Origin: Agarophyton chilense
Taxonomy: Eukaryota; Rhodophyta; Florideophyceae; Gracilariales; Gracilariaceae
Assembly (NCBI GenBank): GCA_030374765.1
Contig: JARGXX010000025.1
Span: 1,240,001 to 1,304,000 of the forward strand
DNA length: 64,000 nucleotides
Direction of reading: 5' to 3'
Part shown: positions 1-64,000 of the stretch, piece after piece
Numbering within the stretch: position 1 is the stretch's first letter
Layout of the letters: the number at the start of each line of letters is the position of its first letter
The notes under the pieces: generated by a model
Told to the model about the DNA's origin: nothing
Seen by the model: the letters and a program-made list of their open reading frames with translations, nothing else
Databases searched by the model: none
Program-made: the position numbers and the translations under genes

Positions 1-535
1 TACCACACTTTCCCGCTTCGGTCACGGTTGCGGCTTCGGATCTCCGTCATGTCTGCCGTTCTGTTGCTATTAATGCCTCGATGGACATTGAGACAGTCCT
101 AAGAGAAGCTTGCTCTTGGGCGCGTCTCTCGGCGCGCTACGCCGCGGTTGTCCATTAGGGTCAGGACCTGAAGACTGCCATGGTCAATATCCAGCAGCAG
201 AATGCCCAATTGATGTTCCAGAGGGTTACTGCCGACTTGGATGCCCGGTATGGTCTAAAGTTAAGTGACCGAAAGGCTTTTGTTGGTGACAATAGTTCCT
301 CAGGCGAGTCTCCGCTGAAGAAGCGTGCTCGGCTCGCTTGGGCCGGTCCTAGTGGTCCAAATGGCTCCTCGGGTGACCTTAGTTCAGATTTGGCTCTTGG
401 AGGTTCCAATGAGGACGACGGAGTTACTCCTGTGCCGCCCCAGTGAGTCCTTTTGGTGTTCCGAGCGCTTCCGCGAACCGTGAGGTCATGGTAAGGGCTG
501 TTATATCTCTGTTAGTTAGTCAAATAATTAATGCT
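1..535 (+). pseudogene. C-terminal end of the antisense accessory gene of element A
   Basis: This is the last part of a gene lying opposite to the gag-pol of element A; the rest is left of the window. The frame beginning at base 3 reads through a helical stretch (REACSWARLSARYA, then QDLKTAMVNIQQQN and TADLDARYGLKLSDR) and is closely matched by 21080-21604 in element A'. One in-frame TAG at 159-161 stands where A' has CAG, and a small indel moves the frame near 443, so the gene is broken. Conversely A' has a TGA where A keeps TGG, so the two copies decayed independently from an intact gene. No known domain is recognised. The protein end runs into the end of the convergent pol frame. Confidence 0.7.
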
Positions 536-661
536 TGTGCTTTCCGAAGGTCGTTCTTGTATCTCAAACGTGCATGCCCCGGGACATCGTCCAACCTTAA
601 CAGCGTCTCAGGTTTTCCTCAGGTGTCGCCGAAGGACTGACCTTGTTCCCTGATGTGGGAG

Positions 662-986
662 CTACGACGAACCGTCGTGCGTGCTCCGGTGAACCGTCGT
701 GTCAGAAGGCGGTTTGGGATTCTTCGGACCAACGGTTGCCCCCTCCTGAAGGCTGCGCTCCGTGGTGCAGAGTTTGTGCCAATAGCGGGCGATGAAAGTA
801 GCCGGAATGGTTTGAGGCTCTCGCCAAGTGTCTTCCTCAGGTGTGTAGCCGAACCAACGGACGCGGTAGCGCATATTTCTATCTTCTCCCCGACCGGCGG
901 AGATGATGCGCTCAATCACATATTCCGGTTGGCAATCATTCTCCCGCAGGAGGGTGTAGTCCACAGGGGCGAATCCATCGGAGTCG
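662..986 (-). pseudogene. Chromodomain at the end of element A pol
   Basis: The minus strand encodes a chromodomain: EYVIERII, then RYRVRWFGYTPEEDTWRE, which matches the usual chromodomain core with its aromatic residues (Y, W, F and W) in place. In Ty3 chromoviruses this module sits at the end of integrase and directs integration to particular chromatin marks. Here it is separated from the integrase by the solo LTR at 987-1653 and is in a different frame from the integrase, so it is broken. A stop at 662-664 shortens it compared with A', where the frame runs on to end in YLTN. Identification of the domain is secure; function is lost. Confidence 0.85.
982..986. repeat. Target-site duplication (left) of solo LTR B
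   Basis: AGTCG, repeated exactly at 1654-1658 on the other side of the solo LTR. Confidence 0.93.
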
Positions 987-1653
987 TGTAGTATCCGCTC
1001 TAACGGAGAGAGCAGACACATGCGACAGCGTTCGGACTGCCGATGGGTCGCTTGCGGCAAAGGAAAAGGGGTGGTAGAGCTACAACACCAGCGAGGTGGA
1101 AGTGGGGTGTAAGGCCACTACTCGCGAGCGAGGGCGAACAGTGCAACTGTAAAACGTTGATGGGACGTAGGTACGAGACGGCTCGTGAAGTGGTTAGGGG
1201 CTGACTATCTATTATAGCTCGTCCGGATCTCCGGGTAAGTAATCCTAAGCGAGGAACAGAATAGTCATGATGCCCATGTTGTCTCCTGTACTTGGAGTCG
1301 GCGCTCACCTCTGGTACACTATATACTGTGTGCCAGGGTGAGTGCCCAAATAAATATATAAATAATACCCAGTGGTCAGCCACTTTGCCAAACCATTGTA
1401 TGGGTACGGTCCCTAATGGACTTACATCTACAAAGGGTAGTAAAACCAGCCACGTGGATCGCCACTACATGCGCCGTTGCAAGCCACTCCACTCGTGATG
1501 CCACGTCTTCCAACAATGTACCCGGCCTCCTGGCATTCTACGCGGTGTGCCGTTTCATATCACAATGCTGATGATATCCCTCACTTATGAATTCCAACTG
1601 CGACTTCGCGAAAAACCAGCCTATCGGATTCCCCGACATAGTAGAAAACTACA
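987..1653 (-). mobile_element. Solo LTR of family B inserted in element A
   Basis: This 667-base segment is the reverse complement of the 664-base LTRs of element B. It begins TGTAGTATCCGC and ends AACTACA and is flanked by perfect 5-base target duplications, AGTCG at 982-986 and 1654-1658. No internal sequence is present, so it is a solo LTR left by recombination between the two LTRs of a former full insertion. Element A' carries the undisturbed site (single GAGTCGG near 22051). Confidence 0.95.
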
Positions 1654-1658
1654 AGTCG
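1654..1658. repeat. Target-site duplication (right) of solo LTR B
   Basis: AGTCG, the partner of 982-986. Confidence 0.93.
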
Positions 1659-3086
1659 GTTGGAAGAGATGGGTCATCGTCATTGGTATTGACCATCGGG
1701 TCCATGGGGCTAGTCGGGTCCACACTTAGGGGTTGTGCGGACTTGAGCGTCGACCTGAGGTCATAGTGATTCCGTTGGGACAGGGGACTGGGATTTTGGT
1801 GACTCGGGGTAGCTGGGAGCTCGTGTCACCCGATCAATCGATACGGTGTCCTGTAGGCCGTCAATTAGAAATGTAGTGGTATGTTGATTGGCCTTAAGGA
1901 CTTTATATGGTCCCGTGGAGCGAAGTAAAAGCTTCTGCTTAGTGTTCTCGAGGTCCTCAGTGTCCCTCGGTGGCCGGTCGAGGTAAACCAGTTCTTCTTT
2001 CCCAAAGGTCGGTGTGTTCCAAACGGCTTTGTCGAAACGGACCTTGCAACGCCGTTGGGCTTTGGTCATTAAAGTTCTAGTCGAACGAATAATGCTGTTG
2101 ATGCGTCGGCGCGAGTAGCGCTTCGCCTGGATAGGGGTCATCCCTTCGGTTATGTCCTGGGGTATGATAGACTCCTGAAGCTCAACAGCTATCGGCGGCG
2201 GTGCTCTCGTCAGCGTTAGGTCAAAAGGGGTTATACCCGTGGAAGCGTGCCCTTGCGTGTTGTAGGCATAAACCAGTGGCTCAACGTAGTCATCCCAGTC
2301 CAATTGGTGCTCCAATACGTATTGTGCCAACCGGAACCGGTTCAGAAGGGTGCGGCTAAAGCATTCGGCTTTGCCATTGGTTTGCGAGTTGTACGCCATG
2401 GTGGTCACGTGTTTGATTCCGAAGGTAGCACAAACGTGTGAGAAGATTTAAGATGTAAAATGGCTTCCGTTATCCGTAAGGAGGTAGAGTGGCATGCCAT
2501 ATGGATTTACCCAGTAGAGCAAGAAGGCCGTGGCGACATCCGCGGCTGTTGTCTTCCCTAAGGGTAGGGCTCGGGTAAGCTTGGTAAAACTATCTGTTAT
2601 AACCAAGAGAAACCGTTTTCCACGGGACGACTTAGACAAAGGCCCAATTATATACATCGCGACAAATTCTATCGGACTTGCGGCGGGAAAGAGCTTCAAT
2701 TTGGCCTGATGGTTCGTGCGAGACCCTCGGATTTGTGTGCACGATGTACAGTTCCGTGCGGTTTGCCATAGGTCCTGCGCCATTAGTGTCCAGTAGAAGA
2801 AATTCCTCAGGGTTCGGTACATTCGTCGGCCTCCAGGGTGACCAGCCAAGCGAGGGAAATGGGCGAAGTATAGGAATTGAGCCCTCAGAGAAGTTGGTAT
2901 TACCCGTTGGAGTGTGCCATCCAGCGGTAAGCGGCAACATAGTAGTCCGAATCGGTCAAAGTCGAATAGGGATCCAGGGGTTCCTACCAATTGGGCTGTT
3001 TCCTTCCAGTACTCGTCTTCGACCTGCGCCTGTAGGAGTTCCTCAATAGTTATAGGGAGGAGCTCTTTTTTCTCCGGGGCTATCAC
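1659..3086 (-). pseudogene. Ty3 integrase with GPY/F module, element A
   Basis: Minus-strand remnant of a retroviral-type integrase, the enzyme that joins element cDNA to the host chromosome. From the N-terminus it shows the zinc-binding part (FAHFPRLAGHPGG and later CTSC), the core, YLLTDNGSHF with the second catalytic Asp, QTNGKAECF with the catalytic Glu, and a GPY/F module (STGPYKVLKANQHTTTF). The first catalytic Asp is replaced by Tyr (VAMYIIGPL, against VAMDIIGPL in A'), so the enzyme is inactive. A stop near 2446 splits the frame into two long pieces in the same phase. The chromodomain followed it before the solo LTR inserted. Confidence 0.9.
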
Positions 3087-3125
3087 ATTAACTTGAGGTG
3101 GTGTCGAATTGGACGGTATTGTCTC

Positions 3126-3833
3126 TCAGTCCAATAGGTATACTTCGTTCTCCTTTACCCCAGGATCATCCAATTGCACCTTACTCATAAGGTTATCCGT
3201 TTCCGTATAACCCTGAGGTCTATCATCCGTAAAGGGGGTAGGAATTAGGTCGTCCAATGGAGTGTCATTAGTTCCGTCGGTAATGATTCGGGACAGGGCA
3301 TCTGCTGCCTGGTGCTTGATTCCCGGCGTATAGGTTATCTCGTAGTCATATTCTGACAGCCTCAGGCGCCACATAGCTCAGCGACTTGATGCATAGGTCA
3401 TATTGAGCAGCCAGTGGAGTGAATCATGGTCTATCCTAATAATAAACCTGGTTCCCTCGAGGTACGGACGGAGTGTCAATACGGACCATACGATGGCTAT
3501 ACATTCCTTTTCAGTAGTACTGCAGTATCGCTCCACGCTGGTGAGCGTTGTGCTCCAGTATCCGATAGGTCGATAGTCCTTCGGGGACTCCTGTTCCTGT
3601 AGCAGGGCACATCCCACTTGGATATCAAAGGCGTCTGTATCCAGGACAAAGGGCCTATTGGGTTTTAGTAAATCTAGTATAGGTGGGTTCAGCAATTTTT
3701 CCTTTAGGATCTGAAATGCCTCGTACTGGTCGTCGGTGATGGCTTCGAAATCCAAAGTTAATCCCTTCTTCAGCATCGCGTTGAGAGGGGCCGAGATCTT
3801 GGCAAACCCTTGAACGAACCGTCGGTAAACGTT
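3126..3833 (-). pseudogene. RNase H domain, element A pol
   Basis: The minus strand carries the Ty3 RNase H, which removes RNA from RNA-DNA hybrids during reverse transcription. Visible landmarks are FVLDTDAFDIQVG with the first acidic residue, TEKECIAIVWSVL with the Glu, RIDHDSLHWLL with the next Asp, and the C-terminal ADALSRI. The frame is shared with the reverse transcriptase upstream and the integrase downstream but is broken by a stop at 3375-3377 and another near 3834. The order RT, RNase H, integrase is that of Ty3/gypsy elements. Confidence 0.88.
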
Positions 3834-4898
3834 TCACAAGCCCACAAAGGATCGTAGTTGCGTGTAGGTCCTAAGAGGCTTAGCCTGACAAATCGCATTT
3901 GTGGTCCGTGTGGCCACCTTTAGTTTTCCTAGGAGGGTGACGTGACGGAGATAGTCCACTGAGATCTGGAAGAAAGTGCATTTGCGGAGTTTCAGTAATA
4001 CTCCAGCGTCCTGTAGGAATGTCAGCACCTTCTTCACGTGGTGAAGGTGTTCCTTCACGGTCCGTGAGAATATTATAACGTCATCGAACTAGACCAGGGC
4101 GATCTTTCATTTGAGTCTGGGCAGTATAATGTCCATTACCCTTTGGAAAGTTTCTGGTGCATTCATTAAACTAAAGGGCATACGAGTAAATCTGAACAGA
4201 CCTTCATGGGTGGTCAAGGTGGTCAGCGCTCTCGCATCTTTGGCCAAAGGGATTTGCTAATATCTGGATTTAGCGTCCAGTATGGTAAATACGACAGCTT
4301 CGCCTAAGGAATCCAGACAGTCGTCCATGCAGGGTATCGGGTATGAGTTCCTCTTGGTTACTGCCTTCAGCTTCCTGTAGTCGACACAGAACCTGAAGGA
4401 GCCATCTTTCTTCGCCACGAGGACAAGGTAACTTACCCATTCGTATTGATTAGGAGGCGCCGGTTCTATGACTTGAGCTTTGCGTATCTTGTCCATCTGA
4501 TCGGCGACAATTTCGCTACCCTTAAGGCCTGTACGGTATGGGTGCTGGAACTGTGTTCTAGCATCATCCTGAAGGTCAATGCGGTGTGTAGTGGCTCTGA
4601 TTGTTTCCAATATACCTGAACACATGGCCTGGTATTCTCTGAGGAGATCAAGTAACTGGGGTCTATAGGATTCGAATTCTGCGCCAATAGCGACCGTCCC
4701 CTCCCAAGAGTCGACATCCTCGTCGGGAGTTCGCGTCGCAATGTTATCCATTTGGGCCTCTATAATGGCCAGGGGCGCGGGTAGAGTGATAACAATCAAT
4801 GTACCTTTAGGTAACCGTATGGGTTTATCTCTGAAGTTGCTGATTGTGACCAAGAAGGGCCTGTTGGGGTGGATCTTCATTACTCCATTGGCCATCAA
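3834..4898 (-). pseudogene. Reverse transcriptase, element A pol
   Basis: Minus-strand Ty3-type reverse transcriptase. Motifs visible are KKDGSFRFCVDYRKLKAVT, YPIPCMDDCLDSLGEA, and FTILDAKSRY with the first catalytic Asp. The active-site box, normally YxDD, reads stop-F-D-D followed by VIIFS, so the two Asp survive but the Tyr codon has become TAG. The stretch 4059-4256 between the two open pieces still aligns with A' and B but holds several stops. Catalytically the gene is dead; the family assignment is secure. Confidence 0.9.
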
Positions 4899-5230
4899 GG
4901 TAAGTTGCTTCAGAACCGTTCTCGGGTGGTTCTGAATCGTTACGAGACCTGGACTGATACAGCTATCTGGGTCATCGCGGGTATCGTTATGGCCTTTGAC
5001 AGGCGAACCTCATTGGAATTCGTTTTTTCGGAGACAACCGCTCGTTTGCGGTTTGCTTCTGGCCTTGGGGCTGAACCAGTTATGGAGATAGAAAAAGCGC
5101 GGTAAAAAACGGCTTTCCTAAGGCCTGGTTAAATGGCCTTGATGTATCGACTGATGAAGGAGGTCCCTATGATTGCGTCTGCGCCCAAGTTAGGTCATAC
5201 AAGGAACCACGAGCGGACTCTGAATCGTCC

Positions 5231-5480
5231 TCAGTGTATGTAAAGTGGTACTATCCCTTTAATGTCCATTGGTCTACGTGATGCATCAGTAATCCTGGGG
5301 GAATTATTTCCCTGAACGAAATCTTGCCAACCCAGTGGGAGTAGCTTACGATGGACCAAGTTGGGAACAGCGCCTGTGTCTAATACGGCTGTGGTCACTC
5401 GAGAGGGATTGGAACGAAGTCCCACGGGTACTCGAGCTTTTTGGTTCTCTTTTCTGAGGATACAGACAGGGTCGTTACTG
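5231..5480 (-). pseudogene. Aspartic protease of element A
   Basis: The minus strand encodes the retroviral-type protease core VLDTGAVPNLVHRKLLPLGW, with the catalytic DTG triad, preceded by an arginine-rich stretch. Such proteases cleave the Gag-Pol polyprotein. It lies in a frame different from the neighbouring Gag and reverse transcriptase, so at least one indel has occurred on each side. The counterpart in A' is at 25373-25567 and is nearly identical. Confidence 0.85.
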
Positions 5481-5599
5481 TGTTCAAATTGTGGTTCAAC
5501 CTGAGTTCTCCATGCGGGGTGGTTGGTATTGGGGGGTTAAGAGCTCTTTGGCTCATGACTGTCCAATTGGTTGAGGCAGGGGCTTAAAAAGGGAAGATT

Positions 5600-7724
5600 T
5601 GCCTCGCGTCGACCCTCTAAGGGTTTTTCGGTGGTGTTTCCGTTTCTTCCTGAGGATAAAATACCTTTTCGAGGTCGCCCGTAGGATCTATTATGGCGTG
5701 GACCTGTGGGGCTTTGATTGGAGTGTCCGGAAGCGTGGCACAACGTGAGCTTCCAGGGGTCCCTGTGGTTCGTGGCTGTGCCCTGTTAAACATTCCTTCG
5801 GATCTCCGCACCCGGTAATTCTGTTCCCTGAGGGCAAGGAGGTTTTTTCGTGCGTCCCCAGGTAGATGACTCGTGCAGTCACAAGGTAGGGCTATGGAAA
5901 GGCAGAGGAAGCAAGCCCTTAGAGGGCGAACAAAAACGCCCTCGCAGGGCGGAAAGGGAGAATACTTGGGATAGGGTGGTCCAGTGGTCGCTGTAGTTCT
6001 CTGGGAGGTATATGATGGGGGCCCAGACGGAGGAGCACTGAAATCGACCTCGAGTACATCTCCCGAATCGGCATAATGGAGCTAACCAAATGGGCTTGGT
6101 TTAGTGTACGAAATGGAGTTGCGTGTCCCCTGGATTTATCAGCATTGCGCCTGGAAGTCCTGTAGATTTTGCCATAATCCTCGGCAGAAGTAACGAGCCT
6201 TCGGAAGGAGTATTGTGGGGTTTCTGTGTGATAATTGCGGACATGTGTCCGAATGGCAGGGAGTAATCCCGTGATGAAATGACGTTTGAGCCATCCTTCG
6301 GAGAATACATTTCCACATCGGTAAGCCTTTTTCCATAGGTCGTCTGCGAAAGCCGAATCTGTGATTTTATAGCTCTGCCTAAAGAAGATTACTTCCTGGT
6401 GGGCGTCCATAATGACGTCATCCGTGGCGTAGGTTTCCAAGAGTTAATGAACATCCTGAGGGTATGACCTGAGGAGTTCACGGTCTTGAGCATACACGAG
6501 GTCAGTTGTGCCAGATATCTTCGAAACCACTCGGTCATGCGCCTGTCCTGTGAGGAAGAATTGGAAAAGGTACAGAGCGCCGCACTCGTGAACACCGTTC
6601 TGATCGCAGGTCGTACGGGAAAAACTGAGAAACCTAAGGACAGCAATGGGATCGGAACCCGAGAACTTGTCCGTAATGGTTAGTTGCATCTGTTGGGTCC
6701 ATTTGGCGGCTCTGCCAGCCAACGAACCAGAATATTTCGGGGACCTGTCGGCCAGCCGATAATTCCGGTAGTCTAGAACCTTAAGGAAAAGTTCGTTAGT
6801 TGTTTTCAGGGGGCTGAGGCCTCGAGTGGCAGCCTCATCCACTTCCGAAACGGTCGTTTCGGTCGAGGCCGATTCGGAATCACTCGTATCCGAACGGTCT
6901 CTTATTTTACTTCTTCTGTTTTTCTTTCTCCTGCGGTTGCTTCTTTTCATTACAGCGGAATAGGGGCCTAAAGGATCGATCTCTCTATCAGATCTTATGC
7001 AGCCCTGAGGTCGCTGTACCTCATATAATCGGTCGGGTGGGGCAAGCGGTCTCTCTTCTAGACGCGGAGCTTCCGTTTCGCTCCTTTCTTGCTCCTCGCT
7101 TGGCTTTTCCTGATGGGAAATCTGTCATTCATTTAGATGCGAAGCTTCTGTTCCGCTCCTAGATTGTCCCACCATTGGGGTTTCCTGATGGTATTCCCGG
7201 CGAGGGGTGGATAATACCGCCACTCCTGGGGGTTCGGTAGGGGGTTTCCATATGGAGACCGGTTTGTTAATTTGTGGTGGAGTGGTCCTAGGGTCCAAGT
7301 TGCCTGCCTGGCGGCTGACTGCTCCTTGAACGGCCTGTAGGAAGGAGTCTAGGAATAATCCAGACTCCGTTACCTTAGGGATTATTCGCGTAATGAGGTA
7401 ATCCGTATGGTCAGCGATCGCCGTAGCGGGTCGCATGTGCACAAAGGAATCCACATGGTCTCGGCAGAGCTCACTGAGACGGGGCCAGAGAAGGTCGGAA
7501 AGCCCTGCGGGCATGTTTTCTCTAATACCTTCGATCTAATGGGTTTCTCCTTGAGGGATCCCTGGCATAGAGGTGTCCCTGGTGAGGCGTTCTCGTAGAC
7601 GCCCTACCACCGTGGGTTCTCGGCGAATCCTTTCAGGGTTAGCCATGGGGATCGGTGCTTCTTGCGGTTGGCTTCTCGTGCTTCTGCGGTCGCTCACGGC
7701 ATCAACCTGAGGGCCGGGCGACAT
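5600..7724 (-). pseudogene. gag of element A
   Basis: Capsid polyprotein gene on the minus strand. The likely start is the ATG at 7722-7724 (MSPGPQVDAVSDRRSTRS), also present in A' at 27817. One frame runs from there to 5919 with stops at 7536-7538, 7125-7127 and 6441-6446; the last replaces a Tyr kept in A' (VHYLLGTYATDD). Landmarks are FLKVLDYRNYRL and GSDPIAVLRFLSF of the capsid part, an acidic and basic linker, and a CFLC...CDC relic of the zinc knuckle near 5880-5915, where the His seen in B (CYSCYGKHH) is missing. Homology to the better preserved gag of element B supports the assignment. Confidence 0.82.
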
Positions 7725-7909
7725 CTTTGGCGTTGTAGTCGCAACCTGTTCTGCGGTAGGAGTCCTATGGTCTGGTCAGTTAGGTGTGTTTCCTACATCC
7801 ATGATGGCGGTTGCTTCTGTACTTCTGGTCCGTTGGGAAATTAAACCAAAGTCTAGAATCTGTATAGTTCTTCTTTCCCGTGGTCAGCTCAATTATTTCT
7901 AAGGGATTC
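7725..7909 (-). other. Leader of element A, cut by element B
   Basis: This is the untranslated leader between the gag start of A and its primer-binding site. It matches 27818-27999 in A'. Its outer end is separated from the rest of the leader and LTR of A (16897-17364) by the insertion of element B at 7910. Confidence 0.8.
7905..7909. repeat. Target-site duplication (left) of element B
   Basis: GATTC, repeated exactly at 16897-16901. The uninterrupted sequence is seen in A' (ATTCTAAGTCGGG at about 27999-28011). Confidence 0.95.
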
Positions 7910-8573
7910 TGTAGTATTCTACTACTTCGGCGTTCCGATGGTTTCTTTGTCGCAAAGTCGCGTTTGGAACTCATTACTGAGTGGCCTGGTCAGTGCTAGG
8001 ATAAGAAGCGACACACCGCTTAGGATGCCAGGAGGCAGGGTACATTGTTAGAACACGTGGTATCACTAGTGGAGTGGCTTACAACGGCGCATGTAGTGGC
8101 GATCCACGTGGCTGGTTTTACTACCCTTTGTAGATGTAAGTCCATTAGGGACCGTACCCATGCAATGGTTTGGCTAAGTCGCTGACCACTGGGTATTATT
8201 TACGTATTATTTGGGCACTCACCCTGGCACACAGTATATAGAGTACCAGAGGTGAGCGGCGACTCCAAGTAAAGGAGACAACATGGGCATCATGACTATT
8301 CTGTTCCTCGCTTAGGATTCTTTAACCGGAGATCCGGACGAGCTATAATAGATACTCAGCCCCCAACCACTTAAAGAGCCGTCTCGTACCTACGTCCCAT
8401 CAACGTTTTACAGTTGCACTGTTCACCCTCGCTGGCGAGTAGTGGCCTTACACCCCACTTCCAGCTCGCTGGTGTTGTAGCTCTACCACCCCTTTTCCTT
8501 CGCCGCAAGCGACCCATCGGCAGTTCGAACGCTGTCGCAGGTGTCTTCTCTCTCCGTTAGAGCGGGTACTACA
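7910..8573 (+). repeat. 5' LTR of element B
   Basis: Begins TGTAGTATTCTACTAC and ends GGGTACTACA. It pairs with 16233-16896, and the solo copy at 987-1653 is its reverse complement. It contains a TATA element. Confidence 0.96.
8235..8240 (+). promoter_or_regulatory. Putative TATA box in the 5' LTR of B
   Basis: TATATA within CACAGTATATAGAG, in the middle of the LTR where the U3 promoter is expected. The same motif occurs in the 3' LTR at 16558-16563 and in the solo LTR. Confidence 0.55.
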
Positions 8574-8575
8574 AG

Positions 8576-8593
8576 TGGTCTCCCGACTTAGAA
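8576..8593 (+). promoter_or_regulatory. Primer-binding site of element B
   Basis: TGGTCTCCCGACTTAGAA lies two bases inside the LTR and starts with TGG, as expected for pairing to a tRNA CCA end. The same 18 bases form the primer-binding sites of A and A'. The implied tRNA end is TCGGGAG-A-CCA with C at position 61, which fits tRNA geometry; an acceptor starting with C and pairing C1 with G72 suggests tRNA-Tyr (inference). Confidence 0.85.
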
Positions 8594-8788
8594 CCACTGA
8601 GGTCAGCTGCACTGAACAATTCGTTCCTGCAACGTGGAATCGATATCGATACTTGGAAGAAGTGGAATCACTACAGTTATTGTTTACCAAACCACCTCCG
8701 GCAATTGCGGAATTCATCGTTGTTGAACACGTGGTCGAGAAGTAGAAGACACCATTTGGTTCGCACCTCGACTCACGTTTGGTCTAGG

Positions 8789-10941
8789 ATGCCGAAGACC
8801 CGAAGCCAGTCGAGTACTGGGCGCCCCGGTCCTGCGGGACCACCCCCGAAACCGAGGTTCGCCTCATCTGTTGAAGCAGGAAAGTGGCTGTATCGTCCAG
8901 TGATGTCACGCTCACGCTCGGTGAATGATGAACGAGATATCTCGGATGTACCGGCCCCTGTGGCAGCGGCAGTCACGCACACCACAGAAGCCGTAGTTGA
9001 CCCTGAGGTCTTCGGATCTCAAGAAGAGGATGATTTGCGCAGGAAAGTGCGTCGTCTCAAGTCTGAGTCAAGCGCTTCGCGTGTGCGCATGGTTGCGTTG
9101 GAATCGCAGATCGCTGCTCTTATCGCTGATGTCGAACAATTACGCAGTGCGCATCAAGCATTCGTTTTTTAAGACAATGGGAAGCAGGTCTCTTCATCAG
9201 TGAAAACACTACGTGAGGATTTGAACCATCTACTGGTGAGGTACGGGAATACGCCCGATGCGCTACCCAGCTTAACCGTGGATGTAGAGGAAGTCCTCTC
9301 TCGAGTTAACCCTCGTTTAGAACGCGTGGAGGCGGCAGTTCATGCGCAGACTGCTGCTAAACCAGTCGTGCTGGAAGAGGAAGGAGCTCCTTTGAAGGAA
9401 GCTCGTTCGAAGAAGTGGAAGTCACGACGTAGGAAGCGGAAGTCCGCACGTGATTCGAGTTATGAATCGTCAAGTACGGACGGCTTCAGTTCCAGTACTG
9501 ATGATTCTGATGATTCAGATACGTCAGATGATGACGACAGTGATGATGGTCATCGAAGGGCCCGATCTCGGAAGAAGAACACGTCTTCGTGGTTAGTGAG
9601 AAAAAAGGTTCACCTTACAGAGTATTGAAGGTGCTCCCGTGCACGAATCCGCTTTATCGGAAGGTCCTGAATTACAGGTACTACCGTCTGAAGGTGAAGA
9701 GCAAGAAGCGCTCAGGACGCGAAACCGCGAAGGTGAAAGATCACATCAAACGATTGAAGATCTGCCTTAATGATTTAACATTTGATGGGAAATCTCCCAT
9801 TCTCGTTATCGAGTTTCTGACTCGATTCGTTGCCGAAGCAGACACTCTAGAGATGAGTGAACCACAGGCATTTGTGTCTTTACCACACTTTCTGAAGGGT
9901 TTTGCTTTAGAGCAATATCGTTCCGTATGCGGATCATTGACAGCCGATGAAGGCGGCGTTACCTTATGGCCAGAGGCGCTGCAATATTTGCTGCGCAGTT
10001 ACGCGACTTCAAACGCAATACGTCAAGCGATTCTGGACCTAAGGGATGTGACCCAAAAGCCTGAGGAGGGCGAAGCTGAGTACAGCGCAAGGCTTAACAA
10101 AGCTTCAGTCCGCTGTGGAAACTTCCACTCGACGGAGGACAAGATTATCTTGTTCATCGACGGGCTGGACCCGAGCATCAAGTCGTTGGTAGCTCGATAT
10201 CGAGAGAAGCATGGAAGAGTCTCCTTTTTGGAGTTAGTTCAGTTTGCGAAAGCTGAAGGAGACGCGGCCAGAGCGAGTGGTAGCCCCCGTCGTTCGGTGG
10301 CTTTTGGAACCTCAATAGGTAAGGAGAAGATCTCCGCCAGAGTTAATCAGCGCAGCAAACTGCTACATCTGGAATCTCCAGTTGACTCACGAGATTCGTC
10401 GTTGGCACCCAAAGGGAGTGACTCGCATGAGGAGGCGGTCCATTTAATGGAATATACGGACTCTTCTGTACCTACAGTGGATCTCCCAAACTCGGGGTCT
10501 CAGGACGGGGAAGCCCTAATAGCTATGGAGGGCCGTCGCCCTATGTACCGTCCCTACACGGTGCCTCCACAAGGAGGTTTTAAGAACGGGAAACCCGGAT
10601 GGGTGGATACTCGCACGGCATACCGTTCACAACCTATGTTGACCAACCGTCGTGACGCTTTGATATGTTATTCATGTTATGGAAAACACCATTTGAGTGC
10701 AGAATGCACGCTTCCTGCAAAGGATTTGAGTCGTATCATGACGAATTATGAAGCACTCTCAGAAGAGGAAAGAAGTCGCGTACCGGCGGGCATGTATTGG
10801 AAAGCGAAAAGTTGGTTTTCTCATACCCCAATGCGCCGGACGGACAAGCCGGTTGCTCAGAAAACTGAAGTGTTACAACCCGGAACCCCGGTAGGAAGAG
10901 GCGCCTTTGAGGGGAATAAGCCTGTGCAACCGGAAAACTAA
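8789..10941 (+). pseudogene. gag of element B
   Basis: Best preserved gag here. The start is taken at ATG 8789 (MPKTRSQSSTGRPG). The N-terminal part has a coiled-coil-like stretch (DDLRRKVRRLKSE) and ends at one nonsense codon, TAA 9170-9172, then continues in the same frame through a Lys/Arg block and a Ser/Asp-rich block (residues coded at 9460-9560). The frame then shifts by -1 at an A-run (9601-9606). From there 440 codons are open: capsid (PLYRKVLNYRYYRL, PILVIEFLTRF, RQAILDLRDVTQ) and a zinc knuckle CYSCYGKHHLSAEC of type CX2CX4HX4C near 10666. The gag stop TAA at 10939-10941 overlaps pol by 22 bases, pol being in the -1 frame. Confidence 0.88.
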
Positions 10942-11990
10942 GTGAGGGAGCCCCTAGGGGGTCGGCAGTAGTCGATCCCGTAGTGCTGACCAGGGAGAGC
11001 TCGCCTCCCTGCTCCCGCGCTTGGAAGCCCAAGATTCTCTTGAGGCCTCCCAAATCTCCGCCGTACGGAATCAATACGCCGGACGGAAAGCGAGTACAGT
11101 TTGACTGTGAGTTACATCGTCCTTGGAGATGTTATACTTGTCCGTCAAAACGGGAAAGTTACCTCATGGTAATGTCTAAAGGAAACTATAAGGTCTATGC
11201 CGACATCGGCTCTGACAGGAATCTGTTATCTCGTCGATTGACTATCCTGGACACAGGTGCTGGTCCGAACTTTATACGGGAATCGGAGCTCGCTCCTGCT
11301 GACTTACAACGTATTTGATACGGTCCTTTACCGGACATCCGGGATGCCAACAAAAACGCTGTGAAGACACTGGGAACAGTTCGACTCGTGGTGCGTTTGG
11401 GACGCTTTGTAGTCCTAGTCGACTTCATCATCTGTAAAACGTTAGCTGCATCATTGGTACTGGGATGTGATTATTGCGACAAGTTTGTCGAAGCCATTCG
11501 CCTGCGAAGAAAACTAGTGGAACTAGATGATGGATCAATGGTACTAATTGTTCGCAAGCCAATGCGTCGTTGCCCCGAAGCACCTCCACTTCCACCATCT
11601 ATGAAATACGGTAAATCCCGAGGACGTGTCTCGCCGAGGATTCGAGTAGCGAAGAGTGCCATGCTGAAGGCGCAAACCCAAACTTGGGTTCAAGTAAGAA
11701 CAGAACGACACGGACTCGTGGTAATTCAACCGAATACTCGGATGTACGAATCCAGTGGATTGCTAGTCGCTAACGGCATTGCTCAGGTTGATCCTGGTAG
11801 CCCCTTTTGGATACTAGTGAGTAACTTCACCGATAACGATTATCATATACCGAAGAATCAGGTTGTTGCAACACCTTTGCCTCATCCCACAGTGGTGGTC
11901 CCTACTCATATTTCTACCGCAGAAGTATTGGGATTAACGCATGTCGGTGACACAGACGAAGAACTGCAAACTCCGTCTGGAGATCAATAG
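10920..11990 (+). pseudogene. Protease and linker of element B pol
   Basis: The pol frame is open from 10920. It contains the aspartic protease core LTILDTGAGPNFIRESEL, with DTG, after a Cys-rich lead (RCYTCPSK). Stops at 11316-11318 (TGA) and 11988-11990 (TAG) interrupt it, but the phase is unchanged. The region after the protease includes LVLGCDYCDKF, which corresponds to the second half of the protease fold, and then the segment leading to the reverse transcriptase. It matures Gag-Pol in an intact element. Confidence 0.85.
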
Positions 11991-12800
11991 CAAACGGCAA
12001 AGGATCCAGAGAGCCTGGTCGATGAGCTAGACTTAGCACATGTGTCGGAACACTACAGAACGAAGATCAGGTCTATGCTGAAGAAGGATACATCCATGTG
12101 GAGTGGAAAACTAGGAAAGATCTCCGCTACGGAACACCACATTGATTTGGTCCCATGGTCACGAGCCATCTCCCAACCAGCCTACAGAGCGGGACCGCGA
12201 ACTCGCCAAATCGAGGAGGAGAATGTCAGCAAAATGCTGGAAGAAGTAGTAATCGAAGCAGCTCAATCTGCTTGGGCCTCACCAGTGGTGCTGGTTCCAA
12301 AACCTGATGGTTCTTTACGATTCTGTATCGATTATCGAAAACTGAACGCAGTTACAGTTCGAGATACATACCCGTTGCCTCTAATGGACGAATGTATTGA
12401 CAGCTTAGGAGAAGCGAACGTGTTCACCACGTTGGACGCCAACTCTGGCTATTTGCAGGTGCCTGTAGCGGAAGAAGACCAAGATAAAACCGCATTTGCG
12501 TGTCACGCCGGTCTCTACTGTTTCAAAATGATGCCTTTTGGCTTAACGAATGCAGCGGCTACTTTCCAGCGTACTCTGGACATCTTGCTCTCAAGGTACA
12601 AGTGGAAGACTTGTTTAGTCTATTTGGACGATATGATCATCTTTTCCCAGGATGTGGAAAGTCATTTACGGCATGTCGAGGAGATCCTCAAAGCACTACA
12701 GAGTGCAGGTATCTCCTTGAAGTTCAAGAAATGCGAATGGTTCGCTGGCACCGTCCGGTACTTAGGACATGTGATCAAGCCGGGACAGCTTTCCATTTAA
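11991..12800 (+). pseudogene. Reverse transcriptase of element B
   Basis: An open stretch of 253 codons covers nearly the whole polymerase core. Motifs in order: PDGSLRFCIDYRKLNAVTVR, FTTLDANSGYLQVPV with the first catalytic Asp, MPFGLTNAAATFQR, LVYLDDMIIFSQ with the active-site YLDD intact, and FKKCEWFAGTVRYLGHVI. The stop TAA at 12798-12800 stands in what should be a continuous linker to RNase H. The catalytic residues are all present, so this domain looks functional apart from the surrounding stops. Confidence 0.93.
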
Positions 12801-13580
12801 GAGGCGCAAACAGCGGCTCTCCGCGAAGTACAACCTCCGTCGACACAGAAGCATTTGCGTTCTTTCCTCGGCTTCTGCAACGTCTACCGACGATTCGTGC
12901 CGCGATACTCGAATATAGCGGCACCGCTCAACGCAAAGCTGCGTAAAGGACAACCAGTACAGCTGGAACAATTCAGACAAGCTGAAGTGGAAGCTTTCGA
13001 CACGCTGAAGAAAAAGATTATTACAGCCCCGGTCTTGGCGCTGCCCATCCCCAACCTGCCATACTCAGTGGATACCGACTCTAGCGAGTACCAAGTAGGG
13101 TATGCCCTTTTTCAAACACACCCTGATGGTGAACGCAAACCCATTGGTTACTGGTCAAGATCGCTTAACGCAGCTGAGAAGAAGTATTCAGTTTCAGAAA
13201 AGGAATGCCTTGCAGTCGTTTGGGCTCTAACCACATTGCGACCGTATCTCCAAGGAGAACGTTTTACCTTCAACACGGATCATTCGTCTCTACGATGGTT
13301 ACTGTCCATTACATACCCATCTGGTCGTCTCACACGATGGCGCTTACGCCTTTCTGAATTCGATTTCGAAGTGAAGTATAAGAAGGGATTGGCCAATGTC
13401 CAAGATGACGCGCTATCGCGACTCAAAACACTGGGCGAAACCCAAGGCGAAATCGATGAAGAGATACCTTGCTTCTACATGGAGACCCATTCACCATCTT
13501 TTGAAGAAAATGAACAAGAGACCCTTGATGATTATTCGGATGCAGACCCGTTCCTTGCATTTTCAGACACTGACCCTTAA
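12801..13580 (+). pseudogene. RNase H of element B
   Basis: Continues the polymerase frame after one stop. It starts with the connection LRSFLGFCNVYRRF, then YSVDTDSSEYQVG with the first acidic residue, SEKECLAVVWALTTLRPYL with the Glu, FNTDHSSLRWLL with the next Asp, and DDALSRL at the end. All these residues are as in active Ty3 RNases H. An acidic tail precedes a stop at 13578-13580, which breaks the link to integrase. Confidence 0.92.
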
Positions 13581-13599
13581 GTTCAACTCGAGCGAATCT

Positions 13600-14492
13600 C
13601 GTGCATTGAGCTTCTCAATGAGCAACACGCCGATACGTTTTGTGCGTCGATACGCTCTCGTCTTAACGGGGGGGATGAGCTCCCCTTTTCACTCGATTCA
13701 CGAGGAATACTGTTAAGACATGTCGAAAAGCATGATCAAATCGTGATTCCACACGAATTGAAGAGTCGAGTGCTTCATCTGGCACACTCCATCAGGCTGT
13801 CTGGTCATACAGGAGGAACGAAGTTGTTCATGACCCTAAGAAGAGATTTTTCCTGGCCTACTTTGGCAATGGACTGCCATGCTACAGTGAGGTTGTGTAC
13901 AACATGTGCGAAGAATCGCGTTAAGCTTTACAGGAAGCGGAAACCGATGACGTTATTCCATGCTAAAGGGCCTTTACAATACATCAGTATCGACATCCTA
14001 GTGGAATTGATTCTCTCAAGGCGAGGTTATCGCTACATATTGGTGCAGACTGTGCTGCTGAAGCGAATAACCGCCGCCGTAATCGCACAGGCGTTTATCA
14101 AGCACTGGGTATTTATATACGGACCACCAGAAGTTCTGTTATCAGATAATGGGAAGCAATTCGTTGCGAAGTTCTTTCAGAATGTTTGCCGCAGCATGGG
14201 CATTCGAAACGTGTTTACCACGACCTATCATCCGCAATGAAACGGTGAAGTGGAGCGTTTCAACCGCACGCTGATAGCAGCATTACGACACTACATCGCG
14301 GACCACCCGAAAGAATGGGACATGTTTACAGATACTCGGTGCTACGCGTACAATACGCAAGTGCATACCTCTACAAAGACGTCACCGTTCGACCTCGTGC
14401 TCTCACGTAACCCTCCGGCTTTACCGGTTGCGCTCGACGACGAGACAGAATTGGAACCACCGACCCAGGCTAAGTACCATCTGAAGACCTGA
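13600..14492 (+). pseudogene. Integrase core of element B
   Basis: The zinc-binding part shows HLAHSIRLSGHTGG and CTTCAKN. The catalytic core has SIDILVE with the first Asp, LLSDNGKQF with the second, and NGEVERFNRT with the Glu. TGA at 14238-14240 falls between HPQ and NGE, where a Thr or Ser codon is expected. The frame ends at 14490-14492, after which the GPY/F module and chromodomain continue in another frame, so an indel lies near 14490-14530. Confidence 0.9.
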
Positions 14493-14530
14493 AGGCCAGA
14501 GCGGAAGAAGCCGCTAAGGAGTTATCAAAA

Positions 14531-15658
14531 ATGCATGCTCGCTATAAGCGAAACTATGACGCCAGAAGGCGAAGAGGAAATCCGGCAATCCGAGTAGGAG
14601 GTCACGTCTTCGTGCGGGTCGAAAGACCTGACAAACAGGAAGAATCTCGTCATAAGTTGTTTCTGATAGCGGCTGGGCCCTTCAAAGTGGTGGACCTTAT
14701 TGAAGACACAGTGGTCATCAAGACAGGTGTGGACGTTGAACGTGTATCGCACGATCGCGTTGAAGTAGCACCTGACCGGCAAGTGGAAGTCCAGGTACCT
14801 GGTAGAACTAAGAGGGCAAGTGCGACGGAACGTCAAGGAAAAAGCCCAAGTGACTCTGGGGAGAGTGAACCGCCACCAATGGCTCGAGCGGAGGAGAAAG
14901 CTCCTGATCTTCCACCGCTGGCGGTTGCGTACGCCAATCACGGACAGCTTCCGAAGTATCGGGATATGCCCCGTGGCACGCGCACACCCGTAAGTACAGA
15001 AATGGAACCTGAAAGCAGGAAAGATGTTTTGGAATTTGGCCCCAAGGACTTGGAAACGAGTGCACGCGAAAGCGCGCCGTTGCCGCTTCAGGCTGAACCG
15101 TCAGGTGAAGCGCCACTCGCTGTTCCGCCGATATCGGCTCCCATCCCTCGTGGGCAGGAAGAAGAAGAGGTATCGCCTCCTGTCGTGGTGCAAGCACCAT
15201 CGCCCACCGAACAGCGGTCAGAATCGGATAAACCGAAGGAAGTTCATCCACGAATGGAATTGAGAAGTAGCAAGAAGTACGCTTCTATGGAACCTGGAAA
15301 ACAGGATAGCTCTTTATCTGAGAAAGGTTCTCAAGGAATGAGTACACTGCACATGCGGGCAGAACGACAGTTATTCGACGAGCGAATGCTTAGCGACGCT
15401 GAGACTGCTAACACAGAGACGCTTGGGTCAGCCCTAAGGCATTTCAAACCTGTTAACAGGAGTCTCGAGCCAACAGCGAAAGCATTGGGAAACGCCCAGG
15501 AATATGTTATGGATCGCATATGTGAACATGGCGAGCATGAAGATACTAGAGAATTACTGTATCGAGTCCGTTGGTACGGTTTTCCTCCGGAAGCGGATAC
15601 GTGGGAACCTATAGCTCATATCCCCGTTCGCAACTCGTGCGATATCATCGACGCATGA
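14531..15658 (+). pseudogene. Integrase tail with GPF module and chromodomain, element B
   Basis: An open stretch of 375 codons. It starts with the end of integrase (ARYKRNYDARRRRG), then VGGHVFVRVERPDKQ and the GPF-type module AAGPFKVVDLIEDTVVI, a long Pro/Glu/Ser-rich spacer of about 200 residues, and at the C-terminus a chromodomain: EYVMDRICEHG, LLYRVRWYGFPPEADTWEP. The spacer is much longer than in A. The frame differs from that of the integrase core, a single indel being enough to explain this. The chromodomain should guide integration to marked chromatin. Confidence 0.9.
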
Positions 15659-16222
15659 GACTACCACTCCCCAGGGAGATCGAATCCTCGATAGTCGGGC
15701 TCATGGGCACATCCCATTTCTATGTATGAGCTACAAAGGTAGTAAAAACTCGAAATGCGAGAAGAAACCAAGAAAACATGAAGAAGAAACGTTAAAACAC
15801 GCAAGCACAGGATATTTACTGATTATCACCTATGAAGAACTCGAGAAGCGAAAAGAAGAATTGAAGAACTCGAGAAGCAAGAAGAGAAGTCAGGGACTCA
15901 TTAGGCCCAGAACAACCGGTAGCATTGGTATTGCTTTGTGGCTCGGGTGTGGCGTTTGCTAAGATCGGCAGACACCGTATGATGCAGTGGACTGCTTGCT
16001 GAAGCCTCACTGGCTGAAAGAACCCTTGAGGCACGACTTAGCCGTCAAGTTTGACGGGCTGTGACCATTGCCCTTCATCGCAGGATGTGAAAACGCGGCT
16101 GGCGCCCGAACACCAGAGGACTGGGTTTGCTAAAAGAAGTCGTGAGAACGATGAGTACCCGGAACGCCGGTTGTCGCACATGTGGTGCCCCTTTCTTGCG
16201 CCCGATACGGTTGGCACTTAGC
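15659..16222 (+). other. 3' untranslated part of element B
   Basis: Between the pol stop and the polypurine tract I see no gene on either strand. There is an A-rich, Lys/Glu-coding stretch around 15730-15890 (repeated GAAGAACTCGAGAAGC) that is open for 78 codons but looks like low-complexity sequence. Families A and C carry an antisense gene at this position; B does not. Confidence 0.6.
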
Positions 16223-16230
16223 GGGGGGGG
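16223..16230 (+). promoter_or_regulatory. Polypurine tract of element B
   Basis: A run of eight G, two bases before the 3' LTR, in the position of the plus-strand primer. Confidence 0.7.
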
Positions 16231-16232
16231 TA

Positions 16233-16896
16233 TGTAGTATTCTACTACTTCGGCGTTCCGATGGTTTCTTTGTCGCAAAGTCGCGTTTGGAACTCATCAC
16301 TGAGTGGCCTGGTCAGTGCTAGGATAAGAAGCGACACACCGCGTAGGATGCCAGGAGGTAGGGTACATTGTTAGAACACGTGGTATCACTAGTGGAGTGG
16401 CTTACAACGGCGCATGTAGTGGCGATCCACGTGGCTGGTTTTACTACCCTTTGTAGATGTAAGTCCATTAGGGACCGTACCCATGCAATGGTTTGGCTAA
16501 GTCGCTGACCACTGGGTATCATTTACGTATTATTTTGGCATTCACCCTGGCACACAGTATATAGTGTACCAGAGGTGAGCGGCGACTCCAAGTAAAGTAA
16601 ACAACATGGGCATCATGACTATTCTGTTCCTCGCTTAGGATTCCTTAACCGGAGATCCGGACGAGCTATAATAGATAGTCAGCCCCTAACCACTTCACGA
16701 GCCGTCTCGTACCTTCGTCCCATCAAAGTTTTACAGTTGCACAGTTCACCCTCGCTGGCGAGTAGTGGCCTTACACCCCACTTCCAGCTCTCTGGTGTTG
16801 TAGCTCTACCACCCCTTTTCCTTCGCTGCAAGCGACCCATCGGCAGTTCGAACGCTGTTGCAGGTGTCTGCTCTCTCCGTTAGAGCGGATACTACA
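16233..16896 (+). repeat. 3' LTR of element B
   Basis: 664 bases, TG...CA, pairs with 7910-8573. TATA motif at 16558-16563. Confidence 0.96.
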
Positions 16897-16901
16897 GATT
16901 C
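16897..16901. repeat. Target-site duplication (right) of element B
   Basis: GATTC, partner of 7905-7909. Its last three bases are part of the primer-binding site of element A. Confidence 0.95.
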
Positions 16902-16916
16902 TAAGTCGGGAGACCA
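16899..16916 (-). promoter_or_regulatory. Primer-binding site of element A
   Basis: On the minus strand TGGTCTCCCGACTTAGAA, three bases from the LTR at 16920. Identical to the sites of A' and B. Element B inserted inside its far end. Confidence 0.85.
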
Positions 16917-16919
16917 AAA

Positions 16920-17364
16920 TGTAACGCAATGACTGGTCGGTCACCGTACGGGTCTCGACCAGTGGTAGTGTGGTAGAGCGGGTCCTAACGTTCGAATTCT
17001 TGACGGCGGCACTCCCAGGGTACTTGGTGAAATGGGCTGGCGTTTACTGCGGAGTCCTACATATTGGAGTTACGGAAACGATGGCTTGAAGACCAATTGG
17101 TGGAACAAATATACCAAAGGGGGTTCTTTAGTATCCTAATGGTTCCTACCTTACTCTAAGAGAGAAGCGTCACTCGAGCCAAGTAATAGTACTGCCGAGG
17201 CACTAGGATCTCCCTCGCACTGCAATGCTAATCTATTACACTAATTAAAATTAATTAATAATCTAAATCAGTCCAGCTGAGGTCGGCCAGTACATGTGGC
17301 ATCTGTCAGTTCCCTTAGGGCCCGGCTGCTTACAGGGCTCAACCGTTATAATCGCTCATTCACA
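16920..17364 (-). repeat. 5' LTR of element A (family A)
   Basis: A 445-base repeat reading TGTAACGCAATGACTGG... to ...ATTCACA on the plus strand. It matches 18506-18952, 28021-28466 and 48436-48881 over its whole length. The primer-binding site lies just left of it, so it is the 5' LTR of a minus-strand element. The outer flank is CTAGA, presumably one target duplication; the partner lies left of the window. Confidence 0.9.
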
Positions 17365-18505
17365 CTAGATCCCAGACCGCCACCAAGTCTTCATGACCGT
17401 CACAGGCTTCTCAATCTGTGGTGTCTTTTTAGAAAGACCCAGATTCGTTGGTACACACAGGCCGTCTCCCGACCACGCCCGGGACACTTTGACCGGTACT
17501 GTGGGCCGACAGGGGGTGCTCCGGCCAGGGGCTAACGCTTCATAGGTTTCCTGTACTGCGGCAAACGCCTCACAGTTATTTTATAATAAAGGGTTTGCTC
17601 TTCCAGCGGGGGTTGCCTCACTGAACCCTAGATGTCATACGCCACACCTTTTGATAAAATTGAAGGGCTCAAAGCCCAAGGAAAGTGATGTTTTTGGTGA
17701 CAATTCTTGATTGAAGTCGTTTGAGGGAGAACTCGGAGACATCAGAGCCCTTTTATAAAGATCTAGAACCTCCAAAGTGAAACTAAAACGCATTACTACT
17801 CGATAGTTACTACTATGTGGTTCTAGGTTACTCTAATTGCTGCTAGCAGCGTTCAAAGAAGCACACTAACGAATAAAAATATAACCAATAGATTATTATC
17901 CTTAATGCGCCATTCTGGCTTTCGACGCCAGCGATGAAATAGGGTATGCAGACCATGCTAGCACTTCATCCACGTGTGTTACAGCAATTCTAGAATACTG
18001 TGCGCATTCCAGGATCCACACAATGCATGCATGTTGATATAGAAGAAGAATAATGTTAGAAAGGAAATCTCAGGCGGAAATTTATGTTTTGTATTTTATG
18101 CACATGCATAGATTATTTTGGAATCGCTGACAGACAGCAAGTTAGATGCTGCAGAGAAAAGAACTTCTGAATCGACGAAAATCTTGCTCGATACTCTTCG
18201 AAAGCAAAGAAGGACGTCCATAGCGTCCAAACGATATGGCTGTTCATGGTTTTACGCGACGCGGATGTGCGTAATAGTCATTTCTATTTAATTAAATCAA
18301 ACCAAACTATGAATTCCTATATAAGAGAGCGCCTAGGCAGCAGAACTTAGTGACTAGAAAGATGGTCTCAACGCTCAACCACTGCCTACTCGTTTTTGAA
18401 AAATACACTACTTTCGATGCGTGCAGTTCCCTTAAAAAGGCCCGCATCATCATGTCAGTTCCCTATTCCGGTTTTTGTGATACAAGAAATATGCAAACTA
18501 TTGCC
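17365..18505. repeat. Duplicated flank, copy 1 (paralogous to 45805-46503)
   Basis: DNA between A and A'. Both ends align with 45805-46503 (for example GCTTTCGACGCCAGCGATG and CACTGCCTAC), with roughly 15 percent visible divergence. About 450 bases (around 17415-17873) have no partner in copy 2. I see no convincing gene. A TATA-like element with a short frame after it is listed separately. Confidence 0.75.
18318..18325 (+). promoter_or_regulatory. Putative TATA box in duplicated flank
   Basis: TATATAAG, followed about 20 bases later by GGCAGCAGAACTTAGTGACT. Copy 2 keeps TATAAAAG at 46316-46323 and the following GGCAGCAGAAGTTAGTAACT although the surroundings have diverged. In copy 1 an ATG frame of 67 codons starts at 18361 but runs into the A' LTR; copy 2 lacks that ATG. 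This could be the start of a lost host gene or of an older element. Confidence 0.35.
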
Positions 18506-18952
18506 TGTAACGCAATGACTGGTAGGTCAGCGTACTGGTCTCAACCTGAGGTAGCGTTATAGAGCGGGTCCTATGATCCGTATCCTTGACGGCGGCACTC
18601 TTGTAGTCTTTGGTGCAATGGGCGGGCGTTTACTGCGTAGTCCTATAGGTCTGAGCTCCGGAAACGACGGCTGCAAGACGAATTGGTGGAACTAATGTAC
18701 CCAAGAGGGTAATTTAGTATTCTAGCGTTGCCTACCTGATTCTAAGAAAGAAGCGTCACTCGAGCCAAGTAAATATCAATGGCGAGGCGCTGGGATCTCC
18801 CTTGCACTGTAAAGCTATCCTATTCGCACTAAATAAATTAAAATAATTATCTAAATATGTCCAGCTGAGGTCGGCCAGTCCACGTGGAGTCTGTGAGATA
18901 CATCGGGCCCTGGCGGCGTAAAGGACTCAATCGTAATCGTTGCTCCTTCAAA
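18506..18952 (-). repeat. 3' LTR of element A'
   Basis: Left LTR, TGTAACGC... to ...CTCCTTCAAA; the terminal CA of the family appears mutated to AA. Immediately right of it is a pyrimidine-rich stretch (18957-18965, TCCCTCCTT), which on the minus strand is the polypurine tract AAGGAGGGA. Confidence 0.9.
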
Positions 18953-18956
18953 TATG

Positions 18957-18965
18957 TCCCTCCTT
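18957..18965 (-). promoter_or_regulatory. Polypurine tract of element A'
   Basis: Minus strand AAGGAGGGA four bases before the 3' LTR, in the position of the plus-strand primer. Confidence 0.55.
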
Positions 18966-19212
18966 ATGATTCGAACGTCACGGCGAAGCCCAACTTGTCT
19001 CACATCTTCCTGGGTGTCTTGCCCTAGTTGGACCTTAGGTCAATCCACAATCTTGCCTACAGGGTCAGAACGTCGTGATCATCAGCATCCTAATGGCATG
19101 GACACGAGCGGTGCCGTGTGCGACATGTCTGCGTCCCATGAACAATCCGGGGGACGTAAGCGCTTAGTTGCTCTCGTTACCATTGGGCACGACGGGGCGT
19201 CGCATCGCCACC

Positions 19213-21604
19213 ATGCTTGCGGGTATGAGAGCGTATGAGCTGATCCTTGGCGCCAGGATGGGAATTAATTCACCTTATGTACTGTACGCGCACCGAAGGG
19301 GCGGTCATCGCCGCTTTCGCTCTTCCCCGCTATTTCTTTGGCGACCCTGCGCACGTCGTCCGCCGTGATCCATGGTGCGCTCTTCGTCCATTCGGGTTCC
19401 CCTCGGTCATCCCACCTGATTCAGTTCCATCTTTCCTCTTTTCCGTCGTGGTATTCCTCCATTGGTCGCGAACGATGCAGAACACGCCTTATAAACCCGT
19501 TGGATACGCTACTCTCCGTCCAAACTTTGTTGCTTTCGTCGGTTTGCCGATTCATTTCCTGGCGCACCAACCTGTTTGCAGCGGCGCCATGGCTTCAAAC
19601 AACCATGCGGGGAATTCTTTGGGAAACCATGTGACGTTTGTGCGCCCCGGTGACCGTTTTGACCATACCATTGTACGAAACCCGCGGGCAGTGCGTCATG
19701 CCATTCTGCCGACCTCTGTGGAAAAATAACAGAGGTTTTGTCATGTGTATCTCGATGCCCGGAGGTTCGCTGAGACCCCCGAGTTCTGCAGGGGCAAAAA
19801 GAAGGCGCGCAACGTCTTGTGGTGTAACCGTTGGTTGCATTGGCCTGTGGATCCGCGTTCGGCAACGCGCTGTCGTACCCTCATCCAAGCGAACATGCCG
19901 TATGTCCATTGTGCGAAGGAAGCCGAGTACCAGTTCAAGGTGAACAAACTTCTTTCGGACCTATATGAGGACTTTATTTCGCATCACGTGAGATTTGCTA
20001 CGGCGGGTCACAGCCTTTTGGCGCTCATGTGCTTCTGACTGCCGCACGACCGCCTGTTTTGGATGTCCAATAGGCTTTATTGGAACGAGGTACATGAGCC
20101 CGATGGTGATTTGCGTCAATCCCTGGAGTTCTTCTTCTGTTGGGAACAGGTGGGGTTTCACGACATGAGCACCGACAAGCGTCCTCCACTATACTGATCG
20201 CTTCCCCGCGTGGATGAGAACCAATGGGCTCTTTACTGGCCTATCTGGCTGCTCTTATTGGTTCCCACGCCGTCCGTAGTGGCATATCATTCGTCCCAAC
20301 TCATGGGCGATGACGAAGGTCTTGGTTTTCCTCGAAGTTTCTCTACGTTGAGTTCGGCGTAATTTCCCTTATGGCATTCCTGGATACCGCGAAGTACGGA
20401 GTCCGTGGTAATGTCCATTCGGATGATTGGAGGGTATGGCACGATGAGCGCATACCCGGCCCTAGAGGTCGTGTAGTCCCGCTTCCGGACATCATGATAC
20501 ATTTCCTAAGGAACCTGGACATCCAGAACATCGTCCGTGGGACCCAGTTCGCAGTCGATGAGGCTGAGGCCCATTTGGATCATGTATTAGAGGTGGAGTG
20601 GAGCAGGACTCCTGGGTTCCTTTGGTATAATCATGATACAGACTCGTTCACGAAAATTATGGTTACATTTGCACGGTCGGGATGACACTCGTACCTATCC
20701 CGCCAAGGCTTTGACGAATCAACCATCGGACATTCTGCGGCATCATGTGCCTGACTATTACCCGAAGGCCATTCGTTTCGATCTCCTGTGCTTCGAGCCT
20801 GATTTGGAAGCCACGCCGATGGTTCCTGCTGGCATTTCCGACGGAGAAACCTTCGGTGACGATCCCTTCATCCTGCCCGTGGAGGGCGTCAATCCTCCCG
20901 TCGAGTCCAATCTTGTGTTGACGACCGTTTCCCCTCCTCCAGCTCCTTCGGGCGCTGCTCCTCAGGGTGAACTCTCCTATGAGCTGCCCGTCGCCCAAGT
21001 GGACATCCTTCTTGGAGAGGTTACTGTCGAAGCCGCTAGTCCTGTAGGTGATTCGATGGCTCTGAAATCCATTGTGAACGTCGACATTGCTCCGTCCTCT
21101 CCTTCGCCGCATTTTCTCGCTTCGCTCAAGGCTGCCGCCGCCGATCTCCCTCATGTCTGCCGTACAGTTGGTATTACTGCATCGATGGACATCGCGACCG
21201 TGCTGAGGGAAGCTTGCTCTTGAGCACGTCTATCGGCGCGCTACGCCACGATTGTCCAGCAGGTTCAAGATCTGGGGACGGCTATGGTCAATCTGCTGAA
21301 GCAGAATACACAAATGAGGCCCCAGAGGGTTACTGCCGACTTGGATGCCAGGTATGGTCTAAATTTGAGCGACCGGGAGGCTTTCGATGGTGACAATAGC
21401 CTCTCAGGTGAATCTTCGCCGAAGAACGGTGCTTTGCTCGATGGTGCCGGTCCTATTGGTACAGTAGGCTCCTTGGCTGATCCTAGTTCCGATTTCGCTC
21501 CCAGTGCCTCCCCAGTGAGTCCTTTTGGCGTTCGGAGCGCTTTCGCGAATCTTGAGGTCATGACGAGGGATCTTAGGCTTCTGCTAGTTAGTCAAATAAA
21601 ATAA
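19213..21604 (+). pseudogene. Antisense accessory gene of element A'
   Basis: A gene of about 800 codons on the strand opposite to gag-pol, filling the space between the 3' LTR and the chromodomain. The start is taken at ATG 19213 in the context GCCACCATGC. Pieces lie in two frames: 19213 to about 19290, 19247-20180 (with stops at 19727-19729, 20036-20038 and about 20195), 20371-20685, then 20633-21604 with a TGA at 21221-21223. It shares motifs and order with the antisense gene of C1: a Trp-rich block with RC and HC pairs (19800-19920), GRVVPLPDIMIHFLRNLDIQ then GTQF (20460-20560), a Pro/Ser-rich linker and a helical C-terminus. No signal peptide, membrane segment or known enzyme motif is seen. 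Function unknown. Confidence 0.75.
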
Positions 21605-22080
21605 TGCTTGTACTTTCCCAAAGTCGCTCGTGTATGCCTCCAACGTGCGTGACCCCTGACGGCGTCCGAACCTTGAAAGCATCCTGAGGTCTTCCTCAGG
21701 TGTCGCCTGAGAACTGACGTTGTTCCCTGATGCGGGCGCTACGGCGGACCGTCGTGTCCGGAAGTGTATTGAAAGACGTTTTGGGAGGCTGTTTGTGTTA
21801 TTCGGGCCAACGGTTGCCCCCTCCTGAAGGCTGCGCTCCGCGCTGCCGATTTTTCGCCAGTAGCGGGCGATAAAATTAGCCGGAATGGTTTTGAGGATTT
21901 TGAAAAGTGTCTTCCTTTGGAGTATAGCCAAACCAACGGATGCGATAGCGCATTATCGCATCTTCTCCCCGACTGGCGGAGATGATTCGTTAAATAACGT
22001 CTTCCTGTTGGTATTCCTCCTCCGGAAGGAGAGTGTGGTCCAGAGAGGCGAATCCACGGGAGTCGGTTCAGAGAGATTGG
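21584..22080 (-). pseudogene. Chromodomain and C-terminal tail of element A' pol
   Basis: On the minus strand the chromodomain core RYRIRWFGYTP is visible around 21920-21950, followed after a frameshift by a tail that ends YLTN-stop at 21584-21586. That end overlaps the last 21 bases of the antisense gene. Compared with A (662-986) the tail is longer because A has an earlier stop. Domain assignment rests on similarity to A. Confidence 0.75.
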
Positions 22081-22199
22081 TCATCGTCATTGGCATTGAC
22101 TAGTCGGTCCGTGGGGACAGTCGTGTCCGCGGATATTGCCTTAGGAGCTGTGGGGACTTGAGCCTCGGTCTGAGGTCGGGGTGATTCTGTTGGGCCAGG

Positions 22200-23420
22200 G
22201 GACTGGTTCTTTGGTGTATCGGGGGAGCTGGGAGCTTGTGTCACCCGATCAATCGATACGGTGTCCTGTAGGCCGTCGATTAGTAACGTAATGGTATGTT
22301 GATTGGCTTTAAGAACTTTGTATTGTCCCAGAGATCGGTAGAAGAGCTTCTCCGTAGTGTCCTCGAAGTCCTTACTATCCCTCGGTGGCCGGTACAGTTA
22401 AACCATTTCTCCTTTCCCAAAGGTCGGTGTGTTCCGACCGGCCTTGTCGCAACTGACCTTTTAACGCCGTTGGGCTTTGGTGAGTATAGTTCTAGTCGAT
22501 TGGATAATGCTGTCGATGTGTCGGCGCAAGTAGTGTTTCGCCTTAGTATGAGTCATTCCTTCGGTTATGTCCAGGAGTATAATTGACTTTTGAAGGTAAA
22601 CAGCTATCGGCGGTGGCGATCTCGTGAGCGTTAAATCAAAAGGTGTTGTCCCCGTGGAAGCGTGTACTTGAGTGTTGTAGGCATAAAACGGTGTCTCAAC
22701 GTAGTAGTCCCAGTCCAACTGGTGCTACGATACGTATTGTGCCAATCGGTTCAGAAGGGTACGGTTGAAGCGATCGGCTTGGCCATTGCTTTGCGGGTGT
22801 TATGCCGTTATGGTTACATGTTTGGTACATAAGGAAGCACAAACGTGCGAAAAGAATTTGGATACAAACTAGCTGCCATTATCCGAAAGGAGGTAGACTG
22901 GTATTTCATAGGGATATGCCCAGTGGGACAAGAATGCCGTGGCGACATCTGTGGCTGTTGTCTTTTCTAGAGGTAGGGCTCAGGTAAGTTCGGTAAACCT
23001 TTCGGTTATTACCAAGGCAAACCCTTTCCGATGGAACGACGTGGGCAAAGGTCCAATTATATCCATCGCGACGAGTTCCATCGGCCCTGCAGCGAAGAAA
23101 AGTTTCAATTTGGTTTGATGGTTGGCGCAATATTCTCGGATTTGACCCCATGAAGTGCAGTTCCGTGCGGTTTGCCATAGGTCCTGCGCCATTAGTGGCC
23201 AGTAGAAGAACTTCCTTAGGGTCTGGTACATTCGCCCGCCTCCAGGGTGACCAGCCAAGCGAGGAAAATGGGCGAGGTATAGGAATCGCATCCTCAGTGA
23301 TCCTGGTATTACCCGTTGGAGTGCGCCATCCAGTGGTTCGCGGCGGCACAGTAGTCCTAATCGGTCGTAGTCGAATAGGAATGCAGGGTTTTCTACTAAT
23401 TGGGCCTTTTCCTTGCATTA
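22200..23420 (-). pseudogene. Integrase with GPY/F module, element A'
   Basis: Minus-strand integrase remnant. It has YLAHFPRLAGHPGG and CTSW, where the second Cys of the zinc site is now Trp, VAMDIIGPLP with the first catalytic Asp, and further on YYVETPFYAYNTQVHAS and FDLTLTRSPP of the C-terminal half. Several stops and frame changes occur near 22450, 22720-22980 and 23290. It is close to the integrase of A, which has kept CTSC but lost the first Asp. Confidence 0.85.
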
Positions 23421-23533
23421 ATCGTCTTCGACCTGCGCCTTTAAGAGCTCCTCAATAGGTATAGGGAGGAGTTCTTTTCCTCTTGGGTTTTTACATTAAC
23501 CTGAGGTGGTGTCGAATTGGGTGGTACTGTCTC

Positions 23534-24100
23534 TCAGTCCAATAAGTAGACTTCATTCTCCCTTACCGCAGGATCATCCATTTTGACCGTACCCATAAGG
23601 TAATCCGTTTCCGTATTATCCTGAGGTCCATCATCGGTGAAGGGAGTAGAAATGAGTTCGTCCAATAGCGTGTCATCAGTTCCGTCTGTAATGATTCGCG
23701 AGAAGGCATCTGCGGCCTGGTTCTTGATGCCTGGCCTATAGTTTATATCATAGTAATACTCTGACAGCCTAAGGCGCAAACGAGCAAGGCGACTTGATGC
23801 GTCGGTCAAATTGAGTAACCAGCGAAGTGAATCGTGGTCTGTTCTAAGGTTGAACCTAGTTTCCTCAAGGTATGGTGGTCTTCTTAATACAGACCATACT
23901 ATCGCGAGACATTCCTTTTCGGTAGTACTGTAGTTTCGCTCCGCGCTGGTGAGCGTTCTGCTCCAGTATCCATTAGGTCGATGATCCTTTGGTGAATCTT
24001 GTTCCAGTAGCAATCCACATCTTACTTGGGCATCAAAAGCGTCTGTGTCCAAGACAAAGGGCCTATTGGGTTTTGGTAAAGCCAGTATGGGTGGGTTCAG
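23534..24100 (-). pseudogene. RNase H of element A'
   Basis: A 172-codon open stretch holds the whole RNase H: MDTDAFDAQVRCGLLLE, TEKECLAIVWSVL, LRTDHDSLRWLL and AADAFSRI. The acidic residues expected for activity are present. The link to the reverse transcriptase is interrupted by a stop near 24100. Confidence 0.88.
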
Positions 24101-25020
24101 CTATTTGTCTTTTAGAGTCTGAAATGTCTGATATTGGTCCTCGGTAAGGCATTCATACTCCGAAGGTGTTTCCTTCTTCAATACTGCGTTGATAGGGGCT
24201 GGATTTTTAGCAAATCCTTGGACGAAACGTCGGTAAACATTGCACCAGCCCAAAAAGGATCCTAGTTCCGTGTAGGTTTTGAAAGTTTTAGCCTGGCTGA
24301 TCGCATCCGTGGTCCGTTTGGCTACCTTTAACTTTCCTGGAAGGACGACGTGACCGATGTAGTTCACTAAGGCCTGATAGAAGGCACATTTGCAGAGTTT
24401 CAGTGTTTCTCCGGCATCCTGTAGAATTGTTAGCACTGTCCTAACGTGGAAAATGTGTTCCTTCAGGGTTCGTGAGAAGATTATTACGCAATTTCAATAG
24501 ACGAAGGCGAATTTCCATTTAGTTTTGGACTGTATGATGTCCATTACCCGTTGGAAGGTCGCTGGCGCATTTTTGAAATCAAAGGAAATACGAGTAAATC
24601 TGAACAGACCTTCAATGGTGGTGAAAGTTTTCAGCCCTCTCGCATTCTCAGCCATAGAGATTTTCTAATATCCGGAATTAGCGTCCAGTATGGTGAATAC
24701 GGCTGCTTCACCTAAAGAATCTACAGAGTCATCCATACGGGGTATCGGGTATTAGTCCCTCTTGGTTACTGCGTTCAGCTTTCTATAATCAACACAGAAC
24801 CTGACGGAGCCGTCCTTCTTCGCCGCGAAGACAAGGGAACTTGTCCATTAGGATTGGTTAGGAGGCCCCGGCTCTGTGACGTGAGCTTTGCGCATTTTGC
24901 CCATCTGGTCGGCGACAATTTCCATAGCCTTCAGACCTGTACGGTATGGGTGCTGGAACTGTGGTCTAGCATCATCCCGAAGGTCAGAGTCTGTTTGGGT
25001 GCATGTCCATTACTCCATTG
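24101..25020 (-). pseudogene. Reverse transcriptase of element A'
   Basis: Degenerate minus-strand polymerase. FTILDANSGY-type sequence is visible near 24680-24700 and the thumb and connection at 24101-24436 (CKCAFYQALVNYIGHVVL, LGSFLGWCNVYRRFVQG). At the active site (about 24480-24500) the expected YxDD reads Y-stop-N-C before VIIFS, so both catalytic Asp are lost. Relative to A about 285 bases between the protease and the polymerase fingers are missing. Confidence 0.82.
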
Positions 25021-25039
25021 GCCATCAAGGTGAGGTGCT

Positions 25040-25570
25040 TAGAACCGTTTTCGGGTGGTTCTGTATCGCCACGAGACCTGAGGACTGGGAATGGATCGAT
25101 ACGGTGATTTGGGTCATCGGGGGTATCGTTATGGCTTTCGATAAGCGAACCTTATTGGACTTAGTATCTTCGGAGATAACTGCTCGTTTGAGATTAGCTT
25201 CTGGCCCTGGGGCGGAACCAACTATGGAGATGGAAGGCGCGCGGTAGAATGCAATTTTTCTAAGGCCTATATGAATAGCCTTAATGTATCGATCGATGAA
25301 GGAGGTCCGTAGGATTGCGTCAGCACCCATGTTAGGTCAAACAAGGAACCACGAGCGGACTCTGAATCGTCCTCAATGTATGTAAAGTGGTACTATCCCT
25401 TTAATGTCCATTGGTCTACGTGATGCATCGGTAATCCTGGGGGAATTATTTCCCTGAAAGAATTCTTGCCAACCCAGTGGGAGTAGCTTAGGATGGACCA
25501 AGTTGGGAACAGCGCCTGTGTATAATACGGCTGTGGTCACTCGAGAGTAGTTGGAACGGAGTCCCACGGT
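25040..25570 (-). pseudogene. Aspartic protease of element A'
   Basis: Minus strand VLYTGAVPNLVHPKLLPLGW: the catalytic DTG has become YTG, so this copy cannot cleave. Downstream the frame FIDRYIKAIHIGLRKI and then a segment toward reverse transcriptase (25025-25330) remain open for 101 codons. Otherwise nearly identical to A at 5231-5425. Confidence 0.82.
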
Positions 25571-25699
25571 TACTCGAGCTTTTCAGTTCTCTTTCCTGAG
25601 GATACAGACAGGGTCGTTACTGTGTTCAAATTGTGGTTCAACCTGAGTTCTCTATGCTGGGTGGTTGGTATTGGGGGGTTAAGAGCTCTTTGGCTCATG

Positions 25700-27817
25700 A
25701 CTGTCCAATTGGTTGAGGCAGGGGCTGAAAAAGGGAGGATTTGCCTCGCGTCGACCCTCTAAGGGTTTTCCGGTGGGGTTTCCGTTTCTTCCTGAGGATA
25801 AAATTACTTTTCGAGGTCGTCCGTAGGATCTATAATGGCGTGGACCTGTGGGGCTTTGATCGGAGTGTCCGGAAGCGTGGCATAGTGGGAGCTTCCAGGT
25901 GTTCCTGTGGCTCGTTGATGTGCCCTGTTGAATATTCCCTCGGATCTTTTCACCTTGTAATTCTCTTCCCTTAGGACTAGAAGATGTTTGCGAGCATCCT
26001 CAGGCAGACCCCTCGTGCATTCACAGAGTTGGCCCATGGAAAGGCAGCGGAAACAAGCCCTTGGTCAGCGACCAAAAACCTCATTGTGGAGTAGAAGGGG
26101 GGTTTACTTGGGTGTGGGTGGTCCAATGGTTGCTGTAATTCCCTGGGAAGTATATGATGGGGGGCCAGACGGAGGGGCACTGAAATGAACCGCGCGGATA
26201 TCTTCCTAGTCGGCATAATGGAGTGATGAATCCATGTCCGATTCCGTGGAGCTAGCCAAATGGGCTGGGTTTGGTTTACGCAATGGAGTCGCGTGTCCTC
26301 TGGATATATCAGCATTGCGCGTGGAAGTCCTGTATGGTTTTCCGTAACCTTCGGCGTAGGTGACGAGTCGTTGGAAGGAGTAATGTGGGTTTTCCGTGTG
26401 GTAATTACGGAAATGTGTCCTAACAGCAGGTAGTAATCCCATGATGAAAATACGTTTGAGCCTTTTTTCGGAGAATACGTTTCCACATCGGTAAGCTTTC
26501 TTCCATAGGTGGTTTGCGAAAGCCGATTCGGTCATGTTGGAGCTCTGCCTAAAAGATATTAATTCCTGGTAGGCATCCATTATAACGTCATCTGTGGCAT
26601 AGGTTCCCAAGAGGTAATGAACAACCTGAGGGTATGACCTGAGGAGCTCACGGTCTCGAGCATCCAAGAGGTCAGATGTACCAGATATCTTCGAAACCAC
26701 TCCGTCATGCGCCTGTCCCTGTGGAGAAAAATTGGAAAAGGTACAGAGCGGCGCCCTCGTGGACACCGTGCTGATCACAGGCGGTACGGAAAAAACTAAG
26801 AAACCTAAGGACAGCAATGGGATCGGAACCCGAGAACTTGTCCGTAATGGTTAGTTGCATCCGTTTGGCCCATTTGGCGACTCTTCGAGCCACAAAAACA
26901 GAATTTTTTGCAGGCCGGTCGGCCAATCGGGAATTCAGGTAGTCTAGAACGATAAGAAAAAGTTCGTTGGATGTTGTTAGGGGTTGAAGGCCTCGAACGG
27001 CAGCCTCATCCTCTTCCGAGTCGATCGTTTCGATTGAGTCCCAAGCGAAATCACTGGTGCCCGAATGGTCTCTTTTTTTACTCTTTCTGTTCTATTTTCT
27101 CCTGCGGTTACTTCGTTCCTTTCCAGCAGAATGGGGACCAAAAGGATCGATCTCTATATCAGATCTAATGGAGCCCTGAGGTCGCTGTCTCTCATATTGT
27201 CCTTTGAGTCGATCAATCTGAATCTCTTCTAGACGCGGAGCTTCTCTTCTGCTCCTAGATTGTCTTTCCATTGGATATTATTTATGGTGTTCCCGGCGAG
27301 GGGCGGGTAATACCGCCACTCCTGGGGGTTCGGTAGAGGATTACCATATGGAAACCGGATGCTTGACTTTTGGAGTGGTCCTCGGGAACGCATTGCCTGG
27401 CTGGCTAGTGACTGCTCCTTGAACGGCCTGTAGGAAGGAGTCTATGAATAATTCAGACTCCGTTACCTTAGGGATTATTCGCGTAATGAGGTAATCCGTA
27501 TGGTCAGCGATCGCCGTAGCGGGTCGCATGTGCACAATGGAATCCACATGGTCTGAGCAGAGCTCACGGAGACGGGTACAGAGAAGGTCGGAAAGCCCTG
27601 CGGGCATGTTCTGTCTAATTCCTTCGGTCTGCTGGGGTTCTCCTTAGGGTGTCCCTGGCCTAGAGGTGGCCCTGGTGAGGCTTTCTCGTAAACGCCCTGC
27701 CACCGTGGGTTCCCGGCGAATCCTTTCAGGGTTAGCCATGGGGGTCAGTGCTTCTTGCGGGTGGCTTCTCGTGCTCCTGCGGTCGCTCACGGCATCAACC
27801 TGAGGGCCGGGCGACAT
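25700..27817 (-). pseudogene. gag of element A'
   Basis: Start at ATG 27817 (MSPGPQVDAVSDRRSTRS-like). N-terminal part at 27341-27607 (MPAGLSDLLCTRLRELC, ADHTDYLITRIIPKVTES), capsid at 26206-26926 (SDPIAVLRFLSFFR, VHYLLGTYATDD, LWKKAYRCGNVFS), and a CFRC...CEC zinc-knuckle relic near 26030-26060 lacking the His. There are frame changes near 26720-26820, 26490 and 26210. It encodes the particle protein in an intact element. Confidence 0.82.
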
Positions 27818-27999
27818 CGTCAGCGTTGCAGTCGCAACCTGTTCTGCGGTAGGAGTCCTATGGTCTGTTCAGTTGGGTGTGTTTCCTGCATCCATGATGG
27901 CGGTTGCTTCTGTACTTGTGGTCCGTTGGGGAATTAAACCGAAGTCTAGAATCCGTATAATTCTTCTTTCCAGTGGTCAGCTCAAGTATACCTAAGTTA

Positions 28000-28017
28000 T
28001 TCTAAGTCGGGAGACCA
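28000..28017 (-). promoter_or_regulatory. Primer-binding site of element A'
   Basis: Minus strand TGGTCTCCCGACTTAGAA, three bases from the 5' LTR, identical to A and B. Confidence 0.85.
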
Positions 28018-28020
28018 AAA

Positions 28021-28466
28021 TGTAACGCAATGACTGGTGTGTCAGCGTACTGGTCTTAACCTGAGGTAGCGTGGTAGAGCGGGTCCTAAGGTCCGTATCC
28101 TTGACGGTGGCACTCCCCGAGTACTTGGTGCAATGGGCTGGCGTTTACTGCGTAGTCCTACAGGTCGGATCTACGGAAACGATGGCTTGAAGACCATTTG
28201 ATGGAACAATTGTACCAAAGAGTGTAATTTAGTATCCTGACGGTGCCTACCTGATTTTAAGGGAGTAGTGCCCCTCGAGCCAAGTAAAAATCAATTGCAA
28301 TGCGCTGGGATCTCCCTTGCCCTGTAAAGCTATTTTACCACACTGAATAAAATAAAATAATTATCTAAATTTGTCCAGCTGATGTCGACCAGTCCACGTG
28401 GCATCTGTAAGATACCTCAGGCCCTGGCGGCTTACTAGACACCATCTCAATCGTTGTACCTTCACA
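28021..28466 (-). repeat. 5' LTR of element A'
   Basis: 446 bases, TGTAACGC... to ...CCTTCACA. The outer flank AAAAT corresponds to AAAAC beside the solo LTR at 48436-48881, showing that this right end sits at the same ancestral site. Confidence 0.9.
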
Positions 28467-28928
28467 AAAATCTCTCGGTAAGTTCACAACTGACGGATCA
28501 GTTGAGGCGAGGACAAATCCAGATATCTCTTTAATACCTAGAGATCGAAGACACTTGGAATATTCAAAAAATGTGGCGGTTACTTCCAAGATAAATACTT
28601 AGAGCCATTCACGAACAAACTAACGGTGTTGTTTACATATATATTAACATAGATCCCAGTTGATGGGGGAATTCTTTCGCATCGTTGCGGACCCAAGACG
28701 ATACCTCTTCAAACAAATCAGATACAAGGAAGCTTCCAATTCTATAAATCGTGCCTTTGTGTGATTCAAGAAAGAATCTCCTTCTCCTATATTCCAATAC
28801 AAAAGTAGACGTTTAAATTAAATGGTGCATAACGGGTTGAGAGGCACGCATGCGATGCAGGTCGCTTCTTAGTTGCCGCTATCGTGTAATTCGTATTTGC
28901 ATGTGGCCCATCACTCCCTAAAAACAAC

Positions 28929-29183
28929 GAATATGGCCCAAATATGGCCGAGAGGTGGACGAAATATGGGCGTTCACGGCGATAATCTGTGAGAAAACAT
29001 GACTATCGATGATGGGCGTGTCTTGTTGAGCTAGACGGCCGTATTTCGGCCCTGTTTCGGCCCTGTTTCGGACTGTTTCTGAACAAGAAGATTTTCACAA
29101 CTTTATAAGTTTTACGTTGCCACAGGTCTTGGACCTAAACGCTCTTATTTTGTCTCCGTCTCGGCCAAATGTTGACCATATTC
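28929..29183. repeat. MITE-like inverted-repeat element, copy 1
   Basis: Ends are imperfect inverted repeats of 23 bases (19 match): 28929-28951 begins GAATATGGCCCAAAT and the reverse complement of 29161-29183 begins GAATATGGTCAACAT. Inside are short direct repeats of GGCCCTGTTTC around 29045-29070. The second copy is at 49338-49571. No coding capacity. Confidence 0.5.
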
Positions 29184-30309
29184 TGTGTTCGGAGGGCCAT
29201 CCAGAGATCTCCGAAGAACTCATTTACGCGTACCCAAGCTATTCATTGAAAATTTTAAAAAAATGAATATAAAACCATCTAAACATATTGCAGCTCGTCG
29301 TGCATATGTCACGAACCTGGAACGTGTACTTGTCTGTGCTTGGTTTGGCAGAAGGAAGCAGTACCGGCTCCGTTGCTTGTTCTGAGCTAATATGTAGCTT
29401 TTACTTCATACGAAAGCTGGATGCTGCTAGATTTTACACGCCAGTCCCCCCATTTGATCCATTACTGGTAAAAAGATGTAAAAAGCAAAGATCGAGGGGA
29501 TAGGTAGCTTTAAGTACGATACCGATGTCAGAAAACATAATCATTTTAATCGCCTTTTCGGCAAATAGTGAAGTGTGCGTTTGCAAATAAGGAGTAGGTT
29601 TTCAGCAAGCCTAAGTAGAAGGACGTCTTGAAAAAAACGGTAAAATCGAGTTGCTCTTCGATATGTATTGAAGATCCAATCCTGACTTCTATTCAATGGA
29701 TGATGTCTGTTATGTGCGAAACATGTGCGAAGTTACTAATACGGGTCTATACCAATGGAAGTCGAATGATTGTAAATGTTCTGGTTTATAGCGAAACAGA
29801 CGTCTATGTTATCCTAAACATATGTACAGAACAAGAAGTTAAGAATAATTTGAAATGATACGATAACAACTATTCTTCCAACCAAGTACATCGTCTCCTA
29901 GAATCTATGAGTTTTGTTGCAGTGGACCAATTCAGCGAACTTCTGAAGGAATTGAAAAGAAGAATCAGTAAACAAATAATCCTGAAAAAGGACGTGCTTG
30001 GATCATGAACAAAAGAAAGTGATAATGCACAAAACGGAAAAGGAAAATTCCACACTACGCTTACTCTGCTGCCTCCGAATCCTTTCAGACTAAAGATAAA
30101 TAAACTAAGAAGAACATTCATCGAACAATTAAATTCTAAGTAGAGCAGAATAAGCAACAAGGAAAAACAACGCATGAACATAGACGCCAATGGAGATGAC
30201 CAAAGTCCATCACAGGGTTCGGTCAATGATTCTGAATCACTACTAACTGAAAAGGTTATCACAGCAGCTCAGAATATTGCATTTGATATGATATACAACG
30301 TTGATAGTC

Positions 30310-30401
30310 GGTGAGTCGTGACCATGGTTCTCATTTACATGGTTCTCAGTAGTAAGAAAAAAGTAGTAAATGATGAAACCCCCTTGGTCTTGTTTCAGTG
30401 T
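30310..30401 (+). other. Possible spliceosomal intron
   Basis: GTGAGT at the end of the frame QNIAFDMIYNVDSR and CTTGTTTCAG 92 bases on match splice consensus sites. Copy 2 has the same sites (about 50719-50810). Splicing would add only VSK before a stop, so the evidence is weak. Confidence 0.25.
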
Positions 30402-30640
30402 TTCCAAATGAGTTACTACTTGGTTTAAGCTTACAGTCTTTCGTGGGAAGGGTTTTCAATGGCGAGGAGAATTGCAGACGTTATAGAACATTAAGGAATG
30501 GGGGACAACTGTTGGGATGAACCAAGCTATGAAAAACATCCGAACAATTATGGAAAGAGTCCAATTACACCCATCCCTATCACCAAGAATGCTAGTTATA
30601 AGCTTTAAATACGTAAGGCGGTTGAAGATGTTGATAAAAA

Positions 30641-31480
30641 TTAGCTTCTTGAAAAAAAGACGAAGATATCGAGCACCATGAAAGCCACAAGTATGGCATA
30701 AGAAAGAGCTGCACCCGCCTTAATTTCTTCTGTGGAAGCACTATCATATGCTTCCTCAAACATAGTAACTATAAGTTAAACATCACTCTTGGGTTTACTA
30801 CTAGGCATTTGGTTCTATTTGTTACCGTGCTGGATACCGGAGCGGGACCCAATCTGGTGAATGCGAGACCATTACCACCAAGGTTGTTGGACAGTATAAA
30901 GCCCTGCACATTGCAGAGCCCACTCTTGGATGCTGACAATAGACCTCTTTCACTCAGTGGTTATATTACCCTTATGGTCATAGTAAAAAACGGAAGGTAG
31001 GAGTCCGCTTTATTGTGATCAACCAACTGGAAACAGCTTGTATCCTGGGGGCACTGTTTATCGACCGCCATTTCCGGGGTATTTTTTCCGGATCCCATAC
31101 GTTACTTTTCAACAATGGACCACGCATATCCATTATTGGTAAGCGCAGAGAACCTCAGAAACAGAACACCAGGCGGGAGGGTGCAAACCAACCAGCGGGT
31201 ACAATATCTTATAAGGTCCGGTTAGCCCGTAAGGTATGCATTCCACCTTCCCACCAAATTGTCGTACAACTCACATCCTTGCGACCAGGTATGGTATCAA
31301 TTCAGAACCATGCCAAGTTCGTGGATAACACAAGACCTTATTGGCAAATTGAATTTTCGAGAACATACCGAACAAACAGTTCAAGGTATACCCAAGTAAG
31401 TTCAGCAACCACATTGTAAAACCCCCCAAAAATACCGATATCGGCTTAGCGCTCCAGCGGCGAGGTCACATCTTCACAAT
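30641..31480 (+). pseudogene. Protease and linker of element C1
   Basis: The frame from about 30660 leads into the protease core FVTVLDTGAGPNLVNARPLP with DTG. It then continues in another frame (31015-31419) with ACILGALFIDRHFRG, the second half of the protease fold, and the linker SYKVRLARKVCIPPSHQIVV. This resembles A and B in order and motif but is clearly a separate family. The gag region upstream is too decayed for me to define. Confidence 0.8.
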
Positions 31481-31639
31481 GAAACCGGTATGATCTCACG
31501 TAGACGAAAATGATGAGGAGGAGGAGGCGAGGGAGAATAAAAACCAGAAGGTAAAGAAAAAGGCCGAAAACAAAGTGAAGACCGACACCGACATGGAATT
31601 GGATGAAATGAAGGACTGGAGAGAGGAAGTAAACGTAGG

Positions 31640-32400
31640 CCTTAAATTTGAAAGAAACCGAAAAGATTACTCTCTCCAATAGAATTGTTCGAAACCATGT
31701 GATCGGGACGGCTGGGTATCATAGAAGCAACGCAGCGCCGCATAGACTTGGTGCCAGGCGCCAAGCCTACTCAAAAACAACCGTACCGGGCCGGTCGAAA
31801 AGTCTGTTAGGTAGAAGTAAAGGACGTGCATAGAATGCATTGAGAAGGTGTGACTGAACCCCAAAATGAGGAATGGCCAAGTCCCGTGGTGCTTGTGCGA
31901 AATCGAGTAGAATCCCAAATGCGGTTCTGTATCAACTATCGGAAGTTGAATGCCGCTACGGTAAGAGAATCGTATCCGATACCACGAATGGATGAATGCA
32001 TCGATTCTTTACGGGATGCAAATATATTCACCATACTTGATGCCAACTGCGGTTATTGGCAAATAGAAATACCCGAGGAAGACAGAGATAAGACCGCGTT
32101 CACCTTTCACGCTGGTCTCTACCGATTCCAACGAATGTATTTTGTTTTACGCGATGCGCAGGCAACCTTCCAACAGGCTCTTGGCATTATACTGTCGAAT
32201 TTAAGGTGGAAAACCACGAGCACGTTCGTACCGTACTGGATCTCCTCAGAGAGACTGGAGTAACTCTGAAGTTGAGCAAGTGCATCTTCTTCTTTGACCA
32301 GAAGGTAGAGTATCACAGGCACACAATAAGCCCAGGAAAACTCCAGGTAGCCAAATGAAACCTAAGAGCAGTACAAGAAGCGAAAACCGCTTCAAGCCAA
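31640..32400 (+). pseudogene. Reverse transcriptase of element C1 (active site deleted)
   Basis: An open stretch at 31850-32263 shows SQMRFCINYRKLNAATVR, YPIPRMDECIDSL, FTILDANCGYWQIEI with the first catalytic Asp, and AFTFHAGLYRF. Where C2 has TALAYIDDVVIYSKP, C1 lacks 54 bases (between CCAC repeats at about 32215), removing the YIDD active site in frame. The polymerase is therefore dead. The connection to RNase H (LSFIGFCNVYRRFIKG) follows at 32401. Confidence 0.9.
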
Positions 32401-33255
32401 ATGGACATACTCTCCTTCATAGGTTTCTGCAACGTCTACCGCAGGTTCATCAAGGGCTTTGCAAAGATTGCAGCCCCTCTGAACTGTCGTCTCCAAAAAG
32501 ATGAACCAGAAAGGTTCGTATATCTAGTATACGACGAGCTGGACTCCTTCTGTGTCTTGAAAGCGGCGCTGCTTTCACCTCATATATTGGCATAACCGAA
32601 GGCGGGAAAGCCCTACAAATTGGATACTGATGCCTCGGACACCCAGATTGGTTGCTGTCCAATGCAGGAGCAGGACGATCAGTAAAGGGCAAAAATTGGT
32701 TATTGGATCCGAGAGCTCACCGCGACGGAACAAAACTACTCCATCAGGGAAAAAGAATGCCTCGCTTTGTTATGGAGCATGTTTATGCTGCGACCCTACC
32801 TATATGGTGCCCGTTCTACTGTACGAACGGATCACGAAGCCTTACGGTGGATAGTAGGTTCAGCAGACGCTTCCAGACGGATAGCTCGATAGAGACTTCG
32901 ACTATCAAAGTTGGACTATGAAGTCCAATACCGTCATGGTATAAAAAATAACACCGCTCAAGCGATTTCCAGTTTAAATACGGATGGACTGCGCACCGAA
33001 CTGGTAGAAGATGATATACCATGCTTCACGATTCAGCTGGCACAACCATATGATAAGGACTAGGCAAATGTACTGTGGGATGATGAAGAAGGATGGAGGG
33101 AGGAATCACCTGAAATGGTAGGAGCCACCGAAGAAGGGGAGGACACTCCCATAAACCCGATTGGAACTATTGCGAGCGCAAACAACGGACACCTACTGCA
33201 GAACATTGAACAACCAAATTGGTATCAAAGGATCGCACTTAGACAAAGACCATGA
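32401..33255 (+). pseudogene. RNase H of element C1
   Basis: Across three frames the plus strand shows LDTDASDTQIG, REKECLALLWSM, VRTDHEALRWIVG and KNNTAQAISSLN, the usual Ty3 RNase H landmarks, followed by an acidic tail. Frameshifts near 32600, 32690 and 32900 and a TAG at 33061-33063 break it. C2 (53070-53717) preserves the same order with fewer breaks. Confidence 0.85.
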
Positions 33256-34448
33256 AGGTTACCTATTACGTCGTTCGTTTTGAATGGAGCATTAGAGAAG
33301 GTGATAACAGAGTCTCTACGCCTGAAGGTATTGTATTTAGGGCATTACCCAAGATTGGCACGTTATTAAGGAGCCACGTGGTTATATTATAATTTGAAGA
33401 AACACATCTACTGGCCCCACATGGCCCACGATATATACATCTATGTGGCTGGCTGCGCTTTTTGTGTAGAGATCGGAGGTGATTTACGAAAGCGCAGGAA
33501 GTACGTGAAGCTTTTCCCCGCGGCTGAGGTTTTGGAATTTGTAGCTGTCGACATCCTGGGCCCACTACCGAAAACCTCAGAGACTTGCTGATTCGTGGTG
33601 ATCATCACCGATCGGTTTTCCAAACTCACAAGGCCCAAACCCCTGAAGGGCACAACCTCGACGGTCCTGGCAAGAGCTTTACTGGATAACTGAGTAAACC
33701 CGCGCGGTGCCCCAATGTACCTACTAACCGACAATGTTTCGAACTTAGCATCTACGTTCTCTGAAGCAGTATGTACCATGCTTGGGTTGAAGCATTACTT
33801 CACTACGGCGTACCATCCGCAGACGAACGCCCAAGTAGAAGGCTTCAACAAAACCCTCGTGGCCAGACTACGACACTATGTAGAAGAACATCAAACTGGA
33901 CGGGCCGATTATTTGCAGCCCCTATTCCTATGCGGACAACCTTCAGGTACACCGATCTACGCAGACTACTCCCTACAATTTGGTTCTCTCACGTACACCT
34001 CATAGTATGGTCCTTCAACCAAGACTTGAGAACTACCAAGCAGCTGGTACAACTACCTCCGCTCAGGTAAAAAAAAATATACTCAACAAGCTCAGAACAA
34101 CCTTGAAGGAAGCCAGTTCCAAGTTGATTGTAGCCCAAAAGCGGTATAAAGCTTACAACGACCAAGGAGTGAAGAGGATTACCAAGGTGGAAACTGGTGA
34201 CTATTCCTTCATTGATATACCTTCCTGTGGGTCGCGACCGACACCATCCGAGGAAAAAGACGATATTCGTATTTGATGCTGACATCAAATCGAAGCCATT
34301 CCCCAAGTCTACAGGACCATATGAGGCAATCAAAGCGAATGAACACACCGTTACGGTTCGAATGGATGGACTCCAAAACATCATATTGGTAGACCGGGTC
34401 TCAATAGAAGAGCCAGGTACGGGCATCGGCACGTCACCCAAAGGCTAA
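33256..34448 (+). pseudogene. Integrase with GPY/F module of element C1
   Basis: Visible parts are HIYWPHMAHDIYIYVAGCAFC of the zinc-binding region, FVAVDILGPLPKTSE with the first Asp, MYLLTDNVSNLASTF with the second, TNAQVEGFNKTLVARL with the Glu, and STGPYEAIKANEHTVTV of the GPY/F module. Pol ends in TAA 34446-34448 with no chromodomain, unlike A and B. Stops occur after TSETC and after the Leu-rich linker, and frames change near 33980 and 34190. The stop overlaps the stop of the opposite-strand gene. Confidence 0.88.
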
Positions 34449-36173
34449 TTGCTGGCAGAAGCCAATAAAGGACCAAGAGTGGTGCCGATGAGGGGATCGC
34501 TCGAAGTGTCCGCTTGCTCAACAATGGTGCTGAGCTGCGCGACGTGATGCGTGACCGCCTGGTACATGCCGGCCTGAAACGGAATACTGAAGGCAACTGC
34601 CTGATTGATAGCGTCAATATAGCTCGCGGGAAGAGGAAAGCGCTGCTCCAGGAGCGCGGGAGCATCCTGCAGGGAGCGCGGACCGGGATGGTTGGGGCGA
34701 GAGACACACACGCTCTGGATCCTCATAAGCACACCACTAATGGCAGGAGCCGTAACAGGCTCACTACCGCTAGCTGTGGTAGGATTCACCATGAGGGATT
34801 GAGCATGCCCAGAAGAAGGAGCAGGAACCGAGCAGGGAACGCGGGTAGAAGAAAGACCAGCGAAACAAGCAGGTTCAGGTGTCGTAGGGACGGGGGGGTA
34901 ATACCTTCCGGTGTCTCCATCTCATGGTTAAAAGCTGAGGGGATCCTATATACGGTTTCTGGCCTGGTAATACCCGATTCGCTTCACTGGGGATGGCTAG
35001 CTTCTCGAAGTCCCAAACGTCCCAACACTAGTCATCCTTCCACGGATGCGACAGCGACACCTCCCGGTAAGTCTCAAGCTGGGCAATGGTGTATTCCGTA
35101 CCAAAGAGATTCTCATCCACACCAATGTGGCGGATAAGATCCACTGTAGAGCGAGGAAGCTGGACGATACGACCAACAGGTGAGAAACTATACTTGGTAA
35201 ACCCAGGGTCGGGGCAACAGCTGTCCCAGGTGATACCGTCGCTGGAAGTTTTAAAAGCAAGAACGGCAACAGGAGCTATCCACTCCGCGAGAGCCACAGA
35301 CCAAATGGTATGATTGTACCCCTCGTGTCGGTCGCAATGGCTGCCAAAGCACGCCGGCACTGTAGGAGTTGGAACGCACAACCATTGATGTACCTCGTAG
35401 CCCGCTCACCATTGGGGACGCGTAACATATTATTTTCGGCGATTCTCTGTCGTATGAGAGAAGAACTCAGTGCAATGGAAACAATGCATGGTACGAGCGA
35501 AACTATTCTGACAGCGGATCCAGGCCTCAGTGGCAGCGTCCTCGCCCCAACGGTCACGATCCAACCAGTGAATAGTGTTGAAGGGTGTGGTGCACATTAC
35601 CATTTCCAGGTTAGGCTTCAGCCACTTTGTCGATGAACCGATAGGGTGCAACAATCCCACAAGGTCGCAGAAGTAGAAGAACTCGTCGTTACACGGCAGA
35701 TATGGTTGGTCGCTCAAAATGGTGTTAGGAATGAAAAACCGAAACGGCAAGTGCTGCTGACACTTCTGAGAGCAAGCCTGTCTTCCGGGACGGGAACGAT
35801 TCTCCCTTGACCGCATCGGTGGAGTTAATGGGACGGCACCAAGACGGTGGCTTTCCCAACGATTCCATGAGGCATGACCAAAAAGGGTGGGATTCTTAAA
35901 CTGCGAACCCAACCTAGCGGTGTTAATCGGGACAGGCCCAGAGGTGGCCTCCCCGTGCAGCGCCTTGACCTCCTTCGGGAGAAGACCATAAGGGTTGAGG
36001 GTTTCCGGCGGTGCTCTGAACAAGAACGGATTGTAATGCCCGGACCCAGGAGGGAACCAAAACGCCCCATCGGTAACGGATTGGACACGAGCATGAACCC
36101 GAAAGCGGTAGCGGGTCAGAGACTTCGAGGTATTACGGCTGCGGGTCGACCCTCGAATAACCTTACCAGACAT
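34445..36173 (-). pseudogene. Antisense accessory gene of element C1
   Basis: Opposite-strand gene of about 576 codons directly after pol. Start ATG 36171-36173 in the context GACCACCATGT. One frame runs to 35028 with a single stop at 35430-35432; the end (34445-34792) is in another frame, a shift shared with C2. Landmarks: GAFWFPPGSGHYNPF, a Trp/Cys block (FNTIHWLDRDRWGEDA, RCQNS, FHCTEFF), GRIVQLPRSTVDLIRHIGVD then FGTEY, a Pro/Ser linker, and a helical end (LEQRFPLPASYIDAINQAV, STIVEQADTSS). The middle block matches A' (GRVVPLP...GTQF). The stop TAG (34447-34445) overlaps the pol stop by two bases. No known function. Confidence 0.75.
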
Positions 36174-36189
36174 GGTGGTCAACAGTTAT

Positions 36190-37470
36190 GAAGAGGCAGA
36201 CCAACGCAGTAATGCCTCGGAGCCAAGGTCTTTGTACCCATCGACCGTAGGCTCTCCCGTCCGATGCAAACCATGACGGTCGTGCAATGTGTCTTCGGAG
36301 GTGCTCGAATTCTTCGCTGATTGAGCGAGAAAGAACCGAAGGGGCCCCATTGACACAGAAACCACACCGGTAATCGGGTTCGACCCATGGCGAGATCCAT
36401 CACCGTGCTCGGTTGAAGGAGAAGCGGAGAAGACACCAACGAGGTATGAAGTACGCCTGGCATTGAACGCACCCGAAACCCGCAACAGCGAACGTGAAAA
36501 ACAGATTGGTACACGAAAACCAGACCAATATTGGCAACCCTCAGGGAAAGCTTAATTGCCAAGCCGTTACGAATGACCACGGGGGATGAACCTCAAGCGC
36601 CACGGCGATGGTTGAAACCGTTCGGTTTACCACGCGGCAATACCAAACGGTATAGTTCATCCCGCATTGGCGACTGCTGCACTGTGGTACACCGCACTCG
36701 CGAAAGCTGAACCACGGTACAGGCAAGGGGCGTGGCTTTCGCTAGGAGGGAGATCTATAATATAGTGAGCTGCAATGATAAGGTAATTTTGCCAGGTGGT
36801 GGACCTGGGTGATTGCCTGCATGCGCCATGTACTACAGTAGTTTATTTAGGAATTAGCTTAGCTTTTCGATAATTTAGTATTATATAGATAAGAGTATGT
36901 AGATAGGGGCGCACCTCAGAGGTGCCTCCTCGTAGCAACGTGGTGAGGAGCGCCATCGTGGGTTGGGTGGCCGGTGAGATATTTCTTCACCAAGCATGGC
37001 CACTCCCTGTCACTATTGTATTAAAAAGCACCTACTAGACTTCTTTTACCCCTCTTGGTTTCTACAGTCTACCACAAAGGTATTCCTAATGTCCTTACGG
37101 TTTTCGGGACCCACGTGCGCAGTGCATCACTGTCTGCCAACTTGGTCTCAGTAGAATTGCCGTTCCTGCTGCACCTGTCAGTGGCTGGTGCTGCCATACT
37201 TTAAACGTATCCTCAATGTCCTCCTCCTTGGTCGAGCTCTTCGCGTGCTCCCTAGAACCTTCAGATCCTGCACCTCTCGCTACCAGTTTGGTTTATACCG
37301 CAGGAATGATCCTTGAAGTGCATGCATGTCCCATTTTGAGGCTTGTGTCGCCGAGGTGGTCTGTCGAGCCTTAAAGACTGTCGAGCCTTAACGACTGTCG
37401 TGTACGAGTTAATGAGAGAACCATCTTGGAACGAATTTAGTAGAAAGAGATATGTGGTTCGACAGAACGC
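36190..37470. other. Upstream of the C1 antisense gene; possible 3' LTR
   Basis: The first 550 bases stay open on the minus strand in pieces (for example 36179-36580) and may be leader or an extra exon of the antisense gene. From about 36740 the sequence turns AT-rich, with a hairpin GCACCTCAGAGGTGC at 36911-36925 and a short tandem repeat GTCGAGCCTTAAAGACT near 37363-37395. The 3' LTR of C1 is expected here, but I find no second copy in the window and cannot set its limits. Confidence 0.4.
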
Positions 37471-37473
37471 TGA

Positions 37474-38330
37474 CTAGAGAAAAGAGGTTCCTCCCGGGCG
37501 GGTGAAAGTTTTGTCAAACTTTTTATTATTACATCCCCATTCCGAAATGATGTAATCTTGCACTGTGCCTGGAGCATTGATTGCACCAGCAATTATGACA
37601 GCACTGGAGACGATATCGAAAACCTTCCTAACATAGTGGTCATGCGTCCAGCCATTATAAAACATTTTTGGAATGACATGACCGCCTGAATGTTGTAACA
37701 ATAGCTTAAAACGGCCTGTTACTGCATATAAATCGGATACCAGAGAGTACTTAGCTTCAAAAAAACTTTAAACATAGAACATTTCCCATCTGTAGGCATC
37801 CGTATAGGAGCGTTCGGCTTTTTGCAGAAACCCTTTTGTTGAATCCGTCTCCCAAAGCGTAGAAAAAAACTAGTCACAGAAGCAAAGGTCCTAAAAATCA
37901 TGCATAACTCCATCTTCGATCCTCTCATACGATACAACGAAACAGTCAGAGTCGAAAACTGCAGACCTATCATTGATAGGGTCCTTCTTAGCCTCACAGC
38001 ACGAAGAAAAAGCTTTTCAACTCTTTCGTTTGCACTGTAGGGCGCGTAGAAAAAAAAAACTTATTCTTACGAAAACAAGAAGATCTAAAAACCTCTGTAA
38101 CACAGCGCAGTAAGCTTGAGAAGGACCTGATCCCGCCCAGATCCAAAGAAGACCACTTGCAATTATAGAGACGGAGTTTAGAGAGCGATTTATGTGAAGC
38201 GCTGTTCGCCGTAGTGGCGGGCTGTATCAGAGATACTATTTCGAAAAAGAAGTCTCGGCGGGGTGACTCTTCGGCGATGTTGGAGAGTAATGATAAATTG
38301 ATGCTAATAGAGGCCATGTTTGTAGCGGTC
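37474..38330 (-). pseudogene. DDE transposase remnant (PIF/Harbinger-like, DDE_Tnp_4 type)
   Basis: Minus strand. The N-terminal part (38100-38330) reads LQHRRR and LLFRNSISDTAR and is matched in copy 2 at 60936-61133. Further on (37474-37740) are KMFYNGWTHDHYVRKVF, VIIAGAINAPGTVQDY and ISEWG, which match the central part of DDE_Tnp_4 type transposases, where the usual text is YNGW..dHyv and NaPGs.hDs; the His and Ser of that last motif are changed here. Frames change several times. The enzyme would cut and paste a DNA transposon. I see no terminal inverted repeats. Confidence 0.6.
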
Positions 38331-38693
38331 AATTGAGAGTTGTTCCGCGTAGAACTTGTTTAAAAATTGAAAAGTGTTTGAAACGTCCAATCGTAGAAAA
38401 CTACACATCCCATCCGTGGTCTATTGTCGTACGAAAGTAAAATGTGCGTATTACTTCGCGTGGACAAAGTTTTGTTTTCAGGAATTTCTATTAAAGGCTC
38501 TTGCATTATTTTCATGTTTCTGGTTTTTTTAAATATATTTACAAAGCTCTCAACAGGTTTCTGGAATAGTTTAGTCTCACACTATGTCGTTTTGAGATAA
38601 ATTGTTCATCCAAAGCATGACTGTTTTATTAATGATAAAAAACAAAGGCGCATCACCATAAAAGTTTTAATGAAAAATAGAAGCAAGTAAATA

Positions 38694-38888
38694 GCTGTAG
38701 ACTTCTACGTTATTGTCTATGAAGACTTCAAGAGCTCTGATAAGACTGAAGAACAGAAACAATTAAAAAAGGTAGAGAAAGCCATAAAAAGAATTTTAAC
38801 AAAGCGGAGCAAATCTTTTGTCCGATTCAGAATGGAAAATTGCTTGTTGAGAATTCTTCAGAGCTCATCTTTTAATCGCAGACTCTAA
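38694..38888 (+). pseudogene. Small 65-codon frame, start codon lost
   Basis: The frame DFYVIVYEDFKSSDKTEEQK... to ...SSSFNRRL is the same as the one at 61506-61703 except that the ATG there (AAATGGCTTTAG) is ATA here (AAATAGCTGTAG). It is lysine-rich with a helical middle (KKVEKAIKRILTKRSKSF). I do not recognise it. Whether copy 2 is a real gene is uncertain. Confidence 0.35.
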
Positions 38889-39004
38889 TATGTACCATCA
38901 AACCACATAACTTTTGTAGTTTGAAAAACTAAAAGAAAACTGAACTGTTAAGCTGAGAGAATAACGACGAAAACGCGAGGTGCTAGTCTTACAACTGCTT
39001 CAGA

Positions 39005-39427
39005 ATGTTTTTTGTGTTTTTTTGCACGCTTTTGAACGCGTTTGAAGTGGCCTGCATGTGTTCAGTTGGGCTACAAGCGATCTACAGTATGTGGCTGCGT
39101 CTTGGGCAACATATAGAATGCGATTTCGAATATAACAAAGAGATTGGTGCGAATATCGAAGGTACAACAGCGCATGTGCGCTTGAGCCCCGGTATTTTTA
39201 TTGGCTACTATTTGTACGTCGATTACGCCATGAACTTGCATCCCTGGTGTCTTTCTTGCCTACCCGTTAGTGTAGAGACCATCTTAACACTCTCTTTCCC
39301 TTCATAGTTCTCTCTCGGCTCTGTCGTCAATGCTCTTTCCAGTTTCGTGCCTCTAGAATTTCCGTACCGCTGCAAGCGTCGACGCATCCCTCAACGGTTG
39401 GCTCATGGAGATGCCGGCCAGAGGTGA
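39005..39427 (+). CDS. Hypothetical small protein, possibly with a 42-base intron
   Basis: A frame from ATG 39005 runs 100 codons to TAG 39305-39307, then stays open in the same phase for about 40 codons (SVVNALSSFVPLEFPYRCKR). The TAG lies in CTTTCCCTTCATAG, which looks like a splice acceptor; GTTAGT 42 bases upstream could be the donor, and removing the 42 bases keeps the frame. Hydrophobic stretches around GIFIGYYLYVDYAM and LPVSVETILTL could be membrane segments. Copy 2 (61827) keeps it, with a 13-base duplication near its start. No family recognised. Confidence 0.33.
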
Positions 39428-40140
39428 ATCGCACGGCCAGCAGGTGGTCTTCCTCAGATAATCTCAGATGAAATGAGTGGAAAAGAACGTGTCAATGAAT
39501 AATCTTCCTGCAGTAATACCCTGTAATGATCTTGTAGAATGCAAACTTGGCAATAAGGAGATAAATTTGGCCTACTGCCGCTCAGACTCACTGCTTTGCG
39601 CGCGTACAGGTCTACGGGTAACTTCCGAGAACTCTGCTTACTGAAAGCTTACCACCTTTATGCTAGGAAGATTTTGCATTTGCGTGGATGTCAAGCTTGT
39701 GCTTACTATCTCATCCTTTACTTGAATCCTCTTACCCAGGGCTCATCTTCTGAACATTAGTGATGCATTCCATGATAAAATAGCCCATGTATCTATTTGG
39801 AGAAACATCAATTCATTGTGATTCAGATCTGGGAGGATCGGCCATCCGCAACTAAACCTTGGTTCTTGTCACGATGGTTGGCTTGTGCTCCACTACACTT
39901 CTCTTCAACTTCGTCCACATGTATGTCCGGGAAAGTGTTTTCCTACCCAGTGGAATGAAGGAAGCTGGTACAGGTCGGCTTCGCACAATCTCGGCCATCT
40001 GATCCGAGAGCCACAGGATGCGTCAAATTTCAGCCTCGGTTTCTACAATAAGACCCATACAATTCAGTACTTTGTGTTGCTGCTTGAAACAGAAAACCAG
40101 AATTCAAAGCAGCCCTAATGGTTGACCTGACTTTCCGTAC

Positions 40141-40413
40141 TCATTTGATCAAGCTTCCGTCAAAATGCTTCAGCTTGTTCGCGTTTGCGCCGATGAGAAT
40201 ACCTGTTAATGAATTGTCAAGGTATTGGGGGAAATCAATCACTGGCGTATTTCGTGGAGGCTCATGGTAACCATTTTGTTGCCTTTCGAAATGCGCCGCA
40301 CCCTTTTTGCCTCTCCAACTACAGCTTGTGAATGCCATGTTTTGCTGATAGTCACGCTCACCTTTTGCTGATGTTGACTCACTTTCATACTTCCTCCGCT
40401 CGCGTTCTGCCAA
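40141..40413 (-). CDS. Hypothetical 90-residue protein, divergent from the zinc-finger gene
   Basis: A minus-strand frame starting MAERERRKYESESTSAKGE and ending KLKHFDGSLIK. The deduced protein is identical to that at 62972-63244 in copy 2. It is hydrophilic with no signal or membrane segment. Its start lies 229 bases from the start of the zinc-finger gene, so the two would share a divergent promoter. The identity may simply reflect recent gene conversion, so reality as a gene is uncertain. Confidence 0.38.
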   Translation of the reverse strand: MAERERRKYESESTSAKGERDYQQNMAFTSCSWRGKKGAAHFERQQNGYHEPPRNTPVIDFPQYLDNSLTGILIGANANKLKHFDGSLIK

Positions 40414-40642
40414 GCAGGAATGTCGCGGTTCTTTGTGTACGTGGTACCATTTATGGAAACTTCATCTTCTGTACAAAAGGCAGGTTCTTACTTTGCTCCT
40501 CCCATCGACAGGTGCAAGGTTGCCCTTCGCACGCTAACGTTTCACTACTACTACTCGCTGAGAACATCTGAATCACTCTTCGGCGCCAGTTACGTTTCTG
40601 TTGATTAGGACGATTTGTTTCACATATTCTCTTTAAACAATA

Positions 40643-41920
40643 ATGAGCTCTCTACCGAAGCTAAACATTGACAATCTTCTAAAGGTTGAAAATGGAGAGA
40701 GTCTGACTTCCCCAGTAACGCCGGCCACAGAGGGGAAGAAAACAGAACCAGCCAAAACGGAACCGGCCAAATCGGAACCGGCAAAAACGGAACTGGTCGA
40801 AGGCGAGCCGGAGAAGAAACGCCGACGGGTGGGGGGTCTCCCGGTGAGCGCTCTCGTCAATGAGAAGAACGAAGAGACCCCCATCTCGTGTTCCTACCCG
40901 GTTGCCTACTTGCCCCCCATTCAAGTCGATCCGGTCACTCCAGGACGGCCAAGGTTCCCGTCTATTCTCTATCAAATGTCAGAGTTTGTGACGCAGCTTG
41001 AGGAGAGGTCCGTAAATGGCACTCTACCGTCAATAACGTCGCTTGGATTGCCTTCCTTTGAAGAACTGGCGGCTGGTATTGTTGCAACAAAGTCGCTTGG
41101 TGTTTCTTCGACAAAATCAGCTGATGGCAATCCCTCTCGAGAGCAAACGTCTATGCTAGAGCCCGACAGGAATCATGGAGATGTCGGAGACGAGAACATA
41201 GTGCCTTCGGAGAATGGAAACAATCTGTCCGACAACGAACCTCCCAGAGAGCCAAAAACGCTGCGCCGAAAGCGTTCTCGGGGTGAACGTGACAGACCTG
41301 TAACCACGCAACCGGAGATTGAAAGTCTCATTAGGACGTTGCGTGAACGGGAGAGAAGCCGAAAACAGGAAGAGAATAGGGATGGAGCCTCCAATTCGTC
41401 CCAGGCAGAGGAAGAGGGAGAGGACAGGGCTCCAAACAGGACTCGAACTCCTACAACAGCAGATGGAAAGAGCCTGAGCCCCACCGTTTCGAGAAGTCGC
41501 GGAGTGACCAAGCAGGGAACGCACAGAAGAGGTCGTCCTAATGGGGACAATAGGCCTAGACCCTTTTCTTGTCCGTCTTGTCAAAGACGATTTCACCAAC
41601 AGAGCGGGGTAGTTAGCCACTATCGCGTAGTGCACCTGAGAGAGAAGCGTTTCGAATGTCCTCACAAATGTGGGCTACGCTTCGGTGCGCGTGGGGATGT
41701 CACAAGACACGTCGATGCAGTGCACAACAAGATTCGCAACTTCGAATGCCAGGTTTGCGGAGATGCGTTTGCTCGAAAGAGCATTCTCACAAGGCATTGC
41801 AAAAACATGCACAACGATATATTCGGGGCGGACGAAGCCCATGACTGTGTGCATGGATGTGTGTTCAGGCCAAGGAATAGGGAGGACAAAGAAGAGGAGG
41901 TAGAAGAAGAGCCGAAGTAG
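40643..41920 (+). CDS. C2H2 zinc-finger protein, copy 1
   Basis: The clearest host-type gene: 425 codons, one exon, ATG 40643 to TAG 41918-41920. The N-terminus has a short repeat of TEPAK (residues 34-52), then a basic nuclear-localisation-like KKRRR (58-62), a Ser/Arg/Glu-rich middle (RRKRSRGERDR), and three fingers: C310, C313, H326, H331; C339, C343, H356, H361; and C369, C372, H385, H390. The second has three residues between its Cys. Linkers are LREKRFE and NKIRNFE. The C-terminus is acidic (EEEVEEEPK). Such proteins bind DNA in the nucleus; the target is unknown. A second copy begins at 63475. No TATA box is seen upstream. Confidence 0.85.
   Translation: MSSLPKLNIDNLLKVENGESLTSPVTPATEGKKTEPAKTEPAKSEPAKTELVEGEPEKKRRRVGGLPVSALVNEKNEETPISCSYPVAYLPPIQVDPVTPGRPRFPSILYQMSEFVTQLEERSVNGTLPSITSLGLPSFEELAAGIVATKSLGVSSTKSADGNPSREQTSMLEPDRNHGDVGDENIVPSENGNNLSDNEPPREPKTLRRKRSRGERDRPVTTQPEIESLIRTLRERERSRKQEENRDGASNSSQAEEEGEDRAPNRTRTPTTADGKSLSPTVSRSRGVTKQGTHRRGRPNGDNRPRPFSCPSCQRRFHQQSGVVSHYRVVHLREKRFECPHKCGLRFGARGDVTRHVDAVHNKIRNFECQVCGDAFARKSILTRHCKNMHNDIFGADEAHDCVHGCVFRPRNREDKEEEVEEEPK
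40738..40800 (+). repeat. 15-base coding minisatellite, copy 1
   Basis: About three units coding TEPAK (AAAACGGAACCGGCC-like) in the zinc-finger gene. Copy 2 has five. Confidence 0.8.
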
Positions 41921-44900
41921 AGTGCGATTATCTTCTTGATGTAACCTTATGCGTGATATATCAGTAGCTGTAGAGTTAGAATATTAGATAGATCCCGCCA
42001 TAAATTGTAAAAAACGTTGTAGGACTTGTGTCATGTTGATGAGACTGGGACCCGTGGTGGAAGTGCATCCATACGGGTTTGACGACAGCCACCGCGCCAT
42101 TCTCAAGAAAAGCGAGAGGCGAGTCGGAAAGGATAGCAAACTTCCACTGGACATTCGGGCCGGTGACTCGGAAGGGCGGCATGACCGATGCGATGAAAGA
42201 TCAAAAAGCGAACTTGTGGAGGTGTAGTTGTCCGCGTTATGCCACACCACCGTTCGCATCAGATGGCATAAGACCATCGGGTGCAATCTGCGGGTTGCCT
42301 TCCCTTCAACAGTTTGGAGTGACATGTTGCGCATCAAGCAATATGAGCCAAGGCGATTGCGATTCGCAGGAAGCAAATCACATCTTCCACTTTTCCCTCC
42401 AAGACAAAAAGTGATGCAGTGATGCGAATAACCGTACGTCAACTCCTCTAGTTTCGAGGCTGGTGAAATCCGGCCTGTTCCTGTCGGTCATGAAAAAGAA
42501 TGCGAGTACTGCTTTGCCAATAACGCTTTCGGCATTTGTCAAACACGTACGTTTCTCATTTGCAAGAGCCTCTTGTCTTCGATCATACGCACAATGTGTC
42601 GGAACACACAACGAAAAAGATCACTCTTGCGTCAAAAGGCAGTCGGTGTGATTGCCGTGATGCAGTACTTTTCTCAACTTCAACTCCTTTTTCTGGCAAT
42701 GGTGCATCCGCTCACCCCATTAGTGCATCGTACACATCTTTGCAAGGGTCAACCAATGGTAAAACTTCATAGGGCGACACGGATGTTGAAGATGCACATG
42801 CGCAAATGTCAAAGACGGCTTGAGAAGGCTGACCGGAGAGCGACCTTGTTTTCGACCAACCGGTTGTGTTATTCTTTTCTGCTCCCTACAAGAACTGCCG
42901 CTGTCTTTCATGGCGGAGCACTTCGAATGACTTGTCATCTGAATGGCAATGTGGTTGGTGTGGTTTTCCAGAATTGTCCCAATCAAGAACTCTTTTGTTG
43001 GAAAACATGCAGCTCTCGATGATCGACCTGTCTGGAGATCGTGTTATTCTGCCTGCGAGCACGGGTCTTCGTAGTTAGATAGGATTAATGCCTTCGGTAG
43101 CAATAAACGTGTCTAAGCGGATGCATATGAGAGATGACCAACTCATGTTTTGCCTCTGGGTGCGAATCTTGCGGTTTGATCAGCAGGGACCAGTGGTGTT
43201 TGAATAATTGAAAACATTTCGCGATATGTGACCAAGTAGCCAAAAGAGGGCAAATGCCCAATTGACACGACGTCGCCGGCGTTGCAGATGTGACCAACTG
43301 GAGGCCTAGGCTTAGGCATTGGTACCCACTACCATTGCACCTCCTAAGCCGATTCCCTCTGTGCCAATGGCTGTATATTATTCGGGCTTTCGATCAATGA
43401 AAACATTCGGCGTAGACCTCGTGGCACCTCTGCCCAATGGTCCCTGTCCAAGTCATCACCGCCTTCAGAGCGCGGCCATCTTCATTGTGTAAGCCTCCAA
43501 AGCGGGACCATTGTTGTAGTCGGTCGCAATAATAATCTCTGTAGATCTTTTTTGTGCAATTATGTATGGCAGATCATCTTCTTGGGAGTGAAATTGGCAA
43601 CTGATACAGCTTTTGCACTCGTTCTCGCTCCTCGATTATTTTCTCTCTGAAAACCAATTTATACACTAACCTGTAAAACGTTTTTCCATAATACGCAAGT
43701 GATGACCGAACAAATTCCATCTTTCAACTAACACTGAGTACCTCATACTCTCTGTCCGTCAAATATAAACCAAACCCCTTATCGTTTTGATGAGCTATTG
43801 CAAATCGATCCCAATGGACACATCTCCAATATTTTTAGAAACTTCCGAAGAAGCACAGAAAAGGTTTAGAAAATTGAATCCGTAGCACATGGAACAGTTG
43901 CGTTTTTAATGTACCACCATATTCAAAATATTTTACGAGCTGTAGAGAGCGTTTAGTAATTCTAATGTAGGTTTTTAATAACTCTGTATCCGGAATTATT
44001 TACATTTCGGTTTGAAAACTGTGGTTGTAAAGAGAACGAAATTCAAACTGCTTTATGATACTTTTTTGGTACAAGATTGAATTTTCTGTCTTATGCTACT
44101 CGTTTGTTTTTTCCAATTTTTAGAAATAGGTTTCTACTTTAAATCTAAACCATGAAGTAACGGTTGTTTAAATAAATGATGCGCAAGAAAAATCACAAAT
44201 GTTTTCCCCATTTCATTACTTGGATTTGGTGTGCGTTTAATTTTCAGAAAACAATTTATTGGATCGTAGTAAGCCACAGAAAATAAATATACCGTTTATT
44301 ATGGAGATAAATGGAGATAAAAGTGTTTCAATCCATTACTGTTTTTGATCAAAGATAACCTTGAGTATATTATACTTTATACAAAGGTTAAGTCTAAAAT
44401 GTTGAGAAAACCCTTTGTGCTACCTGTTTTAAAGTACTAAGAGCAAATAAGTATAATTTTGGTTGCTTTTGGCAATGCAGTGGCTCTAAACTGGAATGTC
44501 AATACCGGGTTTGCATCTATACAATGGAATGGTTTAGCGTAAATGCCAAGATCCTGTATTCATTTTGATAAAGAGCAATATGAAACCGAATCCCTCACAA
44601 AAATATGATTTTACAGTTTTCGAAGGTAAAAATGACACCAAAAAATAGTTTATCGAAATATCGGCACAAGTACAGTAAGAAATATTTTCAGCATAATTCC
44701 AACGCGAAACGTCGCCAAATACGATGCATCTACTTCTACAAAGACTTGACTTCATTTTTTAAAACCGCAGACCACTTCTTATCCGCTTAGAGAAACCCAG
44801 GAGAACTAATATTTCTACAACCAAACGTAAGTTACGTAATTCTATTCCTAACTCTATGAACAATTGTGTTGTTGTGCAACTACAAATGATAACGGTTCCT

Positions 44901-45600
44901 AAAGACGTAGAAAGTGTTGGAATACTTCAAAAGGGTATTTGTTTCGAAGTAATATCCAAATATTAAATATCTAGTTTTTCTGATATCTCGTTTGGTGATG
45001 AAGAACTTGATACGCCCGATACCGGTTCACTTGGGACAAAAAAGGCGGTACTTCGTGAAACCGTTTTGTGCATCTCAAGTTCATGAGAAAAGGTATATCA
45101 TCTAATTGTTAATATGCCAAAATGACCGAACCGTGTATCGGTATGAAAGATTAGATTCCTTGATAGTCCCTTCCGTTGCTACATTTATTGCTGATGAACT
45201 CGTTGAAACTGCTGTTATGAATCATGGGTTCAGGGCTGCAAAACGAGTCTAAAGTGAAGAAAAAAGACTGGTCCTAAATACTTCAACAGTTTTTCTGAAA
45301 TATGTTTTCAGCTAAGATGGAAAGTGTCCATATGGAGAGGTTTCCAATGTCCTGGTCTTTATAAATTATATTTTACGATCCGATGGATTCTTGTATACAA
45401 TTTGTAGGCTCCATCTCTGTTTGTGAAGCTGTGGGCTAGACTTAACAGTAACCTTCGGCGAAAATAAGCCCTTTCCTTTACTGAATGGCCCAGATAGATA
45501 GATGAGATATAAGTATTCCTATATCAACTTTTTCTTCTTGATCTTCTTAAACCAACATAACCCAATACTCATGTCAATAGTCACTAGGGTTCAGACACTT
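41921..45600. other. Region without a clear gene
   Basis: Neither strand shows a gene I recognise. From 42440 to 42650 a Cys-rich stretch (KECEYCFANNAFGICQTRTF in one frame, then CLRSYAQCVGTHNEKDH in another) loosely resembles the C-terminal Cys-rich domain of PiggyBac transposases, but no catalytic part is seen. From about 43300 to 45600 the sequence is AT-rich and holds only short chance frames. The junction between the two copies of the large duplication must lie in this interval. Confidence 0.5.
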
Positions 45601-45804
45601 TGGCTTCCGGTCACGCAATCCGGGTGGGTAACGATTTCTTCGGCCTTTCCACTTCCGCGGTAACCAAAAACAGGCGTGTAACATCCTTACAAAGCTCCCC
45701 GAGGAGAGTTAATAACAAAAAGAGATGCTTACACTCTATATCCGAAGCTGGCTTTTTGCAGGAAAGGTTACGAAGCACCAATTACGGCAGGGTCTCTTTG
45801 AGTT

Positions 45805-46503
45805 CTTAATCCCAGATCGCCACCAATTTTTTATGACCGTCACAGGCTTTGCTTTTCAATCCAAAAAGCAATGAAAATATATAACAACTAGATTTTTTCC
45901 CTATTGTGCCATCATGGCTTTCGACGCCAGCGATGAAATAGGAAGCGCAGATCATGCTGTCACCCCATCCAAGTGTGTTAAATCAACTCTGGAACACTGC
46001 ACGCATTCCATTATCCACAGGATGCATGCATATCGATATAGATAAAGAATAATGCTAGAAAGGAAATTTCAGGTGGAAATTTTTGTTCTGTATTTCTTGC
46101 GTATGCATAGTTTATTTTGGAATCACGAACAGACAGTAAGTAAGACGATGTAGAGAAAAGGACGTCCGAATCGACGAACATCTTGCTGGATACTCTTCGA
46201 AAACAAAGACGGACGTCCAAAGCGTCCAAACGATATGGCTGTTCACGCTTTAACGCGACGCAGATGTGATAATAGTAATTTCTATATAGTTACATCAATC
46301 AAAAATATGAATCTCTATAAAAGCAAGCGCCGAGGCAGCAGAAGTTAGTAACTAAAAAGATATTCTTGACGCTCAGCCACTGCCTACAAGTTTTTCGAAA
46401 ACTAACTACTTTCGATGCGTGCAATTCTCTAAGAAAGGCCCGCTTCGTCATGCCAGTTCCCAATTCCTGTGTTTGTGATACACAAAGTAAGAAAACTCTT
46501 GCC
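45805..46503. repeat. Duplicated flank, copy 2 (paralogous to 17365-18505)
   Basis: Aligns with the DNA between A and A' in copy 1. It keeps the uninterrupted target of element A: CTTAATCCCAG at 45805-45815 against CTAGATCCCAG just after the A LTR at 17365. Its right end, CTCTTGCC at 46496-46503, matches CTATTGCC just left of the A' LTR. TATA-like TATAAAAG at 46316-46323. Confidence 0.8.
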
Positions 46504-47042
46504 CTTTGAACTTAATGATCTATTTAAACGATATCAGCTAAAACTAGATGGTGGCGCAAAAATGAACTCATTCTCGTGAAAGCGTCCGTTTTACTTAATA
46601 AGATCTGAAAAATCGTTGTAAATATTTGAAAGTTTCCGTTCAGAAAAGATTTCTACAATCAAAGAAAAAAGCTTGCGAGAAGACGGAGAATTTTGGTTTT
46701 TTCTGTAAAAGAAATTCTTTTTTGTGAAAAGTTGCTTCAATGATAGAATAGAGTCAAGATGTATACCTTTTGCATCAAAATGGCGCTTTGTTACCAAAAC
46801 TGTCCTTGCCAGGCGTTCTGGCGAATGTTCCTTTCCTCCTTTCCACTAACACTAGTTTTTATTGTCTTCCAGGAGATGTAATAGTATCTATGATTTCATT
46901 TGAAGCACTAATTGAAACTACAATTCCCGTAGCTCAAGTTTCATGTGGCTCAACCATCTGAAAACTAACAATTTTTCGTACAAATACGAAGATTAATAGT
47001 TCAGGTCCTGCGTCACAGAGTGACGTCGGTGACGTCAGAATT
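46504..47042. other. AT-rich DNA present only in copy 2
   Basis: Left part of a 1.93-kb segment (46504-48435) that lies between the duplicated flank and the solo LTR and has no partner in copy 1. I see no gene in this part. Confidence 0.5.
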
Positions 47043-47429
47043 ATGGTAGAGAAAGACTTCGCCGACGTTCCAACCACTTCAGCATCTGGCTTGTTATTAA
47101 GGAGATCATCTGTCAGTAAAAAACAACCTACGACGGATAAAGCTTCAAATCACGATTTGAAGTTCAACCATTTGGAAATTCAAACTGTTACTTGTGCTCT
47201 GCCAAATAATATGAGCGATTTCAAGTGCAATGAAAGTTCTTACCATGAAACAGGTGCTGATCTGATAGAAAAATTCTTTTTCCTTGACGACGATGAAGAA
47301 CTGACAGTTGAACTTATCCAAACACCGACAAATACAGGGAATAGAGAAGCTACTCCCAAAGATATCGAGAAATCAAGAAAAAAACTGATAACCTTGTGCA
47401 TGGAGAACAAAGCGTTGATGGAGATATAA
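47043..47429 (+). CDS. Hypothetical frame upstream of MULE fragment
   Basis: A 128-codon frame with ATG, beginning MVEKDFADVPTTSASG, with an acidic block (FFFLDDDEELTVE) and a charged C-terminus (EKSRKKLITLCMENK). No domain is recognised. It may be the N-terminal region of the Mutator-like element that follows, or a chance frame. Confidence 0.3.
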   Translation: MVEKDFADVPTTSASGLLLRRSSVSKKQPTTDKASNHDLKFNHLEIQTVTCALPNNMSDFKCNESSYHETGADLIEKFFFLDDDEELTVELIQTPTNTGNREATPKDIEKSRKKLITLCMENKALMEI

Positions 47430-48029
47430 TATCAGACGAGTTTGAAATTGATGTTTTTTAAAGCCATCTTGATTTCATACTTTATAAGCTTACTGCTTGA
47501 TGATACTGCCAAAGGCGTGATAACGGAAGTCAGGTTTATTGCGGAGACGATTAGATACGGTCTAGAGTGTAGGATATTTATATTTCTCGGACATAAAAAA
47601 GTATGAGGAAGCACTGAGATGGCCGAATAATAAACGGGTTTTCAAAAAGATATTCAAGTGTAAAATGGAAGACAAAAGAGAGGCGTGTAAATTCTATTTA
47701 ACAATTAAAACATAAAATCCTCGGAATGTTGACGAGAGAAAATCATACGTGGGAGACGTCTAGAACGCGAGACACAACCACCCATCTTCGACCATGAAGG
47801 CCAGTATTCGTTACTGGCCTCTAATGAGTCGAAAAAAGCCTTTTTTAGTAAAACAGTCTTCATGCTTCTCTCTCACATACTGTAAGGTATCCGTAGGATC
47901 TGTAAAGAATCGTTTTCAACCCAAGAGCTGTCCGAAAGATGGTTGGCTATGGACGCGGAATAAAGAACCCTGACAACCTTGAATGACTAAAGCTCTTCAA
48001 AAAGCTGGTCTTATTACATGATGAAAACC

Positions 48030-48403
48030 TCAAAAACCGATACTACATCATTCATGAAGGTGATGAAAGAAAAGAATCAGCATGGTGGGCTTTAGCTGGC
48101 TGGGTTGAAGATTATGAATCGTTGGGAGTGTTCACTGTTATTTCTGTTGATCGAAAGAAAGTCACAAATCACTACGGTCCTTCGACAATAACAATGAGTG
48201 GAATGTCAATCGAAGATTCTGTACTTACTTTCCACATATGGTTTATCAGTGGTGAGGCGGAACCTGACTTCGTAGACGTTTTATCTCAGTTGAAGTCCAT
48301 AATTCCGATTTCGCCAGCCATTATTACAATACACCAAAATGTAGCTTGCATAGCAGCAACATATAAAGTATTCAAGATGCATTTGATTTTTACCGACGCC
48401 TAA
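48030..48403 (+). pseudogene. Mutator-like (MULE) transposase fragment
   Basis: Frame beginning about 48030 reads YYIIHEGD, ESAWWALAGWVEDYESLG, then FHIWFISGEAEPDFVDVL and AIITIHQNVACIAATYKVF. This follows the pattern of the MULE and FAR1 DDE domain, in which a flexible FxxLLsgEtxesyxWlL segment is followed by IiTDxxxAixxAixxVFP. The second catalytic Asp position (ITD) reads ITIH here. The frame ends at 48401-48403. The upstream part of the domain is too decayed to trace. Confidence 0.5.
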
Positions 48404-48435
48404 CATGTGAATCATAACCAAATCAAGAATGAAAC

Positions 48436-48881
48436 TGTAACGCAATGACTGGTGGGTCAGGGCACTGGTCTCAACTTGAGGTAGCATGGTAGAGCGGGTC
48501 CAAAGGTCCGTATCCTTGACGGCGGCACTCCCACAGTACTTGGTGCAATGGGAGGGCGTTTACTGCGTAGTCCTACAGGTCGGAGCTACGGAAACGATAG
48601 ATTGAAGACCAATTGGTGGAACTAATGTACCAAAGGGGGTAATTTAGTATCCTAACGGGGCCTACCCGATTCTAAGGGAGAAGCGTCACTCGAGCCAAGT
48701 AAATATCAATGGCGAGGCGCTGGGATCTCCCTTGCACTGTAAAGCTATTCTACCACACTAAATAAAATAGAATAATTATCTGAATATGGCCAGATGAGGT
48801 CGGCCAGTCCACGTGGCGTCTGTCAGATACCTCAGGCAGTGGCGGCTTACAAGACGCCACCGCAATCGTTGCTCCTTCACA
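48436..48881. mobile_element. Solo LTR of family A
   Basis: 446 bases, TGTAACGC... to ...CCTTCACA, closest to the 5' LTR of A' (28021-28466). No primer-binding site is adjacent and no internal sequence follows. Flanks GAAAC (48431-48435) and AAAAC (48882-48886) form an imperfect 5-base duplication. Orientation cannot be told from ends alone; by comparison with A' it would be minus. Confidence 0.88.
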
Positions 48882-51030
48882 AAAACCTCTCAGTAAGTTC
48901 ACACCTGACAGAGCAGTTGGTGCGAGGACAAATCTAGATACCTCTGTACTACCTAGAGATCGAAGACACTGGGAATATTCAAAAAATGTGGCGATTACTT
49001 CCAAGATAAATACTTAAAGCCGTTCACGAACAAACTAACTGTGTTGTTTACATATATATTAACATAGAATCCAGTTGATGGGGCAATTATTTCACATCGT
49101 TGCGGACCCAAGACGATATCTCTTCAAAGAAATCAGATATAAGGAAGCTTCCAATTCTATAAATCGTGCCTTTGTGTAATTCAAGAAAGAATCTCCTATA
49201 TTCCAAGACGAGAGTAGACGTTGTCTCTAAAACGTGCCGAACGGGTTGAGAGAAACGCATGCGATGTAGGTCGCTTCTCAGTTGCCGCTATCGTGTAACT
49301 CGTATTTGCATGTGGCCTATCCCTACCTAAAAACAACGAATACGACCCAAATACGGCCGAAATGTGGCCGAAATGTGGACGTTCAGGGCGATAGTCTGTG
49401 AGAAAACATAAATATCGATGATGAGCGTGTCTTGTTGAGCTGGACGGCCGTATTTCGGCCCTGTTTCTGAAAAAGAAAGATTTCCCAACTTTATTAGTTT
49501 TACGTTTTCAGAGGTTTTAGACCTAAACGCTCTTATTTTTTTTACGTTTCGGCCATATTTGGACCATATTCTGTGTGCTTAGGGCCATCCAGAGATCTCC
49601 GATAGACTCATTTACGAGTACCCAAGCTATTCATCGGAAAAAGGTATAGAATGAGCATAAAACCATCTAGAAATATGCAGCTCGTCGTGCATATATCACG
49701 AACCTGTAATGTGCACTTGTCTGCGCTTGGTTAGGCAGAAGGAAGCAGTACCGGCACCGTTGCTTGTTCTAAGATAATCTGTGGCTTTTATTTCATACGA
49801 AAGCTGGATGGTGCTAGCTTTTACAAGTCAGTCACACCATTTGATTCATTATGGGTAAAAAGATGTGAAAAGCAAAGATCGAAGGGGTAGGTAGCCTTTA
49901 TTTACGATACCGATGTCAAAACAAAGAATCATTGGAATTGCCCTTTCGGCAAATAGTGAAGTGTGCGTTTGCATATAATGAATAGGTTGTCAGCAAACCT
50001 AAGTAGAAAGAAGTCTTGAAAAAAACGGTAAAATCGAATTGTTCTTCGACATGTATTGAAGATCCAATCGTGACTTCTATTCAATGGATGATGTCTGTTA
50101 TGTTCGAAACATGTGCGAAACATGTGCGAAACATGTGCGAAGTTACTAATATGGGTCTATACCAATGGAAGTCGAATGATTGTAAATGTTCTGGTTTGTA
50201 GCGGAACAGACGTCTTTGTTATCCTAAACATATGTACAGAACAAGAAGTTAAGAATAATTTGAAAGGATACGATAACAACTATTCTTCCAATCAAGTGCA
50301 TCGTCCCCTAGAATCTATGAGCTTTGTTGCAGTGGACCAATTTAGCGAACTTCTGACGGAATTGAAAAGAAGAATCAGTAAACAAATAATCCTGAAAAAG
50401 GACGTGCTTGGATCATGAACAAAAGAAAGTGATAATGCACAAAACGGAAAAGGAAAATTCCGCACCACGCTTACTCTGCTGCCTCCGAATCCATTCAGGC
50501 TAAAGATAAATAAACTAAGAAGAACATTCATCGAACAATTAAATTCTAAGTAGAGCAGAATAAGCAACAAGGAAATACAACGCAAGAACATAGACGCCAA
50601 TGGAGATGACCAAAGTCCATCACAGGGTTCGGTCAATGATTCTGAATCACTACTAACTGAAAAGGTTATCACAGCAGCTCAGAATATTGCATTTGATATG
50701 ATATACAACGTTGATAGTCGGTGAGTCGTGACCATGGATCTCATTTGCATGGTTCTCAGTAGTAAGAAAAAAGTAGTAAATGATGAAACCCCTTTGGTCT
50801 TGTTTCAGTGTTTCCAAATGAGTTACTACTTGGTTTAAGCTTACAGTCTTTCGTGGGAAGGTTTTTCAATGGCGAGGAGAATTGCAGACGTTATAGAACA
50901 TTAAGAAATGGGGGACAACTGTTGGGATGAACCAAGCTATGAAAAACATCCGAACAATTATGGAAAGAGTCCAATTACACCCATCCCTATCACCAAGAAT
51001 GCTATTGATAAGCTTTCAATACCTAAGGCG
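48882..51030. repeat. Duplicated region, copy 2 (paralogous to 28467-30640)
   Basis: Same layout as copy 1 with a MITE-like element and short frames. Near 50105 an 11-base unit GAAACATGTGC is present three times against about one and a half times in copy 1. I see no recognised gene. Confidence 0.7.
49338..49571. repeat. MITE-like inverted-repeat element, copy 2
   Basis: Ends 49338-49360 (GAATACGACCCAAATACGG...) and reverse complement of 49549-49571 (GAATATGGTCCAAATATGG...) match at 19 of 23 bases. Shorter than copy 1 by about 20 bases because one internal GGCCCTGTTTC unit is missing. Confidence 0.5.
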
Positions 51031-51059
51031 GTTGAAGATGTTGATAAAAATTAGCTTCT

Positions 51060-51890
51060 GGAAAAAAAGACGAAGATATCGAGCACCATGAAAGCCACAA
51101 GTACGGCATAAGAAAGAGCTGCACCCGCCTTAATTTCTTCTGTGGAAGCACTATCATATGCTCCCTCAAACATAGTAACTATAAGGTAAACATCACCCTT
51201 GGCTTTACTACTAGGCATTTGGTTCTATTTGTAACCGTGCTGGATACAGGAGCGGGACCCTATCTGGTGAATGCGAGACCATTACCACCAAGGTTGTTGG
51301 ACAGTATAAAGCCCTGCACATTGCAGAGCCCACTCTTGGATGCTGACAATAGACCTCTTTCACTCAGTGGTTATCTTACCCTTATGGTCATAGTAAAAAA
51401 CGGAAGGTAAGAGTCCGCTTTATTGTGATCAACCAACTGGAAACAGACTGTATCCTGGGGGCAACGTTTATCGACCGCCATTTCCGGGGTATTTTTTCCG
51501 GATCCCATACGGTACTTTTCAACAATGGACCACGCATTGCCATTATTGCTAAGCGCAGAGAACCCCAGAAACAGAACACCAGGCGCGAGGGTGCAAACCA
51601 ACCAGCGGGTACAATATCTAATAAGGTCCGGTTAGCCCGTAAGGTATGCATTCAACCTTCCCACCAAATTGTCGTACAAGTCACATCCTTGCGACCAGGT
51701 ATGATATGAATTCAGAACCATGCCAAGTTGGTGGATAATCACAAGACCTTAATGGCAAATAGAATTGTCGAGAACATACCGAACAAACAGTTCAAGGTAT
51801 ACCCAAGTAAGTTCAGCAACCACATGGTAAAGCCGACCAGAAATACCGATATCGGCTTAGCGCTCCCGGGGCTAGGTCACATCTTCACAA
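51060..51890 (+). pseudogene. Protease and linker of element C2
   Basis: FVTVLDTGAGPYLVNARPLP with the catalytic DTG (51219-51410), then ATFIDRHFRGIFSG and the linker SNKVRLARKVCIQP in another frame (51425-51709). Very similar to C1, with independent differences (N to Y after GP; ATG ATA TGA stop at 51707-51709). Confidence 0.8.
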
Positions 51891-52096
51891 TGTAACTAAC
51901 AGAATCTCACGTAGACGTAAACGATAAGGAGGAGGAGGCCAGGGAGAATGAAAACCAGAAGGTAAAGGAAAACGCCGAAAACAGAGAGAAGACCGAAACC
52001 GACATGGAATTGGATTAAATGAAGAACTGGAGAGAGGAAGTAACCATAGGCCTTAGGTTTGAAAGAAACTGAAAAAGGATACTATCTCCAATAGAC

Positions 52097-52930
52097 TTGT
52101 TCGAAACCATGTGGTCCAAACGGCTGGGTATGAGAGAAGCAACCCAGCGCCGCCCAGACTTGGCGCCAGGCGCCAAGTCTATTCATCAACAACCATACCA
52201 GGCTGGTCGAAACGTCAGTGAGGTAAAAGTACAGGAGGTGCAGAGAATGATCCTTGTAGGTGTGATTGAACCCTCCAAATGCAGAATGGGCAAGTCCCAT
52301 GGTGCTTGTGCAAAATCGAGGAGAAATCCAAATGCGGTTCTGTATCGACTATCAAAAGTTGAATTCCGTTACGGTAAGAGACTCTTACGCGATAACAGGA
52401 TTGGATGAATGCCTTGGTTCCCTAGGAGATGCAAATAAATTCACAACACTGGATGCCAACTGTGGTTATTGGCAAATAGAAATACCTGAGAAAGAAAGAG
52501 GTAAGACCGCGTTCACCTGTCACGCTGGTCTCTACCGATTCCGGGGAATGAATTTTGGCCTATGCAATGCGCCAGCAACCTTCCAATGGGCTCTTGACAT
52601 TATACTGTCGAATTTAATGTGGAAAACCGCATTGGCGTATATAGACGACGTGGTGATCTACTCTAAACCATGAAAGAGCACCACGAGAACGTTCGTACAG
52701 TACTGGATCTCATGAGAAGAGCTAGAGTAACTCTGAATTTAAGGAAGTGCATGTTCTTTGATCAGAAGGTGGAGTATCTCAAGTACACAATCAACCCAAA
52801 AAAACTCCAAGTAGCCAAACGAAATCTCCGAGTAGTACAAGAAGCGAATATCCCTTCAAACCATACGGAAATACGCTCCTTCACAGGTTTCTGCAACGTC
52901 TCGCGCAGTTTGTCAAAGGCTTTGCAAAGA
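52097..52930 (+). pseudogene. Reverse transcriptase of element C2 (active site intact)
   Basis: Frames 52097-52408 and 52266-52673 cover the polymerase: MRFCIDYQKLNSVTVR, FTTLDANCGYWQIEI, AFTCHAGLYRFRGMNFGL, ALAYIDDVVIYSKP. The YIDD box is intact, in contrast to C1. A TGA follows YSKP, and the thumb continues at 52670 (LNLRKCMFFDQKVEYL). The connection reads SFTGFCNVSRS, where C1 has FCNVYRRF. Confidence 0.9.
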
Positions 52931-53717
52931 TAGTAGCCCCTCTGAACTGACGACTCCAAAAAGAACAACCAAAAAGGTTCGTTTATCTAGAATACGACGA
53001 GCTGGACGCCTTCCATCTCTTGAAAGCGGCGCTGGTTTCACCTCCTATATTGGCATTTCCGAAGCGGGAAAGCCCTACATATTGGATACTGATGCCTCGG
53101 ACGCCCAGATTGGTTGCTGTCTAATGCAGGAGCAGGACGATCAATAAAGAGCACCAATTGGTTTTTGGATCCGAGAGCTCACAGCGACGGAACAAAACTA
53201 CTCCATCAGGGAAAAGGAATGCCTCGATTTGTTATGGAGCATTTTTATGCTGCAACCCTACCGATATGGTGCCCGTTCTACTGTACGAACTGATCACGAA
53301 GCCTTACGGTGGATAGTTGGTTCAACGGGAGCTTCCAGACGGTTAGCTCGATGGAGACTCCGACTCTCAAATTTGGACTATGAAGTCCAATACCGTTTTG
53401 GTATAAAAAATAACATCGCTGAAGCGATTTCCAGATTAAATACGGATGGACTGCGCACCGAATTGGTAGAAGATGATATACCATGCTTCACGATTCAGCT
53501 GGCACAACCATATGATAAGGACGAAGCAAATGGACTATGGGATGATGAAGAAGGATGGAGGGAGGAATCCCCTGAAATGGTAGGAGCCACCGAAGAAGCG
53601 GAGGACACTCCCATAACCCCGATTGGAACTATTGCGAGCGCAAACTACGGACACCTACTACAAAACATTGAACAACCAAATTGGTATCAAAGGATCTCAG
53701 TTAGACATAGACCATGA
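52931..53717 (+). pseudogene. RNase H of element C2
   Basis: LDTDASDAQIGCCLMQE near 53080, a TAA after QEQDDQ, then an open frame at 53229-53717 with REKECLDLLWSI just before it, VRTDHEALRWIVG and KNNIAEAISRLN. The acidic residues are present. The tail is acidic, as in C1, and reaches the integrase. Confidence 0.87.
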
Positions 53718-54898
53718 AGGTTACCTATTACGTCGTTGTTTTTGAATGGAGCATTACAGAAGTTGATACCAGAGTCTCTACGCCTGAAGGTATTGTATTT
53801 AGGGCATTACCCAAGATTGGCACGTTATTAAGGAGCAACATGGTTATATTATACTTTGAAGAAACACATCTACTGGCCCCACATGGCCCACGATATTTAC
53901 ATCTATGTGGCTGGCTGCGCTTTTTGTGTAGAGATCGGAGGTGATTTACGAAGGCGCAGGAAGTACCTGAAGCTTTTCCCCGCGGCTGAGATTTTGGAAT
54001 TTGTAGCTGTCGACATCCTGGGCCCACTACCGAAAACCTCAGAGACTTGCTGATTCGTGGTGATCACCACCGATTGGTTTTCCAAACTCACAAGGCCCAA
54101 ACCCCTGAAGGGCACACCCTCGACGGTCTTGGCAAGAGCTTTACTGGATAACTGAGTAAACCCGCGCGGTGCCCCAATGTACCTACTAACCGACAATGTT
54201 TCGAACTTAGCATCTACGTTCTCTGAAGCAGTATGTACCATGCTTGGGTTGAATCATTACTTCACTACGGCGTACCATCAGCAGACGAACGCCCAAGTAG
54301 AACGCTTCAACAAAACCCTCGTGGCCAGACTACGACACTATGTAGAAGAACACCAAACTGGACGGGCTGATTATTTGCAGCCCCTATTCCTATGCGGACA
54401 ACCTTCAGGTACATCGATCTACCTACAATTTGGTTCTCTCACGTTCACCTCATAGTATTGTCCTTCAACCAAGACCTGAGAACTACCAAGCAGCTGGTAC
54501 AATTATCTCCGCTCAGGTCAAAAAAGTTATACTCAACAAGCTCAGAACAACGTTAAAGGAAGCCAGTTCCAAGTTGAAAGTAGCCCAAAAACGGTATAAA
54601 GCTTACTACGACCAAGGAGTGAAGAAGATTACCAAGGTGGGAACTGGTGACTATGCCTTCATTGATATACCTTCCTGTGGGTCGCGATCGACACCACCCG
54701 AAGAAAAAGACGATATTCGTATTTGATGCTGACATCAAGTCGAAGCCATTCCCCAAGTCTACAGGACCATATTGGGCAATCAGAGCGATTGAAAAAACCG
54801 TTACGGTTCGAATGGATGGACTCGAAAACATCGTATTGGTAGACCGGGTCTCACTAGAAGAGCCAGGTACCGGCATCAGCACGTTACCCGCAGGGTAG
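53718..54898 (+). pseudogene. Integrase with GPY/F module of element C2
   Basis: HIYWPHMAHDIYIYVAGCAFC, FVAVDILGPLPKTSE, MYLLTDNVSNLASTF and TNAQVERFNKTLVARL carry the zinc site and the three catalytic acidic residues; HPQ of the family reads HQQ here. A stop after TSETC is shared with C1, so it predates the duplication. The GPY module is STGPYWAIRAIEKTVTV. Pol ends at TAG 54896-54898 with no chromodomain. Confidence 0.88.
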
Positions 54899-56095
54899 TT
54901 GCTGGCAGAAGCCCATAAAGGACCAAGATTGGTTCCGATGAGGGGATCGCTCGAATTGTCTGCTTGCTCCACAATGGTGCTGAGCTCCGAGACGTCATGC
55001 GTGACCGCCTGGTATATCTCGGCCTGAAAGCGATTACGGAAGGCAACCGCCTTGTTCATAGCGGCAATATAGCTCGCGGGAAGAGGAAAGCGCTGCTCCA
55101 GGAGCGTGAGAGCATCCTGCAGGGAGCGCAGACCGGGATGGTTGAGGCGAGGAGCACACAAGCTCTGAATCCTGATAAGCACACCACTTATGGCAGGAGC
55201 CGTAACAGGCTCACCATCGCTAGCTGTGGTAGTATCCACCATGAATGATTGCGCAGGCCCAGCAGAAGGAGCAGGAACCGAACGGGGAACGCGAGTAGAA
55301 GAAAGACCAGCGAAACAAGCAGGTGCAGGTGTCGTAGGGACGTGGGTAATACCTTCCGGAGTCTCCATCTCATGGTTAAAGGGCTGAGGGGATCCTCCAG
55401 TCGGTTTCTCGCCTGGTAATACCCGATTCGCTTCACTGGTATGGCTAGCTTCTCGAAGTCCCAAACCTCCCAGCATTGGTCATCCTTCTACGAATGCGAC
55501 AGCGACATCTCCAGGTAGGTCTCCAGCTGGGCAACGGTGTATTCCGTACCAAACATAATCTCATCCACACCAATCTGTCTGATAAGATCCACTGTAGAGC
55601 GAGGAAGCTGGAAGATACGACCAACAGGTGGGAAACCACACTTGTTAACCGCAAGGTCGGGGCAACAGCTGTCCCAGGTGATACCGTCTCGAACAGCTTC
55701 AACAGCTAAAAAGGCAACAGGAACGGCCCACTCCGCGAGAGACAAGGACCAAATGGTATGATTTCACCCCTCGTGTCGGTTGCAATGGCTGCCGAAGTAT
55801 GCCAGCCAGCACTGGAGGAGTTGAAACGCACAACCATTGAAGTACCTCGTAGCCCGCTCACCATTCGGGACGGACAACATACCATTTGCAGCGATTCTCC
55901 GTTGTCTGAGAGAAGGCTTCAGTGAAATGGAAACCATGCATGGTACGGACGAGACTATTCCGACAGCGGATCAGGGCCTCGGTGGCAGTGTCCCCGCCAC
56001 AAAGGTCACGATCCAACCAGTGAATAGTGTTGAAGGATGTGTTGATCATTACCATTTCCGGGTTAGGCTTCAGCCACTTTGTCGATGAACCGACA
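54895..56095 (-). pseudogene. Antisense accessory gene of element C2, N-terminus missing
   Basis: Opposite-strand gene paralogous to 34445-36173. Present are SSTKWLKPNPEM, NTSFNTIHWLDRDL and RCRNS (55858-56090), GRIFQLPRSTVDLIRQIGVD then FGTEY (55488-55745), and the Pro/Ser linker plus helical end (54900-55476), which is an uninterrupted frame. The stop seen in C1 is lost, so the frame runs on over pol to 54553. Everything N-terminal of about 56095 is missing because the sequence there joins element D. Confidence 0.75.
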
Positions 56096-56099
56096 CGAT

Positions 56100-57317
56100 A
56101 CAATAATGCCTATTTGCAATAGGCCAGTTATAATTCCCAGTTATCCAACATCATCGATACGAAATGCATCAGAGAATATGACAATACTGAGCTCGTAGTC
56201 AGCTTCGTCAGTTGGCCTTGGAAAAGCGATAACGATGTTTAGCTTCTTAAGCTTTCTGACCGTGTTGATTTGTTCATTCAAGTGCCTCACGCAGATGTCA
56301 GTTGCTTTCTGTTAAAGATAGCTGCTATAGAATGAGCACAGCGATGGACCGGCAGTCCCTATCCAGATCAATGAGCTGCTGATTGATGCAAATGCGGACT
56401 TCTAAAACTTGTTGAGACTTTCTGCAGACTCTTTTCGTCGCGCGCGAGATGGGATATTTCATGACACCTTCCAGCTTGTCTTCGGCGTTTGTCTCGATTG
56501 TGAAATCACATTTTTGGATGGTGTTAATTCCAAAGAACAGTAGTTCTCCTGGGCCATTGTTGATGAAGCCAAACTTAAACTTATCATTGAAGGCTTCTAG
56601 AAACATTTTTGCACGGTCTCCTTCGCCAGCCACTTTGAGATCATCTATGATTTTGGCTACTATCAGAACCGTTCTTTCATTCTCTTTCTGGTAGAAGAGC
56701 TGCGGTATATTTGCAGACTGTGAGAGGCAAATTTGTCGCATCATGGTGTCAAACGCATTCTGCCACTTCACGTTGGCTTTCACCAATCCATAGGCAGCAG
56801 CCAAATCTAGCCAAACATGAGTAGACTTTATTCTACCTTCTTTGGATGGCCTTACGTATACATCCCTCTGCGCCTCTCCCGTTTGTAGAAAAGAAGCTGT
56901 TACATCGCCCTCGTGTAGCGTCAAGCCACGAAGTGACGCTATTGATTCCAGGATGCGAAGACCGGTAGGAAGGCAAGTTGCACAGTCTTAGCAATTCCCA
57001 TGTTTCATGTCATCCTCATTGCCATGCAGTGCGATACGGGCTTTACGGGCTTTAAGTTTCAGGGAACCGTCATCATTATGTTTGGTCTTATATAGGGTAT
57101 GACTACTTATGACGTTGGAGCCGGGCGGAACGAGCCGGCAAAACACTGGCTCAAAAGTTTTGAGGAAGCTGTCTTCTTCTTTGGTGTACGAAGTGTACAT
57201 TGGATACTGATCAAACACTTGTGCCAGATGTTGAAGGAAAGGCTTCTTTACGAAGTGATCAAGCATTGATTTGAAAACTTTTTCTTCTTTGATTACCACT
57301 TTCAGTGGCACAGCCAC
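56100..57317 (-). pseudogene. Ty1/copia reverse transcriptase, element D
   Basis: Minus strand. LTLHEGDVTASFLQTGEAQR and DVYVRPSKEGR match the copia polymerase, followed by FYQKENERTVLIVAKIIDDL with the active-site DD and ELLFFGINTIQKCDF. The frame from 57767 to 56325 is continuous apart from stops near 57318 and 56988. RNase H is absent: the element stops near 56100 where it meets C2. This polymerase would copy element RNA in an intact element. Confidence 0.85.
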
Positions 57318-57973
57318 TTAGCTTGAGCTGTCAGGCAAGCTATCAGTGTGGTTCCAAACTTCCTTCGTCATATGCAACACTTCAGTTTCACCATCAGCGT
57401 AGTGTAAATTGACATGCCCTTCCGTAGCTTCAGAGTGTACAGTCCTCAGATAATAGGTGTCGTCAAGAGGCCAGAAGACCTCTACCCTATCTCCAACGTT
57501 GGCATTGTTCCCATAGTCATCACCATCAAAGTTGGCATCCAAGCCATGAGAGTCATCATCATCTCGGCTATGCTCGGTCTCATTGATGATTGGTAGTACT
57601 GGCTCAATGTCATTAGCCTTTCTGATGGGATCCAGGCCATCTTGTACGAGCTTTGAGAAGCTAGTATCTGGAAGTGACAACCGAGTGTCTTCAAAGGCAG
57701 CTGATATCTCTCTGCAATTTTTACCTGGCACCGTGATGGAGCGTTCCAGTGTCTCGACATATGCCACTGTCTTCCGGGTGGACCATTACCCCGTTTATAT
57801 TTGTCCTTCTTGATGAAGACCTTTACAGTGTCTCCGGTCGATATGGGTACTTCGGTGATTGACTTAGAACTGAGAATCCGTTCTAACTTTCTTCGAGCAA
57901 TTAACTGGTCTCTTGCAGGAATTGAGGTATCATTTGGCTTATTTCCCACAGGCTTCGTGAACCCTTTTACCAA
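57318..57973 (-). pseudogene. Linker between integrase and reverse transcriptase, element D
   Basis: An acidic region (ETEHSRDDDDSHGLDANFDG and VGDRVEVFWPLDDTYYLRTV) lies between the integrase core and the polymerase. The second part, with VFWPLDD.YY and YADGETEVL, looks like a small beta-barrel reader module. One frameshift near 57,700 separates it from the integrase frame. It is typical of the position in copia elements where integrase C-terminal sequence varies. Confidence 0.6.
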
Positions 57974-58729
57974 TGCGAATGCCGAGTGTTGGTCGTTACC
58001 GTAGAGATCGTTTCAGATGGTCAGAGATTTGTAGGCCGATAGGATATGATCAAAACTGTCGCCAGCCTCTGCCTTGAGGCAGAGAAACATGCTCCTTATG
58101 ATCATATGTTTCGATTCTATTGCGTTTTTAGCATGGCGGCGTGGTGCAACCGGGTGCGGGGGTATTGCGAGCGAGTTACAATAATTTCGGAATGCGCCTA
58201 CCATGAGGTCTTTGTCGCCACGTATAGCATCGCGGTACCAGAAAACCGACACCCAAAGTTCTTCAAATGCTATGAACACTTGTTAAAGAGCAGTTGTTGA
58301 CACAAAGTGGGCTGCGGAGATTATCGACACCAGGTCCATAATGTTCAAAAGAAACAGTTGATCTAGGAACAAGTGATGGACGCACACTACGTTATTGAAT
58401 GACTCAGAGAGAGTGCTTATCGATACTTTCCGAGTTGGTGGAGGAACTGAAGTTGATGGACAGGCTGTGCAGCTAGCCACGATGTCAGAAACTTACCTTG
58501 CAATCGTATGGTTCCATAGATCATTGCGTTGCAACAGCAGCTATAAGTCACTGAAACATGCATGTCCCCAGACATGTTTGTGGACTTTACCCATAATGGC
58601 CTTGACATCAGACCAAGGTGACTTCTCAAGGGTGACAGCCGATAGAAAGTACAAAGTACAATTAAGGTACTTTGTCGAAGAGGTGAACTTCTCAACCGGA
58701 ATGTAGCTGAGGAACCCTACGTTGATCAT
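57974..58729 (-). pseudogene. Copia integrase, element D
   Basis: The pre-integrase part has KHVWGHACFSDL (58541-58580) with His and Cys of the zinc site in mixed frames. The core includes RHAKNAIESKHMIIRSMFLCL and FEELWVSVFWYRDAIRGDKD (58013-58279). The motif KNAIESKH is like that of copia elements of algae and diatoms. The catalytic Asp residues lie in stretches I cannot read cleanly because of stops. Confidence 0.72.
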
Positions 58730-59164
58730 TCATATCGAATCAGGCTCTCCAGCAATGTTGAAACACAGTGCATTACGTCCAAGATGCACGATGTCGGCCT
58801 TACGGGTGACATTTCTACCGATCACCCATTGAGAGGATCCTCCCAAAACTACGTAGATGATTCCGATGACGGCCCCGTTTTCTGATGTGGCCATAAGGAT
58901 TATTGAGCCAAGGATTCTTCGTTGAGGGCTTGCATGTTGACCAGTGCCATACTGCCATCTGGTATGTGCTTCTAAGGAGTCAGGAATCCGGTCCAGAGTT
59001 CCATCAGCAGGAACGCTGAGTTCTTGCGACAGTAGTCGTAATTCCGCTTGGCCGATTGCCCAGTATTGTGCGCCATCGTCTACAAGAGGACCAAGCCTTT
59101 CGGGTACAGAACCAACATTAATAGTGGGTGTATAGCAGACGAGGGAGGCTAATTTAAATGACAA
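58730..59164 (-). pseudogene. Copia protease region, element D
   Basis: A 144-codon open stretch. LVDDGAQYWAIGQAELRLL carries the protease active site, with DDG in place of the common D(S/T)G, and IRYGNKT-type sequence upstream. The C-terminal half (ASPQRRILGSIILM, SSQWVIGRNVTRKADIVHLG) belongs to the second half of the protease fold, including the IGRNVT segment. Same frame as gag upstream and integrase downstream. Confidence 0.78.
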
Positions 59165-59915
59165 CGTTTTGTTGCCATATCTTATGGCCTTGGTGTCACC
59201 GTCAGCGCCATGACGTCATTGTGTCGATGATACAGGAGCATCGAAACTTCTTTCATGGGGTGGTAAGGACCCGTTGGGGTTATGGTTTCTCTTCCAGTGA
59301 ACCTACTTGCCGCAAGTGTCGCAGGGATACTTCATAGTAGGTGACAGTCCCTTGGAGCGATTAAGGTCATTGCTTCTATAGTAGCGAGGCAGAATCCGAG
59401 CAGCACTCGCAGACAGAGGTTGAAAATTGGACGAAGTAGTCGTTACAGGATTATGAACATCATCACACTGGCGCAACACCGACGCTATCTTTTCGTACTT
59501 AACGGTATTCAAGAAGTCCGCTGTGGTGGCCTCCAGTGTCAACGTTGTGTCTGTTGATGCAGCCGCCAATATGGAAACAAGTTGTACGTTCTCAACCGCC
59601 GAGTTTGCCAGGAGCATGAACGCGGTGAGGGCTTCGCGTAGTTGGACCGTTCCTGATTGGGGCATTGAAGTTGGATGCCTGGGCGTCGAATCTGAGTTCA
59701 AAATTTCTGAAGGATTCATTTGTGGCACGCTTAACTTGATGCAGACTAATAAAGTTAGCGTAGACTTCACTGACAACAGAGAGAGAAACTCGTTTGTATA
59801 TAGCCTTACCTATCGATTCTGCACCAGTATCCGAGGAAATGTCGGTGTCAGGAATTGCGGAGCAGAAGTCTCTCGTTCTTCCATACAGTTGACACTTCAA
59901 CATAATCACTGGCAA
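59165..59915 (-). pseudogene. gag of copia element D
   Basis: Minus strand, start near ATG 59913-59915 (MPVIMLKCQLYGR). SLSVVSEVYANFISLHQVKR and SFRNFELRFDAQASNFNA are followed after a frameshift by LREALTAFMLLANSAVENVQ and YEKIASVLRQCDD. It ends in a zinc-knuckle relic CDTCGK-stop-VHWKRN at about 59285-59315. Copia elements encode Gag and Pol in one frame, and here the frame from 59776 to about 57770 is continuous apart from stops. Confidence 0.75.
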
Positions 59916-59935
59916 GGCTACAGGGATCTTAATTG

Positions 59936-60945
59936 AGTTGTAGTCGGGCTGCCTGTCTTGGAATGGAGTCTAGTGCGAGGCAGGTTTGGCATAATCTTCC
60001 TGGTTTCCTTCTACATCATTCCAGAGAACGTTCTTAAGGTGTCAGGAGAATCTTGGACGGCTAGAGGTAATTGAAGAACCTGGTGATGGGCACATAACTA
60101 TGTATTGATCAGTAATAGGGTACTGTGACAGTCATCAGTCAAGCTAATTCTCGTATAGTGGCGGAAGGGCTGACCTTTTAGGTTTTCAATATACTACACT
60201 GACCTTGTAGGTGATGGATGCGAGAGATCATCGGCCATGCAGCTCCGGGCGAGCTACCATCTAGGTGTTGTCAGCCACGTGTAGTGTTGACCTGTACCTT
60301 CTGGTTGAGTAATTGTTAGTACTTGTAATTGTAATTATATTTATTTTAGGACAGTAGTGGCGTGGCCACCTGTCACTGTAGCCAGTGCTGGCCAGGTCTT
60401 TGACACTAGGTCAGAGACCGTGCCTTGCTGGCACCTCCCAGGTGATCTGGAGAGTGCAGTCAACTGCATATAGGGAGCTGCACCTCCCCCATCCAAATAT
60501 AGTAAAAAAGGCACCACTTGGCTCACGACTATACCTTTTGGTTCATCATTTCTCAACTACCACACAGGCTTTCCCGCGCGTCGACGCCTACCATCGTTCA
60601 CCTACACGGTATAGGCTAATTGCCCCGCCGGTTGCCCCTGCCGTTTTTCAAGGTGCCCTGTTACCATCGAGGTTTATTACGTCTACCTTCTAAGGTTGAG
60701 CGTCACCACGCTCCCGAGACAAGACAGTAGCATATCCCAGAGGCGATTGTACGACACTAATCGAACTGTTTCCGTGTGTCGCGGTATTAAGATGACTTTG
60801 GGCGACAGAGGCTGTGTTTATATATAGTTCAGTGTTCAATCTACTGAGAAGTGCTTTATGATACATCTCAATTGGAATAGGCTGTTTCAATGTAATATCT
60901 ATTCTCTCGTGCAAAGTACTTTTAGTCCATGAAATTCATAGCTTG
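59936..60945 (-). other. Presumed leader and 5' LTR region of element D
   Basis: Right of the D gag there is no gene on either strand. The 5' LTR of D should lie here; the minus strand has a TATA-like ACTATATTTGG near 60500. No second LTR copy exists in the window, because the left end of D is truncated, so limits cannot be set. The right edge at about 60945 is where similarity to copy 1 resumes. Confidence 0.4.
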
Positions 60946-61133
60946 ATCTTGCCCAGATCCAAATAAGGTCTCAAAAAAAATTGCGACGGAGCTTGGAGAG
61001 CGACCTGTGTGATGCATCGGTAGCCGTCGCGGCGGGCTGTATCTATTATTCTATTCCAAAAAAGAAGTCTTGCTAGGGTGTCTCTTCGATGATGTTGGAG
61101 AGTGATGAGAAGTTGGTAATAAATAAAGGCCAT
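60936..61133 (-). pseudogene. DDE transposase N-terminal fragment, copy 2
   Basis: Minus-strand frame of 65 codons from ATG 61133 (MAFIYYQLLITLQHHRR, LLFWNRIIDTARRDGYR, ALQAPSQF). It matches the N-terminal part of the remnant at 37474-38330 and is cut at its left end where element D begins. The catalytic part is missing here. Confidence 0.5.
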
Positions 61134-61505
61134 GTTTGTAGCGGTCAGTGGAGAGTTGTTCCGGGTAGAACTTGTTTAAAATTTGAAAAGTGTTTGAAAC
61201 GTCTAATCGTAGAAAAATACACATCCCTTCCGTGGTCTTTTATTTTCCGAAAGTAAAATGTGCGTATTACTTCGCGTGGACAAATTTTTGTTTTCAGGAA
61301 TTTCTATTAAAGGCTCTTGCATTATTTTCATGTTTCTGATTTTTTAATTAAATTTTCAACGCTTAAAACAGGTTTCTGAAATTCTTTAGTCTCATACGAT
61401 GTCGTTTTGAGATAAATTGTTCATCTAAAGCATGGCTGTTTTATAAATGATAAAAGAAAAAAGCACATCACCATAAACGTTTTGATGAAAAGTAGAACCA
61501 AGTAA

Positions 61506-61703
61506 ATGGCTTTAGACTTTTACGTTATTGTCTATGAAGACTTCAAGAGCTCTGATAAGACTGAAGAACAGAAACAATTAAAAAAGGTAGAGAAAGCCAT
61601 AAAAAGAATTTTAACAAAGCGGAGCAAATCTTTTGTCCGATTCAGAATGGAAAATTGCTTGTTGAGAATTCTTCAGAGCTCATCTTTTAATCGCAGACTC
61701 TAA
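61506..61703 (+). CDS. Hypothetical 65-residue protein
   Basis: ATG 61506 to TAA 61701-61703; starts MALDFYVIVYEDFKSSDKTE. Lysine-rich with a probable amphipathic helix (EQKQLKKVEKAIKRILTKRS). In copy 1 the start codon is ATA. No family recognised. Confidence 0.3.
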   Translation: MALDFYVIVYEDFKSSDKTEEQKQLKKVEKAIKRILTKRSKSFVRFRMENCLLRILQSSSFNRRL

Positions 61704-61820
61704 TATGTACCATCAAACCACATAACTTTTGTCGTTTCAAAAACTAAAAGAAAACCGAACTGTTAAGCTGAGAGAATAACGACGAAAACGCGAGGTGCTA
61801 GTCTTACAACTGCTTCAGAA

Positions 61821-62256
61821 TGTTTTTTGTGTTTTTTTGCACGCCCTTTTTGCACGCTTTTGAACGCGTTTGAAGTGGCCTGCATGTGTTCAGTTGGGCT
61901 ACAAGCGATCTACAGTATGTGGCTGCGTCTTGGGCAACATATAGAATGCGATTTCGAATATAACAAAGAGATTGGTGCGAATATCGAAGGTACAACAGCG
62001 CATGTGCGCTTGAGCCCCGGTATTTTTATTGGCTACTATTTGTACGTCGATTACGCCATGAACTTGCATCCCTGGTGTCGGTTTTGCCTACCCGTTAGTG
62101 TAGAGACCATCTTAACACTCTCTTTCCCTTCATAGTTCTCTCTTGGCTCTGTCGTCAATGCTCTTTCCAGTTTCGTGCCTCTAGAATTTCCGTACCGCTG
62201 CAAGCGTCGACGCATCCCTCAACGGTTGGCTCATGGAGATGCCGGCCAGAGGTGAA
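61821..62256 (+). CDS. Hypothetical small protein, copy 2 of 39005-39427
   Basis: Frame from ATG 61827 through 102 codons, with the same in-frame TAG (62133-62135) in the same splice-acceptor-like context and the same continuation. The start region differs from copy 1 by a 13-base insertion (a repeated TTTTTGCACGC unit) that changes the first residues. Confidence 0.33.
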
Positions 62257-62971
62257 TCGCACGGCCAGCAGGTGGTCTTCCTCAGATAATCTCAGATGAA
62301 ATGAGTGGAAAAGAACGTGTCAATGAATAATCTTCCTGCAGTAATACCCTGTAATGATCTTGTAGAATGCAAACTTGGCAATAAGGAGATAAATTTGGCC
62401 TACTGCCGCTCAGACTCACTGCTTTGCGCGCGTACAGGTCTACGGGCAACTTCCGAGAACTCTGCTTACTGAAAGCTTACAATCTTTATGATAGGAAGAT
62501 TTTGCATTTGCGTGGATGTCAAGCTTGTGCTTATTATCTCATCCCTTACTTGAATCTTCTTACCCAGGGCTCATCTTCTGAACATTAGTGATGCATTCCA
62601 TGATAAAATAGCCCATGTATCATCTATTTGGAGAAACATCAATTCATTGTGATTCAGATCTGGGAGGATCGGCCATCCGCAACTAAACCTTGGTTCCTGT
62701 CACGATGGTTGGCTTGTGCTCCACTACACTTCTCTTCAACTTCGTTCACATGTATGTCCGGGAAAGTGTTTTCCTACCCAGTGAAATGAAGGAAGCTGGT
62801 ACAGGTCGGCTTCGCACAATCTCGGCCATCTGATCCGAGAGCCACTGGATGCGTCAAATCTCAGCCTCGGTTTCTACAATAAGACCCATACAATTCAGTA
62901 CTTTGTGTTGCTGCTTGAAACAGAAAACCAGAATTCAAAGCAGCCCTAATGGTTGATCTGACTTTCCGTAC

Positions 62972-63244
62972 TCATTTGATCAAGCTTCCGTCAAAATGCT
63001 TCAGCTTGTTCGCGTTTGCGCCGATGAGAATACCTGTTAATGAATTGTCAAGGTATTGGGGGAAATCAATCACTGGCGTATTTCGTGGAGGCTCATGGTA
63101 ACCATTTTGTTGCCTTTCGAAATGCGCCGCACCCTTTTTGCCTCTCCAACTACAGCTTGTGAATGCCATGTTTTGCTGATAGTCACGCTCACCTTTTGCT
63201 GATGTTGACTCACTTTCATACTTCCTCCGCTCGCGTTCTGCCAA
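62972..63244 (-). CDS. Hypothetical 90-residue protein, copy 2
   Basis: Deduced protein identical to 40141-40413 and divergent from the zinc-finger gene at 63475. No domain recognised. Confidence 0.38.
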   Translation of the reverse strand: MAERERRKYESESTSAKGERDYQQNMAFTSCSWRGKKGAAHFERQQNGYHEPPRNTPVIDFPQYLDNSLTGILIGANANKLKHFDGSLIK

Positions 63245-63474
63245 GCAGGAATGTCGCGGTTCTTTGTGTACGTGGTACCATTTATGGAAACTTCATCTTC
63301 CGTATAAAAGGCAGGTTCTTACTTTGCTCCTCCCATCGACAGGTGCCAGGTTGCCCTTCGCCACGCTAAAGTTTCACTACTACTACTCGCTGAGAACATC
63401 TGAATCACTCTTCGGCACCAGTTACGTTTCTGTTGATTAGGACGATTTGTTTCACATTTTCTCTTTAAACAATA

Positions 63475-64000
63475 ATGAGCTCTCTACCGAAGCTAAACAT
63501 TGACAATCTTCTAAAGGTTGAAAATGGAGAGAGTCTGACTTCCCCAGTAACGCCGGCCACTGAGGGGAAGAAAACGGAACCTGCCAAAACGGAACCTGCC
63601 AAAACGGAACCGGCAAAAACGGAACCGGCAAAAACGGAACATGCGAAAACGGAACTGGTCGAAGGCGAACCGGAGAAGAAACGCCGACGGGTGGGGGGCC
63701 TCCCGGTGAGTGCTCTCGTCAATGAGAAGAACGAAGAGACCCCCATCTCGTGTTCCTACCCAGTTGCCTACTTGCCCCCCATTCAAGTCGATCCGGTCAC
63801 TCCAGGACGGCCAAGGTTCCCGTCTATTCTCTATCAAATGTCAGAGTTTGTGACGCAGCTTGAGGAGAGGTCCGTGAATGGCACTCTACCGTCAATAACG
63901 TCGCTTGGATTGCTTTCCTTTGAAGAACTGGCGGCTGGTATTGTTGCAACAAAGTCGCTTGGTGTTTCTTCGACAAAATCAGCTGATGGCAATCCCTCTC
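63475..64000 (+). CDS. C2H2 zinc-finger protein, copy 2 (cut by window end)
   Basis: ATG 63475 in the same context as copy 1. The N-terminal repeat has five units (four TEPAK and one TEHAK) before TELVEGEPEKKRRR, ten residues more than copy 1. The rest, up to the window end, is nearly identical, for example LEERSVNGTLPSITSLGL; a Pro to Leu change follows (LLSFEELAAG against LPSFEELAAG). The zinc fingers, if kept, lie beyond the window. Confidence 0.82.
   Translation, partial: MSSLPKLNIDNLLKVENGESLTSPVTPATEGKKTEPAKTEPAKTEPAKTEPAKTEHAKTELVEGEPEKKRRRVGGLPVSALVNEKNEETPISCSYPVAYLPPIQVDPVTPGRPRFPSILYQMSEFVTQLEERSVNGTLPSITSLGLLSFEELAAGIVATKSLGVSSTKSADGNPS
63568..63660 (+). repeat. 15-base coding minisatellite, copy 2
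   Basis: Five units coding TEPAK or TEHAK; copy 1 at 40738-40800 has three. Confidence 0.8.

What the first reader, a model, noticed from the sequence alone, without database searches (positions are those of the whole stretch)
19213..21604. An unknown gene encoded antisense to gag-pol, shared by two different Ty3 families
In A/A' and in C1/C2 the space between the end of pol and the 3' side of the element holds a gene on the opposite strand. The deduced proteins match: GRVVPLPDIMIHFLRNLDIQ then GTQF in A' (20460-20560) against GRIVQLPRSTVDLIRHIGVD then FGTEY in C1 (35028-35381), with a Trp/Cys block before it and a Pro/Ser linker and helical end after it. A and C differ in LTR, pol sequence and presence of a chromodomain, so the gene is either ancient in this lineage or has been exchanged. 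Antisense extra frames are known in some plant LTR elements (for example Grande), but I recognise no relative of this protein. It could act in packaging, silencing escape or antisense control of gag-pol.
Basis: partly seen in the sequence, partly recalled or inferred. Interest (0 to 1): 0.88.

Follow-up and report, generated by a model that had tools for sequence, protein, structure and literature searches.

The report
Conserved antisense gene in red-algal retrotransposons
Several families of a jumping gene in what appears to be a red seaweed carry an extra protein gene written on the opposite strand; the protein has been kept by selection, matched no catalogued protein family searched, and is organised like the still unexplained antisense genes of some plant jumping genes.

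Summary
Window element A' carries, antisense and tail-to-tail to pol, a decayed gene (about 19475-21604). C1 carries a homologue (34469-35936). A third Ty3 family, D, elsewhere in the genome, has it as open frames of about 820-875 codons. Homology is beyond chance: D against C1 E 5e-73, A against C1 2e-8, none of 200 shuffled queries at 1e-3. The host is probably the red alga Agarophyton (Gracilaria) chilense: one annotated protein of that species matches the genome at 100%. Protein searches, each capped at about 8000 candidates, gave relatives only in A. chilense and in unnamed contigs. No Pfam or PDB match was found. In nine D copies, substitutions shared between copies are strongly synonymous in the antisense frame (ratio 0.43-0.49; pol 0.29-0.34), while those in single copies are near neutral (0.86-0.89). 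So the protein is selected while the element is mobile. pol and antisense trees are compatible with co-descent. Best reading: an accessory, probably nuclear, protein of an ambisense Ty3 lineage, analogous to plant Grande/Retand antisense genes but without detectable relation.

The parts
19475..21604 (+). antisense gene of element A', decayed: homology in three frame segments, 19475-20314, 20314-20658 and 20663-21511, with an ORF in the last frame running to a stop at 21604
   Evidence: tblastn with two family-A proteins, 64-76% identity; ORFs
20371..20685 (+). ORF of 104 aa within the conserved core of the A' antisense gene
18506..18950 (-). 3' LTR of element A' (84% identical to the 5' LTR)
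28021..28464 (-). 5' LTR of element A'
28007..28020 (-). putative primer-binding site of A' just inside the 5' LTR; the same 14 letters lie at 16906-16919 (A) and in D
21894..26817 (-). gag-pol remnants of A' (pol homology 24628-21894; RNase H domain at 23537-24052)
6..443 (+). C-terminal part of the antisense gene of element A (rest lies outside the window)
   Evidence: tblastn 68-71% identity
34469..35936 (-). antisense gene of C1, decayed (core 35936-34938, C-terminal part 34909-34469)
   Evidence: tblastn with D protein, 37% and 33% identity, E 4.5e-72
31015..34406 (+). pol remnants of C1 (reverse transcriptase domain at 31850-32260)
54919..56076 (-). antisense gene of C2, in the second copy of the duplicated block
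7910..16896 (+). element B, chromodomain Ty3 element without a match to the antisense gene, nested in A (comparison)
   Evidence: LTRs 7910-8573 and 16233-16896, 96.7% identical; chromodomain; no antisense-gene match

Best explanation
It is a protein-coding accessory gene of an ambisense lineage of Ty3 retrotransposons in a red alga. SHOWN: the gene lies beyond the end of pol on the strand opposite gag-pol, tail-to-tail with pol (in D and A' also shown to lie inside the 3' LTR). It is present in three families (A, C, D) and was under purifying selection while the elements were multiplying. The protein has about 655-680 (A) or 820-875 (D) residues: a conserved core of about 330 residues with shared Trp, Pro and Gly motifs, a Pro/Ser-rich linker, and a C-terminal part. 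In family A and in the relatives from elsewhere that reach this far, the end carries a basic nuclear-import type of motif (KKRAR or RKRPR; meaning of the motif recalled). INFERRED: it is transcribed from its own promoter in the roughly 600-700 bases between its start and the 3' LTR, or in that LTR. The protein enters the nucleus, where it acts in trans as a regulator or chaperone of the element's transcription or chromatin state (anti-silencing or activation), or of its DNA intermediate, rather than as a structural particle protein.
For: Three-family homology and shuffled control. D anatomy: LTR, gag ORF of 785 aa, protease, RT, RNase H, integrase, then the antisense ORF, a purine-rich tract on the gag-pol strand, LTR, with a 5-base target duplication. 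Of 55 matches listed for the 821-aa D protein, 51 run from residue 4 or earlier to residue 816 or later. The shared start codon is present in 8 of 8 D copies that reach it and the terminal stop in 8 of 8 with letters there (9 copies aligned). The antisense frame has the lowest non/syn ratio and strongest stop depletion of six frames in D (0.71; 0.29), the C core (0.69; 0.45) and A (0.56; 0.43). Changes shared by two or more other copies 0.43-0.49 against 0.86-0.89 for changes in one other copy; pol of the same elements (8 copies) 0.29-0.34 against 0.84-0.96. Basic C-terminal motif in L029, L030, P0005, P0006, and by reading in L032, P0007 and P0012, with a variant in P0003. Best 19-residue hydropathy 1.2-2.1 in five proteins.
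Against: No transcript, localisation or binding data. D lacks the C-terminal basic motif; it has an RGRGRGG stretch instead. Most listed copies carry stops (51 of 55 D matches), and the 9 D copies were chosen largely for long frames. In the N-terminal part of C the antisense frame (0.726) is not lower than its wobble-matched partner on the other strand (0.723). Changes private to the reference copy vary: antisense 1.05, 0.78, 0.96 and pol 0.58, 0.71, 0.92. The expectation ignores sequence context of mutation, and pairs are not independent. The direct D-A' match is weak (8e-5). No fold could be predicted.
Confidence: 0.6

Rival explanations
1. The antisense RNA, not the protein, is what matters: it pairs with the genomic RNA and tunes copy number or triggers silencing; the open frame is incidental.
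For: The arrangement would give convergent transcription; regulatory antisense RNAs are discussed for LTR elements (PMC7264820, parts 1-2 of 3 read).
Against: Amino-acid similarity across families (A-D 24%, E 1e-18), synonymous excess and stop depletion in this frame.
Confidence: 0.12
2. An envelope-like or movement-type surface protein, as in env-bearing LTR elements.
For: It is an extra gene between pol and the 3' LTR; D has one hydrophobic segment (19-residue hydropathy 2.09 at residue 467).
Against: Opposite strand; the most hydrophobic 19 residues of P0005 and P0006 reach only 1.46 and 1.21; basic C-terminal motif; no env family in Pfam.
Confidence: 0.05
3. A structural or packaging factor: a second particle protein that binds the genomic RNA or coats the particle.
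For: Long protein with basic or RG-rich segments, kept in three families.
Against: No similarity to the gag side of the same elements beyond hits at E 0.04-0.08 in a frame that is not the gag frame; an open 785-aa gag frame is already present in D.
Confidence: 0.15
4. A captured DNA-transposon or host gene that hitchhikes without a role.
For: No known domain; capture of extra ORFs by LTR elements is known in rotifers (PMC5408684, passages incl. abstract).
Against: Shared-change ratio 0.43-0.49 with 0, 0 and 1 stops for the three references; similarity across three families and in contigs from elsewhere.
Confidence: 0.03

Closest known systems
[quoted passage not shown] review PMC7264820, parts 1-2 of 3 read)
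   Same: Same place and antisense orientation; the review reports a nuclear protein with its own upstream promoter for Grande, and a nuclear-type motif is seen here.
   Different: Red-algal host; no relation detected, though the plant proteins themselves could not be fetched and compared: no Pfam family matched 4 D, 2 A and 2 foreign proteins above its cut-off, nor any of the 14 rows of A5.
Transposase_28 (PF04195) proteins of Retand elements (PMC11963269, passages and discussion)
   Same: Antisense gene between pol and the 3' LTR, near-universal in a Ty3 lineage, suspected nucleic-acid role.
   Different: PF04195 did not match these proteins or this genome (where the control genomes were silent too).
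Boty of Botrytis/Sclerotinia (antisense ORF, mentioned in PMC7264820)
   Same: Non-plant LTR element with an antisense ORF between pol and the 3' LTR.
   Different: No sequence was at hand to compare; relation untested.
Retroviral antisense proteins (HTLV HBZ; recalled, and mentioned in PMC11963269)
   Same: Nuclear protein encoded antisense in a retroelement.
   Different: HBZ is a bZIP protein (recalled); no bZIP or other Pfam domain was matched here.

Membership tests
Antisense extra ORF class of Ty3 elements (Grande/Retand type) | Gene lies between pol and the 3' LTR | tested here: met
   D: antisense ORF L011:2528-5032, integrase ORF from 5247, LTR 1302-1935; A': gene 19475-21604 between LTR 18506-18950 and pol from 21894. 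C element ends not found.
Antisense extra ORF class of Ty3 elements (Grande/Retand type) | Antisense to gag-pol | tested here: met
   A', C1 and D
Antisense extra ORF class of Ty3 elements (Grande/Retand type) | Conserved about like the other element proteins | tested here: met
   Shared-change ratio 0.43-0.49 against pol 0.29-0.34 in D
Antisense extra ORF class of Ty3 elements (Grande/Retand type) | Present in most copies of the family | not tested
   The D loci were found through the gene itself, so they cannot show what share of elements carries it
Antisense extra ORF class of Ty3 elements (Grande/Retand type) | Own promoter and antisense transcript | not testable with these tools
   No RNA data held
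Antisense extra ORF class of Ty3 elements (Grande/Retand type) | Nuclear protein | tested here: inconclusive
   Basic C-terminal motif in A and foreign relatives, not in D; motif reading only
Transposase_28 (PF04195) family | PF04195 domain match | tested here: not met
   Not listed at E <= 1 or E <= 10; genome search empty, but its 14 control genomes were silent too
Ty3 retrotransposon (host element) | LTRs, target duplication, gag, protease, RT, RNase H, integrase in that order | tested here: met
   D element; the protease match is below its Pfam cut-off
Envelope-like third gene | Sense orientation and membrane-spanning segment | tested here: not met
   Antisense; no hydrophobic segment of that strength in P0005 or P0006

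The most novel reading that the evidence does not exclude
Red algae hold an ancient ambisense Ty3 lineage whose antisense-encoded nuclear protein is an indispensable regulator. This type of gene has then arisen at least twice in Archaeplastida (or descends from one very old gene now too diverged to detect), which would point to a general need of long Ty3 elements for a separately promoted, late or silencing-resistant antisense protein.
Probability: 0.3. Interest if true: 0.75.

Novelty: new variant of a known kind. Interest (0 to 1): 0.58.

Why it matters
Antisense genes of plant LTR elements have long been known without a function (PMC7264820). A protein family without detectable relation to them, in the same place and orientation in a red alga, with selection measured against pol in the same copies, argues that the arrangement itself is useful. 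It also offers a genome with many datable copies in which to ask what it does. It is practical too: the protein matched no Pfam model, so such elements can be mis-annotated; four unnamed annotated proteins of A. chilense hold pieces of it.

Tried and rejected
Gag duplication: antisense protein against the gag side of D and A gave only hits at E 0.04-0.08 (and 0.41) on D in frames that are not the gag frame. Known domain: no Pfam match at E <= 1 for 4 D proteins and 2 window pieces or for the 14 rows of A5; at E <= 10 for 2 A and 2 foreign proteins the only listing was DUF5575 at E 0.32 in one A protein, below its cut-off. Solved structures: none at E <= 1 with alignment A3. Bacterial/archaeal contigs (1 scan) and viral contigs (2 scans): 17, 1 and 2 pattern matches, none a relative. 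PF04195 in the genome: none, but a weak test because the control genomes did not ring either. C1 and C2 LTR pairs: not found. Papers: the titles and abstract starts listed by nine searches showed none on antisense genes of red-algal LTR elements; some searches listed 12 of 26, 15 of 101 and 10 of 26 papers, and only open-licence PMC papers are held. Two Gracilaria genome papers hold no occurrence of LTR or gypsy (PMC10388701; PMC12502185).

Full report
Observation. One search lists the ORF pieces on the strand opposite pol. With open relatives as queries, A' gives one collinear run of homology on the + strand from 19475 to 21511, at 64-76% identity, with two frame changes near 20.31 and 20.66 kb. 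C1 gives a - strand run from 35936 to 34469 and C2 one from 56076 to 54919. None of 200 shuffled D proteins reached E 1e-3 against the A' and C1 stretches, whereas the real D protein scored 5e-73 on C1 and 8e-5 on A', and the real A protein 2e-8 on C1.

Host. The four proteins with a species name found for the D and A queries are unnamed products of Agarophyton chilense, and the one tested (P0002) matches this genome at 100% over 418 residues. A published assembly of Gracilaria chilensis has 76.07 Mb in 138 contigs and 66.2% repeats (PMC10388701, passages): similar but not identical figures. I therefore take the host to be this red alga or a very close relative.

A third family with open frames. 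The C1 core (117 aa) finds 150 scored matches of 337 candidates in the genome. They include a group at about 33-39% identity with open frames up to 876 codons. I fetched 18 places. Nine of them (L011-L019) belong to one family, here called D; the long pieces listed are about 86-94% identical in DNA. L011 and its neighbour L033 show the anatomy: 634-bp LTRs with TGTCGT...ACGACA ends, 91.9% identical over 638 aligned bases, and the 5-base duplication GGAAA on both sides. A 785-aa gag frame comes first, followed by protease (below its Pfam cut-off), reverse transcriptase, RNase H and integrase domains. Then, after about 210 bases and on the other strand, come the antisense ORF (2528-5032 of L011), a stretch of about 600-700 bases, a purine-rich tract on the gag-pol strand, and the 3' LTR. 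A, A' and D share the same 14 letters just inside the 5' LTR, a putative primer-binding site.

Abundance and decay. The A' core finds 150 scored matches of 566 candidates. A 655-aa A query gives 69 listed matches (68 scored of 1422 candidates); 2 full-length matches, one of them the query itself, and one copy split in two show no stop. An 821-aa D query gives 55 listed matches (55 scored of 1727 candidates). Of these, 51 run from residue 4 or earlier to residue 816 or later, and 4 of 55 have no stop, the query's own place included. By my count of the table the 55 rows hold 177 stops, 3.2 per row; a few rows look like duplicates of one copy. Only the best candidates are scored, so the counts are lower bounds. 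Most listed copies are decayed; some are open.

Selection. For each pair of copies I compared observed nonsynonymous, synonymous and stop changes with those expected if the same kinds of base change fell at random in the same codons, in all six frames; sequence context of mutation is ignored and pairs are not independent. In D (9 copies, 36 pairs) the antisense frame has a ratio of 0.71 and stops at 0.29 of expectation; the other five frames give 0.78-1.34 and 0.54-1.10. In the C core (15 rows) it is 0.69 and 0.45, others 0.82-1.49 and 0.78-1.03. In A (6 rows) it is 0.56 and 0.43, others 0.68-1.55 and 0.71-1.19. In the N-terminal part of C (13 rows) it is 0.726 and 0.68, and the frame whose wobble positions coincide gives 0.723 and 0.83, so that part alone does not decide the strand. 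For C I left out L007 and L009 (same places as L021 and L020), L001 and L004 (the window's own copies) and L005, L006 (which score the same as C2). The nine D copies were picked largely because their frames were long, which biases the stop counts.

A sharper test separates changes shared by two or more other copies, which mostly arose while elements were multiplying, from those seen in one other copy. With L014, L011 or L012 as reference, the antisense gene gives 0.46, 0.49, 0.43 for shared and 0.87, 0.86, 0.89 for single changes. Pol gives 0.29, 0.29, 0.34 and 0.96, 0.84, 0.86. Changes private to the reference itself are few and scatter: antisense 1.05, 0.78, 0.96; pol 0.58, 0.71, 0.92 (9 copies for the antisense gene, 8 for pol, L016 dropped for lack of length). 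An earlier version of this count gave 0.42/0.87 and 0.24/0.88. So the antisense protein is constrained during the mobile life of the element, somewhat less than pol, and both drift after insertion.

Relatives. The D query of the 5.8-billion-protein set returned 1 protein, the A query 4, and an alignment of six rows 9, one of which (P0005) had already been found with the A query. In each case only about 8000 candidates were scored, so more relatives may exist. Apart from the four A. chilense proteins the hits come from unnamed contigs (sources 'lgn' and 'ena'). P0005 (674 aa) and P0006 (652 aa) are 50% identical to each other and about 31-39% to family A; whether their genes are antisense to a pol could not be seen. 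P0007 joins a DnaA part to the same protein and looks like a chimeric contig. No Pfam match above cut-off and no PDB match was found.

Ancient or exchanged. In pol (RT to integrase, 12 rows), A and B fall on one side and C and D on the other (support 0.998). Antisense proteins of A with P0005/P0006 are separated from C and D (13 rows, support 1.000). Identities agree: RT of D to C (L026) 61%, to A about 52-56%, to B 50%; antisense D to C1 37%, to A 24%. This fits presence in the common ancestor of A, C and D and absence or loss in B. With three carrier groups an old exchange cannot be excluded.

How it may work. The protein core of about 330 residues holds positions common to all four groups, such as VPTP, W, GR and GT. 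The linker is rich in Pro and Ser. The C-terminal end carries KKRTR or KKRAR in A and RKRPR in P0005 and P0006, a nuclear-import type of motif (recalled). D has RGRGRGG in its N-terminal part instead. The most hydrophobic 19 residues score 1.2-2.1, highest in D. The review of plant antisense ORFs reports that Grande gene23 is nuclear and is transcribed from a promoter upstream of it, and considers regulatory roles (PMC7264820, parts 1-2 of 3 read). In Retand, 97% of clusters encode antisense Transposase_28 proteins with regions predicted to bind DNA (PMC11963269, passages and discussion). By analogy I favour a nuclear trans-acting regulator or chaperone made from an antisense promoter. The coding and selection steps are shown; promoter, nuclear entry and regulatory action are inferred.

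Verdict. A real, selected antisense gene in an ambisense Ty3 lineage of a red alga. The architecture is of a known kind; the protein family and the host group are new to it as far as nine paper searches and the Pfam scans show.

Noticed in passing
window 28017-35658 and 48432-56110: Duplicated block (89.5%) carrying C1/C2 and beginning in an A-type LTR; near copies of A' and C2 pieces also lie on contigs C58 and C113.
   Followed up: partly
window 38128-41138 and 60944-64000: Another repeated block, 94% identical.
   Followed up: no
window 7910-16896 and 987-1653: Chromodomain element B nested in A, LTRs 96.7% identical, plus an inverted B-type LTR inside A.
   Followed up: partly
window 60151-60756: D-type LTR sequence with no other D match of over 250 bases listed beside it, apparently a solo LTR.
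   Followed up: no
P0007: Database protein joining a DnaA N-terminal part to the antisense protein; probably a chimeric contig.
   Followed up: no
G000:C71 740862-742826 and 764916-766499: Two family-A copies about 22 kb apart with 97-99% identical antisense proteins, one lacking residues 375-501.
   Followed up: no
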